DNA from: Steroidobacter gossypii
Lineage (GTDB): Bacteria; Pseudomonadota; Gammaproteobacteria; Steroidobacterales; Steroidobacteraceae
Assembly: GCF_016801985.1 (NCBI RefSeq)
Contig: NZ_JAEVLS010000003.1
Coordinates: 124,001 to 188,000 of the forward strand
DNA length: 64,000 nucleotides
Direction of reading: 5' to 3'
Made by a program: the position numbers and the translations under genes
The notes under the pieces: model-generated
What the model was told of the DNA's origin: nothing
Database searches by the model: none
What the model saw: the letters and a program-made list of their open reading frames with translations, nothing else
Shown: piece by piece, positions 1-64,000 of the stretch
Position numbering within the stretch: position 1 is the first letter of the stretch
Layout of the letters: each line of letters begins with the position of its first letter

Positions 1-128
1 CGGTGAAGTGTCCGTGTGTCTGGAAGGCCGTGGGTACGGAAATCCGTCCGGTCCCGATCCCGAGATACAACAATGAAAACCGGTGGTACATCGAGAAGTA
101 CCAGAGCATCGTGAGTCTGTTCGAATAG
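1..128 (+). CDS. 3' end of an unidentified protein (partial)
   Basis: An open frame enters from the left edge (codons from base 3) and stops with TAG at 126-128, leaving 41 residues. The tail is rich in Tyr, Trp and Asn and ends in YQSIVSLFE. I do not recognise it. It lies on the same strand and 113 bases ahead of the Tse2-like gene, so it could belong to a secretion-related gene set, but nothing in the visible residues shows this. Confidence 0.4.
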   Translation, partial: VKCPCVWKAVGTEIRPVPIPRYNNENRWYIEKYQSIVSLFE

Positions 129-241
129 CAGTGTCAAAAAATTGTCGGCGACGATGCACTGTCCAGTGCGGTGTCGCTTTTCCTTACAACCGGCTAGACT
201 AGCTCGCGTTGCTGCATGGGGCGCTACTGGAAGGCGTACGG

Positions 242-763
242 ATGGCGAATATAAGTGTCGATCTCTACCGATCCTGCAAGTCGTCGGGATGGACCGGAAA
301 ATCCGCGGCGAAGAAGACCGAGACGTTCACCGCCGCGCATGGCAGGGGCAGTCTCTATCCGGACTACCAGGGTTTCTGGAAGAAGGATAGGAGCAGCTTC
401 CGCCCGCCCGACGTCACATGGTTCGAGGACGACGAAGGCACGGCATGGGTGCGTGGCGTCGAGGATCGGAACGATAAAGGGCGCCACTATGTCAGCTGGA
501 AGGAAGGCGTTTCCGTCAGTGACGCGCCCGGCGGTTTTGGCTACAAGGGCTGGTTCTACTTCCTGTTGCCGGAAGGCACCACGATCCCCAATTCGCTGGA
601 TGTGACGCACACGCCAACGCGCAGCAACCCGGGACACTACTCGATCCGCTGTCGCAACCTGATGCGACGGGATGCATACGAAGGCGCCCTGGACAATCTG
701 GCGCGCGCGGCCCTCGCGAAAGCAGTCGAGCTCGGCAAGCAGTCTCTTTACCACTCCGAGTGA
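242..763 (+). CDS. tse2: Tse2-like type VI secretion toxin (ADP-ribosyltransferase fold)
   Basis: This 173-residue protein resembles Pseudomonas aeruginosa Tse2, a cytoplasm-acting toxin injected into neighbouring bacteria by the type VI secretion system. Seen here: an N-terminal VDLYR (residues 6-10), then LLPEGTTIPNSLDV (108-121), HYSI (132-135) and a C-terminal helix with DNLARAAL (151-158). From memory these line up with LTLYR, FVIPDGTDIPPDLKV, HYTI and DNFVRNAI of Tse2. The ATG at 242 is chosen because GGAAGG lies seven bases upstream; an ATG at 209 lacks such a site. The next gene resembles the cognate immunity protein, which strongly supports the call. No signal peptide is present, as expected for Tse2. 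No T6SS structural gene is visible in the window. Confidence 0.75.
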   Translation: MANISVDLYRSCKSSGWTGKSAAKKTETFTAAHGRGSLYPDYQGFWKKDRSSFRPPDVTWFEDDEGTAWVRGVEDRNDKGRHYVSWKEGVSVSDAPGGFGYKGWFYFLLPEGTTIPNSLDVTHTPTRSNPGHYSIRCRNLMRRDAYEGALDNLARAALAKAVELGKQSLYHSE

Positions 764-779
764 ACGAGGTTGGATCTCC

Positions 780-1037
780 ATGCGATCGATCAGTGAACGT
801 GACCTGGCGGTGGTGATCCCGCTGCTCGCCGCGAAGATCCGCGAGCTCACGGCGGAGTTGCGCGCCACCGACGAACGGCTCGACGACCTCACCGAGGAGG
901 AGGTCGAAGACCGCGTGCAGCTGCAGGATATGCTGGAACAATACGACGGCGTGCTCGACTCGCTGCGAACCGAATATGAAGAGGCGTTGTCCGAGGGTAT
1001 CAATCTACCCAGCTACGACCAGCTCGTGGCGCCTTGA
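780..1037 (+). CDS. tsi2: Tsi2-like immunity protein
   Basis: An 85-residue, highly charged, almost wholly helical protein that starts 16 bases after the toxin gene. It matches the plan of Tsi2, a small helical dimer that binds and neutralises Tse2. Seen here: LAAKIRELTAEL near the N-terminus, LEQYDGVLDSLRTEYEEAL in the middle and LPSYDQLV at the C-terminus. From memory Tsi2 has VAARTRELDAQL, LVGYDLAADDLKNAYEQAL and LPPYDRLI. Matching order and spacing of three segments in a protein this small, next to a Tse2-like gene, makes chance unlikely. Toxin and immunity genes are probably cotranscribed. Confidence 0.78.
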   Translation: MRSISERDLAVVIPLLAAKIRELTAELRATDERLDDLTEEEVEDRVQLQDMLEQYDGVLDSLRTEYEEALSEGINLPSYDQLVAP

Positions 1038-1052
1038 GCGTTCGGCGCTCGC

Positions 1053-1412
1053 TCAGCTGAGCGTTCCCATCTGCGCCTGTAGCAGCCACACCAGTTGCGC
1101 CTCGTCGATGGGCTTTTCGAGCACCAGCATCCGGTCCTCGATGGCCCATCGCGCGATGGTGTCCTCATCGTAGGTCGTGCAGATGAAGATGGGCAGTTCG
1201 GGGGCGCGCGCTCGGAGCCGTTGCGCCACACGATGCGCGCCGATGTCGGTCGGGCCGGCATCGATGATCGCGGCGTCGAACTCACCGCCGGCCGCCACAC
1301 CGATGGCGCGTCCGCCGTCCTGCTCACATTGAACACGGAATCCAGCCTTGCACAGTGCGTCGGTCAGCGCCACCGAGAAGGCCCTGGATTCAACAAGTAG
1401 GATGGTGCTCAT
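1053..1412 (-). CDS. Stand-alone response-regulator receiver domain
   Basis: A 119-residue single receiver (CheY-like) domain with no output domain. Expected phosphorylation features are present: an acidic Glu8 in LLVES, a likely phospho-acceptor Asp51 in IIDAG, Thr79/Thr80 in ICTTYD and the invariant Lys100 in LEKP. The usual acidic pair near the N-terminus is reduced to one Glu. Start chosen at the ATG at 1412, preceded by GGGAGG; an in-frame start at 1460 would add a non-conserved tail. No histidine kinase is adjacent, so the partner is unknown. It ends 15 bases from the end of the immunity gene, which faces it. Confidence 0.85.
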   Translation of the reverse strand: MSTILLVESRAFSVALTDALCKAGFRVQCEQDGGRAIGVAAGGEFDAAIIDAGPTDIGAHRVAQRLRARAPELPIFICTTYDEDTIARWAIEDRMLVLEKPIDEAQLVWLLQAQMGTLS

Positions 1413-1570
1413 CGATGCCTCCCAGGAAGTCGCCTTATTGAACACGTATTGCGAGGCCATTTAGTTGCCTGCGAAAGCGCGACGTCGAAGAGCACTTACG
1501 GTAGATTCGCACAGTAGTCCTGCTCCCGACAGAGAACGTCGGGCCTGACCGTGAAGAATTTGGAGAGCTC

Positions 1571-2482
1571 ATGATTACACGCCGCACGCTGATGCATTCC
1601 GCGTTGGCCGCCACTGCATTGGGAGCAACGTCACCGCTGCTCGCGGCGTCATCGAAGCGCAAGTTCAAACTGAAGTTCGCTCCGCACCTCGGTCAGTTCG
1701 TCGGCCACGCGGGCGAGAACATTGTGGATCAGTTGAAATTCATGGCGGACGAGGGTTTCACGGTCCTCGAAGATAACGGCATGATGCAGCGATCGGTCGC
1801 TACGCAGGAAACGATTGCCCGCACCATGCAACAACTGGGCATGTCGCTGGGCGTGTTCGTGGTGGCGGTGGGCGGCAATGAGAACCGGCTGTTCACGACG
1901 GGTCATCCCGACAATCGCAAACAGTTCGCGAAGGCCTGTCAGGAGGCGGTGACAGTCGCGAAGCGGGTCAACGCCAGGTGGATGACGGTCGTCCCAGGCG
2001 TGTTCGAGCGCAAACTGCCGATCGGCATACAGACGGCCAACGCGATCGACGTACTGCGCGCCGGCGCCGAAGTGTTCGAACGAGAGAACCTGGTCATGGT
2101 GCTCGAGCCACTTGCCGACACGCCCGATCTGTTCCTGCGCACGGCCGATCAGGCGTATGAAATCTGTCGCGCCGTCGACAGCCCGGCCTGCAAGATTCTG
2201 TTCGACATGTATCACCTGCAGCAGAATCAGGGCTCGATCATCGCAAGCATCGACCAGACCTGGAGCGAGATTGGCTACTTCCAGATGGGCGACGTGCCGG
2301 GGCGGCTCTGGCCTGGCACGGGCGAGATGAATTACGGCAACATCTTCAAGCACATCCTGGGCAAGATGCGGGAGAGCGGCCGCGACTTCATTTTCGGCAT
2401 GGAGCATGGACCGTGGAAGCCGAACAAGGCAAGCGAGCGTGCCTGCATCGAGTCATATGCGGCGCTCAACGCGGTGTTGTGA
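1571..2482 (+). CDS. Exported hydroxypyruvate-isomerase-like TIM-barrel protein
   Basis: 303 residues. The N-terminus (TRRTLMHSALAATALGA) is a Tat-type signal peptide with twin Arg at residues 4-5, so the protein probably folds in the cytoplasm and acts in the periplasm. The rest resembles the xylose-isomerase-like TIM-barrel family that includes hydroxypyruvate isomerase. Candidate metal or substrate ligands are visible in LEPL, FDMYHLQ, QMGDVPGR and GMEHG. Substrate cannot be told from sequence. It stands alone between convergent or unrelated genes; its stop is 15 bases from the end of the M23 peptidase gene on the opposite strand. Confidence 0.8.
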   Translation: MITRRTLMHSALAATALGATSPLLAASSKRKFKLKFAPHLGQFVGHAGENIVDQLKFMADEGFTVLEDNGMMQRSVATQETIARTMQQLGMSLGVFVVAVGGNENRLFTTGHPDNRKQFAKACQEAVTVAKRVNARWMTVVPGVFERKLPIGIQTANAIDVLRAGAEVFERENLVMVLEPLADTPDLFLRTADQAYEICRAVDSPACKILFDMYHLQQNQGSIIASIDQTWSEIGYFQMGDVPGRLWPGTGEMNYGNIFKHILGKMRESGRDFIFGMEHGPWKPNKASERACIESYAALNAVL

Positions 2483-2497
2483 CGTCGAGCTGTCCGT

Positions 2498-3688
2498 TCA
2501 TCGCTTCAGTTCTGGAAAGACGATGACGGTGTTGGCGCCAGGCAGCTCTCTGCTGCGCTTTCTTGCGGCAGCAGGCAGAGAGGAAGATTTCCAGGGTTCA
2601 CCGGTGGCGAACGTGTGGATGTCATCGTAGGCGCCCACCACCTCGAAACCAGAGAACACGTACGGTAGTCCTTCCGCTGCAAGCTCCGCCTCGGCATCTG
2701 CGACGTGAAAATGAAGGTGAGGGCCGGACGAGCTGCTGCCGGAGTTGCCGAGTCGCCCGAGCACCTGGCCGCTCTTCACCCGATCTCCACGTTTGACCGC
2801 GATGCTGCCATGTTGGAGATGCTCATAGAACGCGTAGCGGCCGCCGCCCAGGTCGAGCGTCACGTAGTTGCCGCTGGCGTTCTCGAGAGCGAGCGGGCCG
2901 GTTGCCTCCGACAGCGTCGCCCCTTCGGTCATGTCGTCGACGGCTTCAGCGATGACGCCGTCCGCAACGGCAAGCACCTCGGCGCCGTAGCCATGCCAGT
3001 TTCGGATACTGTTGACGTCGCCGCGTGCGCGTGTCGCGTCGTCACCCAGCTTCACCCAATCGATGGCGAAGCGCGCAGGAATGCGGGCACGTCCATTGAG
3101 TGTGTAGACAGATGTTCGATGCCCGCCAACCATCAGCGGGTCATACAACGCAACCCACGGCCCACCACGCAACGGCGCGTTGAGAACGACGGGCTGCTCG
3201 CCACGTACAGCGCACCCGCTATCAGTAATGACGGCGTGCTCGCGTCCTGACGACCGCATGAGATCGAGCTCGATTCTGTGCTGAAGCCTGGCAGGGATTG
3301 CTGACCTGTCTTCCAACGGCAGCCATAAATAGATGATCGTCCTCCCGCCAGGGGGGATGATCTGGCGCTCAGCGTCCGCCACTCGCGCGCCCACGCGATC
3401 GAGCCTTGCTGCGAGCTGCGAATCGCTGAATTCCGCTACGCGGCTGTCGCGACCGGCGTCCAGTATCTCCAGGCGCTTCAACACCACGTCGACCGGTCGA
3501 AAGTTCGTGATGTGCAACTCATAAGCAAGGTGCCGGGCGCCAGCGATGGTGACCGGCGTGGGTGCGGACGGAATCTGAATGTCCACCGACTGCACCAGTC
3601 GGGCGCGCTGTTGCGAGGCTGCCGCCTGATCGAGCGGAGCGAACCAAGCCAACATCACTAATACGACGACGCTTGCGCTGCTTGTCAC
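2498..3688 (-). CDS. Secreted M23-family (LytM-like) metallopeptidase
   Basis: 396 residues with an N-terminal hydrophobic signal peptide ending near AAA. The first half has no clear motif and is probably a beta-rich domain. The C-terminal third is M23-like: AVADGVI, GNYVTLDLGGGRYAFYEHL, GQVLGRLGNSGSSSSGPHL and the zinc-binding HLHFH at residues 324-328. The usual HxxxD motif at the start of the domain is not obvious (ARFAIDW is the nearest match, with the His absent), so catalytic activity is uncertain. M23 enzymes cleave peptidoglycan cross-bridges or Gly-rich peptides. It is convergent with the TIM-barrel gene. Confidence 0.8.
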   Translation of the reverse strand: MTSSASVVVLVMLAWFAPLDQAAASQQRARLVQSVDIQIPSAPTPVTIAGARHLAYELHITNFRPVDVVLKRLEILDAGRDSRVAEFSDSQLAARLDRVGARVADAERQIIPPGGRTIIYLWLPLEDRSAIPARLQHRIELDLMRSSGREHAVITDSGCAVRGEQPVVLNAPLRGGPWVALYDPLMVGGHRTSVYTLNGRARIPARFAIDWVKLGDDATRARGDVNSIRNWHGYGAEVLAVADGVIAEAVDDMTEGATLSEATGPLALENASGNYVTLDLGGGRYAFYEHLQHGSIAVKRGDRVKSGQVLGRLGNSGSSSSGPHLHFHVADAEAELAAEGLPYVFSGFEVVGAYDDIHTFATGEPWKSSSLPAAARKRSRELPGANTVIVFPELKR

Positions 3689-3861
3689 AAAGCGCTCCCT
3701 GCAAGTAGACGATGCGCGCGATTATCCGGTCGGCGCCTGTCATTTGTCCGATATTGCGTCGAACTGTTCTCCGGTTGCGATGGACCGCGCTCGGTGGGCT
3801 TTGGCGTTACGCGAGAAGCCGCCAACCAGGCGGTATGTAACTTCCCCTGACAGTCGTCTGG

Positions 3862-4302
3862 TCACCAGGACTCGCTGATGACGAGCTGCACGCTCTCATC
3901 ATCCACCGCTGTGGTGATCGAGGACGAGAATGCCTGCACGTGACGTTTGAATTCTTCCGGCGTGCGGCCGTTGAAATCGAGCCAGTTGAACTTTGCGACG
4001 AACTCCGGCTTGTTCAGCGCGGGCTTGAAAGTCACATACATATCCCGCGGGCCGCGGCAGGTGATCTCTTCGACACGTTTGACGTGCGCCCGGCATTTGT
4101 AGCCGCTGGCTTCCGCCACTGCCCAGAAGGACTTCGAGATTTTCTCCGGCAGCGGCTTAGTCGGCCACTTCGATTCATGGTTCGAGCTCTGCGCCGGGAC
4201 CGGATAGGAGAGGGTGAGGATGGCGTATTCACCCTTGGCGCACGAGGCGACGACGAGGCTTGCGGCCAGTGTGAATGCAAGGCGCTTCGCCGCTTGTGGC
4301 AT
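3862..4302 (-). CDS. Small lipoprotein of unknown function
   Basis: 146 residues. The N-terminus is a lipoprotein signal peptide (LAASLVVASCAKG) with a lipobox ending in Cys, so the mature protein is probably membrane-anchored. No known domain is recognised; two further Cys residues (YKCRAH and ITCRG) could form a disulfide. Start at the ATG at 4302, preceded by GGAA six bases upstream; a longer in-frame start at 4356 would bury the signal peptide. It is divergent from the S9 peptidase gene across about 110 bases. Confidence 0.7.
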   Translation of the reverse strand: MPQAAKRLAFTLAASLVVASCAKGEYAILTLSYPVPAQSSNHESKWPTKPLPEKISKSFWAVAEASGYKCRAHVKRVEEITCRGPRDMYVTFKPALNKPEFVAKFNWLDFNGRTPEEFKRHVQAFSSSITTAVDDESVQLVISESW

Positions 4303-4374
4303 GTCTAGTTCCAAGTCGGGCGAATCGCGAGATTCGATTCGCTGAATGTAGCGCATCGCTGCGCCGGTCGCGAT

Positions 4375-4407
4375 TTGCGTGATCGCGCTTGTGGTATACG
4401 ATATACC
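4375..4407 (+). promoter_or_regulatory. Promoter overlapped by a GTATACGA-type operator (S9 peptidase)
   Basis: TTGCGT (4375-4380) and TACGAT (4397-4402), 16 bases apart, make a plausible sigma-70 promoter. The -10 lies inside an inverted repeat, GGTATA-CGA-TATACC (4393-4407). The repeat shares GTATACGA with the elements at 54467 and 58395 beside the FCD-GntR gene. Transcription from this -10 would start about two to four bases before the ATG at 4413, so the mRNA may be leaderless. Confidence 0.5.
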
Positions 4408-4412
4408 TACAT

Positions 4413-6707
4413 ATGAAAGCCTTCACCTGCTTATCGCTCGCTGCGCTGCTGTCTTCGATCGCGGTTACTTCAGTGCTGGCCGCTGCTGATTCCGCGGCGG
4501 TCCGGCGTTCGGTCAGTCTCCGGGACGATTGGATGTATCTCACTCGGGACGTGGCCGAGCCCGCCGAATGGACGCATGACGGCAAGCGATTTCACTATCG
4601 GAAGACGGTGGAGGGTGGCTTCGCCTTCGTCGAAATCGATGCGCGCACGCTGAAGCGGCGCGCTCCTTTCGACCCGGGCAAGCTCGCTACAGCGCTCAAT
4701 GAAGTGACTCAGCAGAGTTATCAGCCCCTGCGCTTGCCGTTCGAGACGTTTGAATACACTGATGAGAACCGCGCGATCAACGTGACAGTCGAAGGTCAGC
4801 GATGGACCTGTGGCATCGTGAACTATGCGTGCAACAAGGCCGAACCCAAGGACAGAACCCGCCCCCGCGCCTTCGGCGTGGTTCGCGATCTGGACGTGCC
4901 GGCCGACAACTCTCCGCGCACATCGCCTGACGGGAAATGGGAGGCATTTGTCGAAGATGACAATGTCGTCGTCCGTCGCGTGGGATCGAAGGAAGTCATC
5001 GCGCTCAGCACCGACGGCACGCCGGGCGAGTTCTACGATCCGGAGACGCTCGCCTGGTCGCCCGATTCGTCTCGCTTGGTCGCGTATCGAGTGCGCCCGG
5101 GTTTTCGCCGCATTGTCACGCGAATCGAAGCCGCTCCGTTGCGACAGCTGCAACCCACCGTGCGCACGCAGCTCTATCCCAAGCCTGGCGATCCCGTCGA
5201 TATCGAACAGCCCGTGTTGTTTCACGTGCTCGAGCGGCGCCGGCTGGACATCGACAACGCGCTATTTCCCAACCTGTATGAGCTTTCTGCGCCGCAGTGG
5301 CGCAGGGACGGCCGAACCTTCGCGTTCGACTATCAACGGCGCGGGCACGGCCAGGCGCGAGTCATCGAAGTCGACGGCCAGACGGGCGCGGCCAAGGCCG
5401 TGATCACAGAAGATGCGCGGACGTTTGTTTTTGCCGACCGTCGTTATCGACACGATGTCGGCGACGACGCGCGCGAGATCGTCTGGATTTCCGAGCGCGA
5501 TGGCTGGCGGCATCTGTATCTCGCCGACGCCGCCTCAGGCGAGATGAAACAGATCACTCGCGGAGCGTGGATCGTGCGAGACGTGCTCAAAGTGGACGAT
5601 GCCAAGCGGCGCATCTGGTTTTCGGCCAGCGGCATGGATGAGGGCAAGGACCCGTACTTCAAACATGTGTTTCGCGTCGACTTCGACGGCGCCAATCTCA
5701 CTCGGCTGACCACTGCGGACGCCACGCATGAAGTGCGCTTCGCGCCCGACATGTCTCTTTATGTCGATACGTATTCGCGTGTAGACATGCCGCCGGTGTC
5801 GGAGCTTCGCCGTGCGGACGGCTCGCTGGTTGCGACACTCGAGCGCGGGGACATCTCTCGCCTCACCGCCGCCGGCTGGCGCCCGCCCGAGCCCTTCGTG
5901 GCCAAGGGACGCGATGGCGTGACGGATATCTGGGGGCTGGTCGTGCGTCCGCGCGACTACGATCCCGCCAGAAAATATCCGGTGATCGAAAACATCTACG
6001 CCGGTCCGCACGACAGCTTCGTGCCCAAGAGCTTCTGGCCGTTCGGCTTTCATTCGGGCGGCGACAAGGTCATTGGCATGCAAGCGCAGGCGGACCTGGG
6101 TTTCATCGTCGTGCAGATCGATGGCATGGGCACCGCAAATCGATCCAAGGCGTTTCACGATGTCGCCTGGAAGAACCTTGCGGACTCCGGCTTCCCAGAC
6201 CGCATTCTCTGGCACAAGGCGCTGGCCAGCCGCGATCCTTCCTATGACATCGGTCACGTCGGCATCTATGGCGCCTCCGCCGGCGGCCAGAGCGCTCTGA
6301 ATGCGTTGCTGTTCTATCCCCATTTCTACCGGGCCGCGGTCGCGTACGCCGGCTGTTACGACAATCGGATGGACAAAATCAGCTGGAACGAGCAATGGCT
6401 GGGCTGGCCAGTCGATGCGAGTTACGCGGCTGCCTCGGGCGTCGAGCACGCCGCCAGATTGCAAGGTCGGCTGCTATTGATCGTCGGTGAGCAGGACTCG
6501 AATGTGGACCCGGCTTCGACGATGCAGGTGGTCGATGCGCTGATCAAAGCGGACAAGGACTTCGAGCTACTGGTGGTGCCCGGCGGCGAGCACTCCGTGG
6601 GCCGATCGACGGGCCCCATCCACTACGTGCAGCGCCGTCAGTTCGAGTTCTTTATGCGCGCGTTGCAGAGCGTTCCGGCGGCGAATGGAAACAGCGGGCC
6701 GACGTGA
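4413..6707 (+). CDS. S9 family prolyl peptidase (dipeptidyl-peptidase IV-like)
   Basis: 764 residues with a signal peptide (MKAFTCLSLAALLSSIAV), so periplasmic or outer-membrane associated. Residues about 30-500 carry repeated WSPDS/SPDGK-type blades of the S9 beta-propeller. The C-terminal alpha/beta-hydrolase domain has the nucleophile motif YGASAGG (Ser near 622), Asp in GEQDSN (near 694) and His in GGEHS (near 727). Members of this family cut after Pro near the N-terminus of peptides. A shared operator (4393-4407) ties it to the Pro/Hyp locus at 54-64 kb. The ATG at 4413 is chosen because the signal peptide begins there; there is no ribosome binding site, which fits a leaderless transcript. 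Confidence 0.88.
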   Translation: MKAFTCLSLAALLSSIAVTSVLAAADSAAVRRSVSLRDDWMYLTRDVAEPAEWTHDGKRFHYRKTVEGGFAFVEIDARTLKRRAPFDPGKLATALNEVTQQSYQPLRLPFETFEYTDENRAINVTVEGQRWTCGIVNYACNKAEPKDRTRPRAFGVVRDLDVPADNSPRTSPDGKWEAFVEDDNVVVRRVGSKEVIALSTDGTPGEFYDPETLAWSPDSSRLVAYRVRPGFRRIVTRIEAAPLRQLQPTVRTQLYPKPGDPVDIEQPVLFHVLERRRLDIDNALFPNLYELSAPQWRRDGRTFAFDYQRRGHGQARVIEVDGQTGAAKAVITEDARTFVFADRRYRHDVGDDAREIVWISERDGWRHLYLADAASGEMKQITRGAWIVRDVLKVDDAKRRIWFSASGMDEGKDPYFKHVFRVDFDGANLTRLTTADATHEVRFAPDMSLYVDTYSRVDMPPVSELRRADGSLVATLERGDISRLTAAGWRPPEPFVAKGRDGVTDIWGLVVRPRDYDPARKYPVIENIYAGPHDSFVPKSFWPFGFHSGGDKVIGMQAQADLGFIVVQIDGMGTANRSKAFHDVAWKNLADSGFPDRILWHKALASRDPSYDIGHVGIYGASAGGQSALNALLFYPHFYRAAVAYAGCYDNRMDKISWNEQWLGWPVDASYAAASGVEHAARLQGRLLLIVGEQDSNVDPASTMQVVDALIKADKDFELLVVPGGEHSVGRSTGPIHYVQRRQFEFFMRALQSVPAANGNSGPT

Positions 6708-6783
6708 TCATTCGGCTCGCCCCGGGGGCGCGCTGGACCTGGCCTGCGCGCCGCTGCGATTCGGCGGTGCACGCATCACAGTC

Positions 6784-7935
6784 TCATGCGACTTGACGGC
6801 CGCCGCACCAGGTTGCGACAACGACCGGGCCGTGCGCTGAGTCGCGGACCCGAACGAGATCGGCGCGGTGCCCGGTCTGAATGCGACCGCGATCGTGCAG
6901 CCCGAGGACTCGGGCGGGGACCTCGGCGACGCTGGCGATGGCCTGCGGCAACGAGTGATGGAAGTGGCTCGAGAGGTAAAACGCGGCTTGCAGCAGGCTG
7001 GGGGGAAAGTAGTCGGAGGAGAGGATGTGGCATACGCCGGCCTTGACCAATTCGCTGGCGGCGATGTTGCCGGAATGCGAGCCATTGCGGATCAAGTTGG
7101 GAGCGCCAGCGACGACGTTCATGCCACGGCCCGCGGCCGCTATCGCAGCCTCGAGCGAGGTCGGAAACTCAGCAATCCGACAGCCGTCACGATGAGCATC
7201 GGCGATACTGGCGGCGTTGCAGTCATCGTGACTTGCGATGATGGCCGCGTACTCAGTGGCAACGCGAATTGCGAACCGTCGATTTTCGTCCGCGAACGTT
7301 GCTCGCGCCTGTTGTCGGCGAGCAATCAGGGCGTCCAGCCGCTCGGCAGTCATGCCGTAACGAGCCTGGTAATGCCGACGAAATCTGCCGAGGTCGGTCC
7401 ATTGTCCCTGGCCGGGCGTGTGATCCATGAGTGACACGATCCGGGGCGAACGTATCTCACAGGCGCGGAGAAGTTGCGCGGGCATGCGAGGGCTGCTCAG
7501 CTCGCAGCGCAAGTGCAGTTGATGATCGACTCGCAACAAGCCGGTGCGTTGAGCGGAGAGGGTAGCGAGAATCTCTTCTAGATAGGACTCATCGTTCGCC
7601 TCGTCGCTCAGGTCCGCGCCCAAGGTCACTGCATCGAATGCGGTGGTGATGCCCGCCGACGCCAGCTCGGCATCGTGCGACAACACGGCGCGCTTGGCCA
7701 GCCATGGAGCGCCCAGGCGTGGGATGCGGTGACGTTCGAAGTTATCGGTGTGCAGCTCGATCAAGCCCGGCAGCAGATAGTCGCCTTCGCAGTCGATCTG
7801 CCGAAGCGATGTTTGCAATCCCTCCCCGATGCGACCAATCCGACCGTGCCGCACTTCGACGGTCAGCAGCGCCAGCCGCTCCGGCAGAACCGCCTGAGCG
7901 TTGCACAGCGCGAAACAGTTCGGATCGTCGGGAAT
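6784..7935 (-). CDS. phnM: PhnM-type phosphonate amidohydrolase, probable ATT start
   Basis: PhnM hydrolyses the triphosphate of ribose-1-phosphonate 5-triphosphate in the C-P lyase pathway. Its motifs are all visible: LPGLIELHTDN, HQLHLRCELS, DHTPGQ, SHDD, GAPNLIRNGSHSGN and LSSDYFPPSLLQAAF. A GTG at 7854 would cut off the conserved N-terminal strand (LCNAQAVLPERLALLTVEVR), which is encoded in frame upstream. The only plausible start there is ATT at 7935-7933, with GAGG eight bases ahead, giving 383 residues, close to E. coli PhnM. No other C-P lyase gene is in the window. It lies ten bases after the PEP-mutase-family gene and two genes after phnF. Confidence 0.85.
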   Translation of the reverse strand: MPDDPNCFALCNAQAVLPERLALLTVEVRHGRIGRIGEGLQTSLRQIDCEGDYLLPGLIELHTDNFERHRIPRLGAPWLAKRAVLSHDAELASAGITTAFDAVTLGADLSDEANDESYLEEILATLSAQRTGLLRVDHQLHLRCELSSPRMPAQLLRACEIRSPRIVSLMDHTPGQGQWTDLGRFRRHYQARYGMTAERLDALIARRQQARATFADENRRFAIRVATEYAAIIASHDDCNAASIADAHRDGCRIAEFPTSLEAAIAAAGRGMNVVAGAPNLIRNGSHSGNIAASELVKAGVCHILSSDYFPPSLLQAAFYLSSHFHHSLPQAIASVAEVPARVLGLHDRGRIQTGHRADLVRVRDSAHGPVVVATWCGGRQVA

Positions 7936-7945
7936 GCCTCGAACC

Positions 7946-8899
7946 TCAAGCCGTGCTCAGTTTCGCGACGCGGGGAGCGGGCTTCGGTGCGGTGGTTTCG
8001 ACGCCCACTGCGGCGAACAACTCCTTGACGGGAGCGCAGACCGCGTCCGCTTCGGCCGAGCGATCATGCTGCAGGATCAGCTCAGCTGCCTGCTGCATGC
8101 TCCGATACGCCGCGCGGATCATATGATTCCCGTGGATCACCAGGCGAACGCCGTGCTTGTGTAGCTCTGCACCGGTCAGATGATTGTAGGCGGTAGGGAT
8201 GCAAGCGAGCGGCTTGCTCACGCCGGTCTGCTGCTGAAGGCGACGGTAAGCTTCCATGAAGCGCGTGGCTTCGGCGCCGGAGCGGTCTTTGGAATGAATC
8301 ACGACGGCGTCGGCGTCGCTGTGCAAGTAGCGCTCGGCCCGGGCAAGCGCATCGGCCATGCCGGCGCCCGCGATCAGGCTCTCGATGCGAGCAAAAATCA
8401 GGAAGTCGTCGCTGAGCAAGCGATCCTTGGCCGCTGCAATCTTCCAGCACACCGTCTCTGGATCTTCCAATTCATGGTTGGCGTCGTCCGCCAGGCTGGT
8501 GCGCTTGGAGCCCGACTTGTCTTCCAACACCACGCCGGAAACGCCGAGATCTTCCAGTCGCCGGCACAGATAACCGAAGGCCATTGCGTCGCCGCCAGTA
8601 TCGCCATCGGCCAGAATCGGCTTCGACGTGACGGCCGCGATGTCGGCGATGGCATCGAGGCGGCGTTCCAGCGTCGCCAGCTCTGCATCGGGCAGCGCCA
8701 GTGCGGTAGCGTGGCTGAAGCCGCTGGCCCATAACACGTCGAACTCTGCGTGCTGAGCGTCGCGGCTCATGGCCGTTGCGGCCAACACCGCCGACAGCGG
8801 CGAATGACATTCGATCGCACGCAACAGGCGCGGCGTGCTCAACATTTGTTTGAGGAGCGGGCGGCGGACCTCGGGCAGGAGGGAACGTACCAGTAACAT
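7946..8899 (-). CDS. PEP mutase-family enzyme, possibly phosphonopyruvate hydrolase
   Basis: 317 residues of the PEP mutase/isocitrate lyase superfamily: WASGFS, ILADGDTGGD (metal-binding Asp98 and Asp100), EDKSGSKRTSL gating loop (126-136) and ARIESLIAG. In PEP mutase the gating loop carries Lys-x-Asn (Asn122 in the mussel enzyme). Phosphonopyruvate hydrolase has Thr at that position, and here it is Thr134. That suggests C-P bond cleavage of phosphonopyruvate to pyruvate and phosphate rather than isomerisation, but the overall sequence is closer to the AepX branch (PTAYNHLTG...NHMIRAAY), so the call is tentative. It is flanked by phnM and phnF, all leftward. Confidence 0.7.
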   Translation of the reverse strand: MLLVRSLLPEVRRPLLKQMLSTPRLLRAIECHSPLSAVLAATAMSRDAQHAEFDVLWASGFSHATALALPDAELATLERRLDAIADIAAVTSKPILADGDTGGDAMAFGYLCRRLEDLGVSGVVLEDKSGSKRTSLADDANHELEDPETVCWKIAAAKDRLLSDDFLIFARIESLIAGAGMADALARAERYLHSDADAVVIHSKDRSGAEATRFMEAYRRLQQQTGVSKPLACIPTAYNHLTGAELHKHGVRLVIHGNHMIRAAYRSMQQAAELILQHDRSAEADAVCAPVKELFAAVGVETTAPKPAPRVAKLSTA

Positions 8900-8994
8900 C
8901 AGCGTCGCTCGATCTCGAGGAGAAGAGCGCTTCTTACCCTACGGCGCCATGCCATGTCTACTAGGAGAGTGGTTTCAGTGCCGCTGCCAGCGGC

Positions 8995-9756
8995 TCAGGA
9001 AGGCACCACGAACTGCAGCCGGTCGGCGCGAAAGCAGGTTCTGGCGAAGGTGACCGGCCGATCGCTGTCGCCGATGTCGATGCTCTCGGTTTCCAGCACA
9101 GGTTGCTGGCGCGGCATGCGCAGTTGCGCGGCTTCTTCGGCCGAAGGCAGGCGTGCGCCGATTCTGGTGTGGGAGCGCCGATACGACTCGACGCCGCAGG
9201 CGCTCAGCAGTTCGGTGATCGACAGTGAGCGATGCGGCTGAGCGAGCTGCTCCAGCGCCGCATCGAGCAAGGGCAGGCGTTTGCTGGGGAAATAATTGTG
9301 ACCGAGGCTGAGCGGCACGTCGTCGGCCTCGCCGAGCAGGACCAGCAGGTGACAGGGCGCGCCGACTGCGATCTTCAAGCCTCTGGCAACCGCTTCCGGC
9401 GCTTCGATCTGGGTGACTTGCAGGATTTTCCGGCGCGGATTGCGGCGTTGATCGAGCAGATTCTGAGTGAAGCGCGTCTGTGCGCCGAGCCGATATTCGA
9501 GCAGACCTTCGACCACGAACGTGCCCTTGCCCCATTCGACGCGCACCAGGCCCTCCTGCTCGAGGTGTGCGATCGCCCGGCGCGCGGTGTGCTTGTTGCA
9601 GCCGAAGCGTTGCGCCAGCTCGATATCGGTGGGCACTCGATCGCCTCCCTGCAGCACCTGACGCTCGATGTCGTTGGCGATGGAGTCGCTGATCTGCCGC
9701 CACAACCTGGGGGGGCTGTCTTTCTTGAGTCGGTCGGTCGAAGACATGAGGAGCAT
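8995..9756 (-). CDS. phnF: PhnF-like GntR/HutC transcriptional regulator
   Basis: 253 residues: an N-terminal winged helix (LAQRFGCNKHTARRAIAHLE, about 48-67) followed by a UbiC/HutC ligand domain. The segment YRLGAQTRFTQNLLDQ and RRSHTRIGAR match, from memory, YPLNAQARFSQNLLDQ and RRSQTRISAR of E. coli PhnF, the C-P lyase operon regulator. It heads the leftward phnF / PEPM-like / phnM group and is divergent from the TonB receptor across about 150 bases, so it may control both directions. Start at 9756 or the ATG at 9747; neither has a strong binding site. Confidence 0.85.
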   Translation of the reverse strand: MLLMSSTDRLKKDSPPRLWRQISDSIANDIERQVLQGGDRVPTDIELAQRFGCNKHTARRAIAHLEQEGLVRVEWGKGTFVVEGLLEYRLGAQTRFTQNLLDQRRNPRRKILQVTQIEAPEAVARGLKIAVGAPCHLLVLLGEADDVPLSLGHNYFPSKRLPLLDAALEQLAQPHRSLSITELLSACGVESYRRSHTRIGARLPSAEEAAQLRMPRQQPVLETESIDIGDSDRPVTFARTCFRADRLQFVVPS

Positions 9757-9878
9757 TGTTCACCGGGCAAGTACCGGGGGCATTGTAGGATCTGGCGTGC
9801 CGCAACGGAAATCCAGCCTCGATATATCTCGGATTGTTCGCCGGGATGTCATCTGCTCGTAACGATCGGCTTGCTACC

Positions 9879-9897
9879 CTAGGATCAAGTCCCCTAG
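9879..9897. promoter_or_regulatory. Inverted repeat, candidate PhnF-like operator
   Basis: CTAGG (9879-9883) and CCTAG (9893-9897) form an inverted repeat just ahead of the GTG start of the TonB receptor. CCCTAG also occurs twice directly. A second AT-rich palindrome, GATATATC, lies at 9821-9828. Either could be bound by the divergently encoded GntR regulator. This is inference from position and symmetry only. Confidence 0.25.
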
Positions 9898-9908
9898 TGG
9901 AGTGAGTC

Positions 9909-12767
9909 GTGACACAACTGCCGTTCAGCCTTCGGGCAGGCTGCGCTTTCATGCTGACGGCCGCCGCGGTCGGTTATCCAGCGTCGGTGCTTGCCGACGA
10001 TGCGCAATCCACAGTGGCGACGGCCGTCGACGGCGTGACGGAAGAAATCATCGTCACCGGTTCGAACGTGCGCGGCGCGCCGATGAACACCATGGTGGAT
10101 CTGCAAGTGCTGGATCGGGCGGTGATCGAACAGACCGGCGCGCGGCAGGTCAGCGATTTGCTCGCGAACGTGCCCGCGAATACCGGCAGTCAGCTCTACA
10201 ACGAAACCGGCCAGCTGAGCGGCACGGCGCAGTTCGTGTTGCGCGGGCTGGGGTTTGCTTCGACCTTGACGCTGCTGAACGGCCGCCGCGCCGGTGTCTC
10301 GCCGCTTTCGGACAAGTCGGGCGCGGACTTCGTCGACATCAATCAGTTTCCCCTGCTCATGATCGAGCGTGTCGATGTCCTCAAGGATGGCGCGTCGGCG
10401 ATCTATGGCTCGGACGCCGTGGCGGGCGTGGTGAATCTGGTGACGCGCAAGCGGTTCGATGGGCTCGATCTCAGCACCGACTATGCCGGCTCCTCCAACG
10501 ACGCTTACTCGGTCAGCGCAGCGGCGGGCCGCACTTTCGATCGCGGCTCGCTCAGTGCGTTCGCCACCTATTACCGCCAGAGCGGCAATGTTCGCTCGGA
10601 CTTCGATTGGATCATGGAGCGACTGGCGGGCAACGGAGTGCCCGGCCGGTCACAGCTGCTCACCAGCAACAGCTATCCAGGCAACTACGCGCGCGCCGCG
10701 TTCACCGATATGGGGCAGCCGACGCTTGCTCCAGGCGCAACTGCCGTCGCGGATCCCAACTGTGAGGCGGCCGGCGGCGTGTTTCGAATCAACAACGACG
10801 GCAGCGTCAATCGCAACACCTGTTACTTCGACTATCACGATCAGATCGCCGTGGTGCCGGAGCAGCAGCGGCTGCAGGCGTTCGTGCAGGGCGAGTTCGA
10901 AATCACCGAAAGGGTTCGCTACTTCAACGAGAGCAGCGCGTCCGAGAACGAAAACCTCATCTACAAACAACCGGGGAGCTATTCCAACGGCCTGTCGACC
11001 GGCAATGCCGCCGGCAACATCTATGTGCCGGCGGAGTCGCCGTTCAACTTCTTCGTGGCCGACGCCAGTCGGCCGGGTGGCATCGCATACATCGATCCGG
11101 CGCAATGGGATCCGAGCGTGCATCAGGCGGTGCCGCTGGTCGGCAATTTCCGGCCGCAGGGCATTCATTTTTCGGGCGACAAGCAGCAGACCAACACCTA
11201 TCTGCGCAGCGTAAACGGCTTGGATATCGGCTTGGGCGGCGACTGGCAGATGACGATTTCGCATGCCTATGCGCACGCCAGATACGATGAGCGCGATCCG
11301 GTGCGCATGGACTCGCGTGCGTTGAACCGGCTGCTGCTGGAAGGCCGCTACAATCCATTTGCCACCTCGATCACCGATCCGACGCTGGTGTCGCCGAAGG
11401 ACGGCGTGAGCGTGGCGGGCAACTCACAGGACGTGATCGACCAGATCTTCTATACCGCGGAGATCGAGCGTCGCACTCATCAGCAGGTAGTCGACCTTTC
11501 CGCTTCGGGGCCGGTGCTCACACTGCCGATCGGCGAAGTGTCTCTGGCAGTAGGGGCTCAATATCGCGAGCAGTCGCTGAAATCGAGGCCCGATGCGCTG
11601 GCGCTGCAGGGCCTGGCGGATTCTCCAGCCACCGACCAGCCTTATTCGGCCTCGGCCGACGTGCTGGCGGGCTACGCGGAAGTGGTGCTGCCGATCAACG
11701 ATCTGGCGATGGTTCAGGCGGCGGTTCGTCACGAAGATCACGGTGGCAGCGTTGGATCCTCCACCGATCCCAAGATCGCTGGCCGGCTCAATCTGTTCTC
11801 TGGCGCGCTCGCGCTGCGCGGCTCCTGGGGCACGTCCTTCCAGGCGCCGACCCTGACGCAAGGCGCGACCTCGCAGGCCTTCGTGGTCATCAACGATCCG
11901 GTGGTGATGGGCCCCAACGGCTTGACCTGTGGCCGTGCCACCTCTGGAAACAACGTGAACGTGGTGACGTTCGGCGGCGGGTTGGAGCCGCAGCAGGCCA
12001 CGAACTACAACTTCGGCGTCGATTGGCGTCCGTTCGAGGCGCTGACCCTGGGCGCCGGTTACTGGCACTACGACTACAGCGAGCTGATCGCCGCTGGCCA
12101 GAACGGGCAGGCGATCGTGAACGGCGAGTGCGTGAACGGTGTGTACGTGCCGGATCCACGCGCCGTGCGTGGCTCGGGCGGACAGTTGTTCCAGATCAAC
12201 ACTGAGTATGAGAACGTAGGCAAGGTGGTGACCGACGGCGTCGATCTGTCCGCGATGTATCGACTGTCGACCGATCGCGCGGGCGACTGGCTGTTCCGGA
12301 CGGAGGCCACGCGCGTCAATCGCTTCGATGTGTACGGCGCGAACGGCGCCGTAAGTCGCAACGTCGGCAGCCGCAATTTCAACAACAATTTCGCGCCGAT
12401 GCCCGAGTGGCGCGCCTTCGCGCAGGCGGTGTGGTCCGGAGACGTACACGAGCTGAGCCTCGCGGTGCGTTACACGGATGGATACAAAAACGATCAGAGC
12501 AACAACGCGCCCATCGACAGCTTCACCACCGCCGACCTGCAGTATCGGCTGACGCTGGAAGAACTCGTGCCGCTGGGCTCCAGTGAGTTCACGGTCGGTG
12601 TGAGCAACCTGTTCGACCGCGATCCGCCCTCGCTGGTGCGCTATGACGCAGCCGGGCAGCTCATCTCCGGCACCACCTCGGACATCGATCGCCCCGGCTA
12701 CGATCCGTTGTCGGTCGCGAACATCCAGGGCCGCTCGATATACCTGCGCTTTCTGCAGAAGCTCTGA
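9909..12767 (+). CDS. TonB-dependent outer-membrane receptor
   Basis: 952 residues with a signal peptide ending near ASVLADD. A TonB-box-like segment (EEIIVTG) is followed by the plug domain (LLANVP, FVLRGLG, GASAIYGSDAVAGVVNLVT) and a long 22-strand barrel region. Such receptors import substrates too large or scarce for porins. The C-terminus is YLRFLQKL, without the terminal aromatic residue usual for barrel insertion. It is followed nine bases later by a complete ABC importer and a dioxygenase, and is divergent from phnF, so a phosphonate-containing or organophosphate substrate is likely but not proven. GTG start. Confidence 0.92.
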   Translation: MTQLPFSLRAGCAFMLTAAAVGYPASVLADDAQSTVATAVDGVTEEIIVTGSNVRGAPMNTMVDLQVLDRAVIEQTGARQVSDLLANVPANTGSQLYNETGQLSGTAQFVLRGLGFASTLTLLNGRRAGVSPLSDKSGADFVDINQFPLLMIERVDVLKDGASAIYGSDAVAGVVNLVTRKRFDGLDLSTDYAGSSNDAYSVSAAAGRTFDRGSLSAFATYYRQSGNVRSDFDWIMERLAGNGVPGRSQLLTSNSYPGNYARAAFTDMGQPTLAPGATAVADPNCEAAGGVFRINNDGSVNRNTCYFDYHDQIAVVPEQQRLQAFVQGEFEITERVRYFNESSASENENLIYKQPGSYSNGLSTGNAAGNIYVPAESPFNFFVADASRPGGIAYIDPAQWDPSVHQAVPLVGNFRPQGIHFSGDKQQTNTYLRSVNGLDIGLGGDWQMTISHAYAHARYDERDPVRMDSRALNRLLLEGRYNPFATSITDPTLVSPKDGVSVAGNSQDVIDQIFYTAEIERRTHQQVVDLSASGPVLTLPIGEVSLAVGAQYREQSLKSRPDALALQGLADSPATDQPYSASADVLAGYAEVVLPINDLAMVQAAVRHEDHGGSVGSSTDPKIAGRLNLFSGALALRGSWGTSFQAPTLTQGATSQAFVVINDPVVMGPNGLTCGRATSGNNVNVVTFGGGLEPQQATNYNFGVDWRPFEALTLGAGYWHYDYSELIAAGQNGQAIVNGECVNGVYVPDPRAVRGSGGQLFQINTEYENVGKVVTDGVDLSAMYRLSTDRAGDWLFRTEATRVNRFDVYGANGAVSRNVGSRNFNNNFAPMPEWRAFAQAVWSGDVHELSLAVRYTDGYKNDQSNNAPIDSFTTADLQYRLTLEELVPLGSSEFTVGVSNLFDRDPPSLVRYDAAGQLISGTTSDIDRPGYDPLSVANIQGRSIYLRFLQKL

Positions 12768-12776
12768 GGCATCACG

Positions 12777-13955
12777 ATGGCGTCAATCGCGTTGGATCGC
12801 ATTGCCAAGGTATTCACGCGCCCGGACGGTTCGCCGACCCGGGTGCTCGATGAGCTGACGCTGCAGGTCGCGGCCGGAGAGTTTCTGACCTTGCTCGGGC
12901 CGTCTGGATGCGGCAAATCCACGTTGATTCGAATCATCGCGGGCCTGGAGCCGCAGAGCGCCGGCTCGGTGAGCATCGGCGGACAATGCGTGGATGGTCG
13001 CCATCCGCGCCAACGCGACGTCGCGATGGTGTTCCAATCCTACGCCCTGTATCCCCACATGACGGTGGAGGCGAATCTTGCGTTGCCGTTGGTCATGCGC
13101 CGATTGACAGCGTTGCAGCGTGCGCCGTGGATCGGACGGTGGATGCCTGGCTATCGCCGTGTGCGCGAGACCATCGACCGCGACGTGCGCGAGGTCGCCG
13201 GCGCGCTCGAACTGACTCATTTGCTCGAGCGCAAGCCCGGGCAGCTCTCCGGTGGCCAGCGGCAACGAGTCGCACTGGCTCGAGCGATGGTGCGCCAACC
13301 GTCCGTGTTTCTCATGGACGAGCCCTTGTCGAATCTGGACGCCAAGCTGCGCACGCAAATGCGTGCCGAGATCACGGCCCTGCATCGACGGCTACGCACC
13401 ACCTTCGTTTATGTGACTCACGATCAGACCGAAGCGATGACGATGTCGGATCGGGTGGCGGTGATGTTCGACGGCCGGATCGAGCAAATCGGTCCACCGA
13501 CCGAACTCTACGCGCGACCCGCCACACGGCGCGTGGCCGAGTTCATCGGCACACCGCAGATCAACTCGATCGACGGCATCGTGCGTTCCGCCAGCACCAT
13601 CGAAGTGGCCGGGGCGGTCCTGCCGATCGGTACTTGCCTGCCCACGGGATCGGTGGTGACGGTGGGCTTGCGCCCTGAGAGTTTGACGCCGGTCGAGCGC
13701 GCCGGCGCGACGGTGCTGCTGGGACGAGTGCAGCGAATCGAACATATGGGCGCCGACAGCTATGTCTACTTCCATGTGCTGGGGCAGGCGCGAGCGCTGG
13801 TGCTCAGAACATCGGCTGCGCGAGCCGCCGGTCTGCAGCCGGAGATGGTGTTTCACGTCGCCACTTCGCTCGATCAGGTGTTGCTGTTCGACTCGCAGGG
13901 GCGCGCCATCGACAGCGTGGTTCCACAGATCGCCTCGGTCAGGAGCTTTCGTTGA
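12777..13955 (+). CDS. CUT1/UgpC-type ABC transporter ATP-binding protein
   Basis: 392 residues. Walker A GPSGCGKST, Q-loop (VFQSYALYPHMT), signature LSGGQRQRVALARA, Walker B VFLMDEPLSNLD and switch region HDQTEAMTMSDR are all intact. The C-terminal 130 residues form the TOBE-type regulatory domain seen in MalK and UgpC. About 20 extra residues between the Q-loop and signature occur in some proteobacterial UgpC relatives. It energises the two permeases that follow; its stop overlaps the first permease start. The class normally imports sugars or glycerol-3-phosphate; context suggests a phosphonate or phosphoester. Confidence 0.93.
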   Translation: MASIALDRIAKVFTRPDGSPTRVLDELTLQVAAGEFLTLLGPSGCGKSTLIRIIAGLEPQSAGSVSIGGQCVDGRHPRQRDVAMVFQSYALYPHMTVEANLALPLVMRRLTALQRAPWIGRWMPGYRRVRETIDRDVREVAGALELTHLLERKPGQLSGGQRQRVALARAMVRQPSVFLMDEPLSNLDAKLRTQMRAEITALHRRLRTTFVYVTHDQTEAMTMSDRVAVMFDGRIEQIGPPTELYARPATRRVAEFIGTPQINSIDGIVRSASTIEVAGAVLPIGTCLPTGSVVTVGLRPESLTPVERAGATVLLGRVQRIEHMGADSYVYFHVLGQARALVLRTSAARAAGLQPEMVFHVATSLDQVLLFDSQGRAIDSVVPQIASVRSFR

Positions 13956-14857
13956 CGACCGACGCGCAGGCGACCTCAATGGAGCACGCCTCGCAATCCA
14001 GCCACGGTTGGCTGCTTGCGGGGCCGGCCGCCTTTGCGTTGCTGGCGCTCATCATTCTTCCCGCGCTGTCAGTGTTCTTCGTGGCGCTGACCGACTGGCA
14101 ATTCGGCGCGCGCACGTTCTCGTATGTGGGTCTTGAGAACTACCACGAATTGTTCGCGGATCCGGACTTCTACAAATCGCTGCGCAATACCTTTGTGTAC
14201 GTGCTCATCGTGGTGCCGGGAACGGTGCTCACCGGATTGGCCATCGCGCTGCTGGTGGAATCCGACCGCACTCTGCGTACTTTCTATCGAGCCGCTCACT
14301 TCCTGCCGTTCATGGCGACGCTGGCAGCGATGGCCGTGGCCTGGGAGGCTTTGTTACATCCCACCATCGGTCTGCTCAATCAGGCGCTCAGCGACCTTGG
14401 ACTGCCGACCGCCAACTGGTTGCGTGACCCGTCCACCGTGCTGGTGACGCTGGCGGTGATCGCCATCTGGAAAAATCTCGGCTTCGCGATGGTGCTGTTC
14501 ATGGCAGGGCTGAAGGCCATCCCGCGGGATCTTTACGACGCGGCTGATGTCGATGGCGCGGTCGGCGCCACGGATCGGTTGCGAACGGTCACGCTGCCGA
14601 TGCTCGGGCCCACGATGTTGTTCGTCGTGATCGTCACCGCCTTGCGCGCGCTGGAAACGTTCGACACGGTGAACATCCTCACTCAGGGCGGGCCGGCTCG
14701 GGCCTCCGAAATGTTGTTGTACACGTTGTACGTGGAGAGCTTCGGCTATCTGCAAGCCGGGCGGGGCGCCGCGATCACCGTCGTGTTTCTGATCATCGTG
14801 GTGTTACTGACGCTGTTGCAGATGAGAGTCATGGACAGGAGGGTTCATTACTCATGA
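13952..14857 (+). CDS. ABC transporter permease (MalF/UgpA type)
   Basis: 301 residues with six predicted membrane helices. The cytoplasmic coupling motif is visible as DAADVDGAVGATDRLRTVTL (EAA-like, about 195-214). TTG start at 13952 overlaps the ATPase stop by four bases and has AGGAG six bases upstream; an ATG at 13979 is the alternative. It pairs with the next permease to make the transmembrane channel of the importer. Confidence 0.9.
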   Translation: MTTDAQATSMEHASQSSHGWLLAGPAAFALLALIILPALSVFFVALTDWQFGARTFSYVGLENYHELFADPDFYKSLRNTFVYVLIVVPGTVLTGLAIALLVESDRTLRTFYRAAHFLPFMATLAAMAVAWEALLHPTIGLLNQALSDLGLPTANWLRDPSTVLVTLAVIAIWKNLGFAMVLFMAGLKAIPRDLYDAADVDGAVGATDRLRTVTLPMLGPTMLFVVIVTALRALETFDTVNILTQGGPARASEMLLYTLYVESFGYLQAGRGAAITVVFLIIVVLLTLLQMRVMDRRVHYS

Positions 14858-15690
14858 GCGTGCGCAGCCTGCCGTGGCCAGCGGCGGTGGCCAGGCATTC
14901 GGTGCTCATCGTGACGGCGGCCCTGATGCTGTTGCCGTTCGTGTGGATGCTGAGCCTGTCCGTGAAGGGGCCGGGCGAGATGTTCCGCTCGGGCTTTGCG
15001 CTGCTGCCTGCACATTTCCACGGGCTCGACAATTACCGTGCCGCGCTTACCGCTGCGCCGCTGCCCAGATTTCTCTTGAACGGGGTGTTGGTGTGTGGAT
15101 CCATCGCGATCCTGCAGTTGCTCCTGTGCGCGCCGTGCGCGTACGCCCTGGCCAAGTTGCAGTTCAAAGGGCGCGGCGCATTGTTCGCTCTGGTGCTGCT
15201 CGGCCTGATCATTCCTCAGCAGGTGCTGGCGCTGCCATTGTTCTTCATCGGCTATCGGCTCGGACTGTTGGACAGCTACGTCGGCCTGATCTTTCCCTTC
15301 GTGATCTCGCCTTTCGGGATCTTCCTGCTGCGCCAGTTCTTTCGGGGCATCCCGGACGACATCGTGCACGCCGCGCGTCTCGATGGTGTGTCCGAGTTGG
15401 GCATCGTCTGGCGCATCATGGCGCCGATGGCGCAGCCGGCAATCATCGCGTTTCTGATCTTTTCGGTGGTCAGCCATTGGAACGATCTGTTCTGGCCGCT
15501 GATCGCGGTGCGCAGCGAGTCGCTGATGCCGCCGGCATTGGGCATCGTGACATTCCGCGATGCTGAGGCCGGCACTGACTACGGACCGCTGATGGCCGGC
15601 GCGGTGCTGGTCGTCGCGCCGCTGGTGCTGGCGTTCCTGCTGGCCCAACGTCGCTTCATCGAGAGTCTTACCCTGGGCGGCGTCAAATAG
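14854..15690 (+). CDS. ABC transporter permease (MalG/UgpE type)
   Basis: 278 residues with six predicted helices and the EAA-type loop (HAARLDGVSELGIVWRI, about 169-185) that docks on the ATPase. Its ATG overlaps the stop of the first permease (ATGA), indicating translational coupling. It forms the importer heterodimer with the preceding gene. The solute-binding lipoprotein is two genes downstream. Confidence 0.9.
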   Translation: MSVRSLPWPAAVARHSVLIVTAALMLLPFVWMLSLSVKGPGEMFRSGFALLPAHFHGLDNYRAALTAAPLPRFLLNGVLVCGSIAILQLLLCAPCAYALAKLQFKGRGALFALVLLGLIIPQQVLALPLFFIGYRLGLLDSYVGLIFPFVISPFGIFLLRQFFRGIPDDIVHAARLDGVSELGIVWRIMAPMAQPAIIAFLIFSVVSHWNDLFWPLIAVRSESLMPPALGIVTFRDAEAGTDYGPLMAGAVLVVAPLVLAFLLAQRRFIESLTLGGVK

Positions 15691-15719
15691 CCGCGTCGTC
15701 TCCACTTCTCACGAGCATC

Positions 15720-16634
15720 ATGAACACAGACAACGGCATCCATGTCATTCCCGCGACTCCCTACATTGGCGCCGACGTTCACAACGTCGATCTGGCGCGT
15801 GTCGTCGATGTCACCGACGTGGCCACCATCGAAGCGTTGCGACTCGCGCTCGATGAGCATCTCGTGCTCCGCTTGCGCGGCCAGCATCTCAGTGCGTCGC
15901 AGATGGAGCGCTTCGGCGCATACTTCGGCGGTTTCGTGAGTCTGAAGCGGCCCGAGCAGCGCGACGCTTTGCATATCCCCGGACTACAGTTCGTGAAGTG
16001 TATTTCCAACGGCGTGACAGCGGACGGTCGGCCGGTCGGAGATGGCAGCGCGAAGCCTCAGGACTGGCACACGGATGGGGCCATGAAGCCGCGCCCGGCG
16101 ACTTATTCGCACTTCTATGCTCGAGTCGTGCCGGCGGATCCGCCGCGCACGTATTGGATGAATATGTATCGGGTCTACGATTCCCTGCCGGCGCAGTGGC
16201 GCGAGGAGATCCAGGATCTCTGGGTGATCCATCATCAGTATTCCGCGGGCAACGAGTTTCCGTTGCCGCCCTCACTGCCGCTGGCGAAGCGGATGGAGGG
16301 ACCGAGACATCCCTTGGTTCGTCGCCATCCGACCAGCGGACGCCCGTTGCTCTACTTGCCGCACCGTGACGACGCCATCGTGGTCGGCAGAGATGAGGCC
16401 GCAAGCCGACAGTTGCTCGCTCGCCTGCGTGACTTCGCAGCCCGCTCGCCGTACTGGTGGTCGGCGGCAATGGAGTTGGATGACTTCGTGATCTGGGACA
16501 ATCGCGCCTGTCTGCATCGTCGCGACGGCTGGGATCCGGCGCGTGAACGCACGCTGTGGCATCTTGCGAACGAAGGGGAGGTTCCCGTGCCGTATTACGC
16601 AGCGTCGGAGCTGGATGTGAAACAAGCTTCCTGA
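15720..16634 (+). CDS. TauD-like Fe(II)/2-oxoglutarate dioxygenase
   Basis: 304 residues of the TauD/TfdA family. The iron ligands are visible: HxD in QDWHTDGAM and the distal His in NRACLHRRD; Arg in ERTLWH probably binds 2-oxoglutarate. Family members hydroxylate taurine, gamma-butyrobetaine, herbicides or phosphonates, often to make a C-S or C-P bond cleavable. Its position between the permease and binding-protein genes of an importer suggests it acts on the imported compound. If the substrate is an alkylphosphonate, the product would be an alpha-hydroxyphosphonate. The substrate is inferred from context only. Confidence 0.85.
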   Translation: MNTDNGIHVIPATPYIGADVHNVDLARVVDVTDVATIEALRLALDEHLVLRLRGQHLSASQMERFGAYFGGFVSLKRPEQRDALHIPGLQFVKCISNGVTADGRPVGDGSAKPQDWHTDGAMKPRPATYSHFYARVVPADPPRTYWMNMYRVYDSLPAQWREEIQDLWVIHHQYSAGNEFPLPPSLPLAKRMEGPRHPLVRRHPTSGRPLLYLPHRDDAIVVGRDEAASRQLLARLRDFAARSPYWWSAAMELDDFVIWDNRACLHRRDGWDPARERTLWHLANEGEVPVPYYAASELDVKQAS

Positions 16635-16641
16635 GGGCGGC

Positions 16642-17931
16642 GTGTCGTTGAGCATGCATCGTTCGATTCGAGCAATGGCGCGAGGCTTGCTCGCGGCGCT
16701 CGCGCTCCTGGCGGCCGGTTGCGACCGGCCCGAGTCGGATGCGCTCGTCATCCATGCACAGCCCTATATCAAAGAGGTCTATGCGCAAGTCGTTGCCGAC
16801 TATGGAAGTGCGCATCCGGATGTCAGTGTGCGTTTCGAGCCAGGACCCCGGGACGAGGAGCAGATGGTGCAACAGCTGCTGCGCTCGAGTTTGATAGGTG
16901 CGCCACTGCCCGATGTCGTGATGGTGAGTGGCAACTTCGTGAGATTGCTCGCCGAGCGCGAACTGGCGGTGCCGCTGGGCGCGTTCATCGCAGGTCATCC
17001 GCACTGGCGCACCACGGTGGCAGAGGCAGTCATCGAAGCCGGGCGCTACGGCCGATCCAGCTACGGGCTCGCGTTCGGCTTTTCCGTCCCGGTAGTGCTG
17101 TTCAATAAGCAGCTCGTGCGACGCGCCGGTGCGGACCCCGAGCATCTGCCGACGGATTGGCCACAGATTCTGGCGCTCGCAAAGCGCATCGACGATTCCG
17201 CCGAGGGCGTGGTCGGGGGCTTGCTGGAGTACGACGGGGGCGGCGCTTTCGCTTTTCTTGCGCTGCTCGAGAGTCATGGCGGCACGCTGCTGAGCGGGGA
17301 TGAGCGTGAAGTGGCCGTCGATACAGTCGCCGGACTGCAGGCGCTGGATGTGGTGCGCGGGTTCGGATTGGCCGGGCAGGCGAGAGCAGACATGTCGCGC
17401 GATCAGGCACGTCAGGCGTTCGGCGCCGGCTCGGTCGGAGTCTTCGTCACCATGAGCAGCATGCTGCCGCGTCTCGAACAGGCCGCCGAAGGATATTTCG
17501 AGATCGGTATGGCGCCCTTTCCCATGCAAGCACAGGGCAGATTGCCGACCGCAGGGCCGGTCGCTGTGATGTTGACTCGCGATCCCGCGCGTCAACGCCG
17601 CGTCTTTGCATTGATGTCATATCTCACCAGCGCCGAAGCGCAGATCGCGATGGCGAAGGCGAGTGGCTATGTTCCTGCGAACTCGCTGGCCATCGCACAA
17701 TCGGCTGCCTTGCGCGGACTGCTGGAGGAGCGCAGTTTCTCTGCGGCGGTGCTTGGACGGCTCGACGCGGCGACTCGCTGGTATGCGCCGCCCGGGCCCA
17801 ACGCCATCCGTATCGCGGATCGCATCACGACTCGCATGCAGCAGGTGGTGACTCTCGAACAGGAGCCAGCGGCGGCGCTGCGGCAGCTCGTTGATGAGAT
17901 CCGGCCGCTGTTGCCCGATCCGACGTCCTGA
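16642..17931 (+). CDS. Extracellular solute-binding lipoprotein (CUT1 family)
   Basis: 429 residues. The N-terminus (LLAALALLAAGC) is a lipoprotein signal with a clear lipobox, so the protein is tethered in the periplasm. The two-lobed family-1 binding-protein fold is supported by LPDVVMVSGNF, AFGFSVPVVLFNK, LPTDWPQILALAKRI and FMSYLTSAEAQ-type segments. GTG start at 16642, seven bases after the dioxygenase, with GAGG upstream. It supplies the importer encoded by 12777-15690. It ends nine bases from the end of the convergent phosphonate operon. Confidence 0.9.
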   Translation: MSLSMHRSIRAMARGLLAALALLAAGCDRPESDALVIHAQPYIKEVYAQVVADYGSAHPDVSVRFEPGPRDEEQMVQQLLRSSLIGAPLPDVVMVSGNFVRLLAERELAVPLGAFIAGHPHWRTTVAEAVIEAGRYGRSSYGLAFGFSVPVVLFNKQLVRRAGADPEHLPTDWPQILALAKRIDDSAEGVVGGLLEYDGGGAFAFLALLESHGGTLLSGDEREVAVDTVAGLQALDVVRGFGLAGQARADMSRDQARQAFGAGSVGVFVTMSSMLPRLEQAAEGYFEIGMAPFPMQAQGRLPTAGPVAVMLTRDPARQRRVFALMSYLTSAEAQIAMAKASGYVPANSLAIAQSAALRGLLEERSFSAAVLGRLDAATRWYAPPGPNAIRIADRITTRMQQVVTLEQEPAAALRQLVDEIRPLLPDPTS

Positions 17932-17940
17932 AACCGGCGC

Positions 17941-18753
17941 TCAGTCGGCCGGCTGCCCGGCGATGAATGTTTCATTCACATACGTCATCGTCACCACGCC
18001 TTGCGTGTCGGCGTGACGAGCAAAGATCGACAGCGCCTCCGCCAGCACTGCATCGATGCCGAGGCGCTCGATGGCGGATTGCAAGATGGTAGAGGTGCGC
18101 ACGAGCTGAATCAGATTCTGACGATCGACGCGTGCGTCGATGGGCCAACGCAGCGCCTCCACGTCGGTGAGCTGTGACGCCTCGCGCAGCTCTGTTGCGT
18201 AATCGATGTCTTGATAGCTGCCATCGCGCGCGGTGCGCATTCCCCGTCGATACGTGGGCGCGTGTTTCTCCAGCATCGAGAAGTATTCATCGACGAAGGC
18301 GCTGCGACTGTCGTCGAGACTGTTCTGCACGAGCGCGAGAACTCCGCCCGGCGCGAGCACACGACGGGCTTCAGCATAGAAGCGCGGCCGATCGAAACGC
18401 TGCGCAGCCGCGGCGGCAACCACCAAGCGCGCGGCGCCATCTTCGACCGGAAGTTGCTCCGCCGCACCATCGATGTAACTCACCTTCGCCGCGTCCGGGG
18501 TCGATCGTGCAGCAGTCGCCCGCATGTCGCTGCTGGGCTCGATGGCAAGGATGGGGCCCGCCGGCCGCAGTTCGCGAGCCAGCAGCCGAGTGAAGATTCC
18601 GGTGCCCGCGCCTACTTCGATGACTGCGCCTTGCAGTCGAGGTGACATTCTGCGATTGATCGCCTCGACGCTTTCGCGAGGGTACGGTGGCCGGCAGTCA
18701 TAGTGCTCGGCAATCCCGGTAAAGGCCTTCCAGGCGGTGCTATCGACGGCCAT
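17941..18753 (-). CDS. Class I SAM-dependent methyltransferase
   Basis: 270 residues. SAM-binding motif I is VIEVGAGTGIFTRLLA (about 40-55); the post-I acidic residue is in ILAIEPS, and a motif around LVVAAAAAQRFD follows, as in the UbiE/Tam type. Its ATG overlaps the preceding aminotransferase gene by 14 bases, so it is the last gene of the eleven-gene leftward operon. It may methylate a nitrogen or oxygen of the operon product; the substrate is unknown. Confidence 0.88.
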   Translation of the reverse strand: MAVDSTAWKAFTGIAEHYDCRPPYPRESVEAINRRMSPRLQGAVIEVGAGTGIFTRLLARELRPAGPILAIEPSSDMRATAARSTPDAAKVSYIDGAAEQLPVEDGAARLVVAAAAAQRFDRPRFYAEARRVLAPGGVLALVQNSLDDSRSAFVDEYFSMLEKHAPTYRRGMRTARDGSYQDIDYATELREASQLTDVEALRWPIDARVDRQNLIQLVRTSTILQSAIERLGIDAVLAEALSIFARHADTQGVVTMTYVNETFIAGQPAD

Positions 18754-19867
18754 CGGCGAGCTCCTCGTAAACGTTTCTCAGCACGCGCAGACCCTGCACG
18801 AGTTGCTCGCGATTCGGCGCATCGCCGATCGCGGGCCGCACACCATGCATCGTCGCTGGACCGGAGTTCATCGCATAGAGATCGCTGGCACGCACCGGAA
18901 CACCGGCCTCGAAAGCGGCGCGTTCCAGCTGCGCAGCGCTACGATTGTGAGGCGCCGGCAACCAGAAGTGCAACCCGTAAGAAGATCGGCAGCCGGGAAT
19001 GTTCTGAAACACTTCGCGCACCAATTGCTGGCGCGCGCGTAGCTCGGTGCGATTCGCTTCGAGAATGGCATGAGCGGCGCCGGTCCGGATCCAATCCATC
19101 ACGAGCGTCGCAACCAGGGGCGCGGGATGCCACGTGGAGAGGGTACGGACGCGAGCCAACAAGGCCTGAGCCGCCGTGGACGAAGGCGCCACCATGAAGG
19201 CGGTGCGGATTCCAAGGCTCAGATACTTGGACAGGCCCATCAGATACCAGCTCAGTTCCGGCGCGAAGGTGGCAATCGGCGGCGCGAGGTCCTCGGCATA
19301 CAAGGCCTGAGCTTCGTCCTCGATGATGGCAATTTGATAACGCCGGGCGACCTCGGCGATGTCGCGACGGCGCGAGGCCGGCATGACGGTCGCCGTGGGA
19401 CTTTGAATGGAGGGGTTGCAGTACAAGGCCGTGGGTTTGCGAGGCGAGCGGCAGATGTCTTCGAGCGCGTCGGCGCGCAAGCCGTGCTGATCCATCTCCA
19501 CGCCGACGATGTCGACGTTGAACAGCGAGGCGATGACTTTGACCTGAGGGAATGTATAAGCCTCGGTGGCGAGTCGACCGCCAGGTCCCAACAGCGTCGC
19601 CTGCAACAGCAGCAGGCTGTTCATGGTGCCGTTGGTGACGATGATTCGATCGGGCGAGGGCTCCTGGCCCAAACGTGGCGACAACCAGCGGGCGGCGAGC
19701 GCTTTGTCGTCGGCGGTGCCGTCGAAGCGATGCTGTCGAAACAGTTCGGCGTGACCGTCACAAGCGGCCGTGAGCTTGTGTAGCGCTTCGCGGACGCCGG
19801 CGCCGAGAATGCCGAGCGGCGGCGGCGTCGCACGAAGAAATCCAATGGGAGTCCGGGCGTCGCTCAT
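18740..19867 (-). CDS. Fold-type I PLP aminotransferase, MocR-like without a DNA-binding domain
   Basis: 375 residues resembling the aminotransferase half of MocR/PdxR or 2-aminoadipate aminotransferase proteins. Visible PLP features: NGTMNSLLLL, YCNPSIQSPT (Asn-Pro loop), IIEDEAQ (Asp binding the pyridine) and GLSKYLSLGIRTAF (Schiff-base Lys and phosphate Arg). There is no winged helix, so it is an enzyme rather than a regulator. It is the second PLP aminotransferase of the operon, one base after the NIPSNAP gene, and may transaminate a late intermediate. Confidence 0.85.
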   Translation of the reverse strand: MSDARTPIGFLRATPPPLGILGAGVREALHKLTAACDGHAELFRQHRFDGTADDKALAARWLSPRLGQEPSPDRIIVTNGTMNSLLLLQATLLGPGGRLATEAYTFPQVKVIASLFNVDIVGVEMDQHGLRADALEDICRSPRKPTALYCNPSIQSPTATVMPASRRRDIAEVARRYQIAIIEDEAQALYAEDLAPPIATFAPELSWYLMGLSKYLSLGIRTAFMVAPSSTAAQALLARVRTLSTWHPAPLVATLVMDWIRTGAAHAILEANRTELRARQQLVREVFQNIPGCRSSYGLHFWLPAPHNRSAAQLERAAFEAGVPVRASDLYAMNSGPATMHGVRPAIGDAPNREQLVQGLRVLRNVYEELADGRR

Positions 19868-19868
19868 A

Positions 19869-20195
19869 TCAAGGGCTCGGCGAGAACGCGGTGGGCTTGA
19901 GCAGAGTATTGCTGACCCGCTGAACCAACGGACCGTCGCTCTCCGTCTCGTGCCGGACGGCCAGCCATTCCGGGTCGGCCTGGAATGCGCCCCAGCGTTG
20001 CTCGCGCTCGGCCATCGACGCCCAGCGCAGCAGATAGATCAGGTTCTGGCTGGATTCGCCGATCACCACGGTCCAGAAGCCCACCGGTTCGATGCCATGC
20101 TTGCGAAACATGTGCAACGTGGTGGCTTCCATCCGTTTGAGCACCAGCGGCAGCTTGCCCGGTACGCAGTGATAGGTCCTGAGCTCGTAGATCAT
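19869..20195 (-). CDS. NIPSNAP-family small protein
   Basis: 108 residues beginning MIYELRTYHCVPGKLP, the typical NIPSNAP opening, and continuing with GFWTVVIGE and LIYLLRWAS, which fit the dimeric ferredoxin-like fold. Start at the ATG at 20195, which overlaps the upstream stop as ATGA. NIPSNAP proteins recur in catabolic and biosynthetic clusters, often next to oxidoreductases, but their chemistry is poorly defined. Confidence 0.85.
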   Translation of the reverse strand: MIYELRTYHCVPGKLPLVLKRMEATTLHMFRKHGIEPVGFWTVVIGESSQNLIYLLRWASMAEREQRWGAFQADPEWLAVRHETESDGPLVQRVSNTLLKPTAFSPSP

Positions 20196-21298
20196 AGCGA
20201 CGCCTCCGCGGCGACCGTGGTTGCGGCGAAACGTTCGGGTCGATACGGGGCGAGTTGTTTGACCGGATCGCCCAGAATTTCCTGGCTGGCCAGCCTGCCG
20301 AGATAACAACCCAACGTCATGCCACTGTGGCAGGTGAGCACATACGCCCTCGGCTGCCGATGAAGCCAGCCGAGCACTGGCAAGCCATCCTCGGGCACCG
20401 GCCGCGCGCCAATCAGGACCGCGTGTGGCGGCATGTTTCGCAGGGCGGGCAAGCGGCGGCTCAGTTGCTCCGCGATGAGCTGCGCCTCCATTCCGGGAGT
20501 GCAACCTGGAGGAAACTCGCCACCATGGTGGCCCGCCATGATCCTGCCGGCGCCGTCCGGCCGGAAATGCAGATGGCCGGCATAGCAGGTGTGAGTCAGC
20601 CTGCTGGGCAGGTAGTGCGATACAAACAAGGTGCCCGGGTCGGATCTCACTGTAAGTTGCGTGCCGAGGATCGCCGCCAACGAGCCGGTATCTACGCCGG
20701 CGGCCAGCACTACGACATCACCATCGATCGGCCCATGATCCGTGCGCACAGTGACCGAACTGGCGCGCGTTTCGAGCCCGGTGACTCGCGTGCATCGCCA
20801 TGAAAACCCGCTGCGCGCCTGAGCCGCAGCCAGCAATCCGCCAACGAACGGCGCTCCATCCATCCAGCCTTCGTTGGGAATGCGGACGATGTCACGGGCG
20901 ATGCCGTCGACATTCAGATCGGGTTCGAGGTGACGCCGCACGTCGGCGGGCGAGAAGAACTCCACGGCGACGCCGCGCTCGATCAGCGCATTGACGCTGC
21001 GATTGAGCTTGTCCCAGCTGTCCGGCGTTTCGCCCCAGCGCAGGGTGCCTTGCAGGTGCAGCCATTGCGACACACCGAGCTGCGCGGCAAGCTCGCGCGT
21101 GTAATCGATCGAGTTGCGCCGAAGCGTGAAGTACGGTTCGTGCCAATAGTTGAAATAGTTGATGCAGGCGAAGGTGGTCGAGGAGGCAAGGGCGGCGGGG
21201 CCGATGCGATCGATGGCCGTGACCTTGACGCCTCGCTCGAGCAGATGATGCGAGACAGACAGGCCGAGTATGCCGGCGCCGACGACGATGACGTGCAT
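20192..21298 (-). CDS. FAD-dependent amine/D-amino-acid oxidoreductase (DAO family)
   Basis: 368 residues. The N-terminal dinucleotide motif is VVGAGILGLSVSHHLLERG. Further DAO features are DVVVLAAGVDTG in the middle and RPVPEDGLPVLGWL with TCHSGMTLGCYLG near the C-terminus. The family oxidises secondary or primary amines (glycine, sarcosine, D-amino acids, aminophosphonates). In this operon it may oxidise an aminophosphonate or N-methylated intermediate. It follows the SDR gene by 36 bases and couples to the NIPSNAP gene. Confidence 0.88.
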   Translation of the reverse strand: MHVIVVGAGILGLSVSHHLLERGVKVTAIDRIGPAALASSTTFACINYFNYWHEPYFTLRRNSIDYTRELAAQLGVSQWLHLQGTLRWGETPDSWDKLNRSVNALIERGVAVEFFSPADVRRHLEPDLNVDGIARDIVRIPNEGWMDGAPFVGGLLAAAQARSGFSWRCTRVTGLETRASSVTVRTDHGPIDGDVVVLAAGVDTGSLAAILGTQLTVRSDPGTLFVSHYLPSRLTHTCYAGHLHFRPDGAGRIMAGHHGGEFPPGCTPGMEAQLIAEQLSRRLPALRNMPPHAVLIGARPVPEDGLPVLGWLHRQPRAYVLTCHSGMTLGCYLGRLASQEILGDPVKQLAPYRPERFAATTVAAEASL

Positions 21299-21334
21299 GG
21301 CAAGTCCTTTTGAGCATGAGTCGTTTGCGGGAAT

Positions 21335-22105
21335 TCAACGGCAGCATGTCAGGCCGCCGTCGAGATACAGGGTTTGTCCAGTGATGTAGTCCGCGCCGGA
21401 GGAGCAAAGGAACAGCGCAGCTTGCGCGACATCTTCAGGCAGCGCGAGACGCCCCAGCGGAATCGGTTGCACCCAGCGCTGCAAGGTGGCCAGGTCGCCG
21501 GTTTGCGCCGCGTTTTTGGCGGTGCTGACGATGCCCGGTGCGATGCCATTCACGCGAATGCCCAGCGGCCCAAGCTCGGCCGCGTGTTGACGGACCAGCG
21601 CAGCGAGTCCGCCTTTGGCGCTGGCGAACGATGAATAGCCGCGCTCGAGATAGCCGAGGATGGAGCGCAGCGACAACAAATGGATGTGCCGCCCGCGGCG
21701 GCGCTCGGCCTGATGTGAAGCCACCGACTGGGCCAGAAACATCGCGGCCTTCAGCTGAGTGCCGACCACCAGGTCGAACGCCTCTTCAGTGACTTCCAGC
21801 AGGCGCTGCTCGCGCTGCGCGCCGAGACAATTGATGAGGAAGTCGATGCCGTTGCAGCGGGCGTCCACTTCGGCCACGACAGATCGGATCTCGGACACGT
21901 TTCGCACATCCAGCTCGGCGGCGGAGGCGCGTGCGCCGGAACTGCAGAGCCGTTCTGCAAGAGATTCGGCATGTTCCAGCCGACGGCCCGCGATCACAAC
22001 GTGACAACCAGAGCGAGCGAAAGCGGTGGCGATGGCGCTGCCAAGCGCGCCGTAGCCGCCAACGATCAAGGCCGCGCAACCGTTCAGATCGACTGACAGG
22101 GTCAT
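21335..22105 (-). CDS. Short-chain dehydrogenase/reductase with Phe at the catalytic Tyr position
   Basis: 256 residues. The cofactor motif is VGGYGALGSAIATAFARSG (about 15-33) and the C-terminal LYLDGGLTCCR is typical of classical SDRs. The active site is unusual: the YxxxK pair reads F160-ASA-K164 (from GYSSFASAKGG), and the usual NNAG reads NCLG. The codon is TTC. It may be a non-catalytic or rewired member, or a nearby Tyr157 may substitute. Start at 22105 with AGGAG nine bases upstream. Sixth gene after the PEP mutase. Confidence 0.88.
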   Translation of the reverse strand: MTLSVDLNGCAALIVGGYGALGSAIATAFARSGCHVVIAGRRLEHAESLAERLCSSGARASAAELDVRNVSEIRSVVAEVDARCNGIDFLINCLGAQREQRLLEVTEEAFDLVVGTQLKAAMFLAQSVASHQAERRRGRHIHLLSLRSILGYLERGYSSFASAKGGLAALVRQHAAELGPLGIRVNGIAPGIVSTAKNAAQTGDLATLQRWVQPIPLGRLALPEDVAQAALFLCSSGADYITGQTLYLDGGLTCCR

Positions 22106-22118
22106 GGAGATCTCCTGC

Positions 22119-23045
22119 TCAATGCGTGCCCGGTGGGGCAACGGAAGATGTCCCGGCGGTGGCCCGGCTGCCGATCCAGGCCGCGCAGAGAATCATCGCG
22201 CCGCCCAGCAAAGTGGCGGCGCCGATCGTCTCGTTGAACACGAGCACGCCGGCGATGGTGGCGAAGATCAAGCGCAGATACTCCAGCGCCGCAGCCTGCT
22301 GTAGCCGCAAGGTGCCGAACGCGGCTGCAGCCGCGGCCTGACCGAGCACGAGCAGAGCCGCCGCCACGAAGATGCCTGCGAGCGCTGTGTGCGAAGGCCA
22401 CTCCCAGACTTTCAACGCCGGCAATGCCGCGAGCGGAATGGCCGGGGCGAGTCGCAGGAGCGCCGAAAGCGTCGGCGTCTCACGCCCACGGAGCATTCGG
22501 AGTTGAGTGATCGTCAGCGCGGCCAGCGCCGCTGCAAGCAGCGCGGCGGCCACGCCGTCGACGCGGACCTCGCCAGCGGTGGGTCGCAGCACGATGAGGA
22601 CTCCGCATAGTCCTACCGCGAGCGCAAGCCAACTGCGGCGCTGAAATGGCTCTTTCAATAGCCACCAGGCGTACAGTCCGGCGAACAGTCCGGTGGTGAA
22701 GAACAGGCTCGTCGCCATCGCCAGCGGCAGAGCGATCATCGCGTACAGCCACGCCATGGAAGCCAGGTAGCTGACGCCGCCGCACACTGCGTAACGCAGC
22801 AGGCGCGACCGGTCTGTCATCGGCTGATAACGACCCGGGCGCAAGCGTCGATCGGCCGCGACCCACGGAGTGACGAGCACGGCGGCGAACAGCAGGCGAA
22901 GAAACAATGCCTCGGGCGGACTGAGCGCGATAGCGGCGGTGCGCAGCAGAACGTGCGACACAGTGGAGAACATCATCTCACCGACAATGCAGCTGATCGC
23001 CACCACCTGTGCAGAGCGCGCTGCCACTCTAAAGGAGTTTTCCAT
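22119..23045 (-). CDS. EamA/DMT-family transporter
   Basis: 308 residues with about ten hydrophobic helices in two EamA repeats, e.g. AMIALPLAMATSLFFTTGLF and GVLVFNETIGAATLLGGAMI. The family exports amino acids and other small metabolites. Its ATG shares a base with the stop of the preceding gene (TGATG). Inside a biosynthetic operon it is the natural candidate exporter for the product or for a toxic intermediate. Confidence 0.9.
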   Translation of the reverse strand: MENSFRVAARSAQVVAISCIVGEMMFSTVSHVLLRTAAIALSPPEALFLRLLFAAVLVTPWVAADRRLRPGRYQPMTDRSRLLRYAVCGGVSYLASMAWLYAMIALPLAMATSLFFTTGLFAGLYAWWLLKEPFQRRSWLALAVGLCGVLIVLRPTAGEVRVDGVAAALLAAALAALTITQLRMLRGRETPTLSALLRLAPAIPLAALPALKVWEWPSHTALAGIFVAAALLVLGQAAAAAAFGTLRLQQAAALEYLRLIFATIAGVLVFNETIGAATLLGGAMILCAAWIGSRATAGTSSVAPPGTH

Positions 23046-24559
23046 CACGAGGCGCTCGGCGTGAGACGTTGGGCGCGCCACTGCGCTGTGCCGAACTGGC
23101 GCTGGAACACCGGGCCGGCGTGTTCATCGGAGGCGGCGCCCAGATGCACAGTGCCGGTCAAGTCGAGATCGCTCGAGCGGCCCAGGAACTCGTAGTACAG
23201 AGGCAAGCTGCCCTGCGGATGTTTCGCGATCAAGCGACAATGCTCGCCGGCGACCGAGCCCGTGAGCTCGCCTTCTGAGAATCGCGAGATGTGTGTTCCG
23301 GTCACGTTCCGACCGCGCTGTTCGAGGATCAATCGATGTTCGGCGCGACCGTGCAGGAAGGTGAGTCGCACCAACCAAGTTCCCGACAGATCGACCGTCG
23401 GCGCAGGGTCGTCTGCGACCGGCGTTCGGGCGAGCATGGAGAGCGCTCGTTGAAGGGTCTTGCAAACCAGCCGAGCCTCGGCGTCTGTGAGATTGATCGG
23501 ATCGATGACGATCGAAAACCGCCCACACCAGAAGTCGTGAATGAGAATGCGCGGTCGACTCTCGAGCAGCATGGCTCGCAGCGCGCCGCTGTCGTGAGGA
23601 ATCACTGAGGAATCCCATTCGACGCGAACCCGCGGCGCGGTGACAAACGGCGTATCGGGGATGAGCGTCATCGTGAGCGCCGGTGTGCCGGCGAGCTCGC
23701 GGCAGATTAACTCCGCGCGCTGCCGCCATTGCGAGCGTTCCTCGCGGGCGGTATCCGAGTTCAGCCATCGATCGAGCGCGACCACCGCGCCCACCATTTC
23801 TTCCTTGCCCACCTTCATGGTCCGGCCGATCGCTTGATGCGGGGCGCTGTTGCGCCAGATGGCCTCGCACAGCCGTCTGTCTCCGAGCACAATGCCGGTG
23901 GAGTGGGGCGCTCTCAGATATTTCCCGCCCGAGTACACGACGAGATTCGCTCCGGCGGTCAGCCATCGATCGGGTCGGGCCGGCGAAAGCCCGGCAGCAT
24001 CCACCAGCACCGGCACTTCACGAGTGCGCGCGAGGGCCGCAATCTCTTCAAGTGATGGATTGGAGCCACGTCGCGCCAGCAAGCAGATGAGTACGACGCT
24101 GCCGTCGAGCAGAGACGCCAGATGTTGCAGATCGCGAGCGGTCACGATCTCGGCGCCTACGGATGACAGCGCGTGATCGTAGTCGAAGCGCTGCTGCTCG
24201 AGCATGGCCACCCGATGGGCGAGACCCGCCGTGCGCGGCAAGCGCAACATGTACTCGGGATTGTTTCCTGCGATACAGGCGGCAGCGGCCAGGGCGAGCG
24301 CCGCGGTCGTGCCGGATGTGACGACGCCCCAGGGTGCATCGGTCAGCTCATGCAGCCGCTGCCCGATGCCTTCGGCGAGCTCATCGAGGTCGACGAACTG
24401 CTCTGAGGCCGCCGCCATCGCGGCCAGCACTTCGGGCGCGGGATTGGCGCCGCCCCATTGAGTCCGTACGCCGCCGCAGTTGATGAGCGGCTCGACCCGC
24501 AGTTTTCTGAACACGTCGAGCGCGTCCGTCGGCGCCGCCTCCAACCGGGCGGCGCTCAT
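23045..24559 (-). CDS. SelA-like PLP enzyme with a C-terminal beta-rich extension
   Basis: 504 residues. Residues 1-380 resemble the SelA/D-glucosaminate-6-phosphate ammonia-lyase group: LINCGGVRTQWGGANPAPEV, VVTSGTTAALALAAAA, VDAAG (Asp187) and YSGGKYLRAPHSTGIVLG (Schiff-base Lys213). These enzymes act on Cbeta of an amino acid or remove ammonia. Residues 390-504 form an added region starting DLSGTWLVRL with alternating hydrophobic strands, reminiscent of small lipocalin-like barrels. It is unlikely to make selenocysteyl-tRNA here. Its ATG overlaps the upstream gene by four bases. A role on an aminophosphonate is inferred from the operon. Confidence 0.82.
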   Translation of the reverse strand: MSAARLEAAPTDALDVFRKLRVEPLINCGGVRTQWGGANPAPEVLAAMAAASEQFVDLDELAEGIGQRLHELTDAPWGVVTSGTTAALALAAAACIAGNNPEYMLRLPRTAGLAHRVAMLEQQRFDYDHALSSVGAEIVTARDLQHLASLLDGSVVLICLLARRGSNPSLEEIAALARTREVPVLVDAAGLSPARPDRWLTAGANLVVYSGGKYLRAPHSTGIVLGDRRLCEAIWRNSAPHQAIGRTMKVGKEEMVGAVVALDRWLNSDTAREERSQWRQRAELICRELAGTPALTMTLIPDTPFVTAPRVRVEWDSSVIPHDSGALRAMLLESRPRILIHDFWCGRFSIVIDPINLTDAEARLVCKTLQRALSMLARTPVADDPAPTVDLSGTWLVRLTFLHGRAEHRLILEQRGRNVTGTHISRFSEGELTGSVAGEHCRLIAKHPQGSLPLYYEFLGRSSDLDLTGTVHLGAASDEHAGPVFQRQFGTAQWRAQRLTPSAS

Positions 24560-25182
24560 TGCATTCCTCGAATGAACAGCGCCACCGAGGATGCAACCGT
24601 AAAGGCGATGATGCCGCCAAGGTAGACGCCGCGCGCTTTGGGCACCAGCAGCGACGAAACATGTAACACCGCCAGCAGCAGCAACGAGCTGTTCACCAGC
24701 GCTTGGAACAGCTGCGCTTCGAGCCATGGTCGAAACAGGAACAGCAGCGCCAGTGCAGGCAGATCGTATGAAAGCGGCACGCCGGTGAAGTGCTGGCCGC
24801 CGGAGAGACCAAAGGTGTTGAAGTAGCTCAGGCGCAGGGCGCCCGCCAGCAGCAACAGCCCCGCCAGCCCGAGCGACAGCAGCGAAGCGCCGTTCAACTG
24901 CAACACCAGCATCGCCGGGAACACCGAATCCGAGATCAGATCGGTGAACGAGTCGAGTTGCTTGCCGATCGCGCCGGCGTTCTGCCGGCGATTGCGGGTG
25001 CGCGCGGCGACGATCCCGTCCACGTGATCGGCGATCAGCGCCCAAAGCGCCGCGGCGAGCGCAACCTCGAGCTGTCCGATGTGGACGTAGTACAGCGCCA
25101 ACAGGGCGAAACACAATCCTACCGCGGTGATGGCGTTGGCCGGGTCGCGCAAATAGCTGACCATCAGCGTTTGCGATCTCAT
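24556..25182 (-). CDS. CDP-alcohol phosphotransferase (membrane)
   Basis: 208 residues with several membrane helices. The family active-site motif is present near residues 51-82 as DHVDG-x3-AR-x11-G-x3-D-x3-D. The spacing is longer than the usual DG-x2-AR-x8-G, so the site is atypical, but all the Asp residues are kept. The family displaces CMP from a CDP- or CMP-activated group onto an alcohol, as in phospholipid headgroup synthesis. With the nucleotidyltransferase just upstream (4-base overlap), it may attach a CMP-activated phosphonate to a lipid alcohol to make a phosphonolipid. Confidence 0.88.
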   Translation of the reverse strand: MRSQTLMVSYLRDPANAITAVGLCFALLALYYVHIGQLEVALAAALWALIADHVDGIVAARTRNRRQNAGAIGKQLDSFTDLISDSVFPAMLVLQLNGASLLSLGLAGLLLLAGALRLSYFNTFGLSGGQHFTGVPLSYDLPALALLFLFRPWLEAQLFQALVNSSLLLLAVLHVSSLLVPKARGVYLGGIIAFTVASSVALFIRGMQ

Positions 25183-25976
25183 GCGAACCGCTCCGCCAAC
25201 TGGCCTTCTGGCGCAGGCTGCTCCGGCGCGAAAATGCGCTCGGCGATGCGCAGATCCTCGACGCTGTCGATTTCGAACCAGTTCAGATCGCCACAGTCGA
25301 CTGCCCCGAGCTGCAGCCCTTGTGGACGTATCAATGCGCTGAGGATCTGCTCCACGTAAGCGCCGTGCGCGCCGCCGACGATCGTCCGGTCGAGTTCCGG
25401 GAGCAGCTGCGACTGGAGCGTCTCGGCGGTGAAGCGATAGATGTTGATGGTCTTGTACAGGGGCTCGACGAGCGCGTCGGACATTTTCTGATTCAAGCGC
25501 AGCTCGCGGGCGCGACCTCGTTCATCGAGCGTTGCCGCCGAGCCGGTGAGCAGCGGCGACATCGGTGCAACCGCGCCAGCATCGGGATGTTCCGAGCGCA
25601 GCAGACGTGTCAGCACAGCCCTCTCGAAGAACACATCGCCTTCCAGCAGCAGGCAGCTGCCGGCCGCGAGAAAATCCCGAGCCAGCCACATTGAGTAAGC
25701 GCTGCCAGTGCGTTCGAAAACATCGGAGCGCACGTAGCTCAGGCGCATACCCCTGAAATGATCGCCGTACACGCCTTCCACCGCATCGCTGCGATATCCC
25801 ACCACAATGGCGGTCTCACGAACGCCGCAGCTGGCGAGCTGGCGTAGCGCATTCTCCAGAATGGCGACGCCATGAACCTTGATCAGTGTCTTGGGAACGT
25901 CGGCGGTCAATGGGCGCAAGCGGGTGCCGAGTCCGGCCGCTAGAATGAGTGCGCGATGGGTGCCTGTGGTTGGCAT
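25179..25976 (-). CDS. CTP-type nucleotidyltransferase (PntC/LicC-like)
   Basis: 265 residues of the NTP_transferase fold: signature LILAAGLGTRLRPLTADVPK, VVGYRSD, LLLEGDVFFE (metal Asp) and WFEIDSVEDL near the C-terminus. The closest pattern is the LicC/PntC class, which couples CTP to phosphocholine or 2-aminoethylphosphonate. Nucleotidyltransferases of this kind often sit beside PEP mutase genes and activate the phosphonate as a CMP derivative. It overlaps the CDP-alcohol phosphotransferase by four bases, so the two steps are probably coupled. Confidence 0.88.
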   Translation of the reverse strand: MPTTGTHRALILAAGLGTRLRPLTADVPKTLIKVHGVAILENALRQLASCGVRETAIVVGYRSDAVEGVYGDHFRGMRLSYVRSDVFERTGSAYSMWLARDFLAAGSCLLLEGDVFFERAVLTRLLRSEHPDAGAVAPMSPLLTGSAATLDERGRARELRLNQKMSDALVEPLYKTINIYRFTAETLQSQLLPELDRTIVGGAHGAYVEQILSALIRPQGLQLGAVDCGDLNWFEIDSVEDLRIAERIFAPEQPAPEGQLAERFA

Positions 25977-26008
25977 GGGTGCGTCCTTGCTCCAGTTGTT
26001 GAGAGTTG

Positions 26009-27199
26009 CTAACGGATGGAGTTCAGCTCGCGAACCAGTCGGGGCAAGCCGCTGCGAAGCTGTTCCGCGGATACGCCATATGAGAGTCGCAAGCCGGCGG
26101 GATCGCCGAACGCCACACCAGATACCCCAGCTACGCCGGCTCGCGTGATCAGGCGCGCCGCCACGTCGTCTGCGGTTCGCAACGACTCATCCGCGCCGAT
26201 GGGCGCAAGCAGATTGGAAAGATCCAGATAGAAATAAAAGCCTCCCTGAGCGTTGGGATCCGGCACGCGCTCCAGCTCGGCAAGGATCGTGAGACCCTCG
26301 TGTCTGGCTCTGAGCAGTTGCTCGCGCAGATCCGCCACGAAATGGCCGCTGCCGCTGCGCAGATGCTCCAGCACCGCATGTTGCGCGATCACGTTGGGAT
26401 TGGAGGTCGTGTGACTCTGCAAGGCGCGCACGGCCTTGATCAGTGGTGCAGGTCCGGCCATGTAGCCGATGCGCCATCCCGTGATGGCCAGTTGTTTGGA
26501 AAAGGCGTTGACGATCACCAGTCGCGAGCGCAACTCGGGTGCGAGACCGACGATGGAATGGTGGATGTGCGGCGCGTGCGTCAGCTCTCCGTAGCATTCG
26601 TCGAAGATCACCCAGAGCTGGTTTTCGATCGCGAATTGCGCGATCGCGAGCAGGCACTCGCGTGAGTAAACCGCGCCGGTCGGATTGTTGGGGGTGTTGA
26701 TGATGATGGCGCGAGTCGCCGGGCTCGACGCATCGCGCAGTGCCTGGATGCTGGGCAGATATTGAGTCCGCCGGGTGTCGACGAACACAGGCTTGGCGCC
26801 CGCCATGGTCACCTGGGCAGGGAAGGTCGACCAGTACGGCATCGGGATCAGCACTTCATCGCCGGGATTCAGCAATGTCATGGCGGCGTTGAACAGCGCC
26901 TGCTTGGCGCCGGCGGTGACCGCGATCTCATCGGCGCTCCAGATCTGCCAGGTTTCGCTGGTGAGCTTGGCCGCGATCGCTTCACGCAATTCCGGCATGC
27001 CGATCGTGTCGGAATAGCGCGTCACGCCTTGCTCGAGGGCGTTGAGGGCGCCTCTATAAAGTGTCGGGGCGAGATCGGCGCTGACTTCGCCGGCGCTCAG
27101 ATCGAGAACGGTGGTGCCCGCGGCGGCAGCCGCCTTGGCGGCTGAGCGCGCCGCCGCCGTACCGGAATTGCCAAACGACTGCATCCGTTGTGCAAGCAT
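26009..27199 (-). CDS. Class I (aspartate-type) aminotransferase
   Basis: 396 residues of PLP fold type I. Visible: NTPNNPTGAVYS (Asn near 172), FDECYGEL (Asp200, Tyr203), Schiff-base Lys235 in NAFSKQLAITGWRIGY and Arg243. It follows the PEP mutase by about 33 bases. The expected job is amination of phosphonopyruvate to phosphonoalanine, as aspartate-type aminotransferases can do, since no decarboxylase gene that would give phosphonoacetaldehyde is present. It does not look like the class V AEP transaminase PhnW. Substrate is inferred. Confidence 0.85.
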   Translation of the reverse strand: MLAQRMQSFGNSGTAAARSAAKAAAAAGTTVLDLSAGEVSADLAPTLYRGALNALEQGVTRYSDTIGMPELREAIAAKLTSETWQIWSADEIAVTAGAKQALFNAAMTLLNPGDEVLIPMPYWSTFPAQVTMAGAKPVFVDTRRTQYLPSIQALRDASSPATRAIIINTPNNPTGAVYSRECLLAIAQFAIENQLWVIFDECYGELTHAPHIHHSIVGLAPELRSRLVIVNAFSKQLAITGWRIGYMAGPAPLIKAVRALQSHTTSNPNVIAQHAVLEHLRSGSGHFVADLREQLLRARHEGLTILAELERVPDPNAQGGFYFYLDLSNLLAPIGADESLRTADDVAARLITRAGVAGVSGVAFGDPAGLRLSYGVSAEQLRSGLPRLVRELNSIR

Positions 27200-27232
27200 G
27201 TGAGTGCTCTCCGAAGCCGTAGATGAGTTGTC

Positions 27233-28159
27233 TCAGGCCGAAGCCGATGTTTCTGGGAGGTAGCGGCCTTCGGCATTGGCCAGCTCGTCGTAGCGCATCA
27301 GCTTGAATACTTCTTCGAGGGTGGCGACATCCGGCTCGATCCCGGCGACGCTCTCCTCCGACAGGATTCGCCGGCACACTTGCCCCATGGCGCGAACCGA
27401 GGCGCGCATCGCATGATTCGCCCAGATGACGGTGGAGATCGATGCCTGCCGATAGGCGGCGACCGGGGTCCGATAATATTTGGTGGGAACGATGATCAGC
27501 GGCAGGCGATTCTTCCAGGCCCGGGCGAAGGACAGGACTTCGTCCGCCGTTCCCTTGCGGGAATGGATCAGGATTGCATCCGCGCCGGCTTCCGCATACG
27601 CATGCGCTCGTGACAGCGCCTCTTGCTCGTCGTAACCGGCAATCAGCGCTTCAGTGCGCGCAATCAAGCAGAATCTGTGCTCGGGAACCGTGTCTTTGAC
27701 CGCTCGCAGTCGACCGGAAAATTCCTTGACGTCGGCCAGCGGATGCTTGTCGCCGACGAACGAATTGAGCTTCGGGAAGCCCTTGTCCTCCAGACAGATG
27801 CCGGAGGCGCCGCGTTGATAAAGCTTGAGCGCCGCGAGGCGGGCGTTGTTGAAGTTGCCGAAGCCGCTATCGCCGTCGACCAGAATGGGAATGTGGGTCA
27901 CATCCGCCATGCGCTCGACCACTTCGACCACCTGGGTCCATGACGCTTCGTTCGCATCCCGGTAGCCGAGACTCGAAGCGATCGACAGGCCCGACGCCCA
28001 CAGCCCGGGGAAGCCACTCTCTTCGGCAATCGCCGCCGACAGTGCGTCGTGCGCTTCCATCAGAAAGGTCAGTTCCGGAGAGTGTAGTAACTGGTGTAAC
28101 GCACTCGACGTTGCGGTTGAGAAATCCTGGGTGTGTACGCGAGTGGTTTCAACGCTCAT
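27233..28159 (-). CDS. pepM: Phosphoenolpyruvate mutase (canonical)
   Basis: 308 residues. PEP mutase converts phosphoenolpyruvate to phosphonopyruvate and is the entry to almost all natural phosphonates. Seen here: FLMEAHDALSA, WASGLSIASSLGYRDANE (Asp68), DGDSGFGN (Asp95/Asp97), the gating loop EDKGFPKLNSF with Lys130 and the mutase-type Asn132, ARTEALIAG, VPTKYYRTP and ANHAMRAS. Start at the ATG at 28159 with GGAGAG upstream; a TTG at 28183 lacks support. It heads the eleven-gene leftward operon. Compare the paralogue at 7946-8899, which has Thr at the Asn position. Confidence 0.92.
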   Translation of the reverse strand: MSVETTRVHTQDFSTATSSALHQLLHSPELTFLMEAHDALSAAIAEESGFPGLWASGLSIASSLGYRDANEASWTQVVEVVERMADVTHIPILVDGDSGFGNFNNARLAALKLYQRGASGICLEDKGFPKLNSFVGDKHPLADVKEFSGRLRAVKDTVPEHRFCLIARTEALIAGYDEQEALSRAHAYAEAGADAILIHSRKGTADEVLSFARAWKNRLPLIIVPTKYYRTPVAAYRQASISTVIWANHAMRASVRAMGQVCRRILSEESVAGIEPDVATLEEVFKLMRYDELANAEGRYLPETSASA

Positions 28160-28597
28160 CGATGCTCTCCGTTGCTTGCTCAAGTGACGACGTCCGTTCG
28201 GCGTGGGGATTGTTTGTATTGCGTCGTCGTAAGCAGCGTCAACGGATTGCGCACCCGCTTTGTTACAACTGATGAACCTTATATTTCAGCCGAAAGATCC
28301 CAGCGTCGATGGCCGGTCGAGAAGCAGGCGAATGTGACAATCAGATAACGGACAGATAACGCTCTGGGCGGCGAACACTGCAGCGCGCCTAGCGTTCGCG
28401 CCGTCGGTGAGGTCTCGGATGGGCGCTCGCGCGGAGCGGCGCGGTTATATCGGCCGCAGTCGCGTCCGGTACATCGGGTGGCCCGGGGCGCGGTGCGTTC
28501 GAACGAGTTGGGTGTCAGTCGTGGGAAGTTGACATCGGCTCGACTGGCGAGCCTTTCGATGACTGGGATGAAACGCTCGGACCAGACAGGTGACTTG
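28160..28597. other. Non-coding region with the promoter of the PEP mutase operon
   Basis: 438 bases between the PEP mutase start and the end of the MFS gene, both leftward. No convincing gene is seen on either strand. On the minus strand there is a promoter-like pair (28214-28242) and, upstream of it, a TTGTAACAA near-palindrome (28262-28270). The remainder, 28350-28597, is GC-rich and featureless; no terminator with a T-run was found for either direction. Confidence 0.5.
28214..28242 (-). promoter_or_regulatory. Candidate sigma-70 promoter for the PEP mutase operon
   Basis: Reading leftward, TTGACG (28242-28237) and ATACAA (28219-28214) are separated by 17 bases. Transcription would start near 28207, about 48 bases ahead of the ATG at 28159. 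The -35 is near consensus, the -10 weaker. No other promoter-like pair of this quality was noticed before the operon. Confidence 0.45.
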
Positions 28598-29821
28598 TTA
28601 TTGCGTGCTTATGGATCGCTCGCCGCCCAACTCAAGGGCGACCGCTTCCGTGTGTCGCCACGCCGCTGCGATCGCTGCGATCAGCATCAACACCGCCGCG
28701 ACGAGCGCTGACATCGCGAAGCCCAAGCTCGTGTGAAGTGGACCGAAAGCGGCCGTTCCTGCGAAGCCTGCGAGATAAGTGACGGCGCTGTTCAATCCCA
28801 TGATGGTGCCCCGACGCGATGGATCGAGCGCAGTCAGGCGCATGATCAGCACATTGAGGCCGAAGTGATTGGCCAGTCCCCAAACGAACACCGCGACCAG
28901 CAGCGCGCCAAAGCTCTTGCCCAGCAGGGCCATAGACACATACACGGCGCAAGCCGCGACGAATGCGACGGGCATGACACGCTTTGCGCCCACGCGGTCA
29001 ACGAGATTGTCGAGCAAAGCGGCCGCGCCGAAACCAACGCCGTACACCATCGCCGCGAGTCCGTTGGCGCTGACCGGCTGGCCGAGCCCGTTGTTCAAAT
29101 AGTCGCCGAGATAACCATACATGCCGTAGAAGGCCGCCATGAATGCGCCGCAGGCGATCAGCAGCGGTTTGGCGCCTGCAATTCTGAGCGCCTCGAGCGG
29201 CAGAGGCGCCGATTGGGTCGCCAGAACTTCGCGATATTTGCCGATCGAAAGCATCGCGACGGCGGCGAAGGCGAGAGCCGCGATCGCTCCGAACACCGCA
29301 CGCCAGTGAAGGACGTCTGCGAGCACCGCGGACAATGAAACGCCCGCCACCATGCTGAGCGTCCAGCCGGTGAGCACGACACCGATGGTTCGGCTTTCTC
29401 GTCCTGGCGGAGCGACGGCGGCGGCGCTCGAATATATGGCCGGCAATGCAACGCCCGATGCGACGCCTGCGATCAACTGGCTTGCAATCAGCACACTGAC
29501 CATCGGCGACAGCGCACTTAGAATGAGTGCCACGGCCAACAGCGCCAGCGCCAGTTGCAACATGCGACGCGCTCCGATGCGATCGATGTGACGCGCAAGG
29601 AACAAAGCGCTTGCGGCGGTCCCGAGCCCGAATGCGGCCGCCGCGGTCATGACGACAGGCACTGTAGAGCCGAAGGAGCGGGCGACTTCCGGTGCGATCG
29701 GGCCCAACCCCAGGGAGTTCGAGCCGATGACGGCGATACAACCGGTGAGCACATAAGCCATCCGCGGCAGCGGCGCGGCGGCTTCGGTGGTGCGAGCGAA
29801 GGATTGATCTGTGTTCGCCAT
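28598..29821 (-). CDS. MFS transporter
   Basis: 407 residues with about twelve hydrophobic helices. The loop motif HIDRIGARRMLQ between helices 2 and 3 and LVDRVGAKRVM in the second half are the expected MFS repeats. It resembles drug/arabinose-type exporters. It is divergent from an Lrp-type regulator across 48 bases, a common arrangement for regulated efflux of amino acids or related compounds. It lies just upstream of the phosphonate operon and could be a second exporter, but nothing ties the two directly. Confidence 0.9.
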   Translation of the reverse strand: MANTDQSFARTTEAAAPLPRMAYVLTGCIAVIGSNSLGLGPIAPEVARSFGSTVPVVMTAAAAFGLGTAASALFLARHIDRIGARRMLQLALALLAVALILSALSPMVSVLIASQLIAGVASGVALPAIYSSAAAVAPPGRESRTIGVVLTGWTLSMVAGVSLSAVLADVLHWRAVFGAIAALAFAAVAMLSIGKYREVLATQSAPLPLEALRIAGAKPLLIACGAFMAAFYGMYGYLGDYLNNGLGQPVSANGLAAMVYGVGFGAAALLDNLVDRVGAKRVMPVAFVAACAVYVSMALLGKSFGALLVAVFVWGLANHFGLNVLIMRLTALDPSRRGTIMGLNSAVTYLAGFAGTAAFGPLHTSLGFAMSALVAAVLMLIAAIAAAWRHTEAVALELGGERSISTQ

Positions 29822-29869
29822 AGTTGCATATTGACCGAATCGTATTCAGCCACAAGCGGAATCGGCGGT

Positions 29870-30409
29870 ATGAACCAAGAAACAGATGGCATTCGGCAGA
29901 ACGGCGGGCGCGGGCGCGATCTGGATGCCTTCGACCGAAAATTGTTAAGCCTGCTGGTCGAGGATGCGACGCGCAGCTATGTGGAATTGGGCGAGCAGAT
30001 CGGGCTCTCCGCGCCCGCCGTCCATGAGCGCGTCAAACGTTTGAAACGCACCGGCGCCATCCGGCAGACCGCCGCGCTGCTCAACCCGATCGCCATCCAT
30101 AAGACGTTGCTGGCGTTCGTTCATGTCGACACGCACGGCTGGGGCAAGTCGCCGGAGCTGCTTGCGATCTCGAAATATCCCGAAGTGGAGGAAATGCACT
30201 CGGTAGCCGGCGACACCTGCATGCTGCTCAAAGTGCGCACCAAAGATTCACGAGCCCTCGAAGGACTCCTCGCGCGCATCTACGACGTTCCCGGTGTGAT
30301 CAAAACGCGCAGCTACGTCGTGTTGTCCACTCACATGGAGCGTCCGGTGCAAGCCGATATCACCACCGAATGGCCGGCGCCTCGCCAGGCGGCCCGGCCG
30401 CCGCGCTGA
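29870..30409 (+). CDS. Lrp/AsnC-family transcriptional regulator
   Basis: 179 residues: an N-terminal helix-turn-helix (FDRKLLSLLVEDATRSYVEL, LGEQIGLSAPAVHERVKRLK; about 20-60) and a C-terminal RAM ligand domain (VHVDTHGWGKSPELL, VAGDTCMLLKVRTKD). Start at the ATG at 29870 beside GGCGG. It is divergent from the MFS gene and probably controls it in response to an amino acid or analogue. Confidence 0.9.
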   Translation: MNQETDGIRQNGGRGRDLDAFDRKLLSLLVEDATRSYVELGEQIGLSAPAVHERVKRLKRTGAIRQTAALLNPIAIHKTLLAFVHVDTHGWGKSPELLAISKYPEVEEMHSVAGDTCMLLKVRTKDSRALEGLLARIYDVPGVIKTRSYVVLSTHMERPVQADITTEWPAPRQAARPPR

Positions 30410-30593
30410 AGCAGCGTGCCTCTGCGCAGTCATTAACACGCGTGAGAGTGAGTGTTGACGGCGGGCCCCGCTCACCGGCATTATCGAATCGCGCCGGCGT
30501 CCGGCCGGCTGCGACACATATTCGATGGCAGGGGGGAATGCGATGGGCAAGCTGGTTTCGCACGGCACGGCTGCCGTGTGTCGGGAGCGTTGA

Positions 30594-31895
30594 TTGGCTG
30601 CCGTGCCCCTTGCACGGCCCGACGCGCGGGCATGGTTCGTGCTCGGCATGTTGTGCTTCGTGTATGTGTTGAACTTCCTGGACCGGCAGCTGCTGTCGAT
30701 TCTGGCCAAGCCGATTCAGGACGATCTGCAGCTTAGCGACGGGCAGCTCGGACGCATCGGCGGTTTGTATTTCGCCTTGTTCTATTGCCTGATCTCCATT
30801 CCGGTGGGTTGGCTGGCCGATCGCACCAATCGTGTGAAAGTGCTTTCGTTTGCCTGCGCGCTGTGGAGTGCGGCGACCGTCGCTTGCGGAATGGCGTCGA
30901 CCTACCCGCAACTCGTCGCGGCGCGCATGGCGGTGGGAGTGGGCGAGGCGGGCGGTGTGCCGCCATCCTACGCGATCATCTCCGACTACTTCCCTTCGGG
31001 CACGCGAGCGACCGCGCTCGGTTTGTTCAATCTCGGGCCACCATTGGGGCAGGCCCTGGGCGTCGCGTTCGGCGCATCGGTGGCAGCAACTTATGACTGG
31101 CGCAGCGCCTTCGTTGTTGTCGGCGCAGTGGGCGTCGTCACGGCGCTGCTTGTTTATATGTTCGTCCGGGAGCCCGTTCGTGGCGGCCTGGACCGAGCGC
31201 CTTCGGTGGCGCCTGTGGAATCTGCGACGGCCCACGCCGGCTTCCGCGCCACCATCGCAATGTTCTTCTCGAGGCCGGTGCTGGTGCTCGTGGCGCTCGC
31301 TTGCGGCGCGACTCAGTTTGTGACTTACGCATCGCTGAATTTCACGACGCTGTTCCTGATGCGCGAGAAGGGCATGACCCTGGAGGAGATCGCCGTCTAC
31401 TACGCGTTGCTGATCGGCATTGGCATCAGCGCTGGAATGTATGTTTCGGGGCGCATCACGGATCGCCTGGCTCGTAACGGCAAACAAGCCTATGCCCTGG
31501 TGCCGGCCGTGGGTCTGGCGCTGGCGATCCCATTTTTCATCGGCTTCGTCTGGGCGCCCGGCTGGCAGCTGGCATTGTTGTTCCTGATCGGACCGACCTT
31601 CTTCAATTACTTCTACCTGTCGCCGGCGGTGACGTTGGTTCAAGAGGAAGTGCGGCCGAGCGAGCGCGTGCTTTCCGGTGCGCTGCTGCTGTTGGTGATG
31701 AACCTCATCGGTCTGGGCCTGGGGCCCACCTACCTCGGCGCTCTGAGCGATCTGCTGCGCGACACTCATCCGGAGAATTCGCTGCAGCTGGCCTTCTACA
31801 CGCTCGTGCCGTTCTACGTGCTGGCCGTGGTGATGTTTGTCGTTCTGGCTCGCAAGTTGAAGCGCGAGCCGCTGGTCGTCGGAGATCAACCTTGA
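30594..31895 (+). CDS. Spinster-like MFS transporter
   Basis: 433 residues, about twelve helices. Motifs include NFLDRQLLSILAKPI, GWLADRTNRVKVLS and RMAVGVGEAGGVPPSYAII, typical of the Spinster/ACS-like uptake branch. No ATG is available at the N-terminus; TTG at 30594 (GGGAG upstream) or GTG at 30603 are the choices. The next gene starts on its stop codon, so this begins a coupled transporter / esterase / acyl-CoA ligase / SDR cassette and probably imports the carboxylate or ester they break down. Confidence 0.9.
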   Translation: MAAVPLARPDARAWFVLGMLCFVYVLNFLDRQLLSILAKPIQDDLQLSDGQLGRIGGLYFALFYCLISIPVGWLADRTNRVKVLSFACALWSAATVACGMASTYPQLVAARMAVGVGEAGGVPPSYAIISDYFPSGTRATALGLFNLGPPLGQALGVAFGASVAATYDWRSAFVVVGAVGVVTALLVYMFVREPVRGGLDRAPSVAPVESATAHAGFRATIAMFFSRPVLVLVALACGATQFVTYASLNFTTLFLMREKGMTLEEIAVYYALLIGIGISAGMYVSGRITDRLARNGKQAYALVPAVGLALAIPFFIGFVWAPGWQLALLFLIGPTFFNYFYLSPAVTLVQEEVRPSERVLSGALLLLVMNLIGLGLGPTYLGALSDLLRDTHPENSLQLAFYTLVPFYVLAVVMFVVLARKLKREPLVVGDQP

Positions 31896-33529
31896 TGTCC
31901 CTGGTTCTGCGTGCCGCTGCATTGAGTGCGCTCGTGCTGCTGGCCGCGCCCGCATCCGCTCAGGATCCTGTCGTTCGTGCCCCGGCCGGCGCAGTCAGAG
32001 GCGTCGCTCAGCAGGGCGTGCGCGTCTTCAAAGGGCTGCCTTACGCGATGCCACCCGTCGGTGCGGCGCGTTGGAAGCCACCGGTAGCAATGCCGGCCTG
32101 GAGTGAGGTTCGAGACGCGACCCGCTTCGGGGCGGCCTGCGTTCAACCGAAGGGGCGAGCCGACAGCATCTACGCCTGGGATCTCGAGCAGACCAGCGAA
32201 GATTGTTTGTTTCTGAACGTGTGGACGCCAGCACAAGCCCAGAACGCGCCGGTCATGGTGTGGATTCACGGTGGCGCGCTCACGACAGGCGCCAGCAGCG
32301 ATCTGATGTATGACGGCGCCGGATTCGCCAGGCTGGGTGTAGTCGTCGTATCGATCAACTATCGGCTTGGCGCGCTCGGTTATCTGGCGCATCCGCAATT
32401 GAGCGCGGAGTCGCCGGAGGGAATCTCGGGCAACTATGGATTGCTCGATCAGATCGAAGCGCTGCGCTGGGTGAAACGCAACGTCGCCGCGTTTGGCGGC
32501 AATCCAGAGAATGTGACCATCGTGGGCGAGTCGGCCGGCGCGTTGAGCGTGATGTATCTGATGGCGTCGCCGCAGGCGCGCGGGCTGTTCAACAAGGCGG
32601 TCGCACAGAGCGCTTATATGATTTCGATGCCTGAGCTGAAGCAGGCGCGTTTCGGCCAGCCCGCGGCTGAGGCGATTGGCGCCAGCATCGCGGCCGAGCT
32701 CGGCGCCAAGGACCTTGCAGCGCTGCGTGCAGCGCCTGCATCCGAGCTGATCGCCGCGTCGACTCGCGTTGGTTACTTTCCATTGGGCACGGTCGATGGT
32801 CGCGTGCTGACTCGACAGCTGGTGGAGACGTTCGATCGGGAAGAGCAGGCGCCAGTGCCCATCATCGCCGGCTTTAACAGCGGCGAGATCCGGTCGTTGC
32901 AGATGCTTGCGGCGCCGATGCCTGCGAACGCGGCAGCGTATGAATCAACCATTCGCGAGCGCTACGCTGATCTCGCCGATGAGTTCCTGAAACATTATCC
33001 AAGCAAGGATCTCAAGGAGAGCATCCTCGCAGCGCCGCGCGACTCGCTGTATGCCTGGACCGCGGAGCGGCTGGTTCGCAAGCAGACGGCCATTGGCAAA
33101 CCTTCGTTTCTCTATGTGTTCGATCACAGCTATCCGGCGGCGGACGCCGCGGGGCTGCACGGCTTCCATGCCGCCGAGCTGCCTTTTGTATTCGGTACGC
33201 TCGACCGAACGCCGCGTCATTGGCCCAAGGTGCCGGACACCAGGACGCAGAGGGATTTATCCGCGGCCATGATGAGCTACTGGGCCGGATTCATGCATTC
33301 CACCGAGCCACGTGCGAAGGATCACGCGCAATGGCAAGCATATGGATCAGATCGAGCGTACATGAGATTCGCTGAAAGGCCGGAGTCTGGCACGCGTCTG
33401 CTGCCGGGCATGTTTGAATTGAACGAGCAGGTCGTCTGCCGACGACGCGCCAGCGGCGATCAGCCGTGGCACTGGAACGTGGGATTGATCTCGCCGCCGC
33501 TGCCGCCCGCCGTGGAGTCCTGCCGATGA
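31895..33529 (+). CDS. Type B carboxylesterase, secreted
   Basis: 544 residues with a signal peptide (LSALVLLAAPASAQD). Carboxylesterase motifs: EDCLFLNVWTP, VMVWIHGGALTTG (oxyanion hole), the nucleophile elbow VGESAGALSV, and a C-terminal His in GLHGFHAAELPFVFG. The ATG at 31895 shares a base with the transporter stop. It should release alcohol and acid from an ester in the periplasm. Confidence 0.9.
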   Translation: MSLVLRAAALSALVLLAAPASAQDPVVRAPAGAVRGVAQQGVRVFKGLPYAMPPVGAARWKPPVAMPAWSEVRDATRFGAACVQPKGRADSIYAWDLEQTSEDCLFLNVWTPAQAQNAPVMVWIHGGALTTGASSDLMYDGAGFARLGVVVVSINYRLGALGYLAHPQLSAESPEGISGNYGLLDQIEALRWVKRNVAAFGGNPENVTIVGESAGALSVMYLMASPQARGLFNKAVAQSAYMISMPELKQARFGQPAAEAIGASIAAELGAKDLAALRAAPASELIAASTRVGYFPLGTVDGRVLTRQLVETFDREEQAPVPIIAGFNSGEIRSLQMLAAPMPANAAAYESTIRERYADLADEFLKHYPSKDLKESILAAPRDSLYAWTAERLVRKQTAIGKPSFLYVFDHSYPAADAAGLHGFHAAELPFVFGTLDRTPRHWPKVPDTRTQRDLSAAMMSYWAGFMHSTEPRAKDHAQWQAYGSDRAYMRFAERPESGTRLLPGMFELNEQVVCRRRASGDQPWHWNVGLISPPLPPAVESCR

Positions 33530-35118
33530 TCGACGGCGCAATGCAGGATTTCGCACTCACACTGGACAAACTGCTCGATCACGCCGCCAAGTGGCATCCA
33601 AGCGCTCAGGTCGTCACCGGGCGCGAAGGCGGCAGAATCGATCGCGTGAGCTATGCGGACCTGAGAGATCGCAGTCTGCGCGTCTCGGCGCTGCTGCGGG
33701 ATCTTGGCGTCGAGCGCGGTCATCGAGTCGCGACTCTGGCCTGGAATACGCAGGCGCACGTCGAAGCCTGGTACGCAATCATGGGCATGGGGGCGGTCTG
33801 TCACACGCTCAATCCCCGGCTCACTGCAGCTCAGCTGGCGGCGATGCTGGCGCAGTCCGAGTGTCGAGTGATCGTGGTCAGTGCCGATCTGGTGCCGCTC
33901 ACCCGGCAGATCGTCGAGCTCACTCCGACGATCGAGCAGGTGTTGATCATCGATGGCGGTCCGGATGCGTGGACCGGCGAGCGACGCCGGCCGGTTGTGG
34001 ACCTGCTCGAGGAGGCGATGGCCCAGGCGCGCGCTCAGATCACCTGGGGCGGCTTCGATGAACGCGCACCGTGCGGGCTGTGTTTTACCTCCGGGACCAC
34101 GGGCGCTCCCAAGGGCGTCACGTACACCCATCGTTCCAGTTTTCTCCACACGTTGCGAAGCCTGCAGGCGGACGTGTTTGGAATCACGGCCGCCGACAGT
34201 GTGCTCACCGTCGTCCCCATGTTTCATGCAAATGCGTGGGGCTTGCCGTTCGCAGTGCCGGCGGCGGGTGCGAAGCTCGTGCTTCCCGGGCGTCAGGCGG
34301 ACGGCGCGAACCTGGCCCGTTTGATCGCGGCGGAATCCGTGACGATCGCGGTCGGTGTTCCGACCGTGTGGCTCGGATTGGTCGAGCACCTCGATGCGCA
34401 GGGCGGCGAGCTGCCCTCGCTGAAGCGCATCATCGTGGGGGGCGCACCGTTGCCCCCAGCGCTGATGGAGCGAATCGAGCGGCGCCTGAATGTTTCTATA
34501 CAGACGAGTTGGGGCATGACGGAGCTTTCGCCTTCGGGCACCGTGGCGTCGCCGAACGATCCCCAGCGATCCGCCGCATCGTCGGGACGCCCGGCTGTCG
34601 GCGTGGATCTGCTGTTGACCGACGCAAGCGGCGCGCCACTGCCAGAGCAGCGTGGCGTGGAAGGTCATTTGCGGGTGCGTGGCGCCAGTGTGATTCAACG
34701 TTACTTTGGCGATGAGCGCTCGGCCACCGACGACAACGGCTGGTTCAACACAGGCGACCTGGCGCGCATCGATCCGGACGGTCAGTTGTTCATCACTGGC
34801 CGGGCCAAAGATCTGATCAAGTCCGGCGGCGAGTGGATCAATCCCGCGGAGATCGAGGCCATCGTCGGCGCCTTGCCCGAAGTCAGCCTCGCCGCGGTGA
34901 TCGGCCGCCCCGATCCGAAATGGGGCGAGCGCCCGTTGCTGCTGGTGGAGACGCGTCCACATCAGGCGATCAGCGATGAGACGCTGATCGGGGCGTTGCG
35001 CGGTCAGGTGCCGCCCTGGTGGATTCCCGATGCGGTCATTCGGCTCGAGCGAATGCCTCTGGCCGCCACTGGCAAGATCGACAAGCTGCGCCTGCGCTCG
35101 GCCTACGGCGGCGCTTGA
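33526..35118 (+). CDS. Acyl-CoA synthetase (AMP-forming)
   Basis: 530 residues of the AMP-binding family. The P-loop is FTSGTTGAPKGVTYTHRS; later motifs are SWGMTELSP, WFNTGDLARID, GRAKDLIKSGGEWINP and the C-terminal Lys in ATGKIDKLRLR. It resembles medium-chain or aryl-carboxylate CoA ligases. Start chosen at the ATG at 33526, which overlaps the esterase stop (ATGA). It would activate the acid freed by the esterase. Confidence 0.92.
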   Translation: MIDGAMQDFALTLDKLLDHAAKWHPSAQVVTGREGGRIDRVSYADLRDRSLRVSALLRDLGVERGHRVATLAWNTQAHVEAWYAIMGMGAVCHTLNPRLTAAQLAAMLAQSECRVIVVSADLVPLTRQIVELTPTIEQVLIIDGGPDAWTGERRRPVVDLLEEAMAQARAQITWGGFDERAPCGLCFTSGTTGAPKGVTYTHRSSFLHTLRSLQADVFGITAADSVLTVVPMFHANAWGLPFAVPAAGAKLVLPGRQADGANLARLIAAESVTIAVGVPTVWLGLVEHLDAQGGELPSLKRIIVGGAPLPPALMERIERRLNVSIQTSWGMTELSPSGTVASPNDPQRSAASSGRPAVGVDLLLTDASGAPLPEQRGVEGHLRVRGASVIQRYFGDERSATDDNGWFNTGDLARIDPDGQLFITGRAKDLIKSGGEWINPAEIEAIVGALPEVSLAAVIGRPDPKWGERPLLLVETRPHQAISDETLIGALRGQVPPWWIPDAVIRLERMPLAATGKIDKLRLRSAYGGA

Positions 35119-35181
35119 AACACTCGAGCACCGGCCTCTCTGCCGGTGTTCTCTGATCTTATTTTGGAAGGAATGGCACGC

Positions 35182-36075
35182 ATGATTCTGCAAGACCGAG
35201 TCGCGATCGTTACTGGAGCCGGTGGGGGACTGGGGCGAGCCCACGCGCTATTGCTCGCGCGCCACGGCGCCAAGGTGGTGGTCAACGACATGGATCAATC
35301 CGTCGCCGTTCGTGTCGCCGATGAGATCATCGCCGAGGGCGGACAGGCCATCGCTGCCGCTGCCTCGGTGACCGAGGAGACGCAGATCGCCACGATGGTC
35401 GAGCGCGCGATGAGCCGATGGGGCCGCATCGACATCCTGATCAACAACGCCGGCATTCTGCGCGACAAGAGCTTCGCGAAGATGACCCTGGCCGACTTTC
35501 GCCTGGTGCTGGATGTTCATCTGATGGGCGCGGTGATCTGCACCAAGGCGGTGTGGGAGATCATGCGCCAGCAGCAGTATGGCCGCGTGGTGATGACGAC
35601 TTCGTCTTCCGGGCTCTATGGCAACTTCGGTCAATCCAACTACGGCGCCGCCAAGATGGCGCTGGTGGGATTGATGCAGACGCTGGCGCTGGAAGGCGAG
35701 AAGTATGGCATTCGCGTCAACAGTCTCGCGCCGACGGCGGCCACGCAGATGACCAACGGCATTCTCACCAAGGAAGCGCTCGAGCGCCTCGATCCAAAGC
35801 TGGTCAGCCCGGGCCTGCTGGCGTTGGTGGGCGAGAATGCGCCGACGCGTGCAATCCTGTGCGCGGGCGCGGGCCACTTCGCTCGTGCGTATGTCACGTT
35901 GACCGAGGGCCGCTATGTGGGCAATGCCGACGATGCCGGAGAGCGGGTGATCGCCCGCTGGGAAGAGATCGGCGATCGCTTCGGCGAAACCGTGCCGCCT
36001 TATGGATTCACTCAGGCGGAACACGAGCTCGCGAGCGCTGGTTGCGCCGGCAAAGTGCTGGCCGGCGGACACTGA
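35182..36075 (+). CDS. SDR family dehydrogenase (beta-oxidation type)
   Basis: 297 residues. Cofactor motif VTGAGGGLGRAHALLLA, NNAG in ILINNAGILRD, Ser in TTSSSGLYG and YGAAK in QSNYGAAKMAL are intact, as in the hydroxyacyl-CoA dehydrogenase part of MFE-2-like proteins. Start at the ATG at 35182, ten bases after GGAAGG; an ATG at 35173 is too close to that site. Probably oxidises the 3-hydroxyacyl-CoA formed from the ligase product. Confidence 0.9.
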   Translation: MILQDRVAIVTGAGGGLGRAHALLLARHGAKVVVNDMDQSVAVRVADEIIAEGGQAIAAAASVTEETQIATMVERAMSRWGRIDILINNAGILRDKSFAKMTLADFRLVLDVHLMGAVICTKAVWEIMRQQQYGRVVMTTSSSGLYGNFGQSNYGAAKMALVGLMQTLALEGEKYGIRVNSLAPTAATQMTNGILTKEALERLDPKLVSPGLLALVGENAPTRAILCAGAGHFARAYVTLTEGRYVGNADDAGERVIARWEEIGDRFGETVPPYGFTQAEHELASAGCAGKVLAGGH

Positions 36076-36086
36076 AAGTCGAATCG

Positions 36087-37481
36087 CTACTTCGACGGAG
36101 GCGCCTGCAGGCTCGCGTTCACGCGATCGATATTCGTTTGATGCGCGTCGAGCATGTTCGATAGCTGGTCGCGCAGTTCCTGGTCGCGCACCTGGGGAAG
36201 CAGTTCGCGCAGGCGTTTCACAACCCAGCCCTGACCACGATTCACGAAGGCCAGTCGTTCTGGCAGGTCGGGGATCGCCATGGCTCTTTCGTTGAAAGAG
36301 CCGATGCGCGAGGACGGCGTGCCACCCAGCCTCACGATGGCCTGGGTTAGAACGCTGCACCAGTGCGCTTCGTCGCGCTGGATGTCTTTCACCAATGCCG
36401 CCAGTTCCGGATCTTTTGCTTCCTCGGCCGTAAGCAGGCAGACGCGAGAGCCGGCGCGCTCGGCTTCGAGCAATTCGTTCAGAGGTGTGAGCAGCTCGGC
36501 CTGTTTGGTGAGGATCTCGGTCGCTTCGGCAATGATGCTTTGCAGACGTTCACCGACGCTGACGATGGCCGCGATGCGGCCAACGCCGGTGCCTGAATAG
36601 AGCGCCATGGCTTCGAAGTCGCCGGTCATCGAGCACAGCGGCGAGTCGGTGCTGAACAGGTAGATCGGCCGGCCGTTTTCATCGCCAATGATGACTCTTT
36701 CTGCACGGAACGGATCGCCATGCTCGCCCTGGGTGACACTGTTGGCGAGCACGCGCACTTTGGCGCCGCGAGGCCAGTTGATGTGAAACATATCGGTAAG
36801 CACGGTATCCGTATCTTTGGCCGCGAGCAGTCGTCGCTTGTGATAGGGGTGCGCGAAAGACTCGTGAGTAGCCATGAGCGCGGTGCCCAGCACCGCGCCT
36901 TGGGCGCCGAGGGCGAGTACGTCCGCCACGTCCCGGCCATCGGAGATGCCACCAGCTGCGAGCACCGGACAATCCACGGCTGCAACGACTTGAGGAAGGA
37001 TTTCTCGAAGAGGTGAAGCGCCGCGTACGTGCCCGCCGGCTTCGCAGCCTTGCGCGATGATGGCGTGCGCTCCGGCCTGCCTGGCGGCGACGGCTTCTTC
37101 CACCGAGCCCACCTGACAGACTACGACGATGCCGGCCTCCCGCAGCCGCGTGACGATCTGCGCCGACAGATCCCAGAAGAGAGTGACCACCGGCACAGAC
37201 ACCTCAGCGCATACCTGCAGCTGGGCTTCGAGCAGATCGGGAGGCGTGGCGGCCGGAATCAGGTTCACGCCGAATCTCTGCACGCCGCGCGCTCGCATGA
37301 TTTGCACTTCACTGCGAATCAGCGAAACCGGCTCCCGCACCATTCCCAGGAAACCGAATCCACCCGCCTCGGTGACCGCAGCCGCCAACCCGGAGCGCGC
37401 CACGCCTCCCATGCCGGCCAGCACCAGGGGATAGGTGCAGCCGAGCAACTCGCAGATGGGTCGATGCAGGACAGTGCTCAT
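36087..37481 (-). CDS. Nitronate monooxygenase-like protein with a C-terminal ferritin-like domain
   Basis: 464 residues. The first 320 residues form the FMN-dependent NMO/enoyl-reductase-like barrel: PLVLAGMGGVARSGLAAAV, VVCQVGSVEEAVAARQ, AIIAQGCEAGGHVRG and VLAAGGISDGRDVADVLAL (the HV of AGGHV marks the NMO class). The last 140 residues are helical with KDIQRDEAHWCSVL and NMLDAHQTNIDRV, a ferritin-like pattern that suggests a separate appended domain. Start at 37481 behind GGAG. It is convergent with the SDR gene. Confidence 0.85.
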   Translation of the reverse strand: MSTVLHRPICELLGCTYPLVLAGMGGVARSGLAAAVTEAGGFGFLGMVREPVSLIRSEVQIMRARGVQRFGVNLIPAATPPDLLEAQLQVCAEVSVPVVTLFWDLSAQIVTRLREAGIVVVCQVGSVEEAVAARQAGAHAIIAQGCEAGGHVRGASPLREILPQVVAAVDCPVLAAGGISDGRDVADVLALGAQGAVLGTALMATHESFAHPYHKRRLLAAKDTDTVLTDMFHINWPRGAKVRVLANSVTQGEHGDPFRAERVIIGDENGRPIYLFSTDSPLCSMTGDFEAMALYSGTGVGRIAAIVSVGERLQSIIAEATEILTKQAELLTPLNELLEAERAGSRVCLLTAEEAKDPELAALVKDIQRDEAHWCSVLTQAIVRLGGTPSSRIGSFNERAMAIPDLPERLAFVNRGQGWVVKRLRELLPQVRDQELRDQLSNMLDAHQTNIDRVNASLQAPPSK

Positions 37482-37751
37482 GAAACGCTCCAGATCATAC
37501 TTGTGCTTGCGTGTGCCAGACACCTGCGGCTTGCGCAGCGCAACGCCTGAATCAATCGCTGAGCGCAGGCTGTTCCACGTTTTCTCTGTTGTAACCTCAT
37601 CGTTGGATTCGATCCATCAGGAATCAGCACGCCGCGCTCGCGGGGCCGGCGGTATGGTTAGAGAAAACGGAACGTATCGCTAGAATAATTCCAATTGAAC
37701 GCAGGTCGGACGAGGCGGTACAACACTCCTCACCCCTGAGTAAGGCTTGCT

Positions 37752-38273
37752 GTGATTCGAGGTTATCCGATCGAACAGTGCTGCTCGCATCGCGGTCAGC
37801 TCGTCCAGCTCGAGTTTGCGCGAAGAGCCATGCCGCTGTTGCCCAATGATTCGAGCACCGTGTTCGAGGCGGATGAGCGTGGCCTGGTGATCGCGGCCGA
37901 GACCGAGATGGCGTTGGAACGGCCGATGCGCAGGCTCGCGGACGTCTACGGCGACATGGTGCGCATCGGTCCACCGAAGGTCCGATATCGTTACGGCAAT
38001 CGTATCGAGCAGCCCATCATGGGCTTGCGCGTGCTGTGCGCGCCGCAGGTCTATGCGGCCGTTCGTGAGGATCTGCGTTTGCGTCGCGCGACGATCATGG
38101 ATGCCGAAGTCAATCGTCAGTTTGGCATCGTGCGCGCCGCTGCGCCGCTTGCATCGCTGATCGGGTACCCCGATCGGATCGCTGCGCTCAGCGGCGGACG
38201 AGGGCAGCTGGTCATGTGGCTCAGTCACTACGAGCAACTCGACCATCCACCACCTGCCGGGGTCGCGGCGTGA
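37752..38273 (+). CDS. EF-G-like protein reduced to domains III and V
   Basis: 173 residues. Residues 35-78 match EF-G domain III (TVFEADERGLVIAAETEMAL, RRLADVYG, then GPPKVRYR). From about residue 85 the sequence matches domain V: EQPIMGLRVLCAP, VREDLRLRRATI, VRAAAPLASLIGY, LSGGRGQLVMWLSHYEQL. The GTPase, domain II and domain IV are missing, so it cannot be a translocase. Weak points: GTG start, with AGG as the only ribosome-binding trace. It may be a domain-sized regulator or ribosome-binding protein. Its 3' end faces the MarR gene. Confidence 0.7.
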   Translation: MIRGYPIEQCCSHRGQLVQLEFARRAMPLLPNDSSTVFEADERGLVIAAETEMALERPMRRLADVYGDMVRIGPPKVRYRYGNRIEQPIMGLRVLCAPQVYAAVREDLRLRRATIMDAEVNRQFGIVRAAAPLASLIGYPDRIAALSGGRGQLVMWLSHYEQLDHPPPAGVAA

Positions 38274-38299
38274 TACATCGGCGCTGCTGACAGCGGGTT

Positions 38300-38719
38300 T
38301 CATTCTCCCTGCAAGTCGTCCGCGTTCGGCACGAAGAAGCGCCCCTGCAACTGCAAGAGCTCACGACGGTGCAGATCGGCGAGTCGGGCGAGCTTCTGTT
38401 CTCCCTTCGGCGTCAGATGAACGTGCACCACGCGCCCATCCGCATCGCTCACACGCCGTTGCACCAGCCCGGCGGCTTCCGACCTCGTAATCAGCGCCAC
38501 CACCCCGTGGTGCTTGGCTTGCAGGCGCTCGGCAAGCTCGGTGACCGAGGCATGTTCCCGTCCCGGGAAGCCCTTCACATGCAGCAGCAATTGGTATTGG
38601 AGCGGGGTGATGCCGTGGCGACGGGTCATCTCCTCGCTCTGCCGCAGATAGCGTCGCAGCTCGTAGCGAAACGCCGCCAGAGCCTGGTACTGGCGCTTAC
38701 CGATGGGGCGGGCGGTCAT
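38300..38719 (-). CDS. MarR-family transcriptional regulator
   Basis: 139 residues with the MarR winged helix: ITPLQYQLLLHVKGFPGREH, VTELAERLQAKHHGVVALI, VQRRVSDADGRVVHVHLT. Start at the ATG at 38719 with GGAA upstream. It is divergent from a peroxiredoxin gene, and a TCACA-C-TGTGA repeat lies between them, so it probably controls that gene and itself, perhaps in response to oxidants or phenolics. Confidence 0.88.
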   Translation of the reverse strand: MTARPIGKRQYQALAAFRYELRRYLRQSEEMTRRHGITPLQYQLLLHVKGFPGREHASVTELAERLQAKHHGVVALITRSEAAGLVQRRVSDADGRVVHVHLTPKGEQKLARLADLHRRELLQLQGRFFVPNADDLQGE

Positions 38720-38760
38720 GCCGGTTCCGTATGTGTTCAAAACCAATCGTTAGGAATATA

Positions 38761-38771
38761 TCACACTGTGA
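38761..38771. promoter_or_regulatory. Inverted repeat TCACACTGTGA, candidate MarR operator
   Basis: A perfect 5-bp inverted repeat with one central base sits in the 106-base gap between the divergent MarR and peroxiredoxin genes. Its position and symmetry fit an operator for the adjacent MarR protein. Confidence 0.4.
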
Positions 38772-38825
38772 GGGGTATGCTTCCATCCCGTTGGCGCATG
38801 GAGCGCTCATGATGGGGAGAGATCC

Positions 38826-39458
38826 ATGACTCTGCAGATCGGCGATACCGCTCCGGACTTTCAGGCCCACACCACCGTGGGGCGCATCCGTTTCCACGAA
38901 TGGGTCGGCTCGAACTGGAGCGTGCTGTTTTCGCATCCGAAGGATTTCACCCCGGTTTGCACCACCGAGCTGGGCTACACCGAGCGGCTGCGCCCGGAGT
39001 TCGAGAAGCGCGGTGTGCGGGTGATCGGCCTGTCGGTCGACTCGATCGGCGATCACGAGCGCTGGGCGGATGACATCGAGGCTACGCAGGGCGCGCGGCC
39101 GTTGTTTCCCATCATCGGCGATGCCGATCGCAGCATCGCCAGTCTGTACGGCATGCTGCATCCGAAGGCGGACACCACGTTCACCGTGCGCTCGGTCTTC
39201 ATCATCGATCCGGCCAAGAAGGTGCGCGCCATGATCACGTATCCCGCCAGCACCGGCCGCAACTTCGACGAGATCCTGCGCGTGATCGATTCGCTGCAGC
39301 TCACCGACAAGCACAAGGTGGCGACCCCGGTGAACTGGCGGCCGGGCGACGATGTGATCATCGTTCCCTCGCTGTCCAACGACGAAGCGCGCAAGCTGTT
39401 CCCGGAAGGTTGGAACGAGCTGCGTCCGTATCTGCGCGTCACCAAGCAGCCTGCGTGA
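38826..39458 (+). CDS. 1-Cys peroxiredoxin (Prx6 type)
   Basis: 210 residues. The peroxidatic Cys45 lies in PKDFTPVCTTELG, with the conserved Arg and the long C-terminal dimerisation arm (TPVNWRPGDDVIIVPSLSND) of the Prx6 class. It reduces peroxides in the cytoplasm. It is divergent from a MarR regulator and 28 bases ahead of cysJ, so it may be cotranscribed with the sulfite reductase genes. Confidence 0.93.
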   Translation: MTLQIGDTAPDFQAHTTVGRIRFHEWVGSNWSVLFSHPKDFTPVCTTELGYTERLRPEFEKRGVRVIGLSVDSIGDHERWADDIEATQGARPLFPIIGDADRSIASLYGMLHPKADTTFTVRSVFIIDPAKKVRAMITYPASTGRNFDEILRVIDSLQLTDKHKVATPVNWRPGDDVIIVPSLSNDEARKLFPEGWNELRPYLRVTKQPA

Positions 39459-39486
39459 GCACGCGAAGATCCATACGGGTCAAATC

Positions 39487-41295
39487 ATGAGCGAGATGGC
39501 AGCGGCGAGCGCGACGCTCGACGTATTCCCGTTCGAGAGGGCGCTGGCGGAGGATGTGCGACGGATCGTCAACCGGCTGGACGCCACGCAGCGCGCGTGG
39601 CTGAGCGGCTATCTCATCGGCACGCTGAATACGGCGGCGGTTTCCCAACCCGCTGCCGTTCCCGCTGCCGCGCCGATCGCCACGATCGTGTACGGATCGC
39701 AGACCGGAAATTGCGAGACGGTGGCGAAGCGCCTCAGCGAGGCGCTGTCGGCTGCCGGCGTGAGCAGCGTGATGCTCGACATGCTGGATTGCCGTAAGGT
39801 CGAGCTCGATCAGGCGCGGCACCTGCTGGTGATCGTCAGCACACACGGGGAAGGCGATCCGCCGGATCGTGCCCGCCCGCTGTACGATCTGTTGCACGGT
39901 CGCAAGGCGCCGAAGCTCGCCAGTCTGAAATATTCCGTACTTGCGCTCGGCGATTCCAGCTACGAGCAGTTCTGCGAAGCCGGACGTCGCTTCGATGCGC
40001 AGCTGGAAGCGCTCGGCGCGCAGCGGCTCCATGAGCGTGTCGAATGCGATGTGGACTTCCAGGAGAATGCGGATCGCTGGATCGAAGCGGTCGTCTCGCG
40101 GCTCGCCACCGTCCGTGGCGACGTAGTTGCGCCACCCCCGAGTCTCGCGCGGCCCAGCGCCACTGTGGCGACCGCCTACACGAGAAAGAATCCCTGGCAG
40201 GCCCCTGTGCTTGCAAACATTCGATTGACGGCGCGGGATTCGAGCAAGGATGTTCGTCACATCGAACTCTCAACCGAAGGCGCCGGCATTCATTACGAAG
40301 CGGGCGACGCGCTCGGCATCGTGCCCCGCAACTCCGAAGCCGAAGTGAATGCGTTGCTCGAGCATCTACCCTTCGACGGGGACTCCGCCGTCGAAGTGAA
40401 CGGCGTCAACGTGTCTTTGCGCACCGCCTTGACCGATCACTTGGACATCGGTCCGCTCAATCGGTCCGTGTTCGAGAAGTACGCGACCCTCAGTCAACGG
40501 CGCAGCCTGCTGGAGCTGATGGAGCAGGGCGCCGGTGATCGGCTCAATGCAGCGCTGCGCGACAGCCATCTGATCGACCTGATCGCGGATCATCCAGCCC
40601 AGGGCGTCAAAGCCGAGGATTTCGTGCGCATCCTGCGGCCACTCGCGCCTCGCCTGTATTCGATTGCTTCGAGTCCGCATGCAACGCCCGACGAGGTGCA
40701 TTTGACGGTTCGTATCGTGACTTACCAGTCCCGTGGACGCATGCGCGGCGGCGTCGTATCGACGGCACTGGGCAGCGCGACGGATGCGCATGCGAGAGTG
40801 GCTGTCTATCCCCATCGCAATCCCGCTTTTCGCTTGCCCGCCGATCCGAATGCTCCGATCGTGATGATCGGGCCGGGCACGGGTGTGGCGCCGTTTCGTG
40901 CCTTCGTCGCCGAGCGTGAAGCGCTTGGCTCGCGTGGCAAGAACTGGCTGCTGTTCGGCGATCGAACCTTGCGCAGCGACTTTCTCTATCAGACCGAGTG
41001 GTTGGACTGGCGCAAGCGCGGGGCCTTGCATCGCCTCGACGTGGCCTTCTCTCGCGACGGGCATGAAAAAGTTTATGTCCAGCATCGCATCCGGGAGCAC
41101 GGAGCGATGCTCTATGCGTGGCTGCAAGACGGCGCTTACGTCTATGTCTGCGGCGATGCGCAGCAGATGGCGCCCGATGTCGACGCAGCGCTGCGTGACG
41201 CGATTCGGACGCATGGAGCGCTTGGCGACGAGCAGCTCGAGGAGTTCATGTTGAATCTGCAGCGCGAGCGCCGCTACCAGCGAGATGTGTATTGA
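39487..41295 (+). CDS. cysJ: Sulfite reductase flavoprotein subunit
   Basis: 602 residues in the usual CysJ order: flavodoxin domain (TIVYGSQTGNCETVAKRLSE; about 60-200), FAD-binding domain (APRLYSIASSP) and NADPH-binding domain (MIGPGTGVAPFRAFVAER, GDRTLRSDFLYQTEW), ending in YQRDVY. It passes electrons from NADPH through FAD and FMN to CysI for reduction of sulfite to sulfide. Its stop overlaps the cysI start by one base. Confidence 0.95.
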   Translation: MSEMAAASATLDVFPFERALAEDVRRIVNRLDATQRAWLSGYLIGTLNTAAVSQPAAVPAAAPIATIVYGSQTGNCETVAKRLSEALSAAGVSSVMLDMLDCRKVELDQARHLLVIVSTHGEGDPPDRARPLYDLLHGRKAPKLASLKYSVLALGDSSYEQFCEAGRRFDAQLEALGAQRLHERVECDVDFQENADRWIEAVVSRLATVRGDVVAPPPSLARPSATVATAYTRKNPWQAPVLANIRLTARDSSKDVRHIELSTEGAGIHYEAGDALGIVPRNSEAEVNALLEHLPFDGDSAVEVNGVNVSLRTALTDHLDIGPLNRSVFEKYATLSQRRSLLELMEQGAGDRLNAALRDSHLIDLIADHPAQGVKAEDFVRILRPLAPRLYSIASSPHATPDEVHLTVRIVTYQSRGRMRGGVVSTALGSATDAHARVAVYPHRNPAFRLPADPNAPIVMIGPGTGVAPFRAFVAEREALGSRGKNWLLFGDRTLRSDFLYQTEWLDWRKRGALHRLDVAFSRDGHEKVYVQHRIREHGAMLYAWLQDGAYVYVCGDAQQMAPDVDAALRDAIRTHGALGDEQLEEFMLNLQRERRYQRDVY

Positions 41296-42995
41296 TGGAC
41301 GCGATTCGCAAGAACGATCTTTCCACGCCAGTGGAGCAGCTGCATTCGAATGAGCAGCTGAAGCTTCGCAGTCGCTTCCTGCGGGGAACGCTCGAACAAA
41401 GTCTCGCCGAGCCGCTCACGGGGAGCATCGCGGCCGATGATGCACTGCTGACCAAATTCTTCGGCGTCTATCAGCAGGACGACCGTGACCTGCGCGAAGA
41501 GCGGCGCGTGTCGCGTCTGGAACCTCTGTATTCGTTCATGGTTCGCGTCCGCCTGCCGGGCGGGGTGTGTACCGCCAGGCAATGGCTGGCGCTCGATGCT
41601 CAGGCGCGCGCCACTGCGAACGGCCAACTGCGCATGACGACCCGTCAGACGTTTCAATTCCACGGCGTGCTGAAGCACAACCTGGCGAAGCACATCCAGG
41701 GCATCGCGGCCGCCGGCCTGGACACCATCGCTGCCTGTGGAGATGACAATCGCAACGTGATCTGTACCGCCAATCCGCTGTTCTCTCGCGCGCATGCAGA
41801 AGCAACCGCAACCGCGCGCAAGCTGAGTGAGCACTTGATGCCGCGAACGGCTGCCTATCGAGAGCTGCTGTTGCAGCAGCCGGCGTCCTCGGGTCTGCCG
41901 GAGAACGAGGAGCCGCTCTACGGCCCAACCTACTTGCCGCGCAAGTTCAAGATCGCCATCGCCGTTCCGCCGAGCAACGATGTCGACATCTACGCGCACG
42001 ATCTCGGGTTTGTGGCCATCGTGGAGAACGGCGAGATCGTCGGTTACAACGTGCTGGTCGGTGGCGGCATGGGAATGACGCACAAGGTGCCCACGACGTT
42101 TCCAAGACTGAGCACGCTGGCGGGATTCTGCAATGCCGAGGAGATCGTGGAGGTCGCCGAGCACACCATGTGCATTCAGCGCGATTTTGGCGACCGACTC
42201 GATCGCGCGCACGCACGCTTCAAGTACACGATCGAAGACCGGGGCATCGAATGGTTCAAGGCTGAGTTGGCCCGGCGTCGCGGCAAGCCTTTGGAGCCAG
42301 CGCGTGCATTCGGGTTCACCACCAATGGCGACCGCTACGGTTGGCATCGAGGCGAGGATGGGCGTTGGCACTGTACGGTGTTCATTCGCAATGGCCGCAT
42401 CGCCGACTCGGCAGAAGCGCCACTCATGTCCACGCTGCGACAGATCGCGAGCGAGCTGCCCGTGGTGTTCGCATTGACCACCAACCGGAATGTGACATTG
42501 GCCGGAGTCGAAGACGCCGACCGATCGCGGATCGATGCGTTGCTGCTAGCGGGTGGCCTGGCCGGCCTCTCATCGCCGGCCGGACTGGAGCAGAATGCAA
42601 TGGCCTGCGTGGCGCTGCCGACCTGCGGTCTGGCGATGGCCGAGAGCGAACGCTATCTGCCATCGTTACTTCACAAACTGGAAGCTCTGGTCGAAGCCGC
42701 AGGGCTGGCGGACACCCCAATCACGATTCGTATGAGCGGCTGTCCCAACGGCTGTTCGAGACCGTTCCTGGCCGAGATCGGCCTGGTCGGCAAGGCGCCC
42801 GGGAAATACAACCTGTATCTCGGCGGCAGCCCGCGTGGTGAGCGATTGAACTCGCTGTGTCGAGAGAATATCGGGGAGCAGCAGATTTTGGATGCGCTGC
42901 GCCCCTTGTTGAACGCCTATGCCAGCGAGCGAGCCGGCGGAGAAGCGTTCGGCGATTTTCTGATTCGCACTGGCGCCCTCAGCCGAGCGAGCTGA
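41295..42995 (+). CDS. cysI: Sulfite reductase hemoprotein subunit
   Basis: 566 residues. Siroheme/4Fe-4S cysteines are in CVALPTCGLAMAES and MSGCPNGCSRP; the first half has RMTTRQTFQFHGVLKHNL and GGGMGMTH. With CysJ it reduces sulfite to sulfide for Cys and Met synthesis. ATG at 41295 overlaps the cysJ stop. It is convergent with metY, which uses sulfide. Confidence 0.95.
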   Translation: MDAIRKNDLSTPVEQLHSNEQLKLRSRFLRGTLEQSLAEPLTGSIAADDALLTKFFGVYQQDDRDLREERRVSRLEPLYSFMVRVRLPGGVCTARQWLALDAQARATANGQLRMTTRQTFQFHGVLKHNLAKHIQGIAAAGLDTIAACGDDNRNVICTANPLFSRAHAEATATARKLSEHLMPRTAAYRELLLQQPASSGLPENEEPLYGPTYLPRKFKIAIAVPPSNDVDIYAHDLGFVAIVENGEIVGYNVLVGGGMGMTHKVPTTFPRLSTLAGFCNAEEIVEVAEHTMCIQRDFGDRLDRAHARFKYTIEDRGIEWFKAELARRRGKPLEPARAFGFTTNGDRYGWHRGEDGRWHCTVFIRNGRIADSAEAPLMSTLRQIASELPVVFALTTNRNVTLAGVEDADRSRIDALLLAGGLAGLSSPAGLEQNAMACVALPTCGLAMAESERYLPSLLHKLEALVEAAGLADTPITIRMSGCPNGCSRPFLAEIGLVGKAPGKYNLYLGGSPRGERLNSLCRENIGEQQILDALRPLLNAYASERAGGEAFGDFLIRTGALSRAS

Positions 42996-43015
42996 AGACG
43001 CCGTTTGGAGTGCGA

Positions 43016-44290
43016 TCAGTGGGCGGCAGCCAACGCCTGATCCAGATCGGACAGGATGTCCTCGATATCTTCGATACCGACCGACAGCCGGATCGCTTCC
43101 GGCGTGACGCCGACGCTGCGCTGTTCCGCCTCGCTCAACTGGCGATGCGTGGTCGAGGCCGGATGACAGGCCAGCGATTTGGCGTCGCCGATATTCACCA
43201 GGCGCTTGAACAGTTTCAGCGCATCGTAGAACCTCACGCCGGCGTCGAACCCGCCCTTGACACCGAAGGTGAGAATGCCCGCGGCGCGGCCCTTCATATA
43301 TTTCTGGGCAAGGTGATGATGCGGATGGTCCTTCAGGCCCGCGTATCGCACCCATTGAATCGCTTTGTGAGATTGCAGGTGCTCGGCGACGCGCTGAGCG
43401 TTCTCACAATGCCGTTGCATGCGCAGCGGCAGCGTCTCCATGCCCTGCAGGAGCTGGAAGGCATTGAAGGGCGAGAGCGCAGAGCCCGTGTTCCGTAGCG
43501 GCACGGTGCGCGCGCGGCCGATGTACGCGGCAGGCCCTAGCGCGTCGACATAGACGACGCCGTGATACGACGGTTCCGGCTCGCTGAACATCGGATAGCG
43601 ATCTTTGTGCGTACCCCAGGGAAACTGCCCGGAGTCGACGATCAAGCCGCCCAGGGTAGTGCCATGCCCGCCGATGTACTTGGTCGCCGAGTGCACCACG
43701 ATGTCGGCGCCATGCTCGAACGGTTTGAGCAGCACCGGCGTCGCGACCGTGTTATCGACGATCGTGGCGACGCCATGGCTGCGGGCCATCTGGGTCACCG
43801 CGGCGACGTCGACGATGTTTCCAGCCGGATTGCCGATGGTCTCGAAGAACACGGCGCGCGTCTTCTTGTCGATGAGCTTCTCCAGGTCGCTGGCCGCATC
43901 GCTCTTGGCGAAGCGCACCTCGATGCCCAGCTTCGGCAGCATGTGAGCGAACAGCGTGTACGTGCCGCCATACAGCTGCGGCGTGGTCACGATGTTGTCG
44001 CCCGCTTGGGCCAGGTTCACGATCGCGTAGTGGATCGCGGCGCTGCCGGCCGAGACCGCCAACGCGCCCACGCCGCCTTCCAGCATCGCGATGCGCTTCT
44101 CCAGCACATCGCAAGTCGGATTCATGATGCGGGTATAGATGTTGCCAGGCACGGCGAGATTGAACAGGTCGGCGCCGTGCTGGGCATTGTCGAACTCGAA
44201 TGCGACGTTCTGATAGATCGGCACGGCCACGGCATGCGAGGTCGGCTCGGTTTCATAACCGCCATGGATGGCGATGGTCTGGTCTTTCAT
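43016..44290 (-). CDS. metY: O-acetylhomoserine sulfhydrylase
   Basis: 424 residues of the Cys/Met metabolism PLP family. Opening GGYETEPTSHAVAVPIYQNV, SAGSAAIHYAIVNL, DNTVATPVLLKPFEHGADIV and the Schiff-base Lys in VVHSATKYIGGHGT mark the MetY type. It makes homocysteine from O-acetylhomoserine and sulfide. ATG at 44290 with GAGGG upstream; last gene of a leftward run from rnk. Next to cysJI it completes a route from sulfite to homocysteine. Confidence 0.92.
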   Translation of the reverse strand: MKDQTIAIHGGYETEPTSHAVAVPIYQNVAFEFDNAQHGADLFNLAVPGNIYTRIMNPTCDVLEKRIAMLEGGVGALAVSAGSAAIHYAIVNLAQAGDNIVTTPQLYGGTYTLFAHMLPKLGIEVRFAKSDAASDLEKLIDKKTRAVFFETIGNPAGNIVDVAAVTQMARSHGVATIVDNTVATPVLLKPFEHGADIVVHSATKYIGGHGTTLGGLIVDSGQFPWGTHKDRYPMFSEPEPSYHGVVYVDALGPAAYIGRARTVPLRNTGSALSPFNAFQLLQGMETLPLRMQRHCENAQRVAEHLQSHKAIQWVRYAGLKDHPHHHLAQKYMKGRAAGILTFGVKGGFDAGVRFYDALKLFKRLVNIGDAKSLACHPASTTHRQLSEAEQRSVGVTPEAIRLSVGIEDIEDILSDLDQALAAAH

Positions 44291-44312
44291 GAGTCCCTCG
44301 AGGGCGTCGGGT

Positions 44313-45554
44313 TCAAACGGGATCCACCGGCGAATCCAGGCCATTCTGGACGATGCGCGTCGGCAAGCCCAGTCGATTCAGTTGCCGCAGGAACGGTTGC
44401 GGCGGCAGTTCCTCGACGTTGGCCATCCTGCGAACGTCCCATTCGCCCGAGGCGATCAGCAAAGCGGCGGCCACCGCGGGCACGCCGGCAGTGTAAGAAA
44501 TGCCCTGGCTGCCGACTTCCTGGTAGGCCTGTTTGTGATCGGCCACGTTATACACGAAGGCCTGATGCGGCTTGCCTGCGCGTTCGCCCTCGACCAGCGT
44601 GCCAATACAGGTCTTGCCCTCGTAATCGGGCGCGAGCGAGGCGGGATCCGGCAGCACTGCTTTGACGACCTTGAGCGGCACCACTTGCAGCCCTTCGGCC
44701 GTGCGTATCGGCTGCTCGGAGAGCAGCCCCAGACTCTTGAGCACCGTAAACACGTTGATGTAGTGATCGCTGAAGCCCATCCAGAAGCGCACGTTCGGAA
44801 CACCGAGCAGCTGCGACAGCGAATGCACTTCGTCGTGGCCGGTGAGATAGGCTTTCTGCAGACCCACCACGGGCAGGTTCCACTCGCGGCTCACCTCGAA
44901 CATCTTGTTGGACGTCCACTTGCTGTTCTGCCAGCTCCAGACCTGCCCGGTGAACTCGCGGAAATTGATCTCCGGATCGAAGTTGGTGGCGAAGTACCGG
45001 CCGTGCCGGCCGGCATTGATGTCGACGATATCGATCGATTGAACGCGGTCGAAATAGCTGTCACAAGCAAACTTCGCATAGGAGTTGACCACGCCGGGGT
45101 CGAAGCCCGCGCCGAGGATGGCGGTCAGGCCGGAACGTTCGCACTCCGCGCGCCGCTTCCATTCGTAGTTTGCATACCACGGCGGCGTTTCGCAGATCTT
45201 GGCGGGATCTTCATGAATGGCGGTGTCGATATACGCCGCGCCGGTCTCGATGCAGGCCGACAACACCGACATGTTGAGAAACGACGAGCCGACGTTGATG
45301 ACGATCTGCGCACCGGTTTGTTTGATGAGCCTCACGGTCGCCGCGACGTCCAGGGCGTCGAGCGCGTGCGCCTGCAGAGCGCCGTGGGTCTTGAGCGCGT
45401 TCTTTTCGTGGACCGAGGCGATGATGCGCTGGCACTTCTCGACGGTGCGCGAGGCGATGTGAATATCGCCGAGCAGCTCGTTGTTCTGGGCGCATTTGTG
45501 AACGACCACCTGACCGACGCCGCCAGCGCCGATGACCAGCACGTTCTTTTTCAT
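44313..45554 (-). CDS. Carboxy(nor)spermidine synthase (saccharopine dehydrogenase family)
   Basis: 413 residues. The dinucleotide motif is NVLVIGAGGVGQVVVHKCAQ; AAYIDTAIHEDP and ILGAGFDPGVVNSYAKF follow, as in carboxynorspermidine dehydrogenases. It reductively joins aspartate semialdehyde with a diamine (putrescine or diaminopropane). The next gene upstream is the matching decarboxylase. ATG at 45554; an upstream in-frame start is not supported. Confidence 0.9.
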   Translation of the reverse strand: MKKNVLVIGAGGVGQVVVHKCAQNNELLGDIHIASRTVEKCQRIIASVHEKNALKTHGALQAHALDALDVAATVRLIKQTGAQIVINVGSSFLNMSVLSACIETGAAYIDTAIHEDPAKICETPPWYANYEWKRRAECERSGLTAILGAGFDPGVVNSYAKFACDSYFDRVQSIDIVDINAGRHGRYFATNFDPEINFREFTGQVWSWQNSKWTSNKMFEVSREWNLPVVGLQKAYLTGHDEVHSLSQLLGVPNVRFWMGFSDHYINVFTVLKSLGLLSEQPIRTAEGLQVVPLKVVKAVLPDPASLAPDYEGKTCIGTLVEGERAGKPHQAFVYNVADHKQAYQEVGSQGISYTAGVPAVAAALLIASGEWDVRRMANVEELPPQPFLRQLNRLGLPTRIVQNGLDSPVDPV

Positions 45555-45600
45555 TCCGGGAAGAACTCCTTCATTGCGAAACACGGTTGGGGAAGGGGAC

Positions 45601-46698
45601 TCAAGACAGGCTGGCTTGAAAATCCGCGAAGCTGAACTCGCGCACCGGACGGATCGACCCGTCGAGCTCGCGAATCACGATGCTGGGCATCTGCACGCCG
45701 TTGAACCAGTTCTTCTTGACCATGGTGTAGCCGGCGGCGTCCTGGATGGAGAGTCGGTCGCCCACCTGCAGCGGCCGCGGAAAGCGGAATGTGCCGAACA
45801 CATCGCCGGCCAGGCACGACTTGCCGCACACCATGTATTCGTGCGGCCCTTGGTTCGGGGCGATGTGAGCGCTTTCGCGATAGATCAACAGATCCAGCAT
45901 GTGCGCTTCGATCGAGGAGTCGACGACGGCGAGGTGCTTGCCGTTGAACAACGTATCGAGCACGGTGACTTCGAGCGTGGTGGTCTCGGTGATCGCCGCT
46001 TCGCCGGGCTCGAGATAAACCTGCACGTCGAAACGTTCCGAGAAGCGCCGGAGGCGCTCGCAGAACTTCTCGATCGGATAGCCTGCGCCGGTGAAATGAA
46101 TCCCGCCGCCGAGACTGATCCAGCGAACCTTATGAAACAGCGCGCCGAAGCGTTCCTCGATCTGGCCGAGCAGCCGATCGAACAGGTCGAAATCCTCGTT
46201 CTCGCAATTGTTATGGATCATGAAGCCGTCGACGCGATCCAGCACGCTCGCGATCTTCTCGACATCGTGTTCGCCCAGCCGGCTGAAAGGCCGCGCGGGA
46301 TCGGCGATATCGAAGCCCGAAACGCTGACGCGCGGGTTCAAACGCAGCCCGCGCGCGATGCCGGAAGCCTTGTCGGCGAAGCGCTCGAGCTGTCCGATGC
46401 TGTTGAAGATGATCTTGTCGGCGAGCGACACCGCTTGATCGATCTCGGCATCCGACCAGGCCACGCTATACGCTTGAGTCTCGCCGCCGAAGCGCTCGCG
46501 ACCGAGTCTCACCTCGAACAGAGATGAGGACGTAGTGCCGTCCATGTACTCGCGCATCAGATCGAACACCGACCACGTCGCGAAACACTTCAGCGCGAGC
46601 AGCACCTTCGCGCCCGAGAGCGCCCGCACCTGCGCAATCTTCTCCAGATTGCGGCGAAGTGCGGACTTGTCGATCAAATAATAGGGTGTCTGGATCAT
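45601..46698 (-). CDS. nspC: Carboxy(nor)spermidine decarboxylase
   Basis: 365 residues of the alanine-racemase-fold decarboxylases: TPYYLIDKSALRRNL, PLP Lys in VLLALKCFA, HNNCENEDFD, SLGGGIHFT, YLEPGEA and CGKSCLAGDVFG (active-site Cys). It makes spermidine or norspermidine from the carboxylated intermediate. Together with the adjacent dehydrogenase it forms the aspartate-semialdehyde polyamine route used by bacteria that lack SAM-decarboxylase-based synthesis. Confidence 0.93.
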   Translation of the reverse strand: MIQTPYYLIDKSALRRNLEKIAQVRALSGAKVLLALKCFATWSVFDLMREYMDGTTSSSLFEVRLGRERFGGETQAYSVAWSDAEIDQAVSLADKIIFNSIGQLERFADKASGIARGLRLNPRVSVSGFDIADPARPFSRLGEHDVEKIASVLDRVDGFMIHNNCENEDFDLFDRLLGQIEERFGALFHKVRWISLGGGIHFTGAGYPIEKFCERLRRFSERFDVQVYLEPGEAAITETTTLEVTVLDTLFNGKHLAVVDSSIEAHMLDLLIYRESAHIAPNQGPHEYMVCGKSCLAGDVFGTFRFPRPLQVGDRLSIQDAAGYTMVKKNWFNGVQMPSIVIRELDGSIRPVREFSFADFQASLS

Positions 46699-46722
46699 GG
46701 CTCGGCTTGGATGAGCAGCGGC

Positions 46723-47142
46723 TCAGGCCGCGGGATCCGGCATGTCGCTGCCGTACACGGCCAGCACGGTGAGCGTGCGCGGCTCGCCGACCGGTCGAGG
46801 CCAGGTGATCGACTGCCCCGGGCTCATGCCGAGCAGGGCTGCGCCTACCGGAGACAGTACCGAAATGCGATTACGATTGACGTCCGCCTCCAGCGGCCAG
46901 ACCAGCCGCACGGTGCGATAGCGATCGTTCGCGCCGTCGCGATACGCGACCAGCGAGCCGACCCGCACGATGTTCGGGCATTGGTCATCGGCCACGACCT
47001 CCGCGCGATTCAACTCCTGCGCGAGAAAATCGACCACCGGCGTCGGCGCGCGTTCCGCGGCGTCCACCAGCGCGATCAAGCGGTCATAGTCGCCCGCCGG
47101 GATCGAGATGGGCGGTAAATCGCCCGTGTTCATGGGTTCCAT
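46723..47142 (-). CDS. rnk: Rnk/GreA-like nucleoside diphosphate kinase regulator
   Basis: 139 residues. The C-terminal GreA/B-like domain is clear: VRVGSLVAYRD, RTVRLVWPLEADVNRNRISV and LSPVGAALLGMSPGQSITW. Rnk proteins bind RNA polymerase and affect nucleotide pools. ATG at 47142 lies ten bases after GGAGGGG. A strong rho-independent hairpin lies in its leader (47281-47325), so expression may be set by attenuation. Confidence 0.87.
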   Translation of the reverse strand: MEPMNTGDLPPISIPAGDYDRLIALVDAAERAPTPVVDFLAQELNRAEVVADDQCPNIVRVGSLVAYRDGANDRYRTVRLVWPLEADVNRNRISVLSPVGAALLGMSPGQSITWPRPVGEPRTLTVLAVYGSDMPDPAA

Positions 47143-47280
47143 GATGGATCTGCCCCTCCAAACAAATTCGCCCATCGAACCGGCGCGGCCATGGCGCCGG
47201 ACTCGCGAGCGAAGCAAATCAGTGGTGAAGAAGCCTCAACCGGTTCGGATGGGGAGCCGGTCGGGCAGGTGCCTGAGACC

Positions 47281-47325
47281 GAAAAGCCCCGGGCACAGCG
47301 CGTGAGAATGCGCTACACCCGGGGC
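47281..47325 (-). terminator. Rho-independent terminator/attenuator in the rnk leader
   Basis: Reading leftward: GCCCCGGG (47325-47318), UGU, AGCGC, an 8-base loop, GCGCU, GUG, CCCGGGGC (47293-47286), then UUUU. On the minus strand the inner UGU/GUG segments pair as G-U wobbles, giving a continuous 16-bp helix; on the plus strand they would be C/A mismatches. So the structure works as minus-strand RNA. It lies about 140 bases ahead of rnk and so would cut its transcript. An upstream CCGGG (47335-47339) could pair with the 5' arm as an anti-terminator. Confidence 0.65.
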
Positions 47326-47422
47326 GACGCGTCCCGGATGTGAGTCTCGCCACAATGCGGGTGGTCGAGTAAAAAATGCGCGGAATCAAGCATGGGGGGA
47401 GGATAGTTTGTTACGCTGAAGA

Positions 47423-47468
47423 GTCAAGCTCGCAGGTCCAATCTGCGGGCCCGATCCGCAGACTTGAC
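47423..47468 (+). other. Nested hairpin ahead of betT
   Basis: GTCAAG (47423-47428) pairs with CTTGAC (47463-47468), enclosing CTGCGG (47443-47448) with CCGCAG (47456-47461). The outer stem leaves a 14-base single-stranded stretch on the left. This could be an mRNA leader element controlling betT or, read on the other strand, part of the rnk leader. Function unknown. Confidence 0.35.
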
Positions 47469-47528
47469 AGGCGGTTCCTACGACTTCCCACCATTGTCAC
47501 GAGCGGCGACGTCGTCGACTCTCGCAGC

Positions 47529-49463
<1,935 letters not shown>

Positions 49464-49549
49464 CCTCACATCGGCGCTGACCAGCCTCGGGTTTCCAGTT
49501 CCCGCACCCGGCGCATGAGCTTCAAGCCGCGTCGGCTGACGTTAGTGCG

Positions 49550-51571
49550 TCACCAAACCTCGCACCTCTGCGCGGCGGGACGGACCATCGGTGCGCCGGT
49601 TTTACATTGGAATGCTTGCTGGAATTCGGGCAGGTTCGACAGTGGACCGATGACACGGTATTTGGCGACGGGATGCGGAGCTCCCTGCACCATGGAGCGC
49701 GCCGTTTCAGGGCGCGTTTCATCGCCGCGGAACTGGCCCCAGGAAATGAAGAACTGCTGTTCCGGAGTGAAGCCGTCGATAGTGGGCAGTGGCGCTTTGC
49801 CACGGCGGGAGATCTGAAGTGCGCGATAGGCGATGCGAGCGCCGGCCAGATCGCCGATGCTTTCGCCGAGCACGAGTTTGCCGTTGTGATGAATGCCCGG
49901 CTCGATGAAATATCCCTCGAACTGCTCCACGACACATGCCGTGCGGGCCTGGAATGCTTTGAGATCGGCGTCGCTCCACCAGTTCTTCAAGCGCCCGTGC
50001 GCGTCGTATTGGGCGCCTTGATCGTCGAAGCCGTGGCTGATTTCGTGGCCGATCACCACGCCGATGGCGCCGTAATTCACCGCGTCGCTGGCCGCCAAAT
50101 CGAAGGCGGGCGGTTGCAGGATGCCGGCGGGAAACACGATCTCGTTGAGCAGCGGATGGTAGTACGCGTCTGAGGTCGGCGTGGTGATGCCCCAGCGCTC
50201 GCGATCCAATGGCTTGCCGACCGACGACCAGTTGTCGCGCACGTTGAATTGCCGTCCCGCCACGACATTGTCCCAGTAGCTGTCGCGACTGACGCGCACG
50301 CCGCTATAGTCGAGCCACTTGTCTGGATAACCCACCTTGGGCCTGAACGTCGCCAGCTTTTCAAGCGCGCGCTGTTTGGTGGAAGCGCTCATCCATTGCA
50401 GGTCTCGAAGGGTCTCGCGCATCGCGAGACGAAGGTTTTCGACCATCTCCTGCACCCGCGCCTTCGCTTGGGGAGGAAAGTATCTCTCCACATAGATCTT
50501 GCCAACTGCCTCGCCGAACAGCGCGTCGGCGGATTCGGCGCATTGCTTCCAACGCGGCTTCATCTCTTGGACGCCCTTCAGGAAGGCCGCGTTGAAGGCG
50601 AAGTCTTCCTGCACGAACGGCTTGGACAGCGACGGCGCCGCGGATCGGAGCAGGTGCCAGCTCAGGTAGATTTTCCAATCGGCCAGCGGCGTCGCCGCGA
50701 GCTGTCGATCGATCTCCTTCATGAGCTCCGGTTGCGCCACATTGAGCTCGCCGCGCGGCAGCTTGCTGGCCGAGTAGTACTGCGGCCAGTCGAAGTTGGG
50801 CATGAGCTGTGTTAGTTGCGCAAAGGTCAGTTTGTGATCCGTCGATTTCGGATCGCGCAGCGCCACGTTGTCGAGCGAATGCTGCGCCAGGGATGTTTCC
50901 ATTTTCATCACGGCTTGCGCGGCGGCTTTGGCATCGCCGGCGGCGTAGCCGGCCAGCTCGAACATCCTCTGGACGTGGGCGAGATATCGGCTACGGGCTT
51001 GCTGGAAGCGGTCTTCGGCCTTGAAGTAATAATCGCGGTCGGGCAGACCGAGCCCCGCCGCGTCGATCTGCACGATCACATCGTCGGGATTGCGATCGTC
51101 GGACAGACCATACAGATTGAAGGGGGCGATCACGCCCATGGCATGCAGCTTCTGCATCTCACGCTGCAAACCGGCGCTGTCTCGAATGTGGGAGATCTCG
51201 GTGAGTAGTGGCTGGAGCGGCTTGATGCCGAGGTCCTCGACACGCGCCTCATCCATGCAGCTTGCATAGAAATCGCCGGTGAGCTGAGCGATGCTGCCGT
51301 GCTGTGCCCGGGTGGCCGCAGCCGCTTCGAGAATGACCTTGAGCCGATCTTTGTTTGCTTCGCTCGCTGCCCAGCGACGGCTCCAGCGCGTCATCGAGGC
51401 AGGGATCGGATTCTGCGCGCGCCAATTGCCATTGGCATACGCGTAGAAGTCGCTGCAAGGTTCGGTCTTGTGGTCGATATCGCCGAGCTGGACGCCATGT
51501 TGTCCACCCTCGGCGGCGCCGGCCACGCCGGCGATCAAGAACAGGACGCCGGCTGCTGCTGGCCATTTCAT
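49550..51571 (-). CDS. M13-family (neprilysin/PepO-like) metallopeptidase
   Basis: 673 residues with a signal peptide (GVLFLIAGVAGAAEG). The zinc site is VIGHEISHGFDDQGAQYD with the third ligand in GESIGDLAGARIAY; the C-terminus RCEVW matches the usual CxVW ending of the family. M13 enzymes cut oligopeptides on the N-terminal side of hydrophobic residues. Probably periplasmic; adds to the peptide-digesting set in this window. Confidence 0.95.
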   Translation of the reverse strand: MKWPAAAGVLFLIAGVAGAAEGGQHGVQLGDIDHKTEPCSDFYAYANGNWRAQNPIPASMTRWSRRWAASEANKDRLKVILEAAAATRAQHGSIAQLTGDFYASCMDEARVEDLGIKPLQPLLTEISHIRDSAGLQREMQKLHAMGVIAPFNLYGLSDDRNPDDVIVQIDAAGLGLPDRDYYFKAEDRFQQARSRYLAHVQRMFELAGYAAGDAKAAAQAVMKMETSLAQHSLDNVALRDPKSTDHKLTFAQLTQLMPNFDWPQYYSASKLPRGELNVAQPELMKEIDRQLAATPLADWKIYLSWHLLRSAAPSLSKPFVQEDFAFNAAFLKGVQEMKPRWKQCAESADALFGEAVGKIYVERYFPPQAKARVQEMVENLRLAMRETLRDLQWMSASTKQRALEKLATFRPKVGYPDKWLDYSGVRVSRDSYWDNVVAGRQFNVRDNWSSVGKPLDRERWGITTPTSDAYYHPLLNEIVFPAGILQPPAFDLAASDAVNYGAIGVVIGHEISHGFDDQGAQYDAHGRLKNWWSDADLKAFQARTACVVEQFEGYFIEPGIHHNGKLVLGESIGDLAGARIAYRALQISRRGKAPLPTIDGFTPEQQFFISWGQFRGDETRPETARSMVQGAPHPVAKYRVIGPLSNLPEFQQAFQCKTGAPMVRPAAQRCEVW

Positions 51572-51650
51572 GCCGTTCTTCCCTGACCAGAGAAGAGCGG
51601 ATCGTACGTTACGTTTCGAGGGCCGACAATGTGCCGTCAGCGGCGCCTGG

Positions 51651-52250
51651 TCAGGGAGCTTCGCCCCGCTGCGCAGCCGACGTCTCGCCGGGCAGCTGGC
51701 CCAGGAAATCGCTCAGGCTGCGCCGGCCATCTTTCCATTCTTCGTAGTATTGCGGCCGGTTCGGGACGCCCAGCGCGGCCAGCTCGATCCGGGTCGATGT
51801 CGCCAGCGCCCGCAGGTCGTCGCGCTCGATGGGATAGTAGATGAAGGTGGAGCCGGAGATGGGCAGCGGCAGCGTCGGGTCGCCGATGCCCAGCTCGGCG
51901 ACGTCGCCTGCATACTGATTCAGAACGAGCATGCGCTCCTCCGTGCGGATCTCGATCTCACCGAAGGAGCTTTCGAAGCTCGTCATCTGTTTGGGCGTGA
52001 GATCGCCCGAGGTGCGAGGAATCAGCGTCAGGTACAGGCGGCGGGCGCCCATTCGGTTGACTTCGATGGCCATGAGCTGCGCGAAGTCGCGCCGATTGAT
52101 TTTGCTCGAGCTGGTGACACGGGCCAGCACCAGCGGCTGGGTTTGCGAAGTGATGGTCGCGACCGAGACCGGATCGAGCCAGGAGGTGACGGTAGGTTGC
52201 GCCATGCAACCGGCCAGGCTCAGCAGCAGCAACAGCACTGAATACTTCAT
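51651..52250 (-). CDS. Lipoprotein of unknown function
   Basis: 199 residues with a lipobox (LLLLLSLAGCMAQ) at the N-terminus. No domain is recognised; the body alternates short beta and helical stretches, and LYLTLIPRTSGDLT and FIYYPIERDDL are the most distinctive segments. ATG at 52250 is chosen over an upstream TTG. It is 79 bases behind the M13 peptidase start and divergent from the helicase gene. Confidence 0.7.
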   Translation of the reverse strand: MKYSVLLLLLSLAGCMAQPTVTSWLDPVSVATITSQTQPLVLARVTSSSKINRRDFAQLMAIEVNRMGARRLYLTLIPRTSGDLTPKQMTSFESSFGEIEIRTEERMLVLNQYAGDVAELGIGDPTLPLPISGSTFIYYPIERDDLRALATSTRIELAALGVPNRPQYYEEWKDGRRSLSDFLGQLPGETSAAQRGEAP

Positions 52251-52385
52251 GAAGATCAACAGGCTCGGGCGTCGAATGCAGAGTAGATCGGCGCGCGAAC
52301 CTGGGTGGATTCACGCTGCCTTGGAGCAGCGCAAGCGCCGACCTGCCGCGACCTGTAGAATCGCCGGTCTTCCATGGGATTTGCA

Positions 52386-54278
52386 ATGACCAGGCCCGAA
52401 GTCGCGATGTACTTGCCGATCAGCGAGCGGTTGCTCGCGCCGGTGCTGGATGAGGCGCGCGACCTCGCCTCTGCGCTGGCGCCGCTCGATGTGCCGCAGA
52501 TCGCGGCGTTGATCGTTCTTCAGTACCTGCCGCGGTTGCGGGGCGAAGTGGCGAGCTCGCCGCAACAGATCCTGAGTAACGCCGTTCGGGGCGGTCACGA
52601 GCAGGTGAGTCGGACCGGGCTCCAAGCATTCGTCGAGCAGATCGCCGCGCAATTGGATCGGGCGAAGGTGCGCGCGGGCGTTGCTTTGCTGGGCGAGTTC
52701 CGGCTTGCTTTGGCCGGCGATACACACGCGCAGGAAGGTCTGGAGTCGATCGCGCTGCTGAGCGGCGATCGCGCGGTTCTCACCAGCGAGCAAAGCCGGA
52801 TCTTCAAAGAGGTGAGGGCGCAGACGGACGATCACATCCACGTCCAAGGCTATGCCGGTACTGGCAAGTCGTTCCTGATTCGATCGCTGGCGGCGATGCT
52901 CGAGCCTTCGGGCGCAAGGCTGCTGGTGCTTGCCGAACGACAACGGCAACTGCATGCCTTGCTGTCGGGCTTAGGGCAGATGACGCATGTGCAGGCGTCC
53001 ACCTTCGAGCGGCTGGTCACTGCCATGACCCCGAAGGGCTTGATCGATCCGGTGAACGTGCGCATGAGTCGCACGAACTATCATGCGCCGACGCCGCACG
53101 ATCAGCAGGTCGCGGAGTACTTGAATATCCAGCCGACCGGTCAATTCTCCACGCACGATCTGGTGCGAATGGTTCGAAGCACGGTGGCCGCGTTTTGTTT
53201 CAGCGGCGAGCGTGAGATCGATGGCAGCCATATTCCGGCTTGGTGCGCCTCGTCGCTCGACGATTCGACGCGGCTCATGGTGCTTCACCACGCGAGCCAG
53301 CTGTGGCAGGCGACTTTGTTGCCGGACTCGCCGGGCTTCGAGCCGCCCGTGCGCGGCTATCACCGCATCAAGTGGGCTGCGCTCAACGGATGGAAGATTC
53401 CATCGCGCTACACGCACGTGATCATCGACGAGTGTCACGATCTGGCCAAGCCCATGTTGCAAATCCTGGACGCGAGTCCGCAGGCGGTGATCAGTGTCGG
53501 CGACGAATATCAGAATCTGCAGGGAAGGCCGCAACGGCGCGCCAACGTCATCCGTCAGCGCGCGGTCACCTCTTCGGTGCGCACGGGCACGGCGCTCGAA
53601 CAGGTGGTGAACTCGCTCATCCTGGCTCATCCGGGCGCGACCAAATTGCCGTTCCACGGCAATCCTCTGGCGCGGACCGAGATCGTCTACTACGACCGAC
53701 CTCAGGCGCCCGAGGCGCCCGCGACGATTCTCGTGCACGATACGTGGGGCCTGTTCGAGTGGTCGCAGCGCCTCGCCAGCGAGAACATCGAAGTCGAGCT
53801 GTTGAGCAGCTCGGAACGTCTTGATGTCTTCGTCAGCGATTGCATCGATTTGTATCAGCGCGGCGCGCGCCCGCGGCACCCGGAGTTGTTTCGCTTCGAA
53901 TCCTGGCAGGCAGTCTCGGAGCGTTTTGAAAAGAACCGCGGCTTTCAGCGCATCGATCGCATGCTCACGCGCGGCTATGGCGCACAGGATTGGGCCAAGG
54001 TCTCTGCGCGTCGCCTCGATCCCAGCGCGCGTCGCTGTTCTCTCGGCTTGATCTCCGATGTGCGCAATCGAGAATTCGACGTCGTCATGCTGACGCCCGA
54101 GCTCGTGGAGCACGCATGGCAATCCAGATTCGACGCGCTCGCCGCGGCCAGCTCATCCATCTACGTCGCCGTCACCCGCGCCCGCCGCCGTCTCATCGTT
54201 CCAGAACGTTTACGACAGTGGATCGAAGAAATCACGACCCGGCGAAACTCTCCGCGACTGCCTTTTCAGATCGCGTAA
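52386..54278 (+). CDS. UvrD/REP-like DNA/RNA helicase
   Basis: 630 residues. Helicase motifs: Walker A VQGYAGTGKSFLI (about 155-167), Walker B VIIDECHDLAKP, VISVGDEYQNLQG (motif III) and C-terminal YVAVTRARRRLIVP (motif VI). The first 140 residues match nothing I recognise. The protein is shorter than UvrD and lacks obvious 1B/2B insertions, so it may be a single-subunit superfamily I helicase with a special role in repair or defence. ATG at 52386, six bases after GGGA, or 52374. A strong terminator follows. Confidence 0.82.
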   Translation: MTRPEVAMYLPISERLLAPVLDEARDLASALAPLDVPQIAALIVLQYLPRLRGEVASSPQQILSNAVRGGHEQVSRTGLQAFVEQIAAQLDRAKVRAGVALLGEFRLALAGDTHAQEGLESIALLSGDRAVLTSEQSRIFKEVRAQTDDHIHVQGYAGTGKSFLIRSLAAMLEPSGARLLVLAERQRQLHALLSGLGQMTHVQASTFERLVTAMTPKGLIDPVNVRMSRTNYHAPTPHDQQVAEYLNIQPTGQFSTHDLVRMVRSTVAAFCFSGEREIDGSHIPAWCASSLDDSTRLMVLHHASQLWQATLLPDSPGFEPPVRGYHRIKWAALNGWKIPSRYTHVIIDECHDLAKPMLQILDASPQAVISVGDEYQNLQGRPQRRANVIRQRAVTSSVRTGTALEQVVNSLILAHPGATKLPFHGNPLARTEIVYYDRPQAPEAPATILVHDTWGLFEWSQRLASENIEVELLSSSERLDVFVSDCIDLYQRGARPRHPELFRFESWQAVSERFEKNRGFQRIDRMLTRGYGAQDWAKVSARRLDPSARRCSLGLISDVRNREFDVVMLTPELVEHAWQSRFDALAAASSSIYVAVTRARRRLIVPERLRQWIEEITTRRNSPRLPFQIA

Positions 54279-54342
54279 TTTCCGCCACCCGAGCGCGGCG
54301 CCTCGCTCAGCGTGAGCTCCCGCGCGGCCAAATCCTCACACG

Positions 54343-54384
54343 GCAGCCCCGTTCTTGAGACCAGGAACGGGGCTGCTTCGTTTT
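54343..54384 (+). terminator. Rho-independent terminator after the helicase gene
   Basis: GCAGCCCCGTTC (54343-54354) pairs perfectly with GAACGGGGCTGC (54365-54376), a 12-bp stem with a ten-base loop, followed by TTCGTTTT. It separates the helicase gene from the Pro/Hyp locus. Confidence 0.85.
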
Positions 54385-54435
54385 CGAGCGTGCCAATCAG
54401 GCGATGCACCGTTTGCGTTCCTTCGGCCGGCGGGC

Positions 54436-54476
54436 TTGACACCATTCCCTCAAGGTATATCGTAGTTCGTATACGA
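54436..54476 (+). promoter_or_regulatory. Promoter and double operator of the TonB receptor gene
   Basis: TTGACA (54436-54441) with TATCGT (54458-54463) 16 bases on. Two related elements overlap or follow the -10: GGTATATCGTA (54454-54464), which matches the S9 peptidase repeat on its other strand, and the perfect palindrome TCGTATACGA (54467-54476). FCD-GntR proteins bind TNGTATACNA-like sites, and such a gene lies immediately downstream of the receptor. Confidence 0.6.
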
Positions 54477-54503
54477 TTCGCGAATAACGACAGGGGAGTG
54501 ACG

Positions 54504-57425
54504 ATGACCATTCAGTTCGCCTCGATCCAGCCACCACGTCGTGGGCCTGCCATATCGAACACCGTTCGCGCGCTGCTCGCGTTGTCAGTCGCCGCTGCGC
54601 CCTGCCATGTATATGCGCAGGAAACACTCACGGAAGTGGTGGTCACCGGATCGCGACTGGTGCGCAGTGACCTGAGCGCACCGAGCCCCACCACCGTGCT
54701 CGGGCAGGACCTGGTCCAGCTGTCCGGCGACACAACGGTTGAGACGGTGCTCAACGAACTGCCGCAGCTGTCGGCAGGCACAAACTCCAGCGTGAATTCC
54801 GGCGGCGGCTCGGGTGTGTTGACCGCGAACCTGCGCGGCTTGGGTTCGATGCGCACGCTCACGTTGGTCAACGGCAGACGGTTCATCCCGGCGAACGGCG
54901 CAGGCAACGTGGATCTGGCGACCATCCCGAGCGCGCTGGTCGAGCGTGTCGAATTGATCACCGGTGGCGCCTCGGCGGTGTATGGCTCCGACGCCATTGC
55001 CGGCGCAGTGAACTTCATCCTGCGAGACGACGTCGAGGGCTTGGAAACATCGGTGCAGTACGGTGAGACCGCCGAAGGCGATGGCATGAGCCAGAACTAC
55101 GATCTGTTGTTCGGCACCAACGTCGGCGAGGGTCGCGGCAACGTCACGCTGTATCTGTCTCGCTCGGTGCGCGACCCGGTGATGATGGAAGATCGTGATT
55201 TCTCGCGAGTTCCGCTGAATGCGCAACTTGGCGTAAGCGGTTCGAGCAACATTCCGGGCGGACGCGTGAGTCTGAGCGCAGCTCAGCTTGCGACGCTCGA
55301 TGTCGGGCAGGGCCCGGGCGTGCTGCCCACCGGCGCCGAAGGTTGCTCGCAACGGTTGAACTCGATCCGCTTCGGCGCCGGCGGGCAGGTGCTCGCCCAC
55401 TGCGACCCGGAGAATCTGTACAACTATGCTGCAGGTAACTATCTGCTGCGTCCGCTCGAGCGCTGGCAGGTGGCGGGCTTGGCGCGATTCGATGTGACGG
55501 ACAACGTCGAAGCGTACACCGACGTTCACTACGCGCTGTCCAACAACGAATATCAGCAAGCTTCCGATTCGCTCGCCATCGTCACCGGCACGGCCCCGTA
55601 TTTCGAGGTGCGCGACTACGCCACCAATCCGGTGCTCACCGAGGACGTGCGCGCGCTGTTCATGAACAATCCACAGATCTTCGACCCGACCGGAAGCGGC
55701 GATGCACGGATTTCCGGTGGCATCGCACGTCGCTTGGATGAGCTGGGCCTGCGCACGTTCGCGTTCGAGCGTGCGACGCTGGGCGGCACCGCGGGTCTGC
55801 GCGGCGATTTCGATATCGGCGAGCGCACCTGGAAGTGGGACGTGTTCGGTCAATATCAGCGCTCGCGCACCGATGAAACAATCAACGGCATGATGTCGGC
55901 CGCGCGCATGTCGCTCGGGCTCGACACGGTCGTCGATGCTTCCGGCAATGTGGTTTGTGCCACTGCAGTGTTTGGCTGCGTGCCCGTGAACCCGTTTGGC
56001 ATCGGCTCGATCTCGCCCGAGGCCGCGGCCTTCATCACGCCAGCGCGGTCTTCCACTGAAGTGTTCGAGCGCAAGGTCGTCGGCGCGTCGCTGGCGGGTG
56101 AGGTGTTCGATCTGCCCGCGGGCCCGGTCTCCACCGCCATCGGCGTCGAATATCGTGACGATCAGTACGAGTTCATGCCGGGCGCGACCGATCTGGCGCG
56201 CGAATACGGCTCGGCCTCGCGCGGTATCACTGTCGGCGGCTTCGATGTTTCCGAGGTGTTCGGCGAAGTGCGTGTGCCGATTCTGTCGGGACTGCCCATG
56301 GCCGACATCCTCGCCATCGAAGGCGCGGCCCGGTTGTCGGATTATTCGAACTTCGGCGACGCCACGACGTGGCGACTCGGCATGGAGTGGGGTCCCGTGC
56401 AGAGCCTGCGCTTCCGTGCTGCTTATAACGTCGCCATCCGAGCTCCGGCGATCTCCGAGTTGTATGCACCGATCAGCGAAGGCTTCTCGCCGGGCACCGA
56501 TCCGTGCGCAGCGGTTCGCAATCCCTCTCAAGCCCAGAAAGATTTCTGCGTGCAGCAGGGCGTTCCGGCCGCCGAAGTCGACAATTTCCAGCAGACGGTG
56601 CTGGGCTTCAGCCAATTGTCCGGCGGCAATCCGAACCTGCGGGAGGAGGAGTCCGAAACCTTCACCGTCGGTGCGGTCGTGCAGGTGCCCTGGGTCGACA
56701 ACCTCAATGTCGCGGTCGATTACTTCCGCATCGAAGTGGAAGACGCGGTGGCGACCATGAATGCGCAGACCACGCTCGATGTTTGCTATCAGATGCTCGA
56801 TGCTGCCAGCGAGCCGTGTCAGGCGATCCTCCGTCTGCCGGGCAGCGGCCAGGTGTACCAGGTGCGCGCCAGCAACAGCAACATCGGCTCGCTGTCGGTC
56901 GAAGGCGTCGATCTGTCGACCGACTACACCGTCGATCTGCCCGATGGCTTCGGGCTGTTCGAAAACTCCGCGAAGCTGGGCGTGGTGTTGCATGCAGGCT
57001 GGCTGTTCGAGCGTGTCAGGCAGATCATCGGCGCGGCGCCGATCGATTGCGCCGGCTACTTCGGCTCGTGCACGGCTCAAGGAGCGGACTCGGGCGGCTC
57101 GCCGGATTTCAAAGCGACCTTGATGGCTTCGTATACCAGCGGGCCGCTGCTGGTGCGCACGCAGCTGCGCTACATCGACGACCTGCAACCGCTCGCCAAC
57201 ATCGTGGCCAGCACGCCTGTGAAGGCGGACTCGGTGACCTATGTCGACTTCTCCGCCAGCTACAAGATCAACGACAGCGTCGAAGCGTTCGGCGGCATCG
57301 ACAACGCCTTCGACGAACAGCCGCCGCTGTTGACCTCCAGCTGGGGCGGCGATGCAAACACGGATGTGACTTTGTATGACGTGCTGGGGCGTCGTTACTT
57401 CGTCGGCCTGCGCACGCGCTTCTAA
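54504..57425 (+). CDS. TonB-dependent outer-membrane receptor (peptide uptake candidate)
   Basis: 973 residues with a long signal peptide ending near HVYAQE. TonB-box-like EVVVTGS, plug motifs VLNELPQLSAG, NLRGLGSMRTLTLVNGRR, GASAVYGSDAIAGAVNFIL, and a barrel ending in GLRTRF with the terminal Phe. ATG at 54504 with GGGGAG upstream; an upstream in-frame ATG at 54312 would run through the terminator hairpin. Followed by the FCD-GntR gene, an amidohydrolase and peptidase, so the cargo is probably a Pro- or Hyp-rich peptide. Confidence 0.93.
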   Translation: MTIQFASIQPPRRGPAISNTVRALLALSVAAAPCHVYAQETLTEVVVTGSRLVRSDLSAPSPTTVLGQDLVQLSGDTTVETVLNELPQLSAGTNSSVNSGGGSGVLTANLRGLGSMRTLTLVNGRRFIPANGAGNVDLATIPSALVERVELITGGASAVYGSDAIAGAVNFILRDDVEGLETSVQYGETAEGDGMSQNYDLLFGTNVGEGRGNVTLYLSRSVRDPVMMEDRDFSRVPLNAQLGVSGSSNIPGGRVSLSAAQLATLDVGQGPGVLPTGAEGCSQRLNSIRFGAGGQVLAHCDPENLYNYAAGNYLLRPLERWQVAGLARFDVTDNVEAYTDVHYALSNNEYQQASDSLAIVTGTAPYFEVRDYATNPVLTEDVRALFMNNPQIFDPTGSGDARISGGIARRLDELGLRTFAFERATLGGTAGLRGDFDIGERTWKWDVFGQYQRSRTDETINGMMSAARMSLGLDTVVDASGNVVCATAVFGCVPVNPFGIGSISPEAAAFITPARSSTEVFERKVVGASLAGEVFDLPAGPVSTAIGVEYRDDQYEFMPGATDLAREYGSASRGITVGGFDVSEVFGEVRVPILSGLPMADILAIEGAARLSDYSNFGDATTWRLGMEWGPVQSLRFRAAYNVAIRAPAISELYAPISEGFSPGTDPCAAVRNPSQAQKDFCVQQGVPAAEVDNFQQTVLGFSQLSGGNPNLREEESETFTVGAVVQVPWVDNLNVAVDYFRIEVEDAVATMNAQTTLDVCYQMLDAASEPCQAILRLPGSGQVYQVRASNSNIGSLSVEGVDLSTDYTVDLPDGFGLFENSAKLGVVLHAGWLFERVRQIIGAAPIDCAGYFGSCTAQGADSGGSPDFKATLMASYTSGPLLVRTQLRYIDDLQPLANIVASTPVKADSVTYVDFSASYKINDSVEAFGGIDNAFDEQPPLLTSSWGGDANTDVTLYDVLGRRYFVGLRTRF

Positions 57426-57433
57426 GCGTAAGG

Positions 57434-57460
57434 CGGGCCCACTGGAAGGGTGGGCCCGCA
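57434..57460 (+). terminator. Stem-loop after the TonB receptor gene
   Basis: GCGGGCCCAC (57434-57443) and GTGGGCCCGC (57451-57460) form a perfect 10-bp stem with a seven-base loop, nine bases after the receptor stop. No T-run follows, so it may stabilise the mRNA end or terminate weakly. Confidence 0.6.
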
Positions 57461-57510
57461 TCCGCGCCCACGTGCGGGATTCGATTCATGGCCGTCAGCA
57501 GCGCCGTTCG

Positions 57511-57532
57511 CGTATCATATGCGCGTATATAA
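57511..57532 (+). promoter_or_regulatory. AT-rich CGTAT repeats upstream of the GntR gene
   Basis: CGTAT occurs at 57511-57515 and 57524-57528 in an otherwise GC-rich gap, with TATAAA overlapping at 57527-57532. These resemble half-sites of TCGTATACGA and could allow autoregulation. The match is partial. Confidence 0.3.
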
Positions 57533-57564
57533 ATCGCCGTTCCGGCGAGCCAAGCTTGCATCCC

Positions 57565-58293
57565 ATGAGTCGTTCTCCCGAGTCGTCGTTCATGAGTTCA
57601 CCGCCACTCGAGATTCGGAATCTGTCCGATCGTCTGGTCGAGGTCGTTCGCGACTTCATTCTGTCCGGCGCCATCGCGTCGGACTTGCCCATCCGGCAGG
57701 ACGCGCTCGCTGCGGAGCTGCGCGTCAGCAAAATCCCGTTGCGGGAGGCGCTGGCGCGGCTCGAGCAGGATGGGCTGGTGATCTCGCATCCCAATCGAGG
57801 CTTTTTCGTCCGGCCGATGTCGCCGGACGAGGCTGAAGAAATCTATGCGCTGCGTTTGAAACTGGAACCGGACGCGGCGGCGCGTGCCTGTGTGCTCGCC
57901 ACCGACGCCGATCGCGAGCGCGCCAAGCAGGCGCTGACGTTGTTCGATATCGATGCGGCCGCTCAGAAGCCCACCGTCGGTGCGCTGAATCGTGCCTTTC
58001 ACCTGGCGTTGGTGCAGCCGGGCGGACAGCAGATCACTACGAATACCGTGGCCCGGTTGCACGTGCTCGCCGATCGTTATGTGCGCAAGCACCTCGAGCC
58101 CAAGGGCAGGTTCGTCGCGGCGGAAGCCGAACATCACGAGATCCTCGACGCCTGGCTCGCCAAGCGCGACGCTCGTGTGCGCAAGCTCATCACCGAACAT
58201 CTCGAACATACCCTTCGCGACCTGCGCTCGGCGCTGCGCCCTTCGAGCGAAGTGCGTGTCGCGCCGGTTCGCAAGAAAGTCTCGCGGAAATAG
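57565..58293 (+). CDS. FCD-type GntR transcriptional regulator
   Basis: 242 residues: winged helix at about 15-80 (LRVSKIPLREALARLEQDGL) and an all-helical FCD ligand domain with likely metal ligands in LNRAFHLAL, AEHHEILDAW and ITEHLEHTL. ATG at 57565 or 57592. It sits between the receptor and amidohydrolase genes, both of which carry TCGTATACGA at their promoters, so it is the probable regulator; a Pro/Hyp derivative would be the inducer. Confidence 0.9.
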   Translation: MSRSPESSFMSSPPLEIRNLSDRLVEVVRDFILSGAIASDLPIRQDALAAELRVSKIPLREALARLEQDGLVISHPNRGFFVRPMSPDEAEEIYALRLKLEPDAAARACVLATDADRERAKQALTLFDIDAAAQKPTVGALNRAFHLALVQPGGQQITTNTVARLHVLADRYVRKHLEPKGRFVAAEAEHHEILDAWLAKRDARVRKLITEHLEHTLRDLRSALRPSSEVRVAPVRKKVSRK

Positions 58294-58365
58294 CGCTGCG
58301 TTCGCCGGCCAGAGCAATACCCGCACTCTCGCCAAGGGTGCGGCTTGCAAGGAAAGCTAAATCGG

Positions 58366-58404
58366 TTGACTTGTACCCCGTAGAGGATAGTATTTCGTAT
58401 ACGA
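58366..58404 (+). promoter_or_regulatory. Promoter and operator of the amidohydrolase gene
   Basis: TTGACT (58366-58371) and TAGTAT (58388-58393) are 16 bases apart. The palindrome TCGTATACGA (58395-58404) begins one base after the -10, the same layout as at the TonB receptor gene. A repressor bound here would block initiation. Confidence 0.6.
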
Positions 58405-58424
58405 TAACTCCCAGGGGATCGAGG

Positions 58425-60062
58425 ATGGCGAGAAGCAGGGCGCTGGCACTCACGACTCTTGCTGCAATCGTCGGCTGGAGCTGCCAGGCCGGCATTGCGG
58501 CCGAGTCGGGCAAGCCACCGGTTGCGGATCCCATCCCGGCTCGCACGCAAGGCATCGGTCCGCACAAGCGCATCGTTCTGCGCAACGTCACCATCGTCAA
58601 CGGCACCGGCGCGCCAGCGCAGGGTCCATACGACATCGTGATCGCCAACGATCGGATCGGCGAGCTGAAAGCGATCGGCGCGCCGGGCGCTATCGATGAG
58701 AAGCAGCGCGCGGCAGCCGGCGACCACGAGATGGACCTGACTGGTTACTACGTGCTGCCCGGCTTCGTGGATACGCACACACACCTGCACAGCCTGGGCG
58801 ACAAACAGCATGTGCCATCCGACTACGTCCTCAAGCTCTGGCTCAGCCACGGCGTGACATCCGTGCGGGATGTGGGCAGCGATCGGCCGATCGAATGGCT
58901 GGTGGACATCAAGCAACGCAGCGCGCGCAACGAGATCGTCGCTCCGCGAATCGACGTGTATCCGATGTTTCATCAGATCCTGCCAACTCCGCCGAACGAC
59001 GCGAACACCGCACGCCACGCCATCCGCGAAGCCAAGCGTCGCCGCGCCGACGGAATCAAGTTCATCAACGGTGAGCAGGACGTGCTGTTCGCGGCTCTGG
59101 ATGAAGCGGAGAAGGTGGGCTTGCGCACGACCATGCATCACGCCCAACAAGTGGTCGCCTACGCCAACGTGCTCGACACCTCGGCGCTCGGGCTGGACTC
59201 GATGGAACATTGGTACGGCCTGCCCGAAGCCATGTTCACCGATCGCTCGGTGCAGGACTGGCCCGTCGACTACGTGAACACCGACGAGCAGATGCGCTTC
59301 GGGGAAGCCGGCCGGTTATGGCGGCAGTCCGCGGCGCCGGGCTCGGAATCCTGGAACAAAGTGATGGATCGGCTGCTGGAACGAAAGTTCGTGCTCAGCC
59401 CGACCTTCACCGCTTATCTCACCAGCCGCGATTTCATGCGCATGAGCCGGGCTTCCTGGCACGACGAATACACCATGCCCGCATTGTGGGATTGGTATCG
59501 ACCCAGCCGCGTCAATCACGGTTCGTACTGGTTCGACTGGACCACCGAGCATGAAGTCGCCTGGCGCGAGAACTATCGGCTGTGGATGCGCTTCGTGAAC
59601 GAATACAAGAACCGGGGCGGCACCGTCACGGTCGGCAGCGACAGCGGCTACATCTATAACCTGTACGGCTTCGGTTATATCCAGGAGATGGAGCTGCTGC
59701 GCGAGGCCGGCTTCAGCTCGCTCGAGGTCATCCATGCCGCGACCGAAGCCGGCGCGAAAGCGCTCGGTCGCGACGACACAGTTGGCACCATCCGCGTGGG
59801 CCGCAAAGCCGACCTGGTCATCGTCAAGGGCAACCCGGTCGCGAACCTGAAACTGCTGTTCGGCACCGGCACCCTGCGCCTGAACGACGAGGCCGGGCAG
59901 GTGGAACGCATCGGTGGCATCGATTACGTCGTCAAGGACGGCATCGTCTACGACGCCCGTAAGCTGCGCGCCGAAGTTCGGGACATGGTCCTGCGCGCAA
60001 AAGCCGAAAGAAACATTGGCCCCGGCCCGATGAAGATCGAAACCGTGGACCACTCTCACTGA
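58425..60062 (+). CDS. Exported metal-dependent amidohydrolase (imidazolonepropionase/prolidase-like)
   Basis: 545 residues with a signal peptide (MARSRALALTTLAAI). Amidohydrolase motifs: VLPGFVDTHTHLHSLGD (metal His pair), KFINGEQDVLFAALDEAEK, TMHHAQQ, SMEHWYG and GSDSGYIYNLYG (metal Asp). The ending KALGRDDTVGTIRVGRKADL is classic for the family. Several exported relatives cleave X-Pro dipeptides. Its operator-linked promoter and position suggest it acts on peptides imported by the receptor. The DUF885 peptidase follows 23 bases later. Confidence 0.88.
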   Translation: MARSRALALTTLAAIVGWSCQAGIAAESGKPPVADPIPARTQGIGPHKRIVLRNVTIVNGTGAPAQGPYDIVIANDRIGELKAIGAPGAIDEKQRAAAGDHEMDLTGYYVLPGFVDTHTHLHSLGDKQHVPSDYVLKLWLSHGVTSVRDVGSDRPIEWLVDIKQRSARNEIVAPRIDVYPMFHQILPTPPNDANTARHAIREAKRRRADGIKFINGEQDVLFAALDEAEKVGLRTTMHHAQQVVAYANVLDTSALGLDSMEHWYGLPEAMFTDRSVQDWPVDYVNTDEQMRFGEAGRLWRQSAAPGSESWNKVMDRLLERKFVLSPTFTAYLTSRDFMRMSRASWHDEYTMPALWDWYRPSRVNHGSYWFDWTTEHEVAWRENYRLWMRFVNEYKNRGGTVTVGSDSGYIYNLYGFGYIQEMELLREAGFSSLEVIHAATEAGAKALGRDDTVGTIRVGRKADLVIVKGNPVANLKLLFGTGTLRLNDEAGQVERIGGIDYVVKDGIVYDARKLRAEVRDMVLRAKAERNIGPGPMKIETVDHSH

Positions 60063-60085
60063 CCGAGTATCGAAGGAGATTGCGC

Positions 60086-61876
60086 ATGCGTCGGCTCCGA
60101 AACATTGCGGTGACCCTGCTGCTGTTTGCGCCTGTGTGGGCGAACGTTGCGATCGCCCAGCAGGCGAGCGGTCCCGGAGCGAGCGCGGACGCGCGACTGC
60201 AGGCGCTGTACAACGCGGAGTGGGAGTGGCGGCTGAAGGAGATGGCGCGCGAGCCTGGTGACCCGAAGCGCGGGGCGACCGCGGATCATCTCCCGAAAGT
60301 CGACGCCACCAGCGAGCAGGCCAGGCTGCAGTATTGGACCAGGACGCTGCAACAGCTCGGCCAGATCCCGTTCGACCAGCTCTCGCCGGAAGAGAAGATC
60401 AACGCCGGCGTGTTCCGCACCATTCTTCAAGACGAGATCACCGACATCCGCTTCAGGAACTATGAAGCGCCGTTCAACGCCGACACGTTCTTCTGGACCA
60501 GTTTCACCCCGCGCGAAGGATTTCAGACGGCTGACGAGTATCGGCGCTACCTCGGCCGCATTGCCGATGTGCCGCGCTATTTCGATGAGAACATCGCCAA
60601 CATGCGCGCCGGACTGAAGCGCGGCTTTTCCGTGCCGAAGGTTTCGGTCACGGGGCGCGATCGCACCATCGAACCCTATCTGAAGGCGGACGATACAAAT
60701 CCATTGTACGGACCGTTCAAGATGATGCCGGTGTCGATCGCGCCGGAGGAGCAGGCGAAACTGCAGGCCGAGGCGCGCCAGGTGATCGCCGAGAAAGCGG
60801 TTCCCGCCTATAGCAAGCTGCTCGACTTCATCCGCAAGGAATATCTGGTGAAGGCGCGCACCACGCTGGCCGCCTCGAAGCTGCCGGACGGCCCGAAGTA
60901 CTACCAGGCCATGATCGAGAAGCACACGACCCTGAAGCTCACGGCGCCGCAGATTCACGAGATCGGATTGAGCGAAGTCGCGCGCATCAAGGCTGAGATG
61001 GAAACGACCATGCGGCGGACCGGGTTCACCGGAACCTTGCCGGAGTTCATGACCTTCCTGCGCACCGATCCCCAGTTCTACGCCAAGACACCGCGCGAGT
61101 TGTTGCAGACGGCCGCGTACATCGTGAAAAAGGCCGACCTGAAGCTGAAAGACACGATCGGTACGCTGCCGCGCTTCCGTCACGGCATCCTGCCGGTGCC
61201 CGACGCGCTCGCGCCCATCTACACCGGCGGGCGAGGCGGGCTGGAAAGCTGCCTGTTCAATACATACAACTTGCCGGCGCGTCCGCTCTACACGTTGCCG
61301 GCGCTCGCGTTGCATGAATGCACTCCGGGTCACAGCTTCCAGGCGGCGCTTGCTTTGGAAGGACCGGAGCGGCCGGCGTTCCGCAACGAAGTTTATTTCT
61401 CCGGTTACGGCGAGGGCTGGGGTCTGTACACGGAGTGGCTCGGCCGCGTGATGGGCATTTACGAGACGCCGTACGAGGAGTTCGGCCAGCTCGTGTACGA
61501 GATGTGGCGCGCTGCTCGTCTGGTGGTCGACACCGGCATCCATCACTACGGTTGGAGCCGTGAGCAGGCCCTGGCCTACATGAGAGACAATGTCGCGTTG
61601 TCGGAGCACGAGATCACCACCGAAGTCGATCGCTACATCGCTTGGCCGGGCCAGGCGGTCGCCTACAAGCTCGGCGAGTTGCAGATTCGTCGTCATCGCA
61701 AGGAAGCGGAGCAGGCGCTCGGGCCGAAGTTCGATCAGCGCAAGTTCCACGACGCGATCCTGGCCATCGGCGCGGTGCCGCTACCGGTGCTGGAGCAGCG
61801 TATGGCACAGTTCATTGCCGACGGCGGCGAGAATCCGCCGCCACCGGCGGACGAACGAAATTTCTCGGCGCCATGA
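60086..61876 (+). CDS. DUF885-family putative metallopeptidase
   Basis: 596 residues with a signal peptide (IAVTLLLFAPVWANVAIA). The family motif HECTPGHSFQAAL with GEGWGLYTEWLG downstream is intact and resembles the zinc site of M32-like peptidases. ATG at 60086 with AAGGAG seven bases upstream. Cotranscribed with the amidohydrolase; probably digests peptides in the periplasm. Confidence 0.9.
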   Translation: MRRLRNIAVTLLLFAPVWANVAIAQQASGPGASADARLQALYNAEWEWRLKEMAREPGDPKRGATADHLPKVDATSEQARLQYWTRTLQQLGQIPFDQLSPEEKINAGVFRTILQDEITDIRFRNYEAPFNADTFFWTSFTPREGFQTADEYRRYLGRIADVPRYFDENIANMRAGLKRGFSVPKVSVTGRDRTIEPYLKADDTNPLYGPFKMMPVSIAPEEQAKLQAEARQVIAEKAVPAYSKLLDFIRKEYLVKARTTLAASKLPDGPKYYQAMIEKHTTLKLTAPQIHEIGLSEVARIKAEMETTMRRTGFTGTLPEFMTFLRTDPQFYAKTPRELLQTAAYIVKKADLKLKDTIGTLPRFRHGILPVPDALAPIYTGGRGGLESCLFNTYNLPARPLYTLPALALHECTPGHSFQAALALEGPERPAFRNEVYFSGYGEGWGLYTEWLGRVMGIYETPYEEFGQLVYEMWRAARLVVDTGIHHYGWSREQALAYMRDNVALSEHEITTEVDRYIAWPGQAVAYKLGELQIRRHRKEAEQALGPKFDQRKFHDAILAIGAVPLPVLEQRMAQFIADGGENPPPPADERNFSAP

Positions 61877-61918
61877 CGCAAGCAGGGATGGCGGCTGTCA
61901 GGATGTTTGAACACCTTC

Positions 61919-62854
61919 ATGCGTAGCATTCGAGTATTGGATTCCCACACGGGCGGCGAGCCCACGCGTCTGGTCATGAAGGGCGGCCCCGACCTCGGGG
62001 ACGGGCCACTCGACCAACGGCTGCAACGATTCAAAGGCAGCTTCGATGCCTTTCGCTCCGCCATCGTGAACGAGCCGCGCGGCAGCGACACGGTCGTCGG
62101 CGCTCTGCTGTGTAAGCCGCATCGTGAGGACTGCGACTTCGGTGTGCTGTACTTCAACAACGTCGGCTATCTCGGCATGTGCGGTCACGGGACCATCGGC
62201 GTGGTCGTGTCGTTGGCGCACGCGGGCATGTTGAAGCCAGGTGAAATCAAGATCGACACACCGGTGGGCGCGGTCCACGCCAGGTTGCTTGCCGATGGCT
62301 CGGTCACCATCGCGAACGTGCCTAGTTTCCGCAAGGCGCGCGCTGTGAGCGTCGATGTTCCAGGCTTGGGTCGCGTGACGGGCGACGTCGCATGGGGCGG
62401 CAACTGGTTCTATCTGATGGAGTGGGCGTCGGCGCCGATCGAATTGCGGCATGTGGAGCAGCTCACCGATGTTTCCTGGCGAGTCAGACAGGCCGTCAAC
62501 GCGCAGGGCTTCCCCGAAGTCGACCATGTCGAGTTGATGACGCCCTCGCACTCACATTCGGAGAAGCGTGGCCGCAACTTCGTGCTGTGCCCGGGCCGCG
62601 CTTACGATCGCTCCCCGTGCGGCACGGGCACCAGTGCAAAGCTCGCTTGCCTCGCGGCCGACGGTCATCTGCAGGAAGGCGAGGAGTGGACGCAGGAAAG
62701 CGTGCTCGGCAGCGTATTCACCGCAAGCTATCGCTGGCTCGATCGCGCCGCCGGAACCATCGCGCCCGAAATCACCGGCACCGCGTTCGTCACGGCGGAG
62801 GCGAAGCTGCTGCTCGATCCCGCCGACCCGTTCTGCTGGGGAATTCGTTCCTAG
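61919..62854 (+). CDS. 4-hydroxyproline 2-epimerase (proline racemase family)
   Basis: 311 residues. Both catalytic Cys are present: Cys88 in GYLGMCGHGT and Cys234 in RSPCGTGTSA. The two-Cys set marks epimerases (the trans-3-hydroxyproline dehydratases have Thr at the second site). It converts trans-4-hydroxy-L-proline to cis-4-hydroxy-D-proline. ATG at 61919 fits the family N-terminus (RSIRVLDSHTGGEP); a TTG at 61907 is possible. The end overlaps the convergent dehydrogenase by four bases. Confidence 0.92.
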   Translation: MRSIRVLDSHTGGEPTRLVMKGGPDLGDGPLDQRLQRFKGSFDAFRSAIVNEPRGSDTVVGALLCKPHREDCDFGVLYFNNVGYLGMCGHGTIGVVVSLAHAGMLKPGEIKIDTPVGAVHARLLADGSVTIANVPSFRKARAVSVDVPGLGRVTGDVAWGGNWFYLMEWASAPIELRHVEQLTDVSWRVRQAVNAQGFPEVDHVELMTPSHSHSEKRGRNFVLCPGRAYDRSPCGTGTSAKLACLAADGHLQEGEEWTQESVLGSVFTASYRWLDRAAGTIAPEITGTAFVTAEAKLLLDPADPFCWGIRS

Positions 62855-64000
62855 GCGGCGGAGAAGCGCCCGATGTCGAATGGCCGCAGGTCGACCGTGG
62901 GCAGCTGATTCCAGATCAGCTGCCCCACCAGCTCGGCGGTGATGGCAGCGAGCGTCAAACCGAGATGCTGGTGACCGAATGCGTACAGGATGTTCGGGGC
63001 GTCGGCGACGCGGCCGATCGCGGGCAGGTAATCGGGCAACGTGGGTCGGGCGCCCATCCATTCAACGGTCCCTGACTCGGGCTGCGGCTCGCAGGGCAAG
63101 CCGAGCTCGGCGATGTGATTCCGCAGGCGGTCCCATTTGCGTCGGTCAGGCGGCGCGTCCACGTTACCGAACTCGACAAAGCTCGCCGCGCGCAGGCCCG
63201 ACTCGAAACGAGTGACGATCATGGAGCGGTCCTCGAACACGAGCGGCGGCAGATCGGGCCAGCGATGGTTGGGCATCTGCAGGTGATAGCCGCGCTCGGC
63301 GATCAGCGGCACGCAATCGGCAAAGGGTTCGAGCAGTGCGCGCGATCGAACGCCCGCAGTGATGAGCACGAGATCGGCGGACAAACGTTTGCCATCCTCC
63401 AGCAACACGGCAGTGCCGGAGCCGCCATGTTCGATGGCGCGAGCCGCGCCTTGCACGAGTTCCACGCCGTGTTCGCGCAGCGATGCGCTGAGCAGGGCAT
63501 TCAATTTGGGAAGGTCGGCGATTTGACCTGTGTTCTCGAAGCGGATGCCTCCGCTCAAGGGACGCTTGATGAGTTGCGCCACTTCGCGCAGCTCGGCTTG
63601 ATCACATTCGTGAAAACGCGCGGTGCCAACATCAACGGAACGCCAGGAAGCGAGGCCGGCCGCAGCGGTGGCGGGCGATTCCCAGACCACGATGTGACCT
63701 TGTTCCAGCAGCACGCCCGGTGCGCCCAAGCTCGCAGCCAGCGTGCGCCAGGCGGGCATGGCCGCTGCAAGCAGGGAACGCAGAGCTGCGCGCCCTCGCT
63801 GCACGTGAGCCGCGGACGAAAATTTCGTCATGCGTAGCGCGAACGGCAGCCATCGACCGATCTGGCTCAATGGCAATCCGAGCGCGCCCCCGGCGCTGAA
63901 CAAGCGGCGGGGCGCGGAGCGGATCGTGGCCCAGGAGGCAAGCGGCTCGACCTGCTCGATGGCAATATGTCCGGCGTTGCCCCACGAGGCCGCCCGGAGC
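62851..64000 (-). CDS. D-amino-acid (D-hydroxyproline) dehydrogenase, 5' end outside the window
   Basis: 383 residues are visible and the frame is open to the right edge, so the N-terminal FAD motif lies outside. ASWGNAGHIAIEQVEPLAS at the edge, DLVLITAGVRSRALL, WMGARPTLPDYLPAIGR and FGHQHLGLTLAAITAEL mark a DadA-type FAD enzyme. After the epimerase, it would oxidise cis-4-hydroxy-D-proline to the pyrroline. The later pathway genes are presumably beyond the edge. Confidence 0.88.
   Translation of the reverse strand, partial: LRAASWGNAGHIAIEQVEPLASWATIRSAPRRLFSAGGALGLPLSQIGRWLPFALRMTKFSSAAHVQRGRAALRSLLAAAMPAWRTLAASLGAPGVLLEQGHIVVWESPATAAAGLASWRSVDVGTARFHECDQAELREVAQLIKRPLSGGIRFENTGQIADLPKLNALLSASLREHGVELVQGAARAIEHGGSGTAVLLEDGKRLSADLVLITAGVRSRALLEPFADCVPLIAERGYHLQMPNHRWPDLPPLVFEDRSMIVTRFESGLRAASFVEFGNVDAPPDRRKWDRLRNHIAELGLPCEPQPESGTVEWMGARPTLPDYLPAIGRVADAPNILYAFGHQHLGLTLAAITAELVGQLIWNQLPTVDLRPFDIGRFSAA

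Follow-up and report, generated by a model that had tools for sequence, protein, structure and literature searches.

The eleven genes at 17941–28159 of the window (the whole 64,000-nucleotide stretch of DNA analysed) form a real, conserved operon, which probably starts from phosphonoalanine to build an unusual phosphorus–carbon compound and bypasses the customary decarboxylase reaction. Judged from sequence, the favored reading, by a small margin over even chances, is that the operon would make a phosphonoalanine-derived phosphonate ester for export, with a matching uptake and salvage module beside it.

Layout and conservation of the operon

The operon runs leftward on the minus strand, as initially annotated; it spans 28159 to 17941, and all eleven open reading frames are present and intact:

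27233..28159, minus strand: PepM, phosphoenolpyruvate mutase; 308 aa from ATG 28159 (TTG 28183 possible)
26009..27199, minus strand: AT1, aspartate-type aminotransferase (Aminotran_1_2), proposed phosphonopyruvate aminotransferase
25179..25976, minus strand: NTPT, LicC/PntC-like nucleotidyltransferase (PF00483/PF12804)
24556..25182, minus strand: CDPOH, CDP-alcohol phosphotransferase (PF01066, 29.6 bits, above 22)
23045..24559, minus strand: SelA/DgaE-like PLP enzyme with a C-terminal beta-strand domain (TIGR01437, 136 bits, cut-off of 385 missed)
22119..23045, minus strand: EamA-family transporter, proposed exporter (PF00892, 72 bits)
21335..22105, minus strand: SDR oxidoreductase (adh_short_C2, 4.4e-53)
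20192..21298, minus strand: DAO-type FAD oxidoreductase (PF01266, 142 bits)
19869..20195, minus strand: NIPSNAP protein (PF07978, 98 bits)
18740..19867, minus strand: MocR/EhuR-like aminotransferase domain without the DNA-binding part (EhuR model, 261.6 bits, cut-off 480)
17941..18753, minus strand: class I SAM methyltransferase, MT (Methyltransf_11, 60 bits)

With the start codons judged best, the successive junctions between PepM and MT measure +33, +32, −4, −4, −1, +13, +36, −4, +1 and −14 bases. The largest intergenic gap is 36 bases, in agreement with the earlier limit of under 37; five of the six overlaps first counted are borne out, and the sixth appears only if the SDR gene starts at TTG 22141. 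The PepM start originally placed at 28242 is replaced by the more probable ATG 28159, which lies behind GGAGAGC, or by the TTG. The arrangement is more than chance, because 32 of 80 related PepM loci (a by-eye count), nearly all in Rhizobiales, share genes one to four in this order, and two Bradyrhizobium genomes retain eight of the eleven genes with their order kept. Missing from these two closest operons are EamA, NIPSNAP and the last methyltransferase. In this sequence comparison, the gene family resides mainly in Rhizobiales, the root-nodule bacteria and their kin.

The core enzymes and the absent decarboxylase

The assignment of the first gene as a canonical PEP mutase holds: TIGR02320 gives PepM 341 bits against a cut-off of 319.55, the hydrolase model TIGR02321 gives it 206 bits (cut-off 374.4), its top PDB match is the mussel PEP mutase 1m1b (E 2.6e-99), and the mutase-type Asn132, numbered from ATG 28159, is found in the motif EDKGFPKLNS. 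The prediction of a biosynthetic enzyme is thereby supported. The reported lack of a phosphonopyruvate decarboxylase (Ppd), on which the usual AEP pathway depends, extends from the cluster to its own 97.63%-complete assembly (7.1 Mb, 32 contigs), where no match exceeds the TIGR03297 cut-off of 312.5 bits. Four sub-threshold matches are observed there (best 38 bits), and 13 of 14 control genomes also give such weak matches. The absence is not itself puzzling, because an aspartate-type phosphonopyruvate aminotransferase route without Ppd has already been described: PnaA, an aspartate-donor enzyme of this kind, can drive PepM (PMC11867202).

Like PnaA, AT1 belongs to the aspartate aminotransferase family and is linked to pepM. 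It is 57–63% identical to the PepM-linked copies in five other genomes, and the nearest other copy within its own genome shares 34% identity with it. Residues K235, R371, N172, D200 and Y203 are common to the paralogues, and the 14 compared share the catalytic residues of AT1; other positions, e.g. A17 and R18, are conserved in AT1 alone (44 AT1 sequences aligned). One of the 80 related loci encodes PepM and AT1 as a single 725-aa frame. Across these loci AT1 is found in 45, Ppd in 12 and both in one, a near-exclusion with a Fisher p of 3e-4 when loci are counted as independent despite kinship; AT1 was not seen within reach in 35. NTPT is present in 44 of the 45 AT1 loci and in none of the 11 Ppd-only loci. 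The AT1 label requires 15 changes on the PepM tree, on which the nearest neighbor of the window PepM (L078, support 80) has an adjoining Ppd-like gene.

Identification of NTPT as a cytidylyltransferase-like partner of PepM is a supported prediction. Its top PDB match is the CTP:phosphocholine cytidylyltransferase LicC (1jyk, 52.8 bits), and the T. denticola PntC-AEPT structure 6pd1 ranks fifth of 35. Sugar-nucleotide models are the best of its NCBIfam matches, all under cut-off. NTPT may act on another phosphonate.

CDP-alcohol phosphotransferases carry the signature DxxDG...GxxxDxxxD, with an Arg in the DGxxAR part. All four signature Asp residues are present in CDPOH, where D52, D55, G56, G73, D77 and D81 are invariant across 36 sequences, and the DGxxAR region, which reads DGIVAAR, is longer by one residue and varies among relatives. 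A structure model of CDPOH (pLDDT 95.4) returned phosphatidylserine synthase 7pow as its top Foldseek match (E 6.8e-7). In NCBIfam it matches archaetidylserine synthase and PssA, always under the cut-off, and one rhizobial copy is annotated as phosphatidylcholine/phosphatidylserine synthase.

In the SelA-like enzyme, K213 of the SGGK/AGGK motif is invariant (seven sequences) and residues 393–501 form eight strands; its PDB matches include DgaE (7lc0) and Cap15 (8t7j), the latter a carboxamide-forming decarboxylase. The SDR, FAD and MocR/EhuR-like proteins are 49–50%, 39–40% and 47% identical, respectively, to same-position genes of the two Bradyrhizobium genomes. The FAD enzyme has a glycine/D-amino acid oxidase (7fgp) as its top PDB match, and the EhuR alignment spans profile positions 113–451 of 458.

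Proposed pathway, adjoining module and alternative readings

In the proposed pathway, PepM would convert PEP to phosphonopyruvate, which AT1 would trap as L-phosphonoalanine, so drawing the uphill mutase reaction forward in place of Ppd. NTPT would then form a CMP adduct, and the phosphatidylserine-synthase-like transferase would pass the CMP-activated phosphonate to an alcohol. The partner moiety may be made or trimmed by the SelA-like, SDR, FAD and MocR-type enzymes and the methyltransferase, and EamA would export the product. From the sequence come the families of the genes and the conservation of their linkage; from these we infer all reactions, the sequence of steps beyond CMP activation and the cycle of export and re-import. 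The amination and CMP activation suggested at the outset fit the families of PepM, AT1 and NTPT. Adjoining the operon tail to tail is a module (6784–17931) absent from the initial annotation:

16642..17931, plus strand: solute-binding protein of an ABC importer (SBP_bac_8), 9 bases from the operon and convergent with it
15720..16634, plus strand: TauD/TfdA-family oxygenase (PF02668, 155 bits)
13952..15690, plus strand: two ABC permeases, UgpA/MalF-like and UgpE/MalG-like (UgpA 135, UgpE 119 bits, under cut-off)
12777..13955, plus strand: UgpC-like ABC ATPase (UgpC model, 385 bits, cut-off 432)
9909..12767, plus strand: TonB-dependent receptor (Plug domain)
8995..9756, minus strand: PhnF, GntR-type phosphonate regulator (TIGR02325, 213 bits, above 156.8)
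7946..8899, minus strand: PEP-mutase-family enzyme, perhaps phosphonopyruvate hydrolase (PPH-like), with Thr for the mutase Asn
6784..7854, minus strand: PhnM, RPnTP diphosphatase family (NF011984, 425.6 bits, above 260)

These genes look able to import and degrade such a phosphonate, and the convergent TonB, Ugp-like and TauD genes with the divergent PhnF, PPH-like and PhnM genes would form the matching uptake and salvage module. The PPH-like protein carries EDKSGSKRTS, in which a hydrolase-type Thr replaces the mutase Asn. Its closest PDB match is the hydrolase 2dua (147 bits), followed by two mutases (144 and 130 bits); it falls short on both family models, with 286.8 bits against 319.55 for TIGR02320 and 154.7 against 374.4 for TIGR02321, and is perhaps a phosphonopyruvate hydrolase.

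That the module is instead an unrelated phosphonate scavenging island, adjacent by chance, is a serious contender at somewhat under even probability. The PPH-like protein falls under both family cut-offs, and PhnJ of the C-P lyase pathway has no match in the genome, so PhnM may serve something else. The pairing is also partly local, since TauD and the TonB receptor have no match, and PhnM one (L019), among the matches listed for 85 rhizobial stretches. Against chance adjacency, a relative of the solute-binding protein occurs in 15 loci (in 13 of 80 it is downstream of pepM and convergent, in the other 2 of the 15 upstream and not convergent), Thr-type PEP-mutase-family genes are seen in L066, L093 and L160, and in S. 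chiapasense the core genes have a C-P lyase operon nearby that includes PhnF and PhnM. A similar operon–module pairing is seen on one Mesorhizobium plasmid, where the phosphonopyruvate hydrolase gene is clearer. Behind an importer of this kind, M. huakuii carries genes for an AAT-type aminotransferase and a Thr-type PPH.

For the operon's product, the main rival, though an unlikely one, is a phosphonolipid, in which CMP-phosphonoalanine is transferred to diacylglycerol or a similar lipid to give a phosphono-phosphatidylserine. Such a lipid fate, one of two readings and raised in the initial annotation, is consistent with the CDPOH structural, NCBIfam and rhizobial annotation matches given above and with a prediction cited in PMC6697681 that most such clusters lead to surface glycans or lipids. 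However, transporter genes (EamA here, MFS in two relatives) lie within the operons or at their ends, the Ugp-like importer that recurs beside such operons suggests a soluble compound, and a head group has no obvious need of four extra redox and PLP enzymes.

Less probable again is that phosphonoalanine is an intermediate, decarboxylated before or after CMP activation by a later PLP enzyme to a product with AEP or phosphonoacetamide. The candidates would be the SelA/Cap15-like enzyme in the window and c5 in relatives; c5 is CobD-like, matching a threonine-phosphate decarboxylase model under its cut-off. One half of FrbH is a PLP decarboxylase. The c5 gene occurs in 17 of 80 loci, and in L077 it is fused behind an N-terminal region that is nucleotidyltransferase-like by eye, the whole protein measuring 569 aa; Cap15 is titled oxygen- and PLP-dependent, and FrbH cytidylylates an amino-phosphonobutyrate (PMC6697681). 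Yet no c5 gene is seen in the window operon, and the ammonia lyase DgaE matches the SelA-like enzyme equally well. A catabolic operon, with PepM and AT1 misread from a PalA-PalB-like breakdown of phosphonoalanine, is very improbable: PalA is closely homologous to PepM and PalB is an aminotransferase (PMC8154272), but the mutase-type Asn, the passed TIGR02320 and distant hydrolase cut-offs, the linked nucleotidyltransferase and CDP-alcohol transferase, and a separate Thr-type family member 9 kb past the operon's far end all argue against it.

The ester reading predicts phosphonoalanine-based compounds in a large set of bacteria that live as symbionts or in association with plants, and the near-exclusive choice of aminotransferase or decarboxylase within one PepM family offers a simple sequence rule for the phosphonate branch. 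It is conceivable, if doubtful, that the ester acts as an opine-like private phosphorus currency, exported by plant-associated bacteria and imported and degraded by module carriers; rhizobia would produce it in nodules in dependence (probably indirect) on NifA2, its genes would travel on symbiosis islands and conjugative plasmids, and the window would represent a transfer to another bacterial class. Strong nodule expression of one pepM–aminotransferase pair, the Mesorhizobium symbiosis island pepM and 'aatA', is already published (PMC3538637). The operon makes a direct question open to test: do legume nodules contain phosphonates, and who uses them?

Comparison with known systems

The initial statement that no described pathway has this gene set stands for the combination, of which the literature searched yielded no description; the Ppd-free phosphonoalanine branch itself is already known from PnaA. 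As described in PMC11867202, the phosphonoalamide pathway likewise pairs a PepM (PnaD) with an aspartate-aminotransferase-family enzyme (PnaA) and, like the proposal here, takes phosphonopyruvate to phosphonoalanine without decarboxylation. It then uses two ATP-grasp ligases (PnaB/PnaC), whereas the window operon has a nucleotidyltransferase and a CDP-alcohol transferase, and no ATP-grasp family is among the Pfam matches of its eleven proteins.

In M. loti R7A, the symbiosis island genes pepM (msi327) and aatA (msi326) are neighbors, and L077 and L163 carry this pair too; the passages of PMC3538637 consulted do not treat them as a phosphonate pathway, and its main text does not use the word phosphonate. 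The PalA-PalB phosphonoalanine degradation system (PMC8154272) resembles the window module in its Thr-type PEP-mutase-family gene, and M. huakuii has an AAT-type aminotransferase gene beside a PPH gene, as PalB-PalA. Unlike that system, the window module has no PalB-like gene seen, a divergent PPH-like gene, and PhnF, PhnM, TonB/ABC and TauD genes.

Precedents for CMP-phosphonates are PntC and FrbH, the latter cytidylylating its substrate (PMC6697681). The Pnt clusters with PntC share PepM and a LicC-like nucleotidyltransferase with the window, but the characterised PntCs described there activate AEP made via Ppd and AEPT, whereas the window has no Ppd and an aspartate-type aminotransferase. 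Clusters of a lichen Nostoc and Burkholderia, interpreted as phosphonolipid synthesis (PMC5987646), differ from the window operon in having Ppd and an AEP aminotransferase, and combine pepM with a CDP-alcohol phosphatidyltransferase and an NTP transferase, as here.

The eleven-gene operon and its closest relatives

The minus strand carries eleven intact open reading frames, beginning with PepM at 28159 and ending with the methyltransferase at 17941; their junctions measure −14 to +36 bases, in agreement with the initial annotation, which had described an eleven-gene leftward run with gaps under 37 bases. By family models, the gene order is:

28159..17941, minus strand: PEP mutase (PepM), class I/II aminotransferase of the aspartate type (AT1), NTP transferase (NTPT), CDP-alcohol phosphotransferase (CDPOH), SelA/DgaE-like PLP enzyme, EamA, SDR, DAO-type FAD enzyme, NIPSNAP, MocR-type aminotransferase domain (MocR-AT), SAM methyltransferase (MT)

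The assignment of the first gene as a canonical PEP mutase with Asn132 is borne out by a TIGR02320 score of 341 (cut-off 319.55) and the motif EDKGFPKLNS. The whole-genome search for phosphonopyruvate decarboxylase (Ppd) that had been called for gave no match over cut-off in the window's own assembly. Promoter and terminator scans of the window returned sites no more numerous than in shuffles. A catabolic reading of the palAB type, the known phosphonoalanine breakdown, was rejected because of the mutase Asn, the scores on the family models and the transferase genes linked to PepM. Judged from gene content, the balance tips modestly toward an operon that would make a phosphonoalanine-derived phosphonate ester.

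Conserved synteny, also proposed for checking, was found for eight of the eleven genes. PepM, AT1, NTPT, CDPOH, SelA-like, SDR, FAD and MocR-AT genes lie in the window's order in Bradyrhizobium valentinum (L091/L159) and Bradyrhizobium G874 (L158), with 39–72% identity to the window. With the B. valentinum FAD enzyme as query, 2 of 265 Bradyrhizobium genomes match at E ≤ 1e-60. The B. valentinum stretch has an additional methyltransferase between the CDPOH and SelA-like genes, and EamA, NIPSNAP and the last methyltransferase are without a match in either Bradyrhizobium stretch. Within the window's taxonomic order, the SelA-like protein matches in 10 of 296 genomes at E ≤ 1e-20, the nine matches outside the window have at most 33% identity, and no other operon was found; at E ≤ 1e-60 the window stands alone among 369 genomes of its class. 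The same-order SelA/DgaE-like genes (family f7, L006–L016) come from nine genomes and are mostly tandem pairs.

A rhizobial family of PepM loci

A scan of GTDB genomes with the window PepM gave 183 relatives, and the best 80 of these were kept; they are nearly all from Rhizobiales, with identities of 64–76%. The operon belongs to a rhizobial family. Among 81 PepMs (80 loci and the window), the residues before the mutase Asn are EDK in 42, EDS in 30 and EDT in 8, with the Asn present in all 80; the remaining one, from locus L069, does not match the pattern and has QDS at the motif place. The motif Lys is missing in about half of the 81, including the type of L077 (Mesorhizobium loti).

Partner genes were counted with bit thresholds set by the authors in flanks of ≤10 kb (several loci are shorter), and the counts take in close kin, the loci not being independent. 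AT1 is present in 45/80 loci, Ppd in 12/80 and both in 1/80; a second Ppd tally also gave 12/80, L084 being in one only and L038 in the other only (union, 13). NTPT occurs in 61 loci, CDPOH in 57, MocR-AT in 27, the CobD-like gene c5 in 17, MT, SDR and MalG in 11 each, the SelA-like gene in 7, and the FAD enzyme and EamA in 2 each; NIPSNAP and TauD were found in 0/80 within these flanks and thresholds. By eye, PepM, AT1, NTPT and CDPOH are consecutive on one strand in 32/80. NTPT accompanies 44 of the 45 AT1 loci versus 0 of 11 Ppd-only loci; 17/80 have NTPT without AT1 or Ppd, and 7/80 have none of the five tallied genes. Across the 44 whole genomes that carry the 45 AT1 loci, Ppd exceeds the cut-off in two (those of L091 and L096). 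Each of these strains has a second, PepM-Ppd locus (L026 and L022, respectively), and because only one match per genome is over cut-off, it is taken to be the Ppd of that locus. Thirteen further AT1-locus genomes have weaker Ppd matches only (≤146 bits), and L063 has a Ppd-like gene (294 bits) within its AT1 cluster.

Several variant loci were observed. A different Bradyrhizobium operon (PepM, methyltransferase-like, Ppd, EamA-like, aldehyde-dehydrogenase-like) is present in L022, L023, L025, L026, L030, L034 and L052 and partially in L029 and L031, with the model check covering Ppd alone; passages of PMC10708946 describe Bradyrhizobium with a PepM-Ppd cluster. In Mesorhizobium waimense (L056:3092-5269), PepM and AT1 form a single 725-aa open frame with PepM-like pieces downstream; the single frame may result from loss of a stop codon and not be a designed fusion. 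A 569-aa protein (L077:16564-18273) has a CobD-like C-terminal half and, by eye, a nucleotidyltransferase-like N-terminal half, a layout that we take to resemble that of FrbH. On Agrobacterium plasmid pAt2 (L153), genes annotated as ornithine cyclodeaminase, alanine racemase and cysteine synthase family come after the core, a set that recalls diaminopropionate synthesis.

In the PepM tree, the window's PepM groups within the clade formed by the 80 and is separated from 22 PepMs of its own class, Gammaproteobacteria (branch 100). The 16S looks gammaproteobacterial and suggests Steroidobacter or a near relative. PepM was found at E ≤ 1e-50 in 25 of 369 genomes of this class, the 24 outside the window having 40–58% identity and mostly frames of about 500–840 aa, and in 0 of 13 other same-genus genomes examined. 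Because composition is uninformative (GC of 0.61–0.65 throughout the window, without a hint of foreign origin), we infer from the tree and the absence in kin that the operon was probably acquired by transfer. The nearest tree row, L078 (76%, support 80), is accompanied by a Ppd-like gene. The AT1 label requires 15 changes on the tree, versus a shuffled mean of 33.6, and the Ppd label 4, so partners were swapped more than once.

AT1 relatives (E ≤ 1e-90) occur in 51 plasmid records, all from Sinorhizobium, Agrobacterium, Rhizobium, Mesorhizobium or Bradyrhizobium, and 37 of the 51 are typed conjugative. By-eye comparison with PepM plasmid records (60 of 81, plus a separate listing for H16) places pepM beside the AT1 copy in 30/30 of the AT1 records among the matches listed (30 of 51). 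In Mesorhizobium sp. 131-3-5 the cluster has nifQ and rpoN close by, and nodD2 and a C-P lyase operon are neighbours of PepM, AT1 and NTPT in S. chiapasense. We infer that msi327/326 of M. loti R7A are PepM and AT1 of this family, since L077 and L163 have a matching gene neighbourhood; the R7A locus numbers leave space for two, not three, genes between aatA and asnB. In the sections of PMC3538637 consulted, R7A pepM::lacZ and aatA::lacZ show strong nodule expression and hardly any in a nifA2 mutant, direct NifA activation is considered highly unlikely by its authors, and pepM/aatA insertion mutants are fully effective.

The adjoining genes for probable uptake and salvage

A predicted phosphonate uptake/breakdown module (PhnF, PPH-like, PhnM, TonB receptor, Ugp-like ABC, TauD) lies tail to tail with the operon:

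9909-17931, plus strand: solute-binding protein (SBP), TauD, two permeases, ATPase, TonB receptor; convergent with the operon, 9 bases apart
6784-9756: PhnF, PPH-like gene (PEP mutase family), PhnM; divergent from the TonB receptor

The PPH-like protein carries Thr, the residue of the hydrolase type, and among PDB chains a hydrolase is closest to it by a small margin; the gene may encode a phosphonopyruvate hydrolase. The protein stays below both cut-offs, with scores of 286.8 (mutase model) and 154.7 (hydrolase model). This higher mutase score weakens the phosphonoalanine-ester reading and strengthens its rival, a serious contender at somewhat under even chances, in which the uptake and PhnF/PPH-like/PhnM genes are an unrelated island that lies beside the operon by chance. 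In the preferred reading, the operon makes a phosphonoalanine-derived ester and the module serves its uptake and salvage. In 13/80 loci an SBP of this type lies downstream of pepM in convergent orientation; in 2/80 it is upstream. In M. huakuii, the importer has beyond it a gene for an aminotransferase and one for a Thr-type PPH, which reaches 354 bits on the hydrolase model against a cut-off of 374.4, and 268.6 on the mutase model. Thr-type genes are also present in L066 and L093 among 89 stretches searched, in a search that demands K, R or Q in the motif and that some genes may escape. Among the rows listed for 85 stretches, PhnM appears once (L019), and TauD and the TonB receptor have no match. 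In Mesorhizobium sp. AR10, a gene annotated as glycerophosphodiester phosphodiesterase (L161:26731-27408) lies close to the importer and has no NCBIfam match at E ≤ 1e-10; such an enzyme would suit an ester substrate.

Predicted enzymes and known phosphonate pathways

The window AT1 shares 57–63% identity with PepM-linked copies from five other genomes and 34% with its nearest home paralogue. In an alignment of 44 AT1 and 14 paralogue sequences, Lys235, Arg371, Asn172, Asp200 and Tyr203, presumably catalytic, are common to both groups. AT1 proteins conserve Ala17, Arg18, Thr125 and Phe126, which we assume line the side-chain pocket; few or none of the paralogues have these residues, and the paralogue stretch GEPDFDTP is replaced in AT1 among the alignment rows listed. 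This pattern fits a predicted enzyme of the aspartate type whose side-chain pocket has changed. PnaA, the phosphonopyruvate aminotransferase of the phosphonoalamides, is described as an aspartate-type aminotransferase in a portion of PMC11867202, where the 31P NMR signal of phosphonoalanine is given as near 16.5 ppm. The CDPOH model (pLDDT 95.4) best matches phosphatidylserine synthase (24% identity, E 6.8e-7). The SelA-like model (pLDDT 74.6) matches DgaE and Cap15; the phmmer matches to these stop at residues 366 and 371, and the part beyond them has eight further strands (393–501).

An excerpt of PMC8154272 states that its palAB survey left out palAB-ppd cases, and a PepM-AT1 pair that lacks ppd may have been scored there as palAB. 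None of the open-licence PMC papers searched contains "phosphonoalanine" and "nucleotidyltransferase" together, and none of the matches listed for rhizobial pepM or for phosphonoalanine with phosphonolipid, by title or abstract start, presents a PepM-aminotransferase cluster as a pathway. That operon and module together constitute an opine-like private phosphorus currency of plant-associated bacteria is unlikely, and the higher mutase score of the PPH-like protein lowers its probability further. The initial annotation knew of no described pathway with this gene set. This stands for the combination of phosphonoalanine entry, CMP activation and a phosphatidylserine synthase-like transferase in a rhizobial family with an adjoining salvage-like module, which was not found in print in these searches. 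It does not stand for the separate steps: phosphonoalanine entry is already known from the PnaA branch, and CMP activation of phosphonates from the Pnt and FR-900098 pathways.
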